Assembly: GCA_001314905.1 (NCBI GenBank)
Contig: LJZT01000026.1
Coordinates: 1 to 45,199, forward strand
DNA: 45,199 nt
Source of the DNA: Phormidium sp. OSCR
GTDB taxonomy: Bacteria; Cyanobacteriota; Cyanobacteriia; Cyanobacteriales; Geitlerinemataceae
Direction: 5' to 3'
The notes below the pieces were generated by a model that searched no databases, had not been told where the DNA came from, and saw only the letters and a program-made list of their open reading frames with translations. Each line of letters starts with the position of its first letter. Within the stretch, counting starts at the first letter, position 1. This document shows, one piece after another, positions 1-45,199 of the stretch. The position numbers were made by a program, and so were the translations under genes.

Positions 1-3
1 AGA

Positions 4-94
4 TAAGCACAAATCCTGTATTCTTTTTTGTGGGTTGCCATTCATCTCACCGCCAAATCAAAGATTATGGCGGGAGCCTTCTTGCAACATTGAG
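4..94 (-). mobile_element. IS200/IS605-type left end, copy A (element runs off the left edge)
   Basis: Bases 4-94 are the exact reverse complement of 45109-45199. On the minus strand the element starts with CTCAATGTTGC directly after TTAC (95-98), the insertion tetranucleotide of IS608-like elements. It contains a hairpin, CCGCCA-T-AATC pairing with GATT-TGGCGG around a TTT loop, in which one T is bulged. A subterminal hairpin with an extrahelical T is what HUH-Y1 TnpA transposases bind in this family. No transposase is visible because the window ends. The TTAC rule and hairpin are family knowledge; assigning this repeat to the family is inference. A TnpB-associated end or a non-autonomous derivative is also possible. 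Confidence 0.62.
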
Positions 95-760
95 GTAACG
101 GCCAATGGATGGCCTGACACCCCTAGGCCGCTTAATGGCAATATTATCGATCGACCGTCTCGGCTCCTGATACCAGAACAGGGGCAGTAGAGCAACCAAC
201 ACGCCTGCGGCTAAGATCCCCACGCTGAGCGACCAACCGAGTTGATCCAGAACCAGCAACATGACGCCGCCGCCCAAAATGCCGCCAATCGGTCGCCCTG
301 CACTCTGAATCCCGTTACCCCAGCCCCGCTCATGGGGGGCTAGCAGCCTCACCGCCAACGCATCAGTGGCGATGTCCTGGGTGGCCGCTAGGGTCACGAC
401 GATAAAAACACCCCCGAACAGCAGCACTGAGTTACTCGCATCAATCGAAGCGCAAGCGATCAGGGCCATCACTTTGAGAATCTGGAAAATAATAATCCAG
501 GATTTATAGTGGCCCCATCGGCGAAACCCATAGCGATCGATCAGGGGAGCCCAAAGAAATTTCAACATCCAGGGCAGGGTTAGCAAACCCATCAGGCCGA
601 TGACCTGCAACGAGACCCCCTGTTGGCGCAGAAAAATGGGCAGGGCTTGAAAGAAAAATGCAGACGGCAAAAACTGCGAGGTGTAGAGGCTGCTAAGCAG
701 GACGACTTTGAAGGCCGGGTGAATATTCTGCTGGGGGTGTGATTGGACTTGAAGAGCCAT
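65..760 (-). pseudogene. MFS transporter, RhtX/FptX-like siderophore permease, truncated by IS end
   Basis: The reading frame begins MALQVQSHPQQN and shows about six hydrophobic segments plus the MFS loop pattern (APLIDRYGFRRWG near residue 72; DIATDALAVRL near residue 130). Only 231 residues remain of the usual 400-430. The last ten residues (YLNVARRLPP) and the stop are encoded by the insertion-sequence end, so the C-terminal half was displaced by insertion after TTAC at 95-98. The gene starts 8 bp after the TonB-receptor stop, with GAGG upstream of the ATG, so it belongs to the same operon. That neighbourhood (AraC regulator, TonB receptor) suggests inner-membrane uptake of a ferric siderophore; an AmpG-like relative cannot be excluded. 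Transport function is probably lost here. Confidence 0.75.
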
Positions 761-768
761 AAAACCTC

Positions 769-3134
769 TTAAAACTCGTAGCGAATGGAGCCAGTTACCG
801 TGAATGGTGCTCCCGGTTCAATCCCTCGGGTGCGGGTGCGGGGAGTCCCTACGACATAGTTGACATCGAAAAGATTCCGCAAACCGAGGTTCAGCTGCCA
901 GTTGTTTCGCTGATAGAACACCGCCGCATTGGTGAGAAAATAATTATCTAGGGTGAAGCTATTGTCCAAATCGCCCTGGCGATCGCCGACCCAGTTAATG
1001 CCGACACCAAACCCCAAGCCGGCTAAATCTCCCGACTGAATTTCATAGCTTGTCCACAAGCTGGCGCTGTGCTCAGGCACTCCCGGCAGCCGGTTACCCA
1101 CATCAAACTGATTGTCCTGGGTCACCTGGGCATCAATGTAGGAATAGGAGCCGATCAGGTTCCATCCCGGCAAAATTTCGCCAGTGATATCCAGCTCAAT
1201 CCCCTGACTTCTCTGTTCCCCTGTCGCTACGGAAGATCTTGGGTCGGTGGGGTCAGCCGTGGCAACGTTACGTCTAGTCAGGTCGAAGTAGGATAGGGTC
1301 GCCAGCAGGCGGCGATCCAAGAGTTCGGTTTTAATGCCCACTTCAAACCCTTCTCCTTCTTCGGGATCGAGGGGATCGCCCGCAACGTTTAACGCCGCGT
1401 TGGGAAAGAACGATCGCGCATAGCTGGTGTACAGAGACAGATTCTCCACCGGCTGATAGACCAGCCCCACCCGGGGACTAAAGAAATTGCCACTCTGGTC
1501 TGAGTCGGTTGTCGTGCCCCCTCGAGTCCTAGAGGTGGTCTGATCAAAGAGTTCATAGTTGAATCCTGCTACCAAAATCAGGTTGTCTAGCAAGTCAATT
1601 TGATCTTGAACATAGAACTGCAAACTATCGGTGTTGATGCTCTCATCGCTGGTGGGATCATCGAGACGATCGGGCCGGGGAACGGCACCATAGACCGGGT
1701 CGAATATATTAATCGGAACCTGTACCGTGGGCGGGAAAAAGACCGTGAATGATGTAGAGTCGAGGCGAGACCGCGCTAAATCCACCCCCAGCAGGAGAGT
1801 ATGGTCGATCGATTGAATTCATTGGTGATGGTGTCATCGGGTTCTCCCAGGATGCGATCGCGGGGAATATCGGCAACCCTGTCCCCTAGAGCCACTAGCC
1901 CTGGGTCTAAGGGGCGTTGATCATTCAAGTACTCTAGCTGAACGTTAACGTTGGTGCGATCGCCAATCTGCCAGGTTAGCGATGGTGCAACAAAAAAGCG
2001 ATTCACATCCTCCTCAAAATCCCGAAACCCATCCTCTCTTTGATAGGTCGCCACTAACCGGTAGAGCAGGTTCTCATCGTCAGTCAAGGGGCCAGTGAAA
2101 TCGAGTTGGGGTCGCACGAAACCGTAGCTGCCCACCTGAAGCCCTACGCTGTAGGAGGGGGTAGCCATAGGTCGCCTGGAGACCACGTTGACAATACCGC
2201 CCGGTTCAATCTGGCCGAACAAGACTGAAGCCGGTCCCCTAAGTACCTCAATCCGCTCAACATTAGCGATGTCTATAATGGCGCGATCATCTTTGCCCTT
2301 GGGGCTGTAGATACGAAATCCATCCCGAAATACTGGCACTCCCTCAAATCCACGCAGATCAATCTGAAAGCCTCTACCTTCGCCTGAGTTGATGGAAACG
2401 CCACTAAAATTCCGTAACGCATCACCGAGATTCGTGATCTGCTGATCTTCTAAAACCTCCCGTGGAATGACCTGAATGGATGCAGGTGTCTCCAGAATGG
2501 GCGTATCGGTACGGGTTGCTGTGCTGGTATTGGGCACAAAGTACCCCCCGCTATTGCTCTGGCCGGTGATCGTGATCAAAATTGTGTCTTCTGAGTCCTC
2601 AACGGAGTCCTCGGCGGTGGGATCTCCCGGTGTGACAGTGAGGACTAGCTCCATTGCTTCGACGTTTAGGCTGACGCTGGGTGGGGCCTCAGTACCGGTG
2701 ATCGTGATCCGCACCTGATTGTCAGGCCGGTTGGTGACATTGACCAGGGCAATTCCCGCCGCTGGGTCCCTAAGCAAAAATTCTTCCTCCTCCGGTAGCC
2801 TTAAGACGGCGTTGGGGATGTCGGCAATTGCCGCATTATCTGAGATGAACGTTTCTGAGTCCGCTAGTTCAGCATCGGTTTCGAGCCGCAGTCGCAACCC
2901 CGTTTCCGTTGACTCTAGCTCAATGCCAGTAATTTCAACGGGATTAGCCTGGGCAATGTGCTGTCGCGATTCATCCACCGTCGTTTTAGGTGAAATCAGC
3001 GGCCCTTCAGCCGTTGTCTTCAGCAGGACGTCATTGGCGATCGCCCCCTGCCCCATCAAGACCCATAGGCCCACTGTCAATCGAAGCGACCAGTCGCTCC
3101 ATCTCATCCGCGTCACAGTCATATCTACGTTCAC
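769..3134 (-). pseudogene. TonB-dependent siderophore receptor with AMIN domain, frameshifted
   Basis: Two overlapping frames (3134-1776, then 1785-769) together give one outer-membrane receptor of about 790 residues. The N-terminal part has a signal peptide (LRLTVGLWVLMGQGAIA), an AMIN-type domain at about residues 45-170 as in many cyanobacterial receptors, and a plug domain from about residue 210 (DTPILETPASIQVIPREVL; RIEVLRGPASVLFGQIEPGG). The C-terminal frame carries the beta-barrel and ends in GSIRYEF with the terminal aromatic residue expected of outer-membrane barrels. The frame breaks near 1795-1810 in an ATCG-rich stretch. Restoring 1 nt, or one 4-nt unit, gives a smooth FNRSIDHTLLLGVDLARS junction. 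It lies between the AraC gene and the MFS gene. A sequencing error or a true inactivating indel are both possible. Confidence 0.85.
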
Positions 3135-3142
3135 GCCACCAA

Positions 3143-3166
3143 ATAGGAATACTTATCAATAACTCT
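3143..3166 (-). promoter_or_regulatory. Possible Fur-like box upstream of the receptor gene
   Basis: On the minus strand this stretch reads GAGTTATTGATAAGTATTCC, with one good GATAAT-like hexamer (GATAAG) and two weaker neighbours. It lies just upstream of the TonB-receptor start, where an iron-responsive operator would be expected. The match is weak and the call rests mostly on position. Confidence 0.22.
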
Positions 3167-3230
3167 TGACCGGCCGATGGTAAAGCGTGAGCGCTGAAGT
3201 TTTCTTTGCCAGCCGGATTTTTTTTCTGTC

Positions 3231-4229
3231 TCAGACGGACTTTTTCCCAGCCCGACCATGGGTTAACTGATACGCCTTGGGGCTTATGTCAAAGGTGCGA
3301 CGAAAGGCAACGCTAAAGGCTTCAGGACTGCGGTAGCCCACCAGTTGCGCCACGCCAGCAATCGTGGCTGCCGGCATCAACAGGAGTTGCTGAGCCTGCT
3401 GCATACGGTGGCTGTAGAGATAGCCAAACACCGTCGTTCCAAATACCTGGCGGAACCCTTGCTTGAGTTTGCGATCGTTGAGTCCGATCAGGCGGGATAA
3501 CTCTAGCAGCGTTGGCGGGTTGGTAATTCGGCTGAGCAAGATGTCTTTGGCGTAGAAAATGCGATCAATTTCATCGCCCTTCAGGCTAGACTTGTGGCTT
3601 GGAATGTCCAACAACAGGTGATCGAGACACAGGCTAATCAGCTCTAGGGCTTTGCTTTCGATGTAGAGCCGTTGGGTCAGTCCCTGATAAGGACAATGCA
3701 GCAGTTGTCCCAGAGTCGCTTCCATGACACTGGTCATCGAGTGAGAGCGACAATACTCTGCCTGCCCCGCGATCGCCTTTCTGAGCGCCACAGGTAGCTG
3801 CTGAGCCATCTCCCCATCGAACCCGCTCACACTCTCAGGCTGTATATGCAGGTGAATCAGTGTCACCCGCTCTTTGGCCTTATACTCCATGACACGACTC
3901 GATTCGTGAGTTACCCCAAAACTCACCCGCCCAGCTTCAACTCTCTCATCGTTCCCAGGGCGCAGTCGACGCATATGGCCCGCTAGACAAAAGCTAATCC
4001 CCAGCTTGACAGCTCCATCAGTACTCTCTCGCCTAACAATGGTGTTGTCTTGAAACTCCAAGTCGTGAATCATTAGGTCAAGTTCGGGGCGCAGCTGCCA
4101 GCGCTGAATCGAACCCTTGTAGTCCTCAGTCGTGGTGTTAGACTGGCTCGGCTTGTGGGATTCGGCCGGGAGAGGGCGCATCAGGGGGGTAGGTAAACGG
4201 ATCGTTGGGACAGAGTTACTCAGCTGCAT
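3231..4229 (-). CDS. AraC/PchR-family transcriptional regulator
   Basis: 332 residues. The C-terminal 100 residues form the double helix-turn-helix of AraC proteins. The first helix-turn-helix includes LLELSRLIGLNDRKLKQGFRQVFG, and the second ends with GYRSPEAFSVAFRRTFDISPKAYQ, the family signature. The N-terminal 200 residues are a ligand-sensing region without a recognised catalytic motif. In cyanobacteria and pseudomonads, PchR-like members sit beside siderophore receptor genes and activate them when the ferric siderophore is present. Here the gene is 96 bp upstream of the receptor on the same strand, fitting that role. The ATG at 4229 gives the longest sensible protein. It is divergent from cruP, so the 4230-4434 gap should carry promoters for both. 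Confidence 0.88.
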   Translation of the reverse strand: MQLSNSVPTIRLPTPLMRPLPAESHKPSQSNTTTEDYKGSIQRWQLRPELDLMIHDLEFQDNTIVRRESTDGAVKLGISFCLAGHMRRLRPGNDERVEAGRVSFGVTHESSRVMEYKAKERVTLIHLHIQPESVSGFDGEMAQQLPVALRKAIAGQAEYCRSHSMTSVMEATLGQLLHCPYQGLTQRLYIESKALELISLCLDHLLLDIPSHKSSLKGDEIDRIFYAKDILLSRITNPPTLLELSRLIGLNDRKLKQGFRQVFGTTVFGYLYSHRMQQAQQLLLMPAATIAGVAQLVGYRSPEAFSVAFRRTFDISPKAYQLTHGRAGKKSV

Positions 4230-4434
4230 AATTAAGTTTGACTGCTAACGGCAGAATGAAGTCAATCCTACCTTATTGCAATTTATTTCTATCAAAAGTC
4301 CCATAGCAATCCTCTTTAAGTTATGAAAGGGATTTACAGGATCTGCCGATCCATATGTCACATCCTCGTTGATGTCCTTGGATAATCCATTTAAGCTAGG
4401 AGGAACCCTAACTCCCATCTGGTCTTCCTCCCCC

Positions 4435-5991
4435 ATGTCCCAAAGCCAAGACATTCTCACGCAAATTCCCGGTAATCCCTGGCGAGGCTTACAAAACGCC
4501 GATCGCCGTTGGAGTCAACTGCGTCAAACCCCTCCCCCCAGTCCTCACGTCGTCGAGGAATCCCCGCAACCCCTCGGAGAGTGCGAGTGGGATGTGGTCA
4601 TCTGTGGCGGAACCTTGGGAATCCTCCTGGGGGCGAGTTTAGCCCAACGGGGATGGCGAGTGGCGATTATTGAACGAGGCGTTCTCAAAGGTCGAGACCA
4701 GGAATGGAACATCTCCCGCAGTGAATTGCAAACCTTCGTCGAGTTGGATCTGTTAACCCCGGAGGAATTGGACAGGGCGATCGCCAGCGAGTATAACCCA
4801 GCCCGTGTCGCCTTTCCCGGAAGCCCCGACATTTGGGTGCGCGACATCCTCAACCTGGGCGTCGATCCCGTCTATCTCCTAGAAACCCTGAAACAGAAAT
4901 TTCTCGCCGCTGGGGGAACGCTTCTGGAACAGACGAGTTTCCAAAATGCCGAGATTCACCCCGATGGAGTGCAAATTACCACCGATGGCCAATCCCTCAC
5001 TAGCCGTTTACTCCTCGATGCAATGGGGCATTTTTCGCCAATTATCCGACAGATTCGCGGTCAGCAACGGCCCGATAGTGTCTGTCTGGTGGTGGGAACC
5101 TGCGCCCAGGGCTATCCGAACAATGAGACGGGAGATTTATTCGTCTCCTTCACCCCCATTCTCAACCAATGTCAGTATTTCTGGGAAGCCTTCCCAGCCC
5201 GAGATGGACGAACCACCTATCTATTTACGTATGTTGATACCCATCGAGATCGCTTTAGCTTAGAGTTTTTCTTTGACGAGTATCTACGACTCCTCCCCGA
5301 GTACCAAAAGTGTCAACTCGATCAACTCGACTTCAAACGGGCCTTATTTGGGATGTTTCCCAGTTATCGCAACTCTCCAGTGCGATCGCCCTTTCCCCGT
5401 CTTCTCCCCATTGGCGACAGTAGCGGAAGTCAATCACCCTTGAGTTTCGGCGGTTTTGGGGCCATGGTTCGTCACCTGAAGCGCCTAACTGAAGGAGTGA
5501 GTGAGGCCTTAACCGCCGATTGTTTAGATGTCCAATCCCTGGCCCTGCTGCAACCCTATCAACCCAATCTCTCGGTCACTTGGCTATTCCAAAAAACCAT
5601 GACCGTGGGCGCAACGGAAACCGTTAAGAATGACCGGGCCATCAATGAATTATTAGCCGCCGTGTTCCAAGCCATGGAAGCGGCGGGGGATGAGGTATTA
5701 CGTCCCTTTTTGCAAGATGTGGTCCAATTTGGCAGTTTATCCCAAGCCCTATTTCGTACTTCGATTTCTAGCCCTCTAACGGTGGCGAAAGTGGTTCCTC
5801 AGGTGGGGATTCCCCCGTTACTCGATTGGCTACGTCACTATCTGGCGTTGGGAGGCTATCAGGCCCTGAGTCCTCTGGGGCGGGCGATCGGCAACTCTCC
5901 CTTTAACCCGGACGACTCCCGCCAACGCTATTATCTTAATCGTTGGTCAGATGCGTGGACTTATGGATCTGGGGGCGACTATCACCTATAA
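4435..5991 (+). CDS. cruP: FAD-dependent CruP-type lycopene cyclase homologue
   Basis: About 518 residues. A Rossmann-type FAD motif is present (VVICGGTLGILLGASLAQRG, about residues 52-71), followed by the conserved stretches ERGVLKGRDQEWNISRSEL, ASEYNPARVAFPG and LNLGVDPVYLLETL, which I recognise from the CruA/CruP family. A second flavin-binding GDSSGSQSPLSFGGFG motif lies near residue 325. CruA cyclises lycopene; CruP is its paralogue, and its plant orthologue has been tied to limiting carotenoid epoxidation, so the exact reaction is uncertain. An ATG at 4372 in the same frame (and a TTG at 4369) would add 21-22 residues. I prefer 4435 because MSQSQ...NPWRGLQ looks like the family N-terminus, but neither start has a convincing ribosome-binding site. 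Transcribed alone; it converges with the Uma2 genes. Confidence 0.86.
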   Translation: MSQSQDILTQIPGNPWRGLQNADRRWSQLRQTPPPSPHVVEESPQPLGECEWDVVICGGTLGILLGASLAQRGWRVAIIERGVLKGRDQEWNISRSELQTFVELDLLTPEELDRAIASEYNPARVAFPGSPDIWVRDILNLGVDPVYLLETLKQKFLAAGGTLLEQTSFQNAEIHPDGVQITTDGQSLTSRLLLDAMGHFSPIIRQIRGQQRPDSVCLVVGTCAQGYPNNETGDLFVSFTPILNQCQYFWEAFPARDGRTTYLFTYVDTHRDRFSLEFFFDEYLRLLPEYQKCQLDQLDFKRALFGMFPSYRNSPVRSPFPRLLPIGDSSGSQSPLSFGGFGAMVRHLKRLTEGVSEALTADCLDVQSLALLQPYQPNLSVTWLFQKTMTVGATETVKNDRAINELLAAVFQAMEAAGDEVLRPFLQDVVQFGSLSQALFRTSISSPLTVAKVVPQVGIPPLLDWLRHYLALGGYQALSPLGRAIGNSPFNPDDSRQRYYLNRWSDAWTYGSGGDYHL

Positions 5992-6003
5992 TTTAAATCA
6001 TGT

Positions 6004-6579
6004 TTAGGCATCAAAGTCAATGTTTTGATACAAATCGTTTAAACTCAGTTCAACGCCCAAAGACTCTAAGAATATAGACTGTTCAGGGTCTTTATATTCG
6101 GTCATTAACCATTGATTAGAACTTTGTTTAAGATGCTGTTCCACATACCGTTTAGACTGGTCAATTAACAGATATTCTCGAAACGTGGGAATGGTTCGAT
6201 AGGCGGCAAATTTCTCGCTGAGGTCATCGTTTCGGGTTGAGTCTGAGAGGACTTCGGCAATAAAGACCGGGTTTGTTACCGTATCTTTTCGACCCTCTTG
6301 AAGTTCGATAGGGGTCGGGAGAACCATGATATCAGGATAAGTATAAAGGTTTGCTTGAGGAAGCCAAAGGCGCTGATCCGCTAAGAATAGACGATAGGGC
6401 TTTTCAGCCAACGCTAGACTCAGGAGTACAGTTAAGGCCCGGATCAGTTCATTATGATTTGGCGTTCCTCCGGTCATTTCAACAATCTCCCCATTGCGAT
6501 ATTCATGGCGAACTGAAGCAGTTTCTTCTAATTCCAGATACTCAGCAGCGGTGTGGGTTTGCGTTGAGGTTATCACCAT
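6004..6579 (-). CDS. Uma2 family (DUF820) putative endonuclease-fold protein
   Basis: 191 residues with the Uma2 pattern: TAAEYLELEETASVRHEYRNGEIVEM at the N-terminus, a central YTYPDIMVLP strand, then NPVFIAEVLSDSTRNDDLSEKFAAYR and FREYLLIDQ. The D in YPDIMV, the E in AEVLS and the Q in LLIDQ are placed as in PD-(D/E)XK nuclease folds. The family is greatly expanded in cyanobacteria and its biological role is not established. The gene lies 13 bp after cruP on the opposite strand and 40 bp downstream of a second, distinct Uma2 gene, so the pair may be co-transcribed. Confidence 0.88.
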   Translation of the reverse strand: MVITSTQTHTAAEYLELEETASVRHEYRNGEIVEMTGGTPNHNELIRALTVLLSLALAEKPYRLFLADQRLWLPQANLYTYPDIMVLPTPIELQEGRKDTVTNPVFIAEVLSDSTRNDDLSEKFAAYRTIPTFREYLLIDQSKRYVEQHLKQSSNQWLMTEYKDPEQSIFLESLGVELSLNDLYQNIDFDA

Positions 6580-6619
6580 GGTTATGTTGTCCTGTTGGGG
6601 TACAATTGCGTTTATAGAT

Positions 6620-7201
6620 TCACGAACTGGAGGATTCAGAGGGGAAAATAGACGCGAGTTCCACCGTGAACTCAGGAAATAGAGGCGACGTTAGGCGATC
6701 GCCCTCCAATAACGTCTGAACCCGCTGAAGTTGGGCATCCTGACGACGATACACCTCCAAGGTTTTCAGCCACCAATTCACCAGCCAGTATTCCTGAACC
6801 CCATAGAGAGAATAGAGTTTTAACTTCACCTCGCGATCGCGCCGTTCATTGATTTCCCCTGGAGAGAGAACCTCCACCACCAACTCCGGGGCCACCGTAA
6901 AATGTCCCGACGCATCCACCCCAGTCTCTAACCGAGATTGACTCATCCAGACCAAATCAGGAATCACCGCATCCCGAGGACTGAAAATCAGCCCTGGAGT
7001 GGCGATCGGCTGACCGAGGCCAGTTTTCCGAGACCAAACCTCGAGTTCAAACTGGAGATTACCACTAACCTCCTGATGACGAAAATGAGGGGCGCGAGTC
7101 ACAAACAGTTCTCCATCAATGATGTCATAGCGAGTCCAGCCCCCATCATCGGGCATCACATCGAGATCGCGAATCGTCCAAACTTCGGTGGGTGTGACCA
7201 T
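6620..7201 (-). CDS. Uma2 family (DUF820) putative endonuclease-fold protein
   Basis: 193 residues. Core motifs include DDGWTRYDIIDGELFV-like text (here DGGWTRYDIIDGELFVTRAP), VIPDLVWM, LVVEVLSPGEINERRDREVKLKLYSLYGVQEYWLVNW and LEVYRR, a complete Uma2 fold with the D/E/W(Q) acidic strand positions. It differs clearly from the neighbouring Uma2 protein, so the two are not a recent duplication. The ATG at 7201 lies next to a 10-bp tandem repeat. Function unknown; nuclease activity is inferred only from the fold. Confidence 0.88.
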   Translation of the reverse strand: MVTPTEVWTIRDLDVMPDDGGWTRYDIIDGELFVTRAPHFRHQEVSGNLQFELEVWSRKTGLGQPIATPGLIFSPRDAVIPDLVWMSQSRLETGVDASGHFTVAPELVVEVLSPGEINERRDREVKLKLYSLYGVQEYWLVNWWLKTLEVYRRQDAQLQRVQTLLEGDRLTSPLFPEFTVELASIFPSESSSS

Positions 7202-7215
7202 GGGGAGTCCTCATT

Positions 7216-7256
7216 CAAACAAAACCAAACAAAACCAAACAAAACCAAACAAAACC
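7216..7256. repeat. 10-bp tandem repeat (four copies)
   Basis: The unit CAAACAAAAC is repeated four times without change. It lies between the yggU terminator-like palindrome and the Uma2 start. On the minus strand it is a run of T- and G-rich tracts that could serve as the U-rich tail of that palindrome. Confidence 0.9.
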
Positions 7257-7258
7257 CA

Positions 7259-7307
7259 ATAGGGCATAGACCCAGCCTGTTGATCCAAGACTGACCCTAT
7301 GCCCTAT
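7259..7307 (-). terminator. Palindrome after the acs-yggU operon, terminator-like
   Basis: An 11-bp perfect inverted repeat (ATAGGGCATAG at 7259-7269 with CTATGCCCTAT at 7297-7307) has a 27-nt loop. It lies just 3' of the DUF167 gene on the minus strand and is followed on that strand by TTGGGTTTTGTTTGG, so it fits a rho-independent terminator with a long loop. Confidence 0.5.
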
Positions 7308-7328
7308 CTTAAGCCAAATCAACCCAAC

Positions 7329-7556
7329 TTAGCTGCTTTCATCCACCTCAACTCGCTTCATGCGAGACCGTTCCCCAGAGCGAATCGAGACCTGAGACTT
7401 GCGCACCCCAAAGCGGTCGGCCAAGACCTGAATTAACTCCTTATTAGCCTTACCATCAACAGGGGAAGATTGCAACCGAACCGTGAGACTGCCATCATCT
7501 TCGAGGATAATCGCCTGTTGCTTAGAATTGGGTTTGACCTTGACATTAAAAATCAT
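7329..7556 (-). CDS. DUF167 (YggU-like) family protein
   Basis: 75 residues, the usual length for this family. The conserved core is present: [47 protein letters not shown], then [19 protein letters not shown]. The [11 protein letters not shown] segment and the SG...SRMK motif are the hallmarks. The fold is known from structures but no function is established. It overlaps the upstream acyl-CoA synthetase gene by 4 bp, so the two are translationally coupled. Confidence 0.9.
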
Positions 7557-10321
7557 GATGTCTCATCCGTTAAGCGCATCTCAGCGCGAACCATCGACTC
7601 TCCTAAAACCCGTTCAATTTTGAAGCCAAGATGTTCAGAAATGCGTTGCATGGCCCGGTTATCCGAGAGGATTTCGGCAAAGACTAAATCAAAGCCTTCT
7701 GCGCGGGCAATTTCAATCGAACGGCGTGTCATTTCAGTTCCTAACCCCTGATGCTGGAAGCGATCGCTGACCAACAAGGAATACTCCGCATCACGAGTTC
7801 CGTGAATTAGACTCAAGCGGGCCACCCCAACGAGTTCATGCTTACCCGTTTCAGGATTGCGGTAATCAGCAATCAGGGCCATTTCTTGATCGTAATCAAT
7901 AAAACAGAGGCGCGAGAGTCGTTCATGAGTCACTCGGCGACTGAGTTTGAACGCGTGGGCGTAGCGTAGATAGACACTTTCATCCGAGAGGCTTTCGTGA
8001 AACTTCACCGCCATCGGTTCATCTTCGGGGCGAATGGGGCGAATCGTCACCTCCCGTCCATCGCGTACTGTCCAGCGTCCCACATACTGACTGGGATAGG
8101 GGCGAATGGCCGGTTTGGGTAACTCAGCCACATCCGTATCTGCCGAATGGAGAACCACTCGCGCATCCAGGGAAATCAGCCGTTCCGGACTAGCCAGCAG
8201 TGGATTCACCTCAATCTCTTTAATCCAGGGTTGTTCCACCACCAGATAGGAAAAGCGCACTAACAGTTGTTCGAGGGCGGCCAAGTCAATGGGATCGCGG
8301 CCGCGAATCCCCTTGAGGGCCGTATAGATTTTGGTGTTTTCCATCAAACGCCGGGCCAGGGTGGTGTTGAGGGGTGGTAGGCCCAGGGCGCGATCGCGGA
8401 ACACCTCCACCAATTGTCCCCCAGTCCCAAACAGCAACACGGGGCCAAACTGAGGATCTAAACTACTGCCAATAATCAACTCGTAGCCATCGAGTTTCAG
8501 CATCGGCTGAACGGTGACGCCCTGAAAGTCCTCGGGGCTATGGAGTTCACTGACGCGATCTTGAATTCGTTGATAGGCTTTCGCCACCGCTTCAGCATCA
8601 TTCAAGTTCAGCTGTACCCCTCCCACATCGGTTTTGTGGGTAATGGTTTCCGAGAGAAGTTTTAACACCACCGGATAACCGAGATCAGCGGCGGCGGCCA
8701 TGGCTTCCTCCAGAGTTTTGGCGATGCGAGTTTCCACAATGGGGATGCCATAACTGGCCAGGAGTTGCTTCGACTCAAACTCGGTTAACAACGTCCGTCC
8801 AGCCTCTCGTACCGTTTGGATAATGGCGTAAGCCGAGGGGCGATCGCGGCCTGAGGCTTCTCCTTCCTCATCCTCTAATAACATCGGCGTTTCATACAAA
8901 CTGCGCAAATTACGGCTGTAGCGCCACATATAGTTAAACATCCGCACCGCCGTATCGGGATAGGGGAAGGCCGGGATATTGGCCTGATTGAGAATCCGCG
9001 CCCCGGCTTCGACATCGGCCCCACCCATCCAACTGGCGAAAATGGGTTTCTTATTCCGGCCTTCCATGGGACAGGCTTTGAGTTTCTCGGCTGTCTCTGT
9101 CGGCGAGGTCATCGCTTGGGGTGTTAACACCACAATCAAGCCATCACTATTGGGATCTTGGACCGCGACTTGTAAGGCTTTGGCGTAGCGATCGGGGTCT
9201 GCATCCCCCAAAATATCAATGGGGTTGCCATGACTCCATTGCGGCGGCAAAATCTCATCGAGACGTTCCAAGGTTTCCGGGGCCAACTCCGCCAACTTAC
9301 CTCCCTCGGTAATCAGAGTATCCGTCGTCAGGACACCGGGACCTCCTGCATTCGTCAAAATCGTTAAACGCGGACCTTTCGGGCGCGGTTGTTTGGCCAG
9401 CAATTCCGCCATGTAGAACAGATGGGCCAAGTGATAGACTCGTAACACCCCCGAGCGTCGGAACGCCGCGTCTAGCACCTCATCACTGCCCGCTAAGGCC
9501 CCCGTATGAGAGGCAGCGGCCTTGGCAGCGGCCTCAGTGCGTCCGGCTTTGATGACGATAATCGGTTTACTTAAGGCAACTTCCCGGGCTGCTGACAGGA
9601 AAGACCGGGCATCGCCAATGGACTCCATATAGATAACAATACTCTCGGTACGGGGATCATCGCCGAGGTAGTAGATCAGATCCCCCCAACCCACATCTAA
9701 CATCGACCCTAGGGAGACGAAGGAACTAAAGCCCACATTGGCTTGAAAACTCCAGTCTAAAATGGAGGTACACAGGGCACCACTTTGGCTAATAAAGCCT
9801 ACACTTCCGGGACGGGCCATAGACCCGGCGAAGGTGGCATTGAGTCCAGTCAAGGGACTCATCACTCCTAAACAGTTTGGTCCGACAATCCGCATTTTGC
9901 CTCGGGCCGCGTCTAGGATTTGTCGTTCGAGTTCGACGCCTGCTTCTCCCACTTCTTTGAAGCCGGCCGAGAGAATAATCGCTCCCCGGACTCCAGCGGC
10001 GACACATTGACGAATCACCTCGGGAACTGTTGGGGCGGGGGTGGCGATGACGGCCAAATCCACTTGGGCCGGAACTGAGGCCACGTCGGGATAGGCTTTA
10101 ATGCCTAAGACGCTGCTGCGTTTCGGGTTGACGGGAAAGACGGTACCACCAAAGGGATGGCTAATCAGGTTCCAGAGTAAGGTTCGCCCGACACTGTTGG
10201 CTTTTTCGGTCGCACCAATGACGGCAACATTGTTAGGGGAGAAGATGGCTTGCAGTAAATCACTTTGGGAGCGCAGAACATCATGGGCTGGATCGGTTTT
10301 ATAGGGGATTTTAGTAATCAT
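7553..10321 (-). CDS. ADP-forming acyl-CoA synthetase fused to GNAT acetyltransferase
   Basis: About 922 residues from the ATG at 10321, chosen because GGAG lies 8 nt upstream; the frame stays open for 24 more codons. Order of domains: CoA-binding Rossmann domain ([20 protein letters not shown], about 27-46), ligase domains with [17 protein letters not shown] near residue 270, ATP-grasp from about residue 520 ([23 protein letters not shown]), and a C-terminal GNAT domain (about 750-922, [23 protein letters not shown]). This is the layout of Pat/PatZ-type protein lysine acetyltransferases. The His in SHTGA matches the phospho-His of the succinyl-CoA synthetase alpha subunit and is retained here, so the ligase half may be active. 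Followed by the DUF167 gene with a 4-bp overlap. Confidence 0.88.
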
Positions 10322-10833
10322 ACGTTTACTCCGTTTAAATTGGTTTTTCTGGACAGGTTGATGCTGATTACGTGCCGCGAATGATGGGCGCAAAGAACTC
10401 GGGTTGATTCCTCGAACTTCCGTGACATCAAGATTCCTGGCAAATTCAGCCCCGGTTTTGCTCTCCCAGGTCTAAGACTGACTCATTCATCAGCCTCCAT
10501 TGGCTTTAGTGTACTGGTCTCTCCGGCAATCTCGGAAAATTTTAAGATAGTTTTACTATTGCCGGATTTTAGTTAGGATAGGTTGCGAAAGGTAGGACAG
10601 ACCTGTTACATTTTAAGGCTCTACTGTCTTAAGGTTAGTGTACAAGATCACAAATCTAGCGAAGACGATTGTCGGAAAGACGCTCACCTCCCCTGGAGTC
10701 GGCTGCTGTTGTTGCGTTTCTGGGTAAGTCTGGGGGTCTTGGGATGGTTGACGGTGGAGGGTTGGGGGAGTCGATCGTGGTACGAGATTGGGGGATGAGA
10801 TTCCGTTACGCCATTTACTGATGAAATTTACTG
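10322..10833. other. Intergenic, divergent promoter region
   Basis: 512 bp between two outward-facing genes. A 71-codon frame at 10583-10798 has no family resemblance and a low-complexity G-rich 3' half, so I do not call it. Just before the small GNAT gene the 12-mer TTTACTGATGAA occurs twice (10814-10825, 10827-10838), the second copy containing the start codon. No riboswitch or RNA gene was recognised. Confidence 0.6.
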
Positions 10834-11367
10834 ATGAATGTCCGTCATGCTCGCGCGAATGATTTGTCTGCTATTGTGGGCATTTATAATGCTGCAATTC
10901 CGGGACGAATGGCTACGGCTGATGTCTCGCCGGTGTCTGTTGAAAGTCGTTACCCTTGGTTTAACGGTCATTCTCCCGAGCGTTATCCACTCTGGGTGAC
11001 TGAACGGGATGAGCGGGTGGTGGGTTGGCTGAGTTTTCGCCCCTTTTATGGTCGTCCGGCCTATGCGGCGACGGCGGAACTGGCGATTTACATTGACCCG
11101 GAATATCAGGGTCAGGGGTTGGGGCGTTTTTTGTTAGATTTGGCGGTTGCAAATGGCCCGATGTTACAGTTGAAAACACTCCTGGCCTTTGTTTTTGCCC
11201 ATAATTTGGCTAGTTTAGGTCTATTTGAGCAGGCTAAGTTCCAGGAATGGGGCTATCTACCTCGGATTGCTCAACTCGATGGGGTTGAACGAGACTTGAT
11301 TATTTTGGGTCATCGTCTCGAATCTCCCTCGTCGTTTTTACCGTCATCCCAGTCGGGATTGGTTTGA
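10834..11367 (+). CDS. GNAT N-acetyltransferase, phosphinothricin acetyltransferase-like
   Basis: 177 residues. The N-terminus NVRHARANDLSAIVGIYNAAI and the acetyl-CoA binding motif PEYQGQGLGRFLLDLAV (Q/R-x-x-G-x-G/A) place it in the GNAT superfamily. The FRPFYGRPAYAATAELAIYI segment resembles the YncA/Pat subgroup that acetylates amino-group antibiotics or amino acid analogues. The substrate cannot be told from sequence. The ATG at 10834 lies within a duplicated 12-mer and has no clear ribosome-binding site. A weak hairpin (GAGGGA/TCCCTC, 11366-11391) overlaps the stop codon. Confidence 0.85.
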   Translation: MNVRHARANDLSAIVGIYNAAIPGRMATADVSPVSVESRYPWFNGHSPERYPLWVTERDERVVGWLSFRPFYGRPAYAATAELAIYIDPEYQGQGLGRFLLDLAVANGPMLQLKTLLAFVFAHNLASLGLFEQAKFQEWGYLPRIAQLDGVERDLIILGHRLESPSSFLPSSQSGLV

Positions 11368-11428
11368 GGGAGTGAGCGGTTGCGTTCCCTCTTGAGATGT
11401 TGGCTAAGATGGGATTTGTTGAGGTGAT

Positions 11429-11511
11429 GTTTCCACAGTTTTTCCACAGTTGTCTGGTTCTCGAATGTCAGAATGAAGGGTGATTCATCTGACTTTTCCA
11501 CAGTTTCCACA
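11429..11511 (+). promoter_or_regulatory. Cluster of four DnaA-box-like nonamers
   Basis: Four same-strand sites: GTTTCCACA (11429-11437), TTTTCCACA (11440-11448), TTTTCCACA (11494-11502) and GTTTCCACA (11503-11511). TTTTCCACA is the DnaA box reported for cyanobacterial origins. They are arranged as two close pairs about 55 bp apart and are followed by an AT-rich stretch (about 11520-11660). This could be part of a replication origin or a DnaA-controlled regulatory region. No dnaA or dnaN gene is in the window. Confidence 0.5.
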
Positions 11512-11837
11512 GGGGACGTTTAAGATGCTTTTTGCTAAAATTAAACTCTTATTAACCTCAGAGATTTGAGAGAGCTGTTGGGACAACTTGTAAATTCTTG
11601 TTAAGTTTAGGGGCATAATGGGCAAGAATTTTGGAATATATCTTGACAAATACCTGGTTTTGTGAAACGAAATGCGATCGCCCCGTAGTTGGGGTCAAGC
11701 CAATTGCTAAACTGGCTGCGATCGCGAAACAGTTAAGCCCCATTTAACATCAATACCTTTATGTCGTCCTGGACTCCCTCGTGAGAGACTCAGCCCGAGA
11801 TGCACCCCCCCTAGCACTCGCCCTCATTTCATCTGTA
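11512..11837. other. AT-rich intergenic region before the M48 protease gene
   Basis: The first half is AT-rich (TTTTTGCTAAAATTAAACTC and similar) and could be an unwinding region if the upstream nonamers are an origin. Two HIP1-type palindromes lie at about 11674 and 11719. A short minus-strand frame (11558-11743) shows no convincing protein character. The promoter of the protease gene should lie here. Confidence 0.4.
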
Positions 11838-13769
11838 ATGATTATGAAACGTTTACGAAACCTATTGTGCTTCCTATTAGGGACAAGCTTGTTCCTGAGC
11901 TTAAACCTATTTTTGCCCAACATTCCCCTGTTGTTGCGGGGAGCTGTTGCCGCTCAATCTGATGCCATCAGTGAGCTGGTGGTTCACAAGTCCATCAGCC
12001 TCAAAACTCATCCTGAAGTGGAGGTGACGGGGACGAAGTCCCTGAAGGGATTAGAGGTTGACGGCGATCGCCAACTGGCCCAACGGTCCATCCTCCAAGA
12101 ACAAGGCCGTCTAACCAATCGCAGTTCCCGACTACGAGACGGGAGTCGCTACAATCTCTATGAATTTTCAGCAGAAGCCGGCCAAGAGGTTCGCATTCAA
12201 CTCGAAAGTTCGGATTTTGACACCTATCTGATTCTCATTGGCCCTGACGATCAGCCATTAGCTGAAAACGACGATCGCACCTCGGGAGACACCAACTCAG
12301 AACTGGTGCTCAATCTGCCGGCTACGGGAACCTATCGCCTGGTGGCCAACGCCTTTGATTCTCGGGGTCGAGGGGACTATCAGGTTGCTGTGTATGCCAC
12401 AGAAACGTCGAGGAATACCGCTCAGGAGAAACCTGATCCCAATGCAACGACGGGAACCCCGGCTCCGGTATCCCTCAGTGAACGAGAACAACTGATGGCC
12501 GAGGGCGATCGCTATTATCTACAAGGGAATCTTCGGGAAGCCGAACGGCTCTATCGTCAAGCCAAACCGGAGTTTCCCGCTGAAGGAACTATCGAAATCG
12601 CCGACGCGATCACCGAGGAGCAACTCTCCCCAGCCGGTCGCGTCTATTGGGATAATGTCCAAGAAGGCCTGGCCGAAAATCGTGAGTCTCAGCTAGAAGC
12701 CTCCTTAGATCTGCTGTTTGAAGAAGCTCCCGGTTTTGCACCCCCCTACGCTCTCATTGCTCAACGCCATCTCGATGAAGGAGACACCGACGAGGCGATC
12801 GCCTTCCTCGAAGACGCCACCACTCGCTTCCCCGGTTCCTATGAACTGGCGCGAATGCTGGCCGAAACCCTGCGAGAAGACGGACAACGCCTCGAAGCGT
12901 CAATCACAGCGCGGGAATTTGCCATTGTCAACCCCGAACATCCCCAAGCCGGGGAGATGACGGAATTAGCAGAAGATTATCTGGGCAGTTTCCGGGGTCG
13001 CCTCCGGGAAAACATTGCCCTACGGGGTTTGGGTGGCTTAGCCGTGGGGGTCCTAACCGGACGCACGGGTTCCACGGTGTTTCAAGCCATTAACCTCGCT
13101 CAGCTGATGCTGGCCGGAGAATCTCGCCTCGGGGAGCAAATCGCCGAACAGTTACAGGGTCAATTGCGGATGGTGAATGACCCAGAAATTCTCGGCTATG
13201 TGGACGAGTTAGGCCAAGACGTGGCCCGCTATATGGGACGAGATGAGTTTGACTATGAGTTTTTCGTCGTCGATGACGAGAATCTCAACGCCTTTGCCCT
13301 GCCTGGTGGTAAGGTCTTTGTCAATACGGGTGCTATTTTAGCGGCCAACTCCGAGGCGGAACTAGCGGGACTTATCGGCCATGAAGTAGGTCATGCGGTT
13401 CTCTCTCACGGTTTCCAACGGGTGGTTACGAATAATCTTTTGGCGAACCTCGCTCGGGAAATTCCTTTTGGTAACTTGTTAGGAACCTTAGTCAGTTTGG
13501 ACTACAGCCGTAAACATGAACGCCAGTCCGATATTATCGGCACTCGGGTGATTCACAGTGCTGGTTATGCGGCGGATGGCTTACGCAACTTCATGCAAAC
13601 TCTGCGGGAACAGCAGGGGGGTGGTTCGACAATTCCTTATCTTTCGACTCACCCGGCCCCGCGCACTCGGGTTCGTTATATGGAGGAGTTGATTGAGCGG
13701 AATAATTACAACCGCTACAGCTTTGAAGGGGTGGAACGTCACGCCCAGATTAAGGCGCGGTTGTCGTAG
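11838..13769 (+). CDS. Secreted M48 metalloprotease with PPC and TPR domains
   Basis: About 643 residues from the ATG at 11838 (MIMKRLRNLLCFLLG); the frame also opens at a GTG 57 bp earlier. An N-terminal signal segment (FLLGTSLFLSLNLFLP) implies export. Then a PPC-type beta domain (YNLYEFSAEAGQEVRIQLES to GDYQVAVYA, about residues 105-190), a TPR-like helical region (about 215-380), and an M48 catalytic domain. The zinc motif is HEVGH (in LAGLIGHEVGHAVLSHG, near residue 515), and the third ligand lies in RKHERQSD. This is the BepA-like layout with an added PPC domain, suggesting quality control of envelope proteins in the periplasm. Followed by a strong terminator. Confidence 0.88.
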   Translation: MIMKRLRNLLCFLLGTSLFLSLNLFLPNIPLLLRGAVAAQSDAISELVVHKSISLKTHPEVEVTGTKSLKGLEVDGDRQLAQRSILQEQGRLTNRSSRLRDGSRYNLYEFSAEAGQEVRIQLESSDFDTYLILIGPDDQPLAENDDRTSGDTNSELVLNLPATGTYRLVANAFDSRGRGDYQVAVYATETSRNTAQEKPDPNATTGTPAPVSLSEREQLMAEGDRYYLQGNLREAERLYRQAKPEFPAEGTIEIADAITEEQLSPAGRVYWDNVQEGLAENRESQLEASLDLLFEEAPGFAPPYALIAQRHLDEGDTDEAIAFLEDATTRFPGSYELARMLAETLREDGQRLEASITAREFAIVNPEHPQAGEMTELAEDYLGSFRGRLRENIALRGLGGLAVGVLTGRTGSTVFQAINLAQLMLAGESRLGEQIAEQLQGQLRMVNDPEILGYVDELGQDVARYMGRDEFDYEFFVVDDENLNAFALPGGKVFVNTGAILAANSEAELAGLIGHEVGHAVLSHGFQRVVTNNLLANLAREIPFGNLLGTLVSLDYSRKHERQSDIIGTRVIHSAGYAADGLRNFMQTLREQQGGGSTIPYLSTHPAPRTRVRYMEELIERNNYNRYSFEGVERHAQIKARLS

Positions 13770-13795
13770 TTTTCGTTTGATTTCTTGACTTGTTG

Positions 13796-13828
13796 CCGTA
13801 ACGTCTTTCGGGGCGTTACGGTTTTTTT
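13796..13828 (+). terminator. Rho-independent terminator of the M48 protease gene
   Basis: An 8-bp perfect stem (CCGTAACG 13796-13803, CGTTACGG 13814-13821) is followed at once by seven T residues (13822-13828). It lies 26 bp after the protease stop. Confidence 0.9.
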
Positions 13829-14038
13829 GCACCTTTTTCTGTTTGGGGGAGTTGGGGTGAGGAGGCGATCGGCACTCTTGTATCGCGGGAGTTTGCAGCT
13901 CACAAGACTTGGAAACTTTTCGAGAAATTGTACTAAATGTCTAAAGTCGTAAGCTTTACCACTCTCTCAGAAATTTTTTTCTATTATGCTCCCAGCGCTT
14001 CTTGACACCTCAGCATTTGCAGTGGTAAAATATCCCAG

Positions 14039-14176
14039 GCACGAAAAGAGGTACAGCATAACCAAATTTTAAAATAAGTTATACCATTTTTCGTGCTTGC
14101 GTGCTAGACATCTGACGCCGAGGAAAGCGAACGGCTGCCCCTACAGACATCTATGGTATAACTTATGAAAATTGGT
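14039..14176. repeat. MITE-like palindromic repeat
   Basis: A perfect 14-bp inverted repeat, ATAAGTTATACCAT (14074-14087) and ATGGTATAACTTAT (14153-14166), extends imperfectly outward (ACCAAATTTT at 14061, GAAAATTGGT at 14167-14176). Inside, AGACATCT occurs twice as a direct repeat around a GC-rich core. A second 9-bp inverted repeat (GCACGAAAA 14039-14047, TTTTCGTGC 14088-14096) overlaps the left arm. No coding capacity. The size and structure suit a miniature inverted-repeat element or an interspersed palindrome at the edge of the defence region. Confidence 0.5.
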
Positions 14177-14303
14177 CTTAGTCTAGTTTAGACGAAATCA
14201 CTGGCTCTGGCTCGCGCCCCATTAGTTTATTATTTAAACCATCGCTAGCACAGATTCTAAACTGATAACCCCTCTGTCATTTGTTCAGCAACTGGTAGCT
14301 AAT

Positions 14304-15449
14304 ATGCAAATCAAGACACTAGAGTATTATGACGACGAGTATAAGTGGGAGCTGGCAAGGGTCGATTTTTTGCAGAATCTAAATCTTCTTGTTGGTGTCT
14401 CTGGTGTAGGTAAGACAAGAACACTCAAAGCTATCTATAATTTGAAAGCCATAGCCAATGGTGCATCGTTGAACGGAGTGAAATGGAATGTTTGCTTTGT
14501 AGGAGATGATGGACGTGAGTACAGTTGGATAGGAGAGTTTGAAACACAAGAAGAAACCATTTTAGTTGATGAAAGCTCAGACGAAAATCAGCAAGTGAGA
14601 CTCACGAGCGAAAGATTGGTTTGTGATAACCATAAGGTTTTGATTGAGAGACAAAACTCAGATATTACGTTAAATGGAAGTAAAACCCCCAAATTATCCC
14701 CTTTCGAGAGCGTTATTGAACTTCTCAAACAAGAGGATCAAATTTCTCCTGTAAAAGAGTCCCTAGACAACATCATACTTGCCGACTCTACAAGTTACTC
14801 TACAAATTATGGTAAAGTTTGGCGTCTGCCGATAGGTATGTTGAGAAAATTTGAAAAAGCTAAACTTTCCAACCTGCAGAAAAGTGGGTTGCCAGTGCCA
14901 ATAAAATTGTCTATTCTTCATAAATTCTTTCCCGAAACCTTTAATAAAATCAAAGAGGCTTTTATATCAGTTTTCCCAAGTGTATCAGATATAAAAATTG
15001 AGACTGTCCGAGTTAATAACATTCCTATTGAACTATTTGATTTTTTCAAAGAGGGCAACACTGTTAGCATTAGAGAAAAGGGTGTGAAAGATTGGACTCA
15101 AAATATATCTTCGGGAATGATAAAGACACTGATGTATATTGGTGAGTTATATTTATCTCCTGAAAATAGTATCATACTAATTGATGAATTTGAGAATAGT
15201 TTAGGTGTTAATTGCTTGGATAGTGTCACGGAACTGATACTGGGCGATAAAAGGTTTCAGTTTTTTATAACTAGCCATCACCCTTACATAATCAATAATG
15301 TCAGTCCCGCTTACTGGAAAATAGTGACTCGGAAAGGGGGTTTGGTCACGATCAAGAATTCAGAAGATTTTCATATATCCGAATCGAGGCAAAAGGCTTT
15401 TATTGACTTAATCAACGTTCTAGAAGATAATGAAGACATGGAGGAATAA
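14304..15449 (+). CDS. ABC-type AAA ATPase of a two-gene ATPase/TOPRIM system
   Basis: 381 residues. Walker A is GVSGVGKT (31-38), close to the N-terminus as in SMC/Rad50-like and OLD-family ATPases. Walker B is IILIDEFENS (about 289-298), and a switch histidine follows in ITSHHPY (about 322-328). Lys-, Asn- and Ile-rich with AT-rich codons and no HIP1 site in the gene, unlike the flanking housekeeping genes, which points to recent transfer. The next gene begins 2 bp after its stop and encodes a TOPRIM-like protein. ATPase plus TOPRIM or HNH partners form several anti-phage systems (Gabija, Septu, PARIS, OLD type 2). The sensor role here is inferred by analogy. Confidence 0.78.
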   Translation: MQIKTLEYYDDEYKWELARVDFLQNLNLLVGVSGVGKTRTLKAIYNLKAIANGASLNGVKWNVCFVGDDGREYSWIGEFETQEETILVDESSDENQQVRLTSERLVCDNHKVLIERQNSDITLNGSKTPKLSPFESVIELLKQEDQISPVKESLDNIILADSTSYSTNYGKVWRLPIGMLRKFEKAKLSNLQKSGLPVPIKLSILHKFFPETFNKIKEAFISVFPSVSDIKIETVRVNNIPIELFDFFKEGNTVSIREKGVKDWTQNISSGMIKTLMYIGELYLSPENSIILIDEFENSLGVNCLDSVTELILGDKRFQFFITSHHPYIINNVSPAYWKIVTRKGGLVTIKNSEDFHISESRQKAFIDLINVLEDNEDMEE

Positions 15450-15451
15450 AA

Positions 15452-16153
15452 GTGAATATTTATTTTTTAGTTGAGGGAAAGAGTACGGAGAAAAAAATAT
15501 ACTCTAAATGGCTTCAACATCTAATTCCCGAACTAGAACAAGTTAAATATCACGATGAGGTCAAAAATAACAACTACTACCTCATAAGTGGCAAAGGATA
15601 TCCTAGAATTTTGGATGATGCGCTTGATAACGCGGCTGATAAGATTCGGGAAACATTAAAATACGATTATCTTGTAGTTTGTGTTGATGCAGATGAAGAG
15701 TCGGTAGAAGAGAGAGTTCATTACATATATGAAGTGATACGAGAGAAAGAGCTAAACTTAGGAAAAACCAAGGTTGAAGTAGTTGTACAAAATCGTTGTA
15801 TAGAAACCTGGTTATTAGGAAACAGGAATATTTTTCACTCCAGGCAATCGTTACTCGAGGGAAAGTTGCCAGAGTATGTAAAATACTATGATGTTTCTCA
15901 GAATAATCCCGAGGAAATGGGTAAATATAACGAGAAAAATCATGCGGATTTTCATCTAAAGTACTTACAGGAAATTTTTAGATCAAAAAACACAGCTTAC
16001 ACAAAGAAGTATCCAAGAGATGCTGCAAAAAAATATTATCTTGAGCAACTGCAAAAAAGGGTACAAGAAAACCCGGACGATCTCAAAACTTTTCAAGTTT
16101 TTTTGAAATTTTGTGAAATAGTCAGAAACAATATAATTCACAATATTGAGTAG
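15452..16153 (+). CDS. TOPRIM-like protein, putative nuclease partner of the ATPase
   Basis: 233 residues. The opening NIYFLVEGKSTEKKIY holds the TOPRIM glutamate (E8), and YLVVCVDADEESVEE (about 73-87) gives the DxD pair; a further NRCIETWLLGN motif follows near residue 113. That order (E, then D-x-D) is the TOPRIM metal site, as in DUF4276/DUF4435-type effectors. I cannot assign the exact family. It is 2 bp from the ATPase gene, so the pair is one operon. Same AT-rich, HIP1-free composition. In PARIS such a partner is a tRNA nuclease; for this protein the target is unknown. Confidence 0.65.
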   Translation: MNIYFLVEGKSTEKKIYSKWLQHLIPELEQVKYHDEVKNNNYYLISGKGYPRILDDALDNAADKIRETLKYDYLVVCVDADEESVEERVHYIYEVIREKELNLGKTKVEVVVQNRCIETWLLGNRNIFHSRQSLLEGKLPEYVKYYDVSQNNPEEMGKYNEKNHADFHLKYLQEIFRSKNTAYTKKYPRDAAKKYYLEQLQKRVQENPDDLKTFQVFLKFCEIVRNNIIHNIE

Positions 16154-16251
16154 CGGTAGCTCACAAAAGCTAAGCTCAGATTATATGATCCTGTTTAGAG
16201 AAAGTTAGTATCCCTGACGTCAGTGCCTATGCTAAGTGAAGGGTTATCAGG

Positions 16252-16359
16252 AATATTTTCAATATCGAAACACTCAACGGAGCCGGCGCTGCGATTAACC
16301 TGGGCGGCACAGTTCAAGGTAATCAGACCGGTTCACAGTCTCCACCACCTGAAGGCTAA
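16252..16359 (+). pseudogene. Fragment related to the small protein at 17064
   Basis: The frame NIFNIETLNGAGAAINLGG, continuing TVQGNQTGSQSPPPEG and a stop, has no ATG; an in-frame stop lies five codons upstream. It matches the N-terminus of the 89-residue protein 700 bp further on (FNIQNFNADKAAINLGG then TVEGDQIG). It is probably the remnant of a second copy of that gene, retaining only the glycine/asparagine-rich segment. Confidence 0.6.
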
Positions 16360-16452
16360 AATATAAGGTAACTCCCTGACAAAAACCAAACCCTATTACC
16401 ATTGCCCTTCAACCGGCTCAGAAACCCCATCCACATCAAACCAATCTTAACC

Positions 16453-16695
16453 ATGAAAGCCATTGAAACCACCGCTATCCTCTCCGAAAATGGGCAACTT
16501 ACCCTAGATGAACCACTGGCACTTGACGTGAACAGCCGAGTTCGAGTAATTGTACTGATCACTGAACCTGAAGATGACCCAGACGATACCTCCATTACCG
16601 AGATTCAGGAAGGACTCTACCAAGGCTGGCAAGACATCTTAGGTGGAAGAACGAAACCCGTTTCCCAACTTTGGGAGGGGATGGATGTCGACTAA
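16453..16695 (+). CDS. Antitoxin-like protein of a RelE/ParE pair
   Basis: 80 residues from the ATG at 16453 (MKAIETTAILSENGQLTLD). The N-terminus resembles a swapped-hairpin or MetJ-like DNA-binding start (TAILSENGQLTLDEPLALDVNSRVRVIVLI), followed by an acidic, probably disordered tail (TEPEDDPDDTSITEIQEGL) as in many type II antitoxins. Its stop overlaps the start of the toxin frame by 11 bp. The family assignment rests mainly on size, layout and neighbour. Confidence 0.68.
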   Translation: MKAIETTAILSENGQLTLDEPLALDVNSRVRVIVLITEPEDDPDDTSITEIQEGLYQGWQDILGGRTKPVSQLWEGMDVD

Positions 16696-17071
16696 CTCAC
16701 CCATTCAAGTTTTAGTCAGCGATCGCTTTGTTACGGAAATACACCAGCTTGCAAAGCGATATCGCCGTATCCGTTTAGATGTTCAACCCGTTATCGATCA
16801 ACTAGAAGCGGGCGAGTTACCCGGCAATCAGATTCCTGGCATGGACTATACTCTCTTTAAAGTGAGAGTTAAAAACAGTGATGCTCAGAGGGGTAAACGT
16901 GGTGGCTACCGCATTATATACTACCTAAAAACAGAAACTCAAATTCTACTCGTCACCATATACTAAAAATCTGACAAATCTGATGTTACAACTGCTCAAA
17001 TACGGGACATTATCACTCGTGCTGAGTTAGACTTCAGGAGGTCTAAAAACATAGAAAACCGAAATGACTAA
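16685..17071 (+). pseudogene. RelE/ParE-type toxin interrupted by an in-frame stop
   Basis: From the ATG at 16685 the protein starts MSTNSPIQVLVSDRFVTEI and continues with RelE-fold features: LAKRYRRIRLDVQPVIDQLEAGE, PGMDYTLFKVRVKNSD, and GKRGGYRIIYYLKTETQILLVTIY. In this family the last strand normally runs on as YxKSD... Here a TAA at 16964-16966 stops it, yet the same frame continues KSDKSDVTTAQIRDIITRAE for 34 codons to a second TAA at 17069. This looks like a single nonsense change that removed the C-terminal helix. The truncated product may be inactive, or the gene may be silenced with its antitoxin left in place. Confidence 0.72.
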
Positions 17072-17333
17072 CAATTTCAATATCCAAAACTTCAACGCTG
17101 ACAAGGCTGCCATTAATCTGGGTGGCACTGTTGAGGGCGATCAGATTGGAACCTATCATGAGCCGTCCACAGATGCGGAAGTACAACAAGCCGTTGCTGA
17201 CCTGCAAACTCTTCTGGCTCAACTGGAGACTCAACATCCCCAGGTCACTACTGAACAGGAAGCCTCGGCAATTATCGAGGCTGAATTCAGCGAAATTCGC
17301 CAAACTCCAAATCGTGCCAATTTTTTGCCCTGA
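17064..17333 (+). CDS. Small protein with glycine-rich GGTVxGxQxG segment
   Basis: 89 residues. An N-terminal segment (NNFNIQNFNADKAAINLGG, TVEGDQIGTY) is followed by a helical stretch (DAEVQQAVADLQTLLAQLETQ) and EQEASAIIEAEFSEIRQ. Small cyanobacterial proteins of this layout sit next to NACHT/STAND, CHAT or protease genes, but I cannot name a function. The end looks disturbed: after ANFLP the stop comes at 17331, while one added base would give NFLALRLAGSEIYNKALKT, a more natural helix. The start overlaps the end of the toxin remnant. No Shine-Dalgarno right before the ATG; AGGAGG lies at 17037-17042, 21 nt upstream. Confidence 0.6.
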   Translation: MTNNFNIQNFNADKAAINLGGTVEGDQIGTYHEPSTDAEVQQAVADLQTLLAQLETQHPQVTTEQEASAIIEAEFSEIRQTPNRANFLP

Positions 17334-17436
17334 GATTGGCCGGCAGCGAAATCTATAACAAGGCGCTAAAAACATGATATGACAGAAGAGAGCCGTACTG
17401 TTTTCGCAAATAACGGTTTATGGATAAAGGAGCAGG

Positions 17437-19494
17437 ATGACGCAATCACTTCCGTCTAAACTCTATGCAGAAGCCATCGTGCGATCGCCCGCTCGAACGT
17501 CCCTGTTGTCCGAAGCCACTCCTCTGACACCTGAGGCGATCGCCCAGTTTTATGGCGATCGCCGCACCCTGGATCAAGCCTGCGATCGCCTCGCCGCGGC
17601 CGGGTTTGAAGTGCTACAAGTCGGCAATCTTTCTATCAGTATCGCCGCCCCAGCAGACACCTACGAACGAGTTTTTCAGACCCAACTTCGTTCTGTTGAG
17701 CGTCCCGTCATTAAAGAACAAGCCAGAGAAACCACCGCCAGTTTTATCGATGCGGCGGACAGCCAACAATTTGGCAAAATCGACACGGAAAACAGCCCCC
17801 TAGCCGAGTTCTTAGATGGGGTCGCCATTAATGAACCGGTGTACTATCTGGGATATCCCTCTCCCTCGCCAACCCCCCCCAGCGTCCGTCAAACCTATCT
17901 CCAAGTTCCCGATGGTCTCGCCCAAGCCTTAAACGCCCAATCTCTGCATGAGCAAGGCATCTGCGGTCAAGGAACCCATGTGGTGATGGTGGATACGGGA
18001 TGGTACCGACATCCCTATTTTGCTCAACATAACTATGACGTTAAGGTGGAGTTAGCCCCCGGTTCTGAGACTCCCAAAGAGGATGTTCATGGCCATGGAA
18101 CGGGGGAGTCGGCGAATCTGTTGGCGATCGCCCCCCAAACTCGCTTAACTATCGTCAAAGCCGATGTGGCGATCGCCGGCAAATTCCGCAATGTCAACTC
18201 CATTGCTGCCTTTCGCACCGCCGCCCATCTCCGTCCTGATATTATTTCTTGTAGTTGGGGATCGGATATCCGCTATCCTCCCATTTCCGCCTATAATCGA
18301 CTTCTGGCCGCCACCGTTGCCGATGCCATTCATAAAGGGATTATTGTGGTTTTTGCCGCCGGGAATGGTCACTGGGGCTTTCCCGCTCAACATCCTAATG
18401 TTTTGGCGGTCGGTGGGGTCTATTTACACCTGGATGGTCCCTTAAAGGGTCAATTAGAAGCCAGTAATTATGCCAGTGCGTTTAACAGTCCCCTGTATCC
18501 AAAACGGGGGGTTCCCGATGTCTGCGGCTTAGTGGGACAACGGCCCGATGCCAGTTATATTCTGCTCCCCGTTCCCCCAGGGAGTCGGATTGATAAAAAC
18601 CGCGCCCTTGCCGGGGATGAAACGGAGTCTAATGATGGCTGGGCGGCGTTTAGTGGCACCTCGGCAGCAGCTCCCCAAATTGCGGGAATTTGTGCTTTAA
18701 TACGACAGATGGCTCCGCAGTTATCGCCGTTTCAGGTTAAGGAAATTCTGCAACAAACGGCTCGCGATGTTCAGTCGGGGGGATGTCATCCAGATGCTGG
18801 GGGTTATCGGTCTCAGCCGGGGTTCGATTTGGCGACTGGGGCGGGTTTGGCGGACGCGGCGGCGGCGATCGCGTTTCTCACTCAGAGGCGGTTTTCAACG
18901 CCTCACAAGGGCAACCACGAGGTTTATCAGTCATCAATTCGGAGGACACCTAAAATGTCAGATTTTCCTAAGCTACGTCAAAATTTGGAAACGCTTATTG
19001 TTGAGTTTAATGAGCTTCTGCAAGAGAAGATTGAAGGAGGGCATATTGAAGACGTTGAGCTCAGTATTTCTGAGGGTAATTTTGTCAGGCGATCGCCGAA
19101 AACTCGCGGTATTCTTGCCCTAGTAAAGTTGTTAAAAGAGTTGGATGATCCTGCTAACCTAGAATTGAAACACGTTTTCGCTGCCCAGAGTTTGTTGAAA
19201 ATCCATCAATATCGTGAACTAGCGACGGAAGTTTTGATTCAAGCGATTACCCATGACTCTAAAAAGATTTCAGAAGCTGCAACTCAGGCTCTCGGTGAAC
19301 TCATGAATTCAGGAGAAACTTCAGAAGATTTAATGAATTGTTGCCAATCAGAGTCGGGGAATTTTTCAAGCCTATTTTATAATTCTATACTATTGTACTT
19401 TGAGGATCAAAATGGAAAATATCAAACATTTGGGACTGGAATAAGACAAGATGACGGCTCTTATGTTGTCAGATTGGGACCTTCAGGAAATTGA
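17437..19494 (+). CDS. S8 subtilisin-like protease with prodomain and extra C-terminal module
   Basis: 685 residues. The N-terminal 130 residues resemble an S53/kumamolisin-type activation prodomain (YERVFQTQLRSVERP). The catalytic triad is visible: D in VVMVDTGWY (about 186), H in VHGHGTGESAN (about 218), S in FSGTSAAAPQIAG (about 410), with the oxyanion N in VFAAGNGHWG (about 310). The protease domain ends near residue 480. The last ~180 residues (from MSDFPKLRQNLETL) are helical, from AT-richer DNA, and end in YFEDQNGKYQTFGTG-type strands. That module starts at an internal ATG (18955) preceded by GGAGG, so it may also be made separately. No signal peptide is evident, so it probably acts in the cytoplasm. 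It converges with the nSTAND gene. Confidence 0.85.
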   Translation: MTQSLPSKLYAEAIVRSPARTSLLSEATPLTPEAIAQFYGDRRTLDQACDRLAAAGFEVLQVGNLSISIAAPADTYERVFQTQLRSVERPVIKEQARETTASFIDAADSQQFGKIDTENSPLAEFLDGVAINEPVYYLGYPSPSPTPPSVRQTYLQVPDGLAQALNAQSLHEQGICGQGTHVVMVDTGWYRHPYFAQHNYDVKVELAPGSETPKEDVHGHGTGESANLLAIAPQTRLTIVKADVAIAGKFRNVNSIAAFRTAAHLRPDIISCSWGSDIRYPPISAYNRLLAATVADAIHKGIIVVFAAGNGHWGFPAQHPNVLAVGGVYLHLDGPLKGQLEASNYASAFNSPLYPKRGVPDVCGLVGQRPDASYILLPVPPGSRIDKNRALAGDETESNDGWAAFSGTSAAAPQIAGICALIRQMAPQLSPFQVKEILQQTARDVQSGGCHPDAGGYRSQPGFDLATGAGLADAAAAIAFLTQRRFSTPHKGNHEVYQSSIRRTPKMSDFPKLRQNLETLIVEFNELLQEKIEGGHIEDVELSISEGNFVRRSPKTRGILALVKLLKELDDPANLELKHVFAAQSLLKIHQYRELATEVLIQAITHDSKKISEAATQALGELMNSGETSEDLMNCCQSESGNFSSLFYNSILLYFEDQNGKYQTFGTGIRQDDGSYVVRLGPSGN

Positions 19495-19723
19495 GTATGA
19501 TTTTTTGTTGCATTAAGAGTTAAAATTGGCTGATAATCCTCAATTTTAAAAGACCTATGCCAACTTAAATATCTTTCAAAAAATTCAGATCCTATAATAT
19601 GCAGAGGTCTTCAGGAAATCGGGTCTAATTTGTTGTATTGAATACAAAATAGCAAGAGGTTGAATCTGCTATATCACCCTGAAATCTCAAGACTCATCTT
19701 CACTTCAATTTGAGAAAAGATAC

Positions 19724-21940
19724 TTATAAATTACATTGGGAAAAATTACGATCTAGATCTTCTATATATGAAGGAAGCCTGGTTCTACAGAGTGTCGCAT
19801 CTTCAAGTTGAGCCGCTGTAAGATGAAGAGCATTTGTTAAATCGACATCAGTTAAATTGGTATCTCTCAAAGATGCTCCTTTAAAGTTAGTTTGATGTAC
19901 CAATGCACCTGTAAGATTAGCTCCATTTAGGTCAGCAAAATTTAAATGAGTAAAATTCAAATGAGCATTTTTCAGAGTAACACCGTCAAGGTTAGCTCTT
20001 GTTAGATCTGCAAAATCAAGAGTAGCCCCTGTAAGATTTGAACGACTCAACTGAGTTCTTTGTAATTTGGTTTTAAAGAGATTTGCATTAGAAATATCAA
20101 TGTCAGCCAAATATTCCTTACATAAATTCATCTCATTTAATCGATATTTCGGCCACCATAAAAATTCAATTATGTATTGAAGATTAGGTATTGGTCTATA
20201 GGTATCGGGACTTTCTGCAATTCGGTCACAGTTTTTCTGAGATAAAGCACCTTCAGTTAAATAAATGACTCCAAAATAAAGAGAGATGAGAATCAGTGTT
20301 ACAGGCATCAAGGAATATAACCCTAAAGATTTAGCCCGATCGCCCCTCCGCTTCCATTGACTCTGGCGAATAAACTCCCGAGCCAACGCAGACAACGCCG
20401 TTTCCCCCTCCGAGGACTCCTGAAACTCCTTCGCATCCCGTAACGGACGACCTTGCAGCAAATACCCCTTAGACTGACCTGATTCCTGCCAATCTTGCGC
20501 CAATTGCTCAATCTTGCGCTTCTTGTGTAACGCTTCGCGAGATTCCTTAATCCACTCCTGCAACTGACCCCAATGACGAATTAACGCCTCATGAGCCACT
20601 TCCAAAGTTTCCTGGTGCTGCTGATTCAGCGATACCGAGAGAAACCGCACCCCAGGCGCTGCAAACTGATTGATAATCACCTCAAGCCGATCGCCCTCTT
20701 CAGAACTCGCCACCAACTCCGACGTCAGCACTCGGCGGCGGGTGTCCTCGCTTCCCTCCCCCAATTGCACCAATCCCAGGAACATCCGACGGGCCAGAGC
20801 GCGATCGCCGTGAGGTAAGTCCTCATACAGCCGTTGAGCCTCCCCCGCTAACGCACCTCCTACCCCACCAATCCGGGTTAACGTCTCCACTTCGGAAACA
20901 CCAGCTTCCAATCCCTCCCAAATCTTAGTTAGAGCAAACTGCAACAGGGGAAGTGCATGATCTTGTCCCTGCATCTGTTGCAGAAGCAGGGTAATCACCG
21001 CCTCATCTAAGGGATGACCGGCTAATTCTGCCGGTTTGGCGATCGCCTCGCGCAACTCCTCGACTAACAGAGGACGCACCAACACCCCTTGTTCCGAAAA
21101 CAGATGATAGAGTGGCGGATGCTGTTGCAACTCCCGCAAAAAATCACTGCGGAACGTCACCACCACCGTCACCTGTCGGTTGCGATCGCCCGCCGCCTGA
21201 ACTAAGTTGCTAATAAACGCCTCTCGTTCCCCCTCCGAGTCACACAGAGAATAGATTTCCTCAAACTGATCGACAAACACAATCAGCGGCGAGGTATGAA
21301 TCTCGGGTAACAGGGCCGCAATCTTGCGCAAACCACAAAACTCCGGTTGATTTCCCAACATTCCCGGTTTCACCGCACAGGGTTTCTCTAAAACCGCCAA
21401 AAACTCCTCACTTTTGGCCACTGGGGTGGGGTCATGGGTGGCCACTTTGGCCAACACCATCGCCAAGGCTTCTAGGGGACGATGGCCCGGAATCAGGGTG
21501 GCCACCTGCACGGAGTGACAAATGGGGAGGGGACGACGCACCAACTCAGGAATCAACCCCGCGCGAACTAGGGAGGATTTCCCACAGCCGGAGGGGCCAT
21601 AGACGGGGAGAAATCGCAATTGCTGATCCTGTTGAGAGAGATCCCGCAGTTTCGTCCAAAGGGCCTCGATTTGGCGATCGCGACCAAAAAAGCGTTCATA
21701 ATCCCGTTCCTGAAACGCCAGCAGTCCTTGATAGGGATTCGCCTTGAGGGTTGCGGCTGTGGTCTTCTTTTCCTCAGTTTGCAGGACACTCCCGTAAATC
21801 GTGACCTGATTGTTATCACCTGAAATGAGGAAACTTCCCCCCTGCATTTTCTGCACAGACAAAGCCGTACTATCGTGCATTGCGCCGATAACTTGGCTGT
21901 CTTCGGCGGTTTCAATCTCTTGCCGAATGGACTCGTTCAT
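19724..21940 (-). CDS. nSTAND1-type NLR-like ATPase with TM helix and pentapeptide repeats
   Basis: 738 residues. The N-terminal 60 residues carry a short SQVIGAM motif (15-21) and a glycine/asparagine-rich GDNNQVTIYG. The nSTAND domain follows: NPYQGLLAFQERDYERFFGRD (68-88), Walker A GPSGCGKS (115-122), Walker B LIVFVDQFEEIY (219-230), then a helical C-terminal arm. One transmembrane helix lies at about 545-565 (PVTLILISLYFGVIYL). The C-terminus (about 610-725) is made of pentapeptide repeats of A(N/D)Lxx type (SNLTGATLDFADLTRANLDG). STAND ATPases of this kind sense a trigger through C-terminal repeats and signal through the N-terminus. The start overlaps the stop of the Bell-like gene by 1 bp. 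The repeat-encoding 3' part is AT-richer than the ATPase part. Confidence 0.85.
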   Translation of the reverse strand: MNESIRQEIETAEDSQVIGAMHDSTALSVQKMQGGSFLISGDNNQVTIYGSVLQTEEKKTTAATLKANPYQGLLAFQERDYERFFGRDRQIEALWTKLRDLSQQDQQLRFLPVYGPSGCGKSSLVRAGLIPELVRRPLPICHSVQVATLIPGHRPLEALAMVLAKVATHDPTPVAKSEEFLAVLEKPCAVKPGMLGNQPEFCGLRKIAALLPEIHTSPLIVFVDQFEEIYSLCDSEGEREAFISNLVQAAGDRNRQVTVVVTFRSDFLRELQQHPPLYHLFSEQGVLVRPLLVEELREAIAKPAELAGHPLDEAVITLLLQQMQGQDHALPLLQFALTKIWEGLEAGVSEVETLTRIGGVGGALAGEAQRLYEDLPHGDRALARRMFLGLVQLGEGSEDTRRRVLTSELVASSEEGDRLEVIINQFAAPGVRFLSVSLNQQHQETLEVAHEALIRHWGQLQEWIKESREALHKKRKIEQLAQDWQESGQSKGYLLQGRPLRDAKEFQESSEGETALSALAREFIRQSQWKRRGDRAKSLGLYSLMPVTLILISLYFGVIYLTEGALSQKNCDRIAESPDTYRPIPNLQYIIEFLWWPKYRLNEMNLCKEYLADIDISNANLFKTKLQRTQLSRSNLTGATLDFADLTRANLDGVTLKNAHLNFTHLNFADLNGANLTGALVHQTNFKGASLRDTNLTDVDLTNALHLTAAQLEDATLCRTRLPSYIEDLDRNFSQCNL

Positions 21941-22386
21941 TAGGCGTTAAAGTTGCCCCCCACGTTACCCACTTCACCGACATTGGTGGCTTTACTATTA
22001 CTCATATTGCCGATCGCCTGTCCCCCCTTCATCTCACCAATGGTTTGTTGAACCCCAGGGGAACCCGAATCTTGTTCCGCTTCCGCCAAAATTTGGGCGA
22101 TCGCCTCCTGTAATTGCGGGTCTTTCTCAATCATTTCGGCTAACTTCGCTTCAAAAGGTTTTTTCCAAGTATCATCGTCAGGGTTTTTTGCCAACTCTTC
22201 TGCCGCCAATTTCGCGGCCATTTCCTGCTCCAGCTTGGGTTGTAGCGCTTGCCAGAGTTTACAGGCTTGTTCCCAACCCGCTTGTCCCAGTTCCCCGACG
22301 CTTGCCACCAGTTCCGACTCACCGACCTTTTTGAGAAGAGCTGGCAAGTAGGGGATTAATAGACTCGAAACAACGGTAATGTTCAT
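21940..22386 (-). CDS. Bell-type helical effector candidate with C-terminal amyloid-like motif
   Basis: 148 residues from the ATG at 22386. Residues 1-105 are helical: SSLLIPYLPALLKKVGESEL, then GWEQACKLWQALQPKLEQEM, then EKDPQLQEAIAQILAEAEQ. Spacing and composition resemble the Bell domain described beside bacterial NLRs, thought to act like HeLo/MLKL membrane-active bundles. The tail is glycine/asparagine-rich with repeated Q-x-I-G-x-M units (QTIGEM, QAIGNM, then TNVGEV). The same motif, QVIGAM, occurs in the N-terminus of the nSTAND protein encoded next, whose start overlaps this stop by 1 bp. Shared short motifs of this kind are how amyloid signalling pairs are recognised. The family call is from memory of such sequences and not a profile search. 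Confidence 0.6.
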   Translation of the reverse strand: MNITVVSSLLIPYLPALLKKVGESELVASVGELGQAGWEQACKLWQALQPKLEQEMAAKLAAEELAKNPDDDTWKKPFEAKLAEMIEKDPQLQEAIAQILAEAEQDSGSPGVQQTIGEMKGGQAIGNMSNSKATNVGEVGNVGGNFNA

Positions 22387-22497
22387 GGTTGATGCCAACG
22401 TTTTAGGACGGTCTTATCTTGATCCTAATACCAGATGGGAGACTGTCAATACTTTATAGTTGCGTCATTTCACTTCGTTACAAGAAAAAAATTTATG

Positions 22498-22522
22498 AAC
22501 CCGGAAGTATGGCTGCCGGGTT
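22498..22522 (+). promoter_or_regulatory. Hairpin/operator-like palindrome upstream of the WYL gene (copy 1)
   Basis: AACCCGG (22498-22504) pairs with CCGGGTT (22516-22522) around the 11-nt loop AAGTATGGCTG. A near-identical loop with a different but still paired stem occurs at 30562-30584 before cas4-cas1. It is not followed by a T run here. It may be an RNA element or a protein-binding site. Confidence 0.5.
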
Positions 22523-22560
22523 GGGGGGCTACTATAAACCTGATGATTGGTTTTTAGGTT

Positions 22561-23544
22561 ATGCCTCAGTCTCGTCAACTTGAACGTTTCCTGCGTATTG
22601 ATGAACTCTTGCGCCAGGAGTCCCGTTACACTCAGGAGGACTTAGCCAGAGCCTGTGAAGTGAGTCAACGCCAGATGCGAGAGGATCTCAACTTTTTGCG
22701 CGATCGCTATGATGCTCCCCTAAACTACAACCGCAAACAGGGTTGGCATTATACAGATCCGACCTGGCGTTTACCGTCGATTTCTCTGAGTCAGGGGGAA
22801 TTGTTGGCTCTGATGACGGCCTCTCAGATGTTGTCAGGCTATGGAGGCCTCTATGAAGCGGAGGTGCGATCGGCTTTGGAACAATTGGCGAAGCGTTTAC
22901 CAGATCAGTCTCGTATTGATTTGCAACAACTGGCCCATGAGCGGATGATTTTTGCTCCCGGAGCCAGTTTAAGTCTCGATCCCCAGATTTGGCGCACGGT
23001 GGTTGAAGCCACGCAAACACGACGTCGCTTGTGGTTGCGCTATTTTGCGGCCTCCCGACGCAAGGAGAGTGAGCGTGAGTTCGATCCGTATCTCATTCAT
23101 GTCTTCCGAGCGACGAATCTCTATCTGATTGGTTACTGTCATCTACGCCAGGATATCCGCTGGTTTCGGGTCGATCGCATCCGTGAGGCGCGGTTGTTGG
23201 ATATACCGTTTGAGGTGAATCCTGAGTTTGATGCCAAAACCCATCTGGAGAAGCTGTTTCAGGTGGAGGTGGGAGGCGAACCTCACTTGATTGAAATTGA
23301 ATTTGACCCACAAACCGCTCCGTTTGTCAAGGAGCGTCAGTGGCATTCCAGCCAAGAAGTTGAATGTCATAGGGATGGTTCAATGACGCTGCGGTTTACG
23401 GCGACGGGGTTGAATGAGATTAAACGTTGGCTGTTGGGGTATGGCAAGGGGGCGATCGCGCGTCATCCTCCTGAGTTAGTCGAAATGCTGCAAAATGAGA
23501 CCGAAACCATGGCCCGACAGTATGAAACGGGAGAGTTTGAATGA
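22561..23544 (+). CDS. WYL-domain transcriptional regulator of the CRISPR-Cas locus
   Basis: 327 residues. The N-terminus has a winged helix-turn-helix (RIDELLRQESRYTQEDLARACEVSQRQMREDLNFLRDRYDAPL, about 11-54). The WYL domain spans about 140-225 (TRRRLWLRYFAASRRKESEREFDPYLIHVFRATNLYLIGYCHLRQDIRWFRVDRI), followed by a C-terminal WCX-type region. WYL proteins at cyanobacterial CRISPR loci act as regulators; sll7009 of Synechocystis 6803 represses its type I-D locus. This gene is first in the direction of the cas operon, 148 bp before cas6, and likely senses a nucleic-acid-type ligand to control it. The ATG at 22561 matches the family N-terminus; no strong ribosome-binding site. Confidence 0.87.
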   Translation: MPQSRQLERFLRIDELLRQESRYTQEDLARACEVSQRQMREDLNFLRDRYDAPLNYNRKQGWHYTDPTWRLPSISLSQGELLALMTASQMLSGYGGLYEAEVRSALEQLAKRLPDQSRIDLQQLAHERMIFAPGASLSLDPQIWRTVVEATQTRRRLWLRYFAASRRKESEREFDPYLIHVFRATNLYLIGYCHLRQDIRWFRVDRIREARLLDIPFEVNPEFDAKTHLEKLFQVEVGGEPHLIEIEFDPQTAPFVKERQWHSSQEVECHRDGSMTLRFTATGLNEIKRWLLGYGKGAIARHPPELVEMLQNETETMARQYETGEFE

Positions 23545-23639
23545 TGAATGCTAAGGTAAAAAATATAAAATCCGCTCGTTCTACCACAATAAACGGCTCT
23601 AGCTATCTGCGCATTTGGGCGTTTGGTACATTTTGAAAC

Positions 23640-23672
23640 GTTACCCTTTGATGCCTTCAGGCGCTAAACTTT
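23640..23672 (+). promoter_or_regulatory. Degenerate CRISPR-repeat-like hairpin in the cas6 leader
   Basis: This stretch (starting GTTACCCTTTGATGCC) aligns with the array repeat at roughly 18 of 27 positions in its 3' part. It keeps the same 4-bp stem, TGCC pairing with GGCG around a 4-nt loop (23652-23663), and is followed by CTAAAC where the repeat has TTGAGCAC. It lies 30 bp before the cas6 start. A chance match is possible because the stem is short. Confidence 0.35.
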
Positions 23673-23692
23673 ACTCAATTCACCGAGGTCTT

Positions 23693-24373
23693 ATGACATT
23701 CGCCACACAATCTCATCCCCACTCCTCAGCGTCTATCCAATCGGCTTATATCGAACTCCATTTTCCAGCCCAGGGTCACACCTGGTGTGCTGACCAAAAT
23801 TACCGCCTGTTGGGGGCCATGGCGAAAGAACACCCAAGCCTACATCAGCTTGAGGGGTTAGCCATCAACACCATTTCTGGGATTCCCGATAAACAAGGTA
23901 AAATTCAACTGACAGAGGCTTCCCGCTTATCCCTGCGCTGTCCGAGTGAGTCACTCTTAACTGTATTACCCCTAGCTGGAAAAACCCTAAAAATCGGCGC
24001 TGATTCGATTTCGTTAGGATACCCAGAAGTTCGTCCCTTGCGTCCGGTTAGTGAATTAAAAGCCCGGTTAGTTGCCATTAAACATCCTTCAGGAAACTTT
24101 AACGAGGTTACACCCGATTGGTTTTTAGGAGCCTGCGATCGCCAACTCAAAGCATTAGGAATTGATGCCCCAGTCGGGATTCCCGCCAATGAAGATGGAG
24201 AGCCTGACCGAAAAACCTTAAAGATTAAGGGTAAAACTGTTGTCGGGTACAGCGTAGTTGTTGCAAACCTCTTACCGGAACAGTCCCTGCTCCTACAAAC
24301 CCGAGGGATTGGCGGAAAACGGCGAATGGGTTGTGGCTATTTCGTTCCCTATTGTCTCAATATCGGTGAGTGA
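23693..24373 (+). CDS. cas6: Cas6 endoribonuclease, MYXAN (Cmx6) type
   Basis: 226 residues from the ATG at 23693, with GAGG 5 nt upstream. Cas6 cuts the precursor CRISPR RNA within each repeat to release guides. Two ferredoxin-like halves are suggested by the strand pattern (AYIELHFPAQG at the start). The family glycine-rich loop sits at the C-terminus (LLLQTRGIGGKRRMGCGYFVPY). GVPIPAN-like text (DAPVGIPANEDGEPDRKTLKIKG) and LEGLAINTISG match the Cmx6 branch. Catalytic residues cannot be fixed by eye. It is followed 11 bp later by cas3. A repeat-like hairpin in its leader may allow self-regulation. Confidence 0.88.
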   Translation: MTFATQSHPHSSASIQSAYIELHFPAQGHTWCADQNYRLLGAMAKEHPSLHQLEGLAINTISGIPDKQGKIQLTEASRLSLRCPSESLLTVLPLAGKTLKIGADSISLGYPEVRPLRPVSELKARLVAIKHPSGNFNEVTPDWFLGACDRQLKALGIDAPVGIPANEDGEPDRKTLKIKGKTVVGYSVVVANLLPEQSLLLQTRGIGGKRRMGCGYFVPYCLNIGE

Positions 24374-24384
24374 GGGCTGATACC

Positions 24385-26679
24385 ATGAATCATAACTTAT
24401 TGGCAAAAAGCAAGCCACAACGCAGTCTCCAAGACCACTTAAACGATACAGAAGAAGCAGCGCGTTGGATTTTTCGCGATCGCATCCTAGAGAACTGGTG
24501 TCGTTTTTTCAAAACAGAGCCAACTCTATTTCTTCGCTTACTGCGTGTAGCCGCTCTCTTTCATGATGTCGGCAAAGCAAACCATGAGTTTCAGCAGATG
24601 TGCCATGGTCAACGGGTCAAACAAACCCTACGACATGAATGGCTCTCTGCCTTGATTTTACATTTATATGCTGTCCGAAATTGGCTAGATCCTGCCGAAA
24701 ACTTTGATTTTGAAGTGGTGGTTGCAGCCGTCCTCGGTCATCACATGAAGGCGGATGATAACTGGTCGAATACTTGTAAAACTGCCGTCAAGATCCTGGA
24801 CTTAGATTTAAACTCAGAACAAGTTCAGTCGGTCCTGCTTCGAGTTTGTAACATTTTAGATCTCAAAGAAGTTCCCAACGACCTTCCTGAGCGATGGAAC
24901 TTTGATGACCCCATTTGGAAAGCAGCCAGAAAGGATGGACGGTTCACCGGAAAAAAATCGTTTCAACGTTCGATCCGGCGTGATCCGAAACGACGAGGTT
25001 TACATTTAGCCGTCAAAGCGGGTCTGGTGGCAGCCGACACCGCCGCCTCGGGACTGATCCGTGAAGGTCATTCAATTCAAACCTGGATTGAGGAACAGCT
25101 ACATAAACCTCCTCTCACCGTTGAGGAATTAGATCGGGACATTCTTCACCCCAAATATAAAGCGTTAGAACGCACATTTGAGGAACTTTATAATTTCCAG
25201 AAAAATGCTCAAAACTTGAGCGATCGCGCCTTGCTACTCGCCGGGTGTGGTCGCGGCAAAACCCTAGCGGCATATCTCTGGGTTCGTGGAGTGATTCGTC
25301 GGGGAACCTATCCCATTGGTCGTGTCTTGTTTCTCTATCCTACTCGGGGAACCGCCACGGAGGGCTTTAAGGACTATGTGAAGGCTGCCCCTGAATCGGA
25401 TGCGGGTTTGTTTCATGGAACCAGTACCTATGAACTTGACCAACTGATGCAGTCACCGGATGATGGCGATTCGAGTGATGGTAAGTCCGATTATCGAACC
25501 GATCCCCGTCTATTTGCCTTGGGATTATGGGGGAAACGCTATCTGTCGGCCACAGTTGATCGCTTTTTAGCCTTTCTCTCCTTTGACTATGGTTCGACCG
25601 TGCTATTGCCTATGTTGAGTGATGCGGCGATTGTTCTCGATGAAATTCACGCCTATGATCGCCGAATGTTCGACCAAGTGGTGGCGTTTTTGAACGCATT
25701 TGATGGTCCCGTCTTGTGTATGACCGCTACTCTATCTGAAGTCCGACGCAACGAACTTGAAGACCTCGGCTTAGAACGCTATCCCCAAGATCGCCAAGAA
25801 TTGCGAGATTTAGCCCAAGAAGAAGAGCGCGATCGCTACCACATCCAACATTGTCAGCCCACAGTCGCCCAGCAAGCTGCGATCGAGGCCTATCAAGCCG
25901 GAAAACGGGTGCTTTGGGTCGTCAATACCGTTGGCCGTTGTCAGCAAATCACCAGGGAGGTACAGAAAACGTTCAAAAAGTTGGGAGACGAAGAGACTCA
26001 GGTGCTGTGTTACCACAGTCGTTTTAAACTCAAGCATCGCAACCAACGACATCAACAAGTGGTTCAAGCGTTCAAACAGTCGGAAGGTAAACCAGTAGAG
26101 AGGGCGATCGCCATCACCACTCAAGTCTGTGAGATGAGCCTTGATCTTGATGCAGACGTGTTAGTTACGGAACTCGCACCCTGTAGCGCCTTGGTACAGC
26201 GATTTGGCCGCAGTAACCGCCATGGGATTTTGGATCACTCGCAAATCTGGGTGTATGACCCCGAAAAACCGGCTCCCTATTCCAAAGAACAGCTTGAACG
26301 CGCTCATGAGTTTCTCCACGCTGTTATCAAGGCACAACCCTACAGTAGTCAGAAACTGCTAACTGAACAGTTGGAACGTTACGGAGAACGGGAAACGAAA
26401 GCCGATAAAAATGCTCCTTTTCTGACTGGGGGCTATTTCGCCAATCGCGAGTCATTCCGGGATATCGAGAACTGGACTCACGACTGTATTTTATGGCAGG
26501 ACTTAGACGAGGCGATCGCTCGGATCGAGGCCAAAGACCCCACATGGCACGAGTTGGTGCTTCCCGTTCCCAATTTTGTCCCCACTGAGCGACCCAGTGA
26601 CACCCAAGGACAGTTTCTCAAGTATCTGCGTCTGGCTCCCGATGCTCTTTACAGTGAAACCGTAGGATTTCAAGCATGA
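24385..26679 (+). CDS. cas3: Cas3 HD nuclease-helicase
   Basis: About 764 residues. An N-terminal HD nuclease domain (LFHDVGKANHEFQ, HD pair about 60-61; LGHHMK later) precedes a superfamily 2 helicase: GCGRGKT (motif I, about 286), DEIH (motif II, about 418), MTATLSE (motif III), TTQVCEMSLDLDADVL (motif V) and LVQRFGRSNR (motif VI). This enzyme is recruited by the Cascade complex and degrades the targeted DNA. I choose the ATG at 24385, which has GAGG 9 nt upstream; a GTG at 24370 overlapping the cas6 stop is possible. Its end overlaps the start of cas8 by 4 bp (ATGA), so they are translationally coupled. Confidence 0.92.
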   Translation: MNHNLLAKSKPQRSLQDHLNDTEEAARWIFRDRILENWCRFFKTEPTLFLRLLRVAALFHDVGKANHEFQQMCHGQRVKQTLRHEWLSALILHLYAVRNWLDPAENFDFEVVVAAVLGHHMKADDNWSNTCKTAVKILDLDLNSEQVQSVLLRVCNILDLKEVPNDLPERWNFDDPIWKAARKDGRFTGKKSFQRSIRRDPKRRGLHLAVKAGLVAADTAASGLIREGHSIQTWIEEQLHKPPLTVEELDRDILHPKYKALERTFEELYNFQKNAQNLSDRALLLAGCGRGKTLAAYLWVRGVIRRGTYPIGRVLFLYPTRGTATEGFKDYVKAAPESDAGLFHGTSTYELDQLMQSPDDGDSSDGKSDYRTDPRLFALGLWGKRYLSATVDRFLAFLSFDYGSTVLLPMLSDAAIVLDEIHAYDRRMFDQVVAFLNAFDGPVLCMTATLSEVRRNELEDLGLERYPQDRQELRDLAQEEERDRYHIQHCQPTVAQQAAIEAYQAGKRVLWVVNTVGRCQQITREVQKTFKKLGDEETQVLCYHSRFKLKHRNQRHQQVVQAFKQSEGKPVERAIAITTQVCEMSLDLDADVLVTELAPCSALVQRFGRSNRHGILDHSQIWVYDPEKPAPYSKEQLERAHEFLHAVIKAQPYSSQKLLTEQLERYGERETKADKNAPFLTGGYFANRESFRDIENWTHDCILWQDLDEAIARIEAKDPTWHELVLPVPNFVPTERPSDTQGQFLKYLRLAPDALYSETVGFQA

Positions 26680-28226
26680 TCGAACTCACCTATCGACTGG
26701 GACAGCTTCCAAGTCCCGCCTATCGTGCCGGCCTCGCTGGACTGGTGTTTTTAATTCGCTATCTCCACCGCGATCGCCCTGAAACAGAACCCCTGATTTA
26801 CACCGATATTAATCCATATGAGGCAACCTTTTACTGCGAGCCAGAAGGGTTGCAGGCATTGATGAACCTAGCCTTTGATGCCCATTACGAGGTGAAATTC
26901 TCTAAAAGCAAAATCAAAGATCCCATTGAAATTAAAGAGACGGAGGAGGGAAAACTCTATGGCTGGAATTTGCTAGTGGTCAAGGCCGCACCTTTACAGG
27001 AGCATGATCCGTCGGGACTTTGGACTCAACTTTGGTCAGACTGGTTATTGAATAGCATCCGGGCAATTCCTAAATCCCGCAAACCTTTTCAACTGCGAGC
27101 TAAGGGTGAGTCGGTGGCAATTGATAAACTCTGGAAAGCCTTACAAAAACCGGATGCCAAAGTGGGGCTAAGTTCATCGGCGCTGATTGGCGCGGAAGCC
27201 AAAACATCTGAGGGAGTCTCCCTCAATGATACCAATGCCCAACAATTCTTATTGAATTTTTGGGGTTATGTCAGTCAGCCTTATGTGCCTTGTCGGTTTG
27301 ATAGTGATGGTAAACGGGAAGACTGGGGCTATGCTGTTGCCATTCCCGATGTTCAAGATTTAGAGGACTTCATTGATGGATTTGCGGAGTTTCTTGAACG
27401 CCGTCGTCCGAATCCACCTCAATATAAGGGGTATCGACCGTTAGATGCCCTTGTAGAACTCCCGGAGGAAGCGGGACTGGATTCCTTACGGCTGATTCGA
27501 GAACGTATGACCCAAAGCGATCTGGCCAGCACCGTTGAATATGATGTGTTGGGGTTTGAAGTCTGTCATGGGGTTCGGACGAATGCCCAACGGGGTCCGG
27601 ATGTGATGACCATTAGCTATATTCAACCAGATTTAGAACGGGATAATCACTACGGCCGTATTCGAGAAACATTTCGTTGTCCTTGGTTTCGCCGACATTT
27701 ACTGCAAAATTTGCTGAAGCATCGCTCTTGGACAGCTCGTTGGGGAGACGTACTGTCAACAGCATCTCAGAAGTGGTTTGATAATCGCTTCTTTCCCCAT
27801 GATTGTCAACTTGTCTTTAATCGGGAGAAAAACATTGTGGAATTTCACGAATTAGCTCACATCATTAAATCCTTGTGCGATCGCTATCTCAATGCTCGCT
27901 TAGCCAGCAAAAATAAAGCTATTACCAAGGAAAACAAACACGAGGAGGCTCGACGAGAATTTTTTTCGGTGCGATCGCGCAGCCAGAAGGAAGCATTTCG
28001 AGAGTATTTCTTTGGCACGTTATGCAGTCAGGTAAATCCAGTTTTATCTGTCAACAAGCACAGTTCTCGATACGATGAAGACGAAAAGCTCCATCGAATG
28101 CTTTTACTGGCAGAAGCCATTGAGAAAAATACAGAAACTATTCGAGGTCTAACGATGTTGGCATTGGCGAGTAATTTCAATGCTTCTGAAAAAACAGATA
28201 AAGAACCTCCAAAGAAAGCGGACTAG
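26676..28226 (+). CDS. cas8: Cas8a1/Cmx8 (DevT-like) large subunit of Cascade
   Basis: 516 residues. The opening IELTYRLGQLPSPAYRAGLAGLVFLIRYL is characteristic of the MYXAN-type Cas8 (Cmx8; DevT in Myxococcus). Large subunits recognise the PAM and start target unwinding. The middle is weakly conserved; CPWFRRHLLQNLLKHRSWTARWGDV (about 330-355) stands out. The C-terminal ~130 residues are helical and charged and can be read as a built-in small subunit (see the Cas11 candidate). It overlaps cas3 by 4 bp and is followed 77 bp later by cas7, the same order as in the M. xanthus dev locus (devT-devR-devS). Confidence 0.85.
   Translation: MIELTYRLGQLPSPAYRAGLAGLVFLIRYLHRDRPETEPLIYTDINPYEATFYCEPEGLQALMNLAFDAHYEVKFSKSKIKDPIEIKETEEGKLYGWNLLVVKAAPLQEHDPSGLWTQLWSDWLLNSIRAIPKSRKPFQLRAKGESVAIDKLWKALQKPDAKVGLSSSALIGAEAKTSEGVSLNDTNAQQFLLNFWGYVSQPYVPCRFDSDGKREDWGYAVAIPDVQDLEDFIDGFAEFLERRRPNPPQYKGYRPLDALVELPEEAGLDSLRLIRERMTQSDLASTVEYDVLGFEVCHGVRTNAQRGPDVMTISYIQPDLERDNHYGRIRETFRCPWFRRHLLQNLLKHRSWTARWGDVLSTASQKWFDNRFFPHDCQLVFNREKNIVEFHELAHIIKSLCDRYLNARLASKNKAITKENKHEEARREFFSVRSRSQKEAFREYFFGTLCSQVNPVLSVNKHSSRYDEDEKLHRMLLLAEAIEKNTETIRGLTMLALASNFNASEKTDKEPPKKAD
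27837..28226 (+). CDS. Candidate Cas11 small subunit from an internal start in cas8
   Basis: An in-frame GTG at 27837 (codon 388 of cas8) has GGGAG (27823-27827) 9 nt upstream, a good Shine-Dalgarno spacing. The product would be 129 residues, helical and charged (starting VEFHELAHIIKSLCDRYLNA, ending with a lysine-rich tail). Internal translation of Cas11 from cas8/cas10d genes has been shown in types I-B, I-C and I-D, and no separate cas11 gene is present here. Use of this start is an inference. Confidence 0.5.
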   Translation: MEFHELAHIIKSLCDRYLNARLASKNKAITKENKHEEARREFFSVRSRSQKEAFREYFFGTLCSQVNPVLSVNKHSSRYDEDEKLHRMLLLAEAIEKNTETIRGLTMLALASNFNASEKTDKEPPKKAD

Positions 28227-28303
28227 CTCGGTTTTTGCTCTGAAAAACCTTGCCTCAGATACCCAGTCGGGATTGTTTACCCCATCGAATTTTATTCACA
28301 GTT

Positions 28304-29233
28304 ATGTCAACTTCAAACCCATCTCTCAATCTGTTTGCAACGGTCTTAACTCATGCTGCCCCGAGTAGTAATTATCGAGGTGAGTCAGAACAAAATCGAA
28401 CGGTTTTACAGAAAATTGCCCGAGGTGAACATCAATATGCCATTGTTTCTGCCGACTCTATTCGCAATGCTATGCGGGAAACTTTAGCTCAACTGGGCTT
28501 TCCCTGTAACCGTGTTCGCATCCAGGATGCGGGGCAATTAGCAGTCTCCTTTGAAAACTTGCCCAATCCTGATCAATATGCCGATGATTGGGCATTTGGC
28601 TACATGGTTGCGGATGAAAAAAAGTATGGAAAAAACATGAGCCATCCGACAAAACGAGATAGTATTATGCGGCTGAACACAGCCGTTGCGCTGGCTCCCT
28701 ATCGTTTTGAAGCCAGTTTGCATCAATCTCCCAAAAATGTAGAACGGAAACCCCGAACTAAAGTGTTTTGGTTGAACTCTAAGGAGTCTGCATTACTTCA
28801 TCGTGAGGCAAGTTATACGGCTTTTCAATATCCTGTTGCATTATGTGGGCGGGATTGTCAGACTAATCCAGAATGGACGAAAGGATTGCTACAAGCGATC
28901 GCCCAACTAAATAATGTCGCCGGTGCTCATGCTCGTAGCTATTTTGAGTTTGCCCCTCGCTCCTTAGTGGTTCGTTTAACACCAAAGCTTGTAGCAGGTT
29001 TTGATACCTATGGGTTTGATGAAACGGGCAACTGGCGGGAACTTTCCCGCTTGAATGATCAGGATTTACCGGCTCAAGAATTCTGGCTGGGTGGGGACTG
29101 TGTTCGTCAGATGTCAGAGGAAAAAGTTGACGCCTTAGAACAGGCGGGTGCTCATCTCTATCAAAACCCAGATCGCCTCTTGGACGAGTTGACGCAGGTG
29201 TTTCTAGGAGACTCAGATCGTGCTACTACTTAA
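28304..29233 (+). CDS. cas7: Cas7/DevR backbone subunit of Cascade
   Basis: 309 residues from the ATG at 28304 (MSTSNPSLNLFATVLTHAAP); the frame runs 18 codons further upstream. Cas7 forms the filament along the guide RNA. DevR-like features: N-terminal strand NLFATVLTHAAPSSNYRGESEQNRTVLQKI, ADSIRNAMRETL (the segment where Cas7 proteins bind RNA), AVALAPYRFEASLHQSP, and FQYPVALCGRDCQTNPEW. C-terminal RSLVVRLTPKLVAGFDTYGFDE closes the RRM-like fold. It overlaps cas5 by 14 bp. Confidence 0.88.
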   Translation: MSTSNPSLNLFATVLTHAAPSSNYRGESEQNRTVLQKIARGEHQYAIVSADSIRNAMRETLAQLGFPCNRVRIQDAGQLAVSFENLPNPDQYADDWAFGYMVADEKKYGKNMSHPTKRDSIMRLNTAVALAPYRFEASLHQSPKNVERKPRTKVFWLNSKESALLHREASYTAFQYPVALCGRDCQTNPEWTKGLLQAIAQLNNVAGAHARSYFEFAPRSLVVRLTPKLVAGFDTYGFDETGNWRELSRLNDQDLPAQEFWLGGDCVRQMSEEKVDALEQAGAHLYQNPDRLLDELTQVFLGDSDRATT

Positions 29234-29906
29234 GTTAAAGGCTCCCTTTGCCGCTTTTCGTCCCTTACAAGCGGGGACATTTCGCGCCACAGCTCCAACC
29301 ATTTCTCCAACCGCTGCCTATGGGTTATTGCTGAACATAGCTGCTATTGAAACTCGTGATTGGAGCAAGATTAGTAAATCAGCAACTCCAATGTTGAAGA
29401 ATCTGCCAAACATCGAGATTGCGATCGCCAATCGGATTGAGCCTGAAACAGCGATTCTGTTTCAGCAACTGCATAATGTCCCTGTAGGGAACGTTAAACC
29501 AGAACAGTGGGAACGCACTCAGGGATGTAAGCCTAATATCAAGCCTGTGCGTCGGGAAATTTTGGTGGACTTTGAGGCGGTGATAGCGGTGCGTTGTGAG
29601 ATGGACTTGCGATCGCGCATTCTCGCCGGTTTGGAGGGGGAATATAATGGCGATCGCTATGGCTTGCCATTTGCGGGGGACAATAATTTTTTATTTGATA
29701 CCATCGAGGTTTTACCGGCGGTGGCCCCTCTCCCTTGGTATTCTCGTATAGCAGACGATGCTCGGCCACAACGAGGAGTTTGTCGATTAACCACTTGGAT
29801 AGATCGCACTCAATCGAGTCAAACAGTGGTTGAAACCTTTGCTCCCATTTCTGACCCCACGGTGGAACCGCCAGACGGAGCCTGGACCATGTTACCTCGT
29901 CCATAA
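29220..29906 (+). CDS. cas5: Cas5/DevS subunit of Cascade
   Basis: 228 residues from a GTG at 29220 that overlaps cas7 by 14 bp; AGGAG lies 9 nt upstream and supports this start. The N-terminus LLLKLKAPFAAFRPLQAGTFRATAPTISPTAAYGLLLNIAAIE is the Cas5 signature (beta strand, then S/T-P-T-x-x-x-x-G-L-L). Cas5 caps the 5' handle of the guide RNA. The middle QLHNVPVGN and DLRSRILAGLEGEYNGDRYGLPFAGDNNFLFDTIEVL and the tryptophan-rich C-terminus agree with the DevS branch. Last gene of the effector set before an unrelated Uma2 gene. Confidence 0.9.
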   Translation: MLLLKLKAPFAAFRPLQAGTFRATAPTISPTAAYGLLLNIAAIETRDWSKISKSATPMLKNLPNIEIAIANRIEPETAILFQQLHNVPVGNVKPEQWERTQGCKPNIKPVRREILVDFEAVIAVRCEMDLRSRILAGLEGEYNGDRYGLPFAGDNNFLFDTIEVLPAVAPLPWYSRIADDARPQRGVCRLTTWIDRTQSSQTVVETFAPISDPTVEPPDGAWTMLPRP

Positions 29907-29972
29907 TTTTCGTTGGGGGGCGATCGCTCTCGTTAAAATTGAGCTAACTCGCCTCCCATCTGAACTGTTGCA

Positions 29973-30515
29973 ATGATTACCACCTCATCCCTCACCCTCG
30001 ATCAATTTCTGGCATTACCAGAGAGCGATGTCACCTACGAACTTATCGATGGACAAGCCATCCCCAAAATGTCTCCCAAGTTTCGCCATTCCCGCACCCA
30101 AAAAACACTCCTATTTTTACTAGAAACTTGGGCAAACAACAACGGATTTTTACAGCCAGAATGGGCAGTGCGACTCCAACGACAGGGTCGCGATTGGGTT
30201 CCCGTTCCCGCTCTACTCTATATCTCCTTTGAGCGCCTCTCCCCCGATTGGGAGGACGATGCGCCCTGTCCCGTTGCGCCAGAATTAGTTGTAGACATTG
30301 TCTCTCCTGGACAGTCCTTTGGGGCGATCGCCGAAAAAGCCAGCGCCTATCTCATTGCCGGAGTAGAACGAGTCTGGCTCATTGATACTCAGCATCGTAG
30401 TTTAACGGTGTTCACCGCCAATCAGATGCCCCGAATTTATCAGCCGCCGGATGTCGTTGAAGATGATTTATTTCCCGAGTTGACTCTTTCAGTCTCGGAT
30501 ATTTTTCACTCGTGA
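29973..30515 (+). CDS. Uma2 family (DUF820) protein inside the cas operon
   Basis: 180 residues. Motifs: LTLDQFLALPESDVTYELIDGQAIPKMSPKFRHSRTQ, PVPALLYISFERL, CPVAPELVVDIVSPGQSFGAIAEKASAYLIAGVERVWLIDT, RSLTVFTANQ. These are the Uma2/PD-(D/E)XK positions, though the usual PD pair before the second strand is altered (VPALLYIS where others have xPDxxx), so catalysis is doubtful. It sits between cas5 and cas4-cas1, 66 bp after cas5, and is followed by a terminator-like hairpin. Either it was inserted by chance or it serves the CRISPR system. It is the third Uma2 gene in the window. Confidence 0.87.
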   Translation: MITTSSLTLDQFLALPESDVTYELIDGQAIPKMSPKFRHSRTQKTLLFLLETWANNNGFLQPEWAVRLQRQGRDWVPVPALLYISFERLSPDWEDDAPCPVAPELVVDIVSPGQSFGAIAEKASAYLIAGVERVWLIDTQHRSLTVFTANQMPRIYQPPDVVEDDLFPELTLSVSDIFHS

Positions 30516-30561
30516 ATGGTTAAAAGGGTGTCAACTCAGAAAAGTTTAAAACCTTTTAGAA

Positions 30562-30593
30562 GCCGGAAGCATGGCTGCCGGCTCGCTTTTTTA
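30562..30593 (+). terminator. Hairpin with T run between Uma2 and cas4-cas1 (copy 2)
   Basis: AGCCGG (30562-30567) pairs with CCGGCT (30579-30584) around the loop AAGCATGGCTG. A T run follows (30588-30593). The loop differs from the copy at 22498 by one base, and the stem differs by compensatory changes. It could terminate the effector transcript and separate it from the adaptation genes. Confidence 0.6.
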
Positions 30594-30627
30594 AGATAGA
30601 CCTGAACTCTATTCAAGGTCTGAAAAC

Positions 30628-32283
30628 ATGACAACGACAACCCTATCCTCAACCTCAACGATTCGGGTTTGTGCCTTGCACGCCTTCGCCTATTGTCCTC
30701 GCCTTTTTTACCTCGAAGAAGTCGAAGAACTTTACACCCAAAATCAAGCGGTATTTGAAGGTCGTCGCTTGCACGCCGAACTTGAACGTCAAGAAGAGGG
30801 CGAATGGGACGATTTCTTTCTCACCGACGAAACCCTGGGTTTGCGAGGTCGGGTGGATGCCTTGCGGACTCGCGATGGACAGTTGATTCCTTACGAGCAT
30901 AAGAAGGGACGATGCTATCGTGATGCCAACAAACAGGCTCAGGCTTGGCAGAGCGATCGCCTGCAAATCCTCGCCTACTGCTGTCTCCTAGAAACCATTG
31001 CCCAACATCCCATTCAAGAAGGTCGTATCCGCTACCACGGCGATAACACCTTAGTCAAAATTCCCTTCAACCCGGAGACTCGTGCCGAAGTTGAAGCCGC
31101 TGTCGCCGCAGCACAAACCCTGCGCCAGTCCCAGCAACGTCCCCCCGTCACCGACAACGAGCGGCTTTGTGCCTCCTGTTCCCTGGCTCCCGTGTGTCTG
31201 CCCGAAGAAACACGCTTTACTGACGATGACACCCATCAACCGCCGCGCTTGTTTCCCAAGGATGATGACCGCCAAATTGTCCATATCCTGGAACCGGGAA
31301 CCCGAGTGGGACGCACAGGGGAGCAGTTGAAAATCACCCGTCGCAATCAGCCGGTAGAAACCCTCTCCGTGCGTCAGGTGCAACAAGTTGTCCTTCATAG
31401 CTTCTCGCAAATCTCCACCCAAGCCTTGCATCTTTGTACCTATCACGACATCGGCGTTCATTGGATTTCTGGAGGCGGGCGCTATGTGGGCAGTTTGGAT
31501 TGGCGACAAGGTAGTCTACAACGGCGCTGTGGGCAATATCGAGCCCTCACCCAGCCGGAGATTTGCCTGGATTTGGCCCAGCGTTTAGTCACCTGTCGCG
31601 CCAAAGGGCAACGTCAGTTTCTGATGCGTGGCAAACGCAATCTCAATGGTTCCACGGAAGCCGTGGCCTCAGTGGTGACCTCCATGAAGCGGCTATTAAA
31701 ATCCATTGAGCGCGCCGAGTCCCTAGAGCAACTCTTGGGATTGGAGGGGAATCTAGCCGCCCTCTATTTTTCCGGGTTAGGACACCTGGTGTCTGCCAAA
31801 GTGGCCCCAGAGTTGCAGTTCAATGGACGCAATCGCCGTCCTCCGAAGGATCGCTTTAATGCCTTATTGGGATTCGGCTACAGTTTGTTGCTTAAGGATG
31901 TCATTAACGCCATTTTGACCGTGGGGTTGGAGCCAGGATTGGGGTTCTACCACCAGTTACGCTCTCAGGCCCCTCCCCTGGGATTGGATTTGATGGAGAT
32001 TTTCCGAGTTTCCCTTGTGGATATGCCGATTTTGGCTTCTGTGAATCGCAGTCAGTGGGATGTCGTGGCGGATTTCGACATTCGCGGCGATCGGGTTTGG
32101 CTGAGTGAGGCGGGCCGTCGCAAGTTCATCGAGATTTATGAGCGGCGCAAGGGGGAGAGTTGGAAACATCCGGTTCTCAAATATTCCCTCACCTACCGTC
32201 GTCTGTTGGAGTTGGAAGTGCGGCTATTGGAGAAAGAGTGGTCTGGGGAAGCGAATGTGTTTGCTCGTTCTGTGGTTCGTTAG
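30628..32283 (+). CDS. cas4-cas1: Cas4-Cas1 fusion, spacer integrase with PAM-end processing nuclease
   Basis: 551 residues. The first ~200 form Cas4: an N-terminal Cys (TIRVCALHAFAYCPRLFYLEEVEE), RGRVDALR and IPYEHKKGRCYRDANKQAQAW (RecB-type motifs II/III), and a C-terminal cysteine cluster (LCASCSLAPVC) completing the Fe-S site. The remaining ~340 are Cas1, which inserts spacers: LLGLEGNLAALYFSGLGHLV (catalytic E), GLGFYHQLRSQAPPLGLDLMEIFRVSLVDM (catalytic H and D/E). The fusion is typical of I-G and MYXAN loci, including the M. xanthus dev locus. The ATG at 30628 has AAGGT 8 nt upstream. A terminator-like hairpin before it implies its own promoter. Followed by cas2 after 14 bp. Confidence 0.93.
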   Translation: MTTTTLSSTSTIRVCALHAFAYCPRLFYLEEVEELYTQNQAVFEGRRLHAELERQEEGEWDDFFLTDETLGLRGRVDALRTRDGQLIPYEHKKGRCYRDANKQAQAWQSDRLQILAYCCLLETIAQHPIQEGRIRYHGDNTLVKIPFNPETRAEVEAAVAAAQTLRQSQQRPPVTDNERLCASCSLAPVCLPEETRFTDDDTHQPPRLFPKDDDRQIVHILEPGTRVGRTGEQLKITRRNQPVETLSVRQVQQVVLHSFSQISTQALHLCTYHDIGVHWISGGGRYVGSLDWRQGSLQRRCGQYRALTQPEICLDLAQRLVTCRAKGQRQFLMRGKRNLNGSTEAVASVVTSMKRLLKSIERAESLEQLLGLEGNLAALYFSGLGHLVSAKVAPELQFNGRNRRPPKDRFNALLGFGYSLLLKDVINAILTVGLEPGLGFYHQLRSQAPPLGLDLMEIFRVSLVDMPILASVNRSQWDVVADFDIRGDRVWLSEAGRRKFIEIYERRKGESWKHPVLKYSLTYRRLLELEVRLLEKEWSGEANVFARSVVR

Positions 32284-32297
32284 GGAGGTCAGAAAAG

Positions 32298-32591
32298 ATG
32301 GCTGAATTGCATCACTGGTATATTGTCGCCTATGACATCCGCTCTCCCAAGCGTTGGCGTAAGGCCTATAAGCTGTTGCAGGGATATGGGAGCCGTTTGC
32401 AGTATTCGATGTTTCGCTGTTGGTTGAATCCACGGGAACGGGAGAAACTGCGATGGCAACTGGAGTCGATTTTGACGGCGGAGGATGAGTTACTGTTGAT
32501 TCGGCTGTCTCACCAATGTGTCCGAGATTTGCCGCAATATAACCGTCGGGAGGCATGGTCTTTGGATGAGTTGCCTTATCGGGTGATGTAG
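32298..32591 (+). CDS. cas2: Cas2, adaptation complex subunit
   Basis: 97 residues from the ATG at 32298, preceded by AGGGAGGT (32282-32289), a strong ribosome-binding site. The first strand HHWYIVAYDIRSPKRWRKAYKLLQGYGSRLQYSMFRCWL has the conserved D after the first beta strand and the Y-G-x-x-x-Q-x-S-x-F/Y motif. Cas2 bridges two Cas1 dimers during spacer insertion. It lies 14 bp after cas4-cas1 and just before the leader. Confidence 0.95.
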   Translation: MAELHHWYIVAYDIRSPKRWRKAYKLLQGYGSRLQYSMFRCWLNPREREKLRWQLESILTAEDELLLIRLSHQCVRDLPQYNRREAWSLDELPYRVM

Positions 32592-32851
32592 GGGGAAGAA
32601 TGTGCAAGGATAGCTCGATGTTGACTCAAGGGATGAGTGACCTGTGGCTGAAATGCTTGTTGGCTCAAGGTTTTGGGCTGCTTGGGGGTGCGAGGGTTGC
32701 TTGCAATTTCTGGAAAGTCTCTCTATGTCTGGGTTTGCGGAGTCTGGGGTTGGCTGGTCTGGAGGCTCTTGAGGCTGGGTCAGGCTATCCTGGTGGTATC
32801 CTTGTCAAACGGTCTGTGAAACTAAGCTCTATGGCGGTTTCGAGGGTCGCA
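32592..32851 (+). promoter_or_regulatory. CRISPR leader
   Basis: 260 bp between cas2 and the first repeat without a believable gene. The strand is unusually G/T-rich (for example GGTTTTGGGCTGCTTGGGGG), as seen in other cyanobacterial leaders. I place the leader on this side because the repeat forms its better hairpin (GAAA tetraloop, G-U wobble) when read in this direction. I cannot fix the promoter. Confidence 0.7.
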
Positions 32852-35800
32852 GTTTAATTCCTCTGATTGCCGAAAGGCGTTGAGCACAGAGTCAGGAGAA
32901 GGCGATCGCCGAAGCGGAAAAAGGTTTAATTCCTCTGATTGCCGAAAGGCGTTGAGCACCTTCAAAGAGCAGCAAATCACTTTAGGTCTTTTTCCGTTTA
33001 ATTCCTCTGATTGCCGAAAGGCGTTGAGCACAGTGCCATCATTGCTGGCTGTAACGGCCGCGCTCCGTTTAATTCCTCTGATTGCCGAAAGGCGTTGAGC
33101 ACAAGGAAGACCTGGCATATCGTCCGGGGATTGGCTGGTGTTTAATTCCTCTGATTGCCGAAAGGCGTTGAGCACTGACTGATTCTGAATATCAACAATT
33201 GGAACTGGACAATGTTTAATTCCTCTGATTGCCGAAAGGCGTTGAGCACGGGACAGAAAAGCTGAACGAGACCGCCGATTGAGCGGTTTAATTCCTCTGA
33301 TTGCCGAAAGGCGTTGAGCACATGAGGATGAGGATATGGATTGCTGCGATCGCGTAAGTTTAATTCCTCTGATTGCCGAAAGGCGTTGAGCACCAAACTA
33401 CAGCCCGAAGGCTGCTAAGGCGGAACTCGTTTAATTCCTCTGATTGCCGAAAGGCGTTGAGCACGGCTTGGCCGGACGCGAAAATGTGGCCTCCTTTGAC
33501 CAGGAGTTTAATTCCTCTGATTGCCGAAAGGCGTTGAGCACACTCTCAATCGCTTCTAGCAGCTTCCAAAGTGTCGCAGGTTTAATTCCTCTGATTGCCG
33601 AAAGGCGTTGAGCACAAATAGCTTGCTGTCTAAGCTCCAGTTCTTGAATCGTTTAATTCCTCTGATTGCCGAAAGGCGTTGAGCACATTCGCAATCCTTC
33701 CCGCCAGAGGGCTGAGTCTGGGGTTTAATTCCTCTGATTGCCGAAAGGCGTTGAGCACCTGACCACCTTGTTGAGAATCCCGACATTTGACCAGTGGGTT
33801 TAATTCCTCTGATTGCCGAAAGGCGTTGAGCACGGTCGGGAACCCGTGATGACAGGCGGAATCCGCCTTTTGTTTAATTCCTCTGATTGCCGAAAGGCGT
33901 TGAGCACATGGCCCACAAAAAGAAACTAACTGACCCCACGGTTGTTTAATTCCTCTGATTGCCGAAAGGCGTTGAGCACCTTGAACCTATTTTCTCTTAT
34001 TTCGGAGGATTGCTAGGGTTTAATTCCTCTGATTGCCGAAAGGCGTTGAGCACGAGAATAACCGTTTTCCCTGTTTCGACACAACAGAGTTTAATTCCTC
34101 TGATTGCCGAAAGGCGTTGAGCACGGAGTACAATCTTCTTCTTGTTCATAGCTTTTTAGTCTAAGTTTAATTCCTCTGATTGCCGAAAGGCGTTGAGCAC
34201 TAGGCGACCCACTTGTTGCAACTAAACGTGTTGGGAGTTTAATTCCTCTGATTGCCGAAAGGCGTTGAGCACATTTAGAAGGAACACCCACGGCAAGCTT
34301 CCGTTCTCGTTTAATTCCTCTGATTGCCGAAAGGCGTTGAGCACTCCAAGATACAGTATCTATGATGCGCCGACAAGTAAGTTTAATTCCTCTGATTGCC
34401 GAAAGGCGTTGAGCACCGACGCTTCCAGGCATTAAAGTTCCGCCCTTAAAGGGGTTTAATTCCTCTGATTGCCGAAAGGCGTTGAGCACTAATCATCCTC
34501 TGGCTCACTGAGTTCCAAAACCACCATGTTTAATTCCTCTGATTGCCGAAAGGCGTTGAGCACGATAAAGTGGTTGGTAGGTGTGCTGTTACTATATTCT
34601 GGTTTAATTCCTCTGATTGCCGAAAGGCGTTGAGCACAGCAACATCACTTCTATAACCCGGCACGGACACAGCAGTTTAATTCCTCTGATTGCCGAAAGG
34701 CGTTGAGCACATGCCAATGTAATTTAGTAATCGTAGGGATAGGGATGTTTAATTCCTCTGATTGCCGAAAGGCGTTGAGCACGGATGAATGAGACAACCT
34801 GATCCGCTACAATCCGGCAAAGTTTAATTCCTCTGATTGCCGAAAGGCGTTGAGCACATAAGAAGTGGGAACCCCTGCTGAGGGAATACTCAGGTTTAAT
34901 TCCTCTGATTGCCGAAAGGCGTTGAGCACGATGATGGATGGTTTACCTCAATGTTGCAAGAAGGCTGTTTAATTCCTCTGATTGCCGAAAGGCGTTGAGC
35001 ACAACCTTCTTAGCTTTTCTGCCATACCCCTCGAACCGTTTAATTCCTCTGATTGCCGAAAGGCGTTGAGCACATACTGGCACGGAGATTTTCACCCCAA
35101 AATATATAGTTTAATTCCTCTGATTGCCGAAAGGCGTTGAGCACTGGCCCAATCGACAATCAGCTATTACAGAAAGGGAGTTTAATTCCTCTGATTGCCG
35201 AAAGGCGTTGAGCACTTTTTTCGCCGGAAATCCCAGCGTGTGTTTCTTCCTGTTTAATTCCTCTGATTGCCGAAAGGCGTTGAGCACAAGAGGATTTAGC
35301 GGGAAGTGCGCGTTGCTCAGAAGTTTAATTCCTCTGATTGCCGAAAGGCGTTGAGCACTACCTAAGTATTGACCACCACGACAAAGGGCGAGAGTTTAAT
35401 TCCTCTGATTGCCGAAAGGCGTTGAGCACGAGCGACATAGAGGCGAGAATCAAAGCCCGCTTAGAAGGTTTAATTCCTCTGATTGCCGAAAGGCGTTGAG
35501 CACTTTCAGTTGGTGCAGGGGAACCAGTCGTTCCTCATCGTTTAATTCCTCTGATTGCCGAAAGGCGTTGAGCACATAATCGCCATCGGCCATATAAAAC
35601 CCACCTTTCAAGTTTAATTCCTCTGATTGCCGAAAGGCGTTGAGCACGGTAGCCGCCGATTCTCGGTATTGACGAGCTATTTGTTTAATTCCTCTGATTG
35701 CCGAAAGGCGTTGAGCACTCCCTGCCCGATTCTGAGGGTGGGGCAGAATTCCGGTGTTTAATTCCTCTGATTGCCGAAAGGCGTTGAGCACAACGTGCTT

Positions 35801-38091
35801 CCTGGCGCTTCTGCCGAGAGGGAAAAGTTTAATTCCTCTGATTGCCGAAAGGCGTTGAGCATCTTCTTCCATAATCCTGCGCTGCGATACTCGGCTAGTT
35901 TAATTCCTCTGATTGCCGAAAGGCGTTGAGCATAAGAACTATCCCTATTGCGATACTCCCGCCGTAGTGTTTAATTCCTCTGATTGCCGAAAGGCGTTGA
36001 GCATAGAACAAAGCATTACTGTAATCGCCGCTGAACTCCAGTTTAATTCCTCTGATTGCCGAAAGGCGTTGAGCATTAGGTAAAGGGCTTGAAATGATGG
36101 GGGTGTGGCAGTTTAATTCCTCTGATTGCCGAAAGGCGTTGAGCATTCATCAACACCTGTACTAGCATCGAAGAAATCGAAGGTTTAATTCCTCTGATTG
36201 CCGAAAGGCGTTGAGCATCTAATTCTAACCGCGTGTTATTGCCCCTTTTGTTGGCGTTTAATTCCTCTGATTGCCGAAAGGCGTTGAGCATACAAAACCA
36301 AAGCGAAACTCACTGAAACAGTATCAGGTGTTTAATTCCTCTGATTGCCGAAAGGCGTTGAGCATTAGGCATGGCAAGGATTTCAGCCTACGTACCAACG
36401 CGTTTAATTCCTCTGATTGCCGAAAGGCGTTGAGCATGAAATTTTAAACCACCCCAGCTATACAATCTCAGCGTTTAATTCCTCTGATTGCCGAAAGGCG
36501 TTGAGCATGAATTCGTGGGTATAATGTCGCTGGATTCTCGTTCGAGTTTAATTCCTCTGATTGCCGAAAGGCGTTGAGCATTGAACGACGCTTTGCTTAC
36601 AGACTATGCTATCGGGGTTTAATTCCTCTGATTGCCGAAAGGCGTTGAGCATTTATTCGCGCCTTAAAGGTGCGCCATTCTTCTTACGTTTAATTCCTCT
36701 GATTGCCGAAAGGCGTTGAGCATGTGGAAGCAGGTAGAAGAAATAGGATTGACAAGAGGTTTAATTCCTCTGATTGCCGAAAGGCGTTGAGCATTGGCTA
36801 CCTGCGGCAATTACCAGGTAATTCACCCCGTTTAATTCCTCTGATTGCCGAAAGGCGTTGAGCATCGTGAGAAGGGCGACGAATCCTACGGGTTTATCAA
36901 CTGTTTAATTCCTCTGATTGCCGAAAGGCGTTGAGCATTCTTCTTTGTTCCGCTGTTCATCAGCGGTGTCTGCCTCGTTTAATTCCTCTGATTGCCGAAA
37001 GGCGTTGAGCATGTCTAATAGGTCGCTGTACATTGCCGCATCTATTGTAGTTTAATTCCTCTGATTGCCGAAAGGCGTTGAGCATAGGTCGATGATCGCG
37101 GACCGGGACATTGGCACTCCGGTTTAATTCCTCTGATTGCCGAAAGGCGTTGAGCATCCCTTAATCAACAATTATGCCTCTCTTAAATGATGTTTAATTC
37201 CTCTGATTGCCGAAAGGCGTTGAGCATAGTATAAAGGATTCCGACGGAAAAAAAATAGGTATGTTTAATTCCTCTGATTGCCGAAAGGCGTTGAGCATCT
37301 TCAAAGGATAGAATTTTCCTTTGATTTTATTATGTGTTTAATTCCTCTGATTGCCGAAAGGCGTTGAGCATTTCTCTCCATGTTGAATGGAAGTTTTGAC
37401 ATACTGAGTTTAATTCCTCTGATTGCCGAAAGGCGTTGAGCATGAAGTTTTGACATACTGAACAAAGGCATTCAGTATGTTTAATTCCTCTGATTGCCGA
37501 AAGGCGTTGAGCATAGCCGCTTGCAGCCGGTATGCAGAATGCTCCCGTAAGTTTAATTCCTCTGATTGCCGAAAGGCGTTGAGCATAGGAGTTCCAGGTA
37601 AAAATGCTCGGTGCGAGTGGGTGTTTAATTCCTCTGATTGCCGAAAGGCGTTGAGCACGCCTGGTCTATTCTCAAGGAAGACCTGGCATATCGCGTTTAA
37701 TTCCTCTGATTGCCGAAAGGCGTTGAGCACCTTCCGAGACATCTATCTGACCTTAGAGGAGTTAGGTTTAATTCCTCTGATTGCCGAAAGGCGTTGAGCA
37801 CGACGGAGATTATAGCGGAATAACCCAGGCAATCTTGTATGTTTAATTCCTCTGATTGCCGAAAGGCGTTGAGCACGAGCCAAATATCGAAATAACAGTG
37901 TCATGGCAAGAGTTTAATTCCTCTGATTGCCGAAAGGCGTTGAGCACACCAAGCGGCGTAGGTTATCCAATTCTTGTATTCGGTTTAATTCCTCTGATTG
38001 CCGAAAGGCGTTGAGCACGGCATCACATCCGGCATGACGACCTTGGTCGTCGCGCGTTTAATTCCTCTGATTGCCGAAAGGCGTTGAGCAC
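32852..38091 (+). CRISPR. CRISPR array, 73 repeats of 36 bp, 72 spacers
   Basis: The repeat begins GTTTAATTCCTCTGATTGCC and ends GAAAGGCGTTGAGCAC. All 73 copies are identical except for the last base. Repeats 1-41 end in C, repeats 42-66 (35827-37586) end in T, and repeats 67-73 end in C again. Spacers are 34-41 bp. The stem TGCC-GAAA-GGCG leaves an 8-nt 3' remainder, TTGAGCAC, which would be the 5' handle after Cas6 cleavage. With the leader on the left, spacer 1 (32888-32923) is newest and spacer 72 (38019-38055) oldest. Overlapping spacer pairs: 4/67 and 63/64. Spacer 29 matches the IS end at the window edges. No degenerate terminal repeat is present. Confidence 0.99.
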
Positions 38092-38169
38092 GTTAGTAAT
38101 GTTGTAAGGGTTCAAGGATTTCTCATTGAGTATCGCGCTCGGTCGGTGGGATAACCAGACTTGACCTGA
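38092..38169. other. Array trailer
   Basis: 78 bp between the last repeat and the convergent end of the kinase gene. No repeat remnant, terminator or leader-like sequence was seen. Confidence 0.5.
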
Positions 38170-41100
38170 TTAGCCCTGGCCGGGACGACGTAGAGGAATC
38201 CGCAGAATAAACTCCGTTCCTTGCCCTAAACGAGACTGACACTCAATCGAGCCACCATGCTTATCCACCACAATCTGACGGCAAATCGACAAACCTAGGC
38301 CCGTTCCTTGGCCCACACCCTTGGTCGTAAAACTGCGCTCGAAAATGCGCGATCGCACCGCCTCAGACATTCCCCGGCCATTATCCGCCACCCGAACCAC
38401 CGCCCAATCCCCATCCTCTGACAAATCCGTGGTCAACGTAATCCGACTCGGCTGTTGTTGTAACATCTGAAAACTCATCCCCTGACTCGCCTCTTCCAAA
38501 GCATCAATGGCATTCGCAATCAAATTCGTAAACACCTGATTCAACTGTCCCGCAAAAGCTTGCACCTCCGGCAAAGAACCATAGTGACGCACCACCTGAA
38601 TCTCAGGGCGTTTCTGATTCGCCTTGAGACGATGCTTAAGAATCAAAAGCGTACTTTCGAGACCATCATGGAGATCATAGCGAACCGGCTGATCGCGATC
38701 GCTGCGAGAAAACGTCCGCAACGCCTTACTAATTTCACGAATGCGATCAACCCCCACCTGCATCGACGCCATCAACTTAGGCGCGTCCTCCAACAGATAA
38801 TCCAAATCCACCTCCTCAGCATGATCCAAAATCTCGAGATCCGGCTCAGGGTTGCGATCGCGATATAACTGCAAATGCTCAATCAAATCCCGAATATAAT
38901 TATCCGCCAGAGTCAAATTCCCCACAATAAAGCCCACCGGATTATTAATCTCATGAGCAATCCCCGCCACCAACTGGCCCAACGCCGACATCTTCTCACT
39001 TTGAATCAACTGATGTTGTGCCAAATCCAACTCAGCCAGAGAGCGCTCCAACTGCTCAGCCCGTTCCCGTTCCCGTCGTTCCGACGCTTGCAAACTCTCA
39101 TAAAGCGTCGCATTCTCAATCGAAATCGCCGCCTGAGAACAGAGCAAGCGCAGTAAATCCAAGCGTTCGTGAGTAAACGCCCCCACCGTCAAATTATTCT
39201 CCAAATACAGCACCCCGACCAACTTCCCTTGCCGTTCAATCGGCGCACAGAGGAGCGATCGCGGACGATATTGCTGAATATAGGGATCATTCGCAAACCG
39301 TTCCGGGCCTCGACTCCCCTCAAGTAAAGGCGAAAAATGTCTCGCCCCCACCTCTGCCGCATCATCCAACGCCACCGACTCCCGCCGCCGCGCCACATAA
39401 TAAATCACCGAATGGGGCAATAACTCACAATGCTCCAGAGGCAGTCCCTGACGAACCGTAATCCGTTCCGTCGTCACCGTTCCCACCGCCTCAACAAACA
39501 ACGGCGGCACCTCACCCCGAGGTCGCGTCTCATCCGACGCCGCCAAAATCAAAAAGCCCGTTTGCGCCCCAGCATTTTCCAACACAATCTCAATCAACTT
39601 ACTCAGCAGCGACTCCAAAACAATCTCACTCGACAGAGCATGAGTCGCCTTAATCGCCGTCACCCGATCTAACATTTCCCCCGACGAGCGATCCACCGAT
39701 GTCTCTAAAATCGTTTCCAAAGGCGCGTCCATCAGCGTCGCATTAAGGGGATCACTCCAAGTCTGATCCAGCGTTGGGGCCAGCGGTTGTGACCTCGGGA
39801 CGCGACGCACCAACGCCACCGCTCCCCAGATCTGATAATGGCGTTGAGCCCCTTGTCGATACACATTGGCGATCATCTCCCGTCCAGCCATCCGATAGAA
39901 CCGGGCCGCCTGCTCACTCGCTGTCGCCGCATCAAACCAGCGGCCCAACTCCTTCGCCTTCGCGATCGCCCCATCATAATGCTGCATCGCCAGTAACACC
40001 TCCCCTCGCTGCCGGCATAACTCCGCCTGCACCAACAACAGCAATGGTTCAAAATTCTCCCGAACCCGTTGCGCCCAATCAGCCAAGCGATCGCGATCGC
40101 GCTGCGCCACCGCCAACTCCTCAGGAGACAGGGGCACTCGCAACCGAGCCAACAGTTGATAGGCCAACTGATAGCCCCTATCGACCAACCCCAGAGCGAT
40201 CGCCCCAGAGCGTTCACTCCGCCTCTGTGTCGCCAGGGCCTGGTCCCAGTCACCAAACAACAGATCCTCAAGCAGCTTCACCAGGGTCTGCCAATACTCC
40301 ACCAACGCCCCCACCTCTGGAGAAAGCATCGCCAGGGATTCCCCCCCAGCAGCGGCACTCTCATCGGCCTCACCCAGCAAACGACTTAAAAACGGCTGCC
40401 AAATTTGTCCCAGGGCCATCCCTAAGCGAGGATAGGTTCCTTGAAGAGTGGCGATCGCCATCGCCTGTCGGGATCGCACTGCCGAGAGAGTCGATTCTCC
40501 CCAAAACAACTGCCCACAATAGGCAAACGCCGCCTGAACCAATGCCGAGATCCATCCCTGTTCCCGTGCCAGCAACAGTCCCTCTCGCAGAGACGGCAAC
40601 GTCTCAGACAGGGGCTGAAACCAAGGTCGAACCCGAGCCGCCAACAGAACTTCGACTCTCGTGGCCAACTCCGACGAGCGCATTCCCAACTCACATGAGT
40701 GCAACTGCTCAAGGGCTAACTCTGCCTTCTGTTGGGGCGAAACATTTTTCTCCCCCACCGGCCAGGGTCCTTGAGCCGCCCCCAAAGCGGCCATCCAGGC
40801 GAACATCAGAGCAAATTGCCCCGAGTTTCGGCTCCCTTGCTGAGACTCAAATAGGTGCTGCTGAGTGGCGATCGCCCGCTCCAGAAGTGCCGCATCTGTG
40901 AACGAGGCCAATTCTGCTAGAACATCGAGACCTTGCAGCGCTAACTCAAGCTGAGGTGACAGTCTCTCAACTGTCCCCGAAGCGGACTCTAGCAGGGGCA
41001 TCTCGCCCACCTTAGCCCCTTCTGGGGCAAAAGAAACCCCCAGCCGCTCAAACAGCTTCTGAGCCATTTCTAGGGCGCGATCGCGCTCTTGTAAGACTCC

Positions 41101-43995
41101 ATAGAAGCGCAGTTGTTGAAAATAGGCTTGGGCCATTTCCCAATCCGTTCGTGCCTCTCGCAACACGGTCGCCAACAACACCTCACTGCGATAGCGCGGC
41201 ACCCGGTTCAATACCCGGTTCAATCTTGGTTGTCGCCCTTGAACCAAGGCCACTTCCACCTCCAAAGCCGCCAGATAGACGGCCATTGTCAGATCATAAT
41301 CTCGTTGCCAGCCCTCATCCCCCAGGGCAATCCGGCCCACATCCAAATAATCACTGGCCGTCTCCCACGCACTAGCCGCCTTAGCTTTACGAGCCGCCAT
41401 CAGGTTTAACTGAGCTAACTGTTGCCGTTCCTGGGGATGAACCATCAGGGCGGCCCCAGCATTAAATTGATTGACAATCTCAAAAATGTTCTCTTCGAGA
41501 GCGTCGGGGGGTGTACTGGCCAAAAGAAGTTTGCCTATTTGCACCCGCACATCCTGACGAATCTCCGGGCTAATGAGAGCCAGAGCCGCTTGTTGGACGC
41601 GATCGTGTCCGAAGGTATAGCAAATCGGCAGTTTGGCAATTTCAGCGTCCTCGGCTTCGTTTTCCGTGGACGCATCTAAGGTCAGGGGAATTTTATAGGC
41701 TTCATTCAAAGGGATGATCAATCCCTCAGCGATCGCCTCCCACAAATCGGCCGCCGTGCGACGGGGCGATCGCTCATTCACCACCGACAACACGTTCAAG
41801 TCAAAGCGATTGCCAATGCAAGCCGCTAACATCAGTAAGTTTTGCGTTTCCTGAGGTAAGGTTTGCAGCTTGCGCACCGTCAAATCAATCACATTTTCGC
41901 AAATTTCGACTGAGGCCAGGCGATCGCTATCCCAACGCCAACGCCCCTGAGAGCCGTCGAAAAACAACAATTCATCTCGGGCCAACGACAGCAATAACTG
42001 AGTCAAGAAAAAGGGCAACCCATCGGTTTTACGCCACATTAAATCCGCCAAGGGGCCGACGTCCGAATCGGGCAAGGCTAAACTATCCGCAATTAGGGAC
42101 TGTACACAAGCCAAATTTAAGCCTTTGAGCTTTAACTGTTCTGGACGAATCCCCTCCCGTTGCAATTCTTCGAGGGTTAACATCAAAGGATGATTGGCAT
42201 TGACTTCATTATCTCGATAGGCACCGACCAGTAACAGCGGTTTCCCCCGTTGGCTTACCGAACGCAGCAACAAATCCGCCAATAGCTTAATCGACGCCGT
42301 ATCGGCCCATTGCAAATCATCGAGAAATAAAACTAACGGATGACCCGGCCGGGCGATCGCCTCAAAAATCCGGCAAAAGAGTTCATGTTGAATCCTCGCC
42401 GGGATCTCGCCCGGCCAAGGGAGTTCTCGATGTTCACAGACCTGGGGACTCTCCAAAACGTCCGCCAATTCCGGCAACAGATGCAAGGCCAAGGTCTGAT
42501 AGTCGATGGGGGCTACCGTTGCTGCGATCGCTCGGTTGTGTTGATGGCTCTCCTTCAAGCCATCAGCCGCTTGGACGGGAGGACGTGGCCCTCGGGAGGG
42601 GACATCTGATGTTGCTGTCCTAGCCGACGTTTCCCCTAAACTCCCCGTACCGCTGCGAGTTGCGATCGCCTCAGCAGTTCCCAAGACAGATGTCGCCCGA
42701 ATTGGCTCAGCTAAAGCCGTCGTTAGACAGGTTTTGATGGCATTGAGCCGTTGTTGATTTTCAGCCAGTAATTGTTCTAAAATATCGAGAATGGCTTGAC
42801 GAAAACCGAAGTAGGGAAGATTGCCTTTTAACTGTTCAAACTTACCGGCGGCAAAATAGCCGCGATATTGGGCCACAGGACGATGAATTTCTTGGACTAA
42901 TACCGATTTCCCCACTCCAGAATAGCCCGACACCAACAACAGTTCTGCCCCGGCTCCAGACATGACTCGTTCGGCCGCCTCCATCAACCGAGCCACTTCC
43001 GATTCTCGTCCGTAGAGTTTGGCGGGAATTTGTAAGTCTGCTGAGCGATCAAAACGAGCTAAGGGGAACGGAGAAATCGTCTGTTTCTGCTCAAGTTGCG
43101 CTTGACAGTTTTCTAAGTCTTTCAGGAGTCCAAAGGCACTTTGATAGCGGTCTTCGGCGCTTTTAGATAGTAGCTTCATCACCACATCAGACAAGGCCAG
43201 AGGAATATCAGGATTGATCAGTTGAGGCGGTTGAGGAACCTTGGCAATATGACAGTGAACCAGCTCTAGGGCATCATGACTGAGAAAGGGAACTCGTCCC
43301 GTCAGGAGTTCGTAGAGAGTCACCCCTAGGGAGTAGAAATCACTTTTGTAGTCGAGCCGCCGATTCATGCGCCCGGTTTGTTCTGGGGAAAGATAGGCGA
43401 GGGTTCCTTCGAGACCATGGTTGGCTAAATAAGGGGGCCGACAGCTGATATTGGTCTGGTTTTCTGGGTAGAGGCGAGAGGTGATGCCAAAGTCGATCAG
43501 TTGAAGTTGATGGCTATCGGGGTTATAGACAATGTTGGAGGGTTTAATGTCTTTGTGAACCAGTTTAGCTTGATGGAGATGCAAGAGAGCTTTAGCTAGT
43601 TGAATGGCGATCGCAAGCTGTTTGAGGATAGCCTTTGGGGAATCGGGAACCGGATAATCGTTGCCGAAAAGGCGATCGAGGGAGATTCCGCCGATATCCC
43701 GGTAAATCGCAGCTAAACGCGGTGTTTGAGTCAGTTCGATCGCCCCCATCAGGTAAGGACTATCAAGGGACGCTGCAATGTCGTATTCGTGACGCAGACG
43801 CGCAATTTCGCTGAGTTGGGGATACTCTCGACTGGGGGTTTTGATGATCACCGGCTGGCCATCGCTGTCACGATAGCCCCGATAGACATGGTTTTTGGGA
43901 CGAGTTTGCCGATAGCGGTTGGAATCATAGTCAACAGTGGGACTCGATTCAACGGCGATCGCTTCGGTGATGTGATAGCCAGGAAGTGGAATCAT
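38170..43995 (-). CDS. Ser/Thr kinase / AAA ATPase / GAF / sensor histidine kinase fusion
   Basis: About 1941 residues from the ATG at 43995; the open frame continues 106 codons upstream but overlaps argF, so I use the MIPLPGYHI start usual for the family. Order: Ser/Thr kinase (HKDIKPSN 147-154, DFG 168-170), AAA/predicted ATPase (GYSGVGKS near 357-364, LFLDDLQWAD as Walker B), a long TPR-like helical region, a GAF domain (RSLLCAPIERQGKLVGVLYLEN), a coiled linker, and a histidine kinase (H-box AHEINNPVGF near 1680, N-box NQVFTNLIANAIDAL, DNGRGM, GTGLGLSI). Such giants are typical of cyanobacteria (HstK type) and probably link phosphorylation systems. No partner response regulator is adjacent. 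Confidence 0.92.
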   Translation of the reverse strand: MIPLPGYHITEAIAVESSPTVDYDSNRYRQTRPKNHVYRGYRDSDGQPVIIKTPSREYPQLSEIARLRHEYDIAASLDSPYLMGAIELTQTPRLAAIYRDIGGISLDRLFGNDYPVPDSPKAILKQLAIAIQLAKALLHLHQAKLVHKDIKPSNIVYNPDSHQLQLIDFGITSRLYPENQTNISCRPPYLANHGLEGTLAYLSPEQTGRMNRRLDYKSDFYSLGVTLYELLTGRVPFLSHDALELVHCHIAKVPQPPQLINPDIPLALSDVVMKLLSKSAEDRYQSAFGLLKDLENCQAQLEQKQTISPFPLARFDRSADLQIPAKLYGRESEVARLMEAAERVMSGAGAELLLVSGYSGVGKSVLVQEIHRPVAQYRGYFAAGKFEQLKGNLPYFGFRQAILDILEQLLAENQQRLNAIKTCLTTALAEPIRATSVLGTAEAIATRSGTGSLGETSARTATSDVPSRGPRPPVQAADGLKESHQHNRAIAATVAPIDYQTLALHLLPELADVLESPQVCEHRELPWPGEIPARIQHELFCRIFEAIARPGHPLVLFLDDLQWADTASIKLLADLLLRSVSQRGKPLLLVGAYRDNEVNANHPLMLTLEELQREGIRPEQLKLKGLNLACVQSLIADSLALPDSDVGPLADLMWRKTDGLPFFLTQLLLSLARDELLFFDGSQGRWRWDSDRLASVEICENVIDLTVRKLQTLPQETQNLLMLAACIGNRFDLNVLSVVNERSPRRTAADLWEAIAEGLIIPLNEAYKIPLTLDASTENEAEDAEIAKLPICYTFGHDRVQQAALALISPEIRQDVRVQIGKLLLASTPPDALEENIFEIVNQFNAGAALMVHPQERQQLAQLNLMAARKAKAASAWETASDYLDVGRIALGDEGWQRDYDLTMAVYLAALEVEVALVQGRQPRLNRVLNRVPRYRSEVLLATVLREARTDWEMAQAYFQQLRFYGVLQERDRALEMAQKLFERLGVSFAPEGAKVGEMPLLESASGTVERLSPQLELALQGLDVLAELASFTDAALLERAIATQQHLFESQQGSRNSGQFALMFAWMAALGAAQGPWPVGEKNVSPQQKAELALEQLHSCELGMRSSELATRVEVLLAARVRPWFQPLSETLPSLREGLLLAREQGWISALVQAAFAYCGQLFWGESTLSAVRSRQAMAIATLQGTYPRLGMALGQIWQPFLSRLLGEADESAAAGGESLAMLSPEVGALVEYWQTLVKLLEDLLFGDWDQALATQRRSERSGAIALGLVDRGYQLAYQLLARLRVPLSPEELAVAQRDRDRLADWAQRVRENFEPLLLLVQAELCRQRGEVLLAMQHYDGAIAKAKELGRWFDAATASEQAARFYRMAGREMIANVYRQGAQRHYQIWGAVALVRRVPRSQPLAPTLDQTWSDPLNATLMDAPLETILETSVDRSSGEMLDRVTAIKATHALSSEIVLESLLSKLIEIVLENAGAQTGFLILAASDETRPRGEVPPLFVEAVGTVTTERITVRQGLPLEHCELLPHSVIYYVARRRESVALDDAAEVGARHFSPLLEGSRGPERFANDPYIQQYRPRSLLCAPIERQGKLVGVLYLENNLTVGAFTHERLDLLRLLCSQAAISIENATLYESLQASERRERERAEQLERSLAELDLAQHQLIQSEKMSALGQLVAGIAHEINNPVGFIVGNLTLADNYIRDLIEHLQLYRDRNPEPDLEILDHAEEVDLDYLLEDAPKLMASMQVGVDRIREISKALRTFSRSDRDQPVRYDLHDGLESTLLILKHRLKANQKRPEIQVVRHYGSLPEVQAFAGQLNQVFTNLIANAIDALEEASQGMSFQMLQQQPSRITLTTDLSEDGDWAVVRVADNGRGMSEAVRSRIFERSFTTKGVGQGTGLGLSICRQIVVDKHGGSIECQSRLGQGTEFILRIPLRRPGQG

Positions 43996-44002
43996 CAAAA
44001 GA

Positions 44003-44045
44003 GGGAACTTCGGAATGGGGAACTTCGGAATGGGGAACTTCGGAA
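44003..44045. repeat. 15-bp tandem repeat, nearly three copies
   Basis: GGGAACTTCGGAATG at 44003-44017 and 44018-44032, with a partial third copy at 44033-44045. It lies in the 5' untranslated region of the kinase gene; read in the kinase frame it would encode PKFPI repeats. It sits between the divergent kinase and argF starts. Confidence 0.9.
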
Positions 44046-44144
44046 CAGGCCTGGGGTTGCCGTTAGGACTCGACTCGGGCAGCAGGAGGGGTATGGTATA
44101 GTCTATGAACCTGGGAATCGGGCCGTGTTGTAGGAGGGTTAGCC

Positions 44145-45083
44145 ATGACAACCAACTCAAAGATGAGTGGATTGAACGGACGTGATTTTTTGAGTCTAAC
44201 AGACCTGAGCGCTGCTGAGGTTGAGGGGCTGTTGGAACTGGCACAGGCACTAAAAACCCGAGAGCTAACCCCCAACTGTCAGAAAGTCCTGGGACTCCTG
44301 TTTTATAAGGCATCGACCCGGACTCGTGTTAGTTTTTCGGTGGCGATGTACCAGTTGGGAGGTCAGGTGATTGACCTCAATCCTAAGGTAACTCAGGTTG
44401 GCCGTGGCGAACCGTTAGCGGATACGGCGCGAGTGTTAGATCGCTATTTGGATGTGGTGGCCATTCGCACGTTTGCTCAGGCGGATTTGCAGTCCTTTGC
44501 TCATTATGCCAAGATTCCGGTGGTCAATGCCCTGACGGATCTGGCTCACCCTTGTCAGGCGTTGGCGGATTTGCTGACATTACGGGAATGTTTTGGCGAA
44601 ATTCGTGGCACAACAGTGACCTATGTGGGGGATGGTAATAATGTCGCTCATTCGTTGATGCTCTGTTGCGCTCTGTTGGGAGTGAATGTGCGAGTGGCGA
44701 CACCGCCAGGGTTTGAGCCTCATTTGAATATGGTGGAGAAGGCTCGTCAGTTGGCCGGCGATCGCAGCCGGGTTGAGCTGCTCAATGACCCGATCGCTGC
44801 GGTGAAAGGGGTTCAAGCCATTTATACGGATGTTTGGGCCAGTATGGGCCAAGAGGCCGAGGCTCGCGATCGCATCCCAGTCTTTCAACCCTATCAGGTC
44901 AATGACGACCTCATCGCCCATGCTGATTCTCAGGTGATTCTCCTCCATTGTCTCCCGGCTCACCGAGGGGAAGAGATTACGGATGAGGCGATCGAAGGAC
45001 CCCATTCTCGGGTTTGGGATCAGGCGGAAAATCGGATGCACGTCCAGAAAGCCCTTTTGGCTAGTATTCTGGGAGCGGTTTAA
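44145..45083 (+). CDS. argF: Ornithine carbamoyltransferase
   Basis: 312 residues, the normal length. It makes citrulline from ornithine and carbamoyl phosphate in arginine synthesis. The carbamoyl-phosphate motif is KASTRTRVSF (S-T-R-T-R, about 52-61), then HPCQALADLLT (about 132-142), the ornithine-loop region, and HCLPAHRGEEI near the C-terminus with the catalytic Cys. The ATG at 44145 is preceded by AGGAGG. Divergent from the kinase gene; the IS end begins 25 bp after its stop. Confidence 0.97.
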   Translation: MTTNSKMSGLNGRDFLSLTDLSAAEVEGLLELAQALKTRELTPNCQKVLGLLFYKASTRTRVSFSVAMYQLGGQVIDLNPKVTQVGRGEPLADTARVLDRYLDVVAIRTFAQADLQSFAHYAKIPVVNALTDLAHPCQALADLLTLRECFGEIRGTTVTYVGDGNNVAHSLMLCCALLGVNVRVATPPGFEPHLNMVEKARQLAGDRSRVELLNDPIAAVKGVQAIYTDVWASMGQEAEARDRIPVFQPYQVNDDLIAHADSQVILLHCLPAHRGEEITDEAIEGPHSRVWDQAENRMHVQKALLASILGAV

Positions 45084-45108
45084 GGCCAGGCTTGTTTTTT
45101 GTTTTTAC

Positions 45109-45199
45109 CTCAATGTTGCAAGAAGGCTCCCGCCATAATCTTTGATTTGGCGGTGAGATGAATGGCAACCCACAAAAAAGAATACAGGATTTGTGCTTA
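45109..45199 (+). mobile_element. IS200/IS605-type left end, copy B (element runs off the right edge)
   Basis: Identical over 91 bp to the reverse complement of 4-94 and again directly preceded by TTAC (45105-45108). The hairpin with one bulged T lies at 45129-45152. The element would extend to the right. Its insertion point is just downstream of argF, so no gene is broken here. Confidence 0.62.

Follow-up and report, generated by a model that had tools for sequence, protein, structure and literature searches.

Can a CRISPR spacer hold sequence from an insertion sequence (IS) that is still resident at no fewer than 14 places in the same genome, and do so without turning the system on its host? 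The question is raised by spacer 29 of the 72 spacers in the array described here, which runs from a short flank into the left end of such an element. The array lies in the window, as we call the whole stretch of 45,199 bases that was analyzed; it is an entire contig (C45) of a draft genome of 4.69 Mb in 187 contigs. We consider it probable that spacer 29 was taken from a carrier that held the resident-type IS at a site absent from the readable genome, and that this carrier would be attacked while the resident copies are ignored.

Results

A type I-B operon and its array

From its gene content, the CRISPR-Cas system is assigned to type I-B, MYXAN/Cmx8 branch, whose gene set is complete in the window. 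All genes are on the plus strand, where a gene for a WYL-domain regulator (22561..23544) is followed by cas6 (Cas6b / MYXAN; 23615..24373), cas3 (24370..26679), cas8b (26676..28226), cas7b (28250..29233), cas5b (29220..29906), a cas4-cas1 fusion (30628..32283) and cas2 (32295..32591). Two PDB chains match the cas8b product, 8ip0_J under the name Cmx8 and 8h67_L under the name Cas8, and cas7b was called by PADLOC and has no Pfam match. The 260 nt that separate cas2 from the array (32592..32851) are the presumed leader; a gap of about 250 nt is found at the same place in pSYLB of Synechocystis PCC 6714. The array itself (32852..38091, plus strand) comprises 73 repeats of 36 nt and spacers of 34-41 nt.

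Several side features of this stretch were recorded. Repeats 1-41 and 67-73 end in C and repeats 42-66 in T; we read this as a variant that came and went in the history of the array, via reversion or array recombination. Spacers 4 (33103-33139) and 67 (37659-37694) share a 20-nt overlap despite their distance in the array, and the adjacent spacers 63 (37372-37407) and 64 (37444-37478) share an overlap of 18 nt, which in both cases we attribute to one element family being sampled repeatedly. Elsewhere in the window, 769-3134 on the minus strand reads by eye as a TonB-dependent receptor-like gene in two overlapping ORFs, possibly through a frameshift.

Spacer 29 ends in a transposon left end

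Spacer 29 (34930..34966, plus strand) is 37 nt long, inside the length spread of the array. It consists of a 13-nt flank of the source insertion (34930..34942), the target tetranucleotide TTAC (34943..34946) and 20 nt (34947..34966) that are identical to the first bases of the resident left ends. A preliminary description of this DNA had reported that 34942-34966 equals 45104-45128 and had read the shared bases as T plus TTAC plus the first 20 nt of a putative IS left end. Its mention of bases 4-25 in the 3' half of the spacer is hard to place. These coordinates are right, the match is exact over 25 of the 37 nt, and the proposed composition agrees with 14 contig-end copies that stand after TTAC. 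The leading T is a coincidence, since TTTA ends only some of the resident flanks.

An accidental or unrelated match, in which the 25 nt would be no transposon end or the source would be merely similar, could draw on the fact that the left-end core is partly common to relatives. However, only 7e-6 exact 25-mers are expected between 72 spacers and 4.69 Mb on both strands, and the match opens at TTAC, preceded by a single chance T, and extends to the last base of the spacer. Moreover, all 11 related loci compared carry at least 3 mismatches over the 24 nt of TTAC and IS in spacer 29, which makes such an accident scarcely credible. Over these 24 nt the spacer agrees with the resident element at 24/24 positions and with the best of the 11 related loci at 21/24. 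By this sequence agreement the donor carried the resident element or one indistinguishable from it, and a known cousin is disfavored.

The resident element and its relatives

A whole-genome search with CCTCAATGTTGCAAGAAGG, allowing 2 mismatches, returned 15 places, all of them exact: spacer 29 and 14 contig ends. The 14 resident left ends are 100% identical across the 95-98 nt present on the contigs. Each has the boundary TTA/CC, each is preceded by TTAC, and each has a different flank. Two of them border the window, as the preliminary description had noticed: TTAC and the left end lie at 45105..45199 on the plus strand (sequence search, identity and fold) and at 1..98 on the minus strand (sequence search and identity). 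Identical left ends at 14 contig ends with differing flanks are what a repeated element that breaks short-read assembly produces, and both ends of the window are therefore assembly breaks caused by the element.

The left end folds as DNA into a hairpin of -15.6 kcal/mol (z -3.05), which none of 200 shuffles equaled. IS608 of Helicobacter pylori, a member of the IS200/IS605 family, is described as inserting 3' of TTAC, which is kept as the left flank (PMC5934647). The same rule holds here, insertion lying directly 3' of a fixed TTAC kept on the left in all 14 left ends and in spacer 29, and the imperfect subterminal hairpin of the IS608 left end also has its counterpart in the resident element. 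With its TTAC target, its subterminal hairpin and several relatives that contain tnpB, the element looks IS200/IS605-like. The preliminary description had made its reading depend on the shared 25 nt being an IS terminus, and an IS200/IS605-type left end after TTAC is what they enter.

The exact variant of the left end appears to be private to this genome. Its 23-mer had no match among genome contigs outside it, and viral contigs yielded no match to the 20-nt left end, to a relaxed left-end pattern or to a hairpin-side pattern. Left-end relatives were met as weaker matches only in 5 of 387 other genomes of the class (E 1e-9, sampled, with 2 candidates scored per genome), and 8 of 14 family genomes, this one included, match the left end at E 0.001.

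The genes of the element are predicted from these relatives. At three genus-mate loci with listed ORFs the left end leads into tnpB, one of them split into two frames, and the Pfam domain OrfB_IS605 was found in the two tnpB genes tested from genus-mate loci. Among 13 related loci, a set that partly overlaps these three, a TnpB-like ORF was seen by eye in 6 and none in 7. Within this genome, TnpB homology searches did not reveal the element body. The body and right end were also sought at the starts of 60 of the 187 contigs (160 nt each); some of these starts read N, so that the body may lie in unreadable DNA or may have been lost. An IS608-like right end would carry a hairpin, end in TCAA and leave the target unduplicated. 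Right ends of sister elements in the genome finish in TGTCAA, but none of them could be assigned to the present left end; Y1 transposases elsewhere in the genome gave 5 matches.

Other elements in this genome deserve mention in their own right. An apparently complete element of about 0.4 kb on contig C160 (about 2727-3107) has hairpins at both ends, and by eye it contains no transposase. Its right-end sequence is present 25 times in the genome, counting C160. This short element was considered as the source of the right end and was rejected, as its left end differs. On contig C14 (locus L084, C14:72000-76000), an IscB-like ORF (RRXRR + HNH; about 2920-3973, minus strand) is followed by a right-end-like hairpin and ATGTCAA, and the right-end-like stretch before this hairpin has TTTACCTCAATGTTG in common with the present left end. 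At the start of contig C35 (1-300), a Y1 transposase gene is apparently interrupted by the left end of another element after TTAC.

Array orientation, PAM and seed side

The repeat and that of Synechocystis PCC 6714 pSYLB are alike in 24 of 36 columns, among them the final 14, and the pSYLB array, in the same orientation, lies downstream of type I-MYXAN cas4/cas1 and cas2. The PAM of the type I-B Myxan system of Synechocystis PCC 6714 is given as 5'-AYG, from binding assays (PMC11096372); we infer from the shared name that the pSYLB array belongs to this system.

Protospacer candidates for other spacers of the present array were collected from genus mates and the Phormidium yuhuli plasmid. Matches with at most 11 mismatches, identical ones counted once, gave 22 rows, from which four array-holding loci and the matches of spacer 29 on resident junctions had been left out beforehand. 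Twelve rows were kept and spacer 24 was added. The rows dropped were 3 of spacer 29, 3 of spacer 1 (PAM TCG), a second place of spacer 56 (PAM CTA), 1 of spacer 70 on a clostridial contig, and 2, from spacers 67 and 4, on viral contigs that had been retrieved with a pattern derived from these same spacers. In 6 of the 13 candidates ATG lies 5' of the protospacer (binomial 2e-8 at 1/64 each, with the candidates partly non-independent), as it does in 3 of the 8 candidates with at least 30 matched bases (binomial 2e-4). A pyrimidine occupies -2 in 11/13. Other trinucleotides precede 7 of the 13, and 5 of the 13 are weak candidates that fall short of 30 matched bases. A reversed-spacer control gave 3 matches in the same 809,171 bases.

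Were the array to be read in the reverse orientation, the seed would fall inside the element and every resident copy would be threatened. The reverse-complement repeat terminates in AATTAAAC, somewhat like ATTGAAAC, the handle of other type I repeats, and the fold of the repeat RNA on the plus strand is indecisive (z -1.0, with no clear Cas6 hairpin). However, the array agrees in orientation with that of Synechocystis PCC 6714, its right end stands 78 nt from a convergent ORF versus 260 nt on the cas2 side, and the side of the 13 candidates opposite the ATG trend has no recurring trinucleotide, so that a reversed reading is highly improbable. On balance, the agreement in orientation and PAM with PCC 6714 and the PAM trend in the present array argue for a seed at the 5' end of the spacer and hence within the 13-nt flank. 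The preliminary description had likewise placed the seed in the flank of the target.

Resident junctions present neither PAM nor seed

Across the 14 resident junctions, 25-30 of the 37 nt of spacer 29 are matched, and the distal 24 are always among them. The 5' bases of the spacer, which had been said to differ from two resident junctions, differ from all 14, the 13-nt flank being matched at just 1-6 positions. None of the 14 junctions has AYG at -3 to -1, and of the first 8 nt, the seed, 0-5 positions match. Type I R-loops begin at the PAM and seed, so the resident copies would be expected to go unharmed. The escape of resident copies put forward in the preliminary description thus gains a basis in PAM and seed, and from these two features we infer tolerance itself.

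Search for the source

The 17-mer of flank plus TTAC occurs exactly in the readable genome solely within spacer 29, with 6 further places at 1-2 mismatches, so in the readable genome the site is seen neither with the element nor as the product of a precise excision. In broader collections the 17-mer was found in 37 genome contigs, against about 30 expected by our own estimate. It is preceded by ATG in 2 of these, both clostridial; 4 of the 37 are cyanobacterial, none with ATG. Seven viral contigs contain it, none with a preceding ATG, and the 19-mer of ATG plus flank had no match in viral contigs. The junction 24-mer, at up to 3 mismatches in 388 sampled genomes of the class, returned the spacer itself alone. 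Among the 14 family genomes, ATG plus flank plus TTAC at up to 3 mismatches was met at 6 places, spacer 29 included, where the backward control gave 3 and chance is estimated at about 4. When spacer 29 with its left-end extension was compared with plasmids, the single record was a distant left-end relative on a Chroococcidiopsis plasmid, and phages gave no match.

The preliminary description had called for a search with the full spacer and a listing of the IS flanks. The listing gave 14 distinct flanks, and no match to flank plus TTAC plus IS was found; the collections searched contained no protospacer of spacer 29 in plasmids, phages or further mobile elements and no credible empty site. Its proposal that the source was an invader, or another locus, with the same IS in a different target is supported as to the different target, since the flank is missing from the readable genome, and the searches produced no plasmid or phage as carrier.

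Other spacers do lead to mobile-looking DNA. Contiguous stretches of the array had no match in phages and matched three plasmid records, two of which look like repeat matches; the third corresponds to spacer 62. Spacers 62-64 (64 weakly) match a contig of a related genome (G012, C2) that is the counterpart of the Phormidium yuhuli AB48 plasmid, with integrase and VapE-domain genes; the contig and the AB48 plasmid are matched by the array at the same coordinates. Spacers 4, 7 (weakly), 8, 14, 16, 56 and 67 all match one chromosomal stretch of a genus mate (L190; G007:C1:1405000-1422000), in which one ORF reads by eye as integrase-like and another, large one as primase-like. By analogy with these spacers, spacer 29 more likely came from an invader.

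Self-acquisition would instead derive the spacer from a copy on the host chromosome at a locus since deleted, or from a replicon or stretch that escaped assembly or lies outside the readable sequence. The exact element variant has been met in this genome alone, and the assembly is broken at repeats into 187 contigs, both of which suit such an origin. On the other side stand the flank plus TTAC, exact in the spacer alone within the readable genome, and the remaining spacers, which do not match the genome at E 0.01 apart from a weak match of spacer 1. Furthermore, targeting of a chromosomal site is usually lethal. Self-acquisition, the main rival, is rather unlikely.

Alternatively, the spacer might record the circular junction of right end and left end in an excised element, and not an integrated copy. 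IS608 is described as having a circular junction intermediate (PMC5934647), and the junction DNA would enter the same left end. In such a circle, however, the right end and not a TTAC flank joins the left end, and sister right ends finish in TGTCAA. With its 14 copies, the element should also show its right end repeatedly at contig ends, whereas the 17-mer is exact solely in spacer 29. We consider a circular source very improbable and retain an integrated copy, probably in an invader, as the source.

Discussion

We propose that Cas4/Cas1-Cas2 cut spacer 29 out of double-stranded DNA in which the resident IS200/IS605-type element, or an identical one, stood after a TTAC site missing from the readable genome. 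The likeliest carrier would be a plasmid, integrative element or phage of the same lineage. In the plus-orientation reading, the crRNA would consist of TTGAGCAC (or GTTGAGCAC) and the spacer. Its seed would pair with the carrier's own DNA, and the element would pair with the seed-distal 20-24 nt alone. The effector would then attack a single IS-bearing allele and spare at least 14 resident left ends, which offer it no PAM and no seed.

An extension of this proposal is that immunity is specific to the insertion allele, the carrier being recognized just while the IS occupies the TTAC site. The argument is that an IS-free carrier keeps the PAM but merely the first 17 of the 37 nt, and we put the idea forward as doubtful and speculative. 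If true, the carrier could escape through the precise excision that this IS family typically shows, and CRISPR pressure would be coupled to transposon loss. Junction spacers, in turn, would be what is left after selection has removed spacers that lie fully inside a multi-copy resident IS.

Under the proposed origin, spacer 29 is the trace of one transposition into DNA later treated as foreign, and a spacer can hold the sequence of a resident IS without a usable self-target. It becomes testable whether spacers that touch a resident IS include an excess of junction spacers. The genus-mate stretch L190, with its seven candidate protospacers, one of them weak, is a good locus for PAM definition.

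The predicted CRISPR-Cas system resembles the type I-B (MYXAN/Cmx8) system of Synechocystis PCC 6714 in its Cas4-Cas1 fusion, in the order of cas2, gap and array, in a repeat ending in GGCGTTGAGCAC and in a Cas8b that matches the Cmx8 structure. The 5' half of the repeat and the spacers differ, and the system in the window is known as a prediction from sequence. Similarly, the element shares with IS608 the TTAC left flank and the subterminal left-end hairpin. Unlike IS608, it is known by its left end, and the relatives read have tnpB behind the left end, with no tnpA noticed beside it (by eye).

Spacers against a plasmid-borne IS200/IS605 element in a host with related copies have already been published (PMC3839810), and we claim no priority for junction-spanning spacers. 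In Sulfolobus solfataricus P2, as described there, plasmid pMGB1 carries ISC1467, an IS200/IS605 element that gave rise to de novo spacers; 24 spacers are given as matching ISC1467, and acquisition was accompanied by transposition of an OrfB element and by loss of an OrfB element from the plasmid. The present case is alike in that a spacer was drawn from an IS200/IS605 element with related copies in the host. It differs in that a single spacer, in a cyanobacterial type I-B array, spans both the element and its flank.
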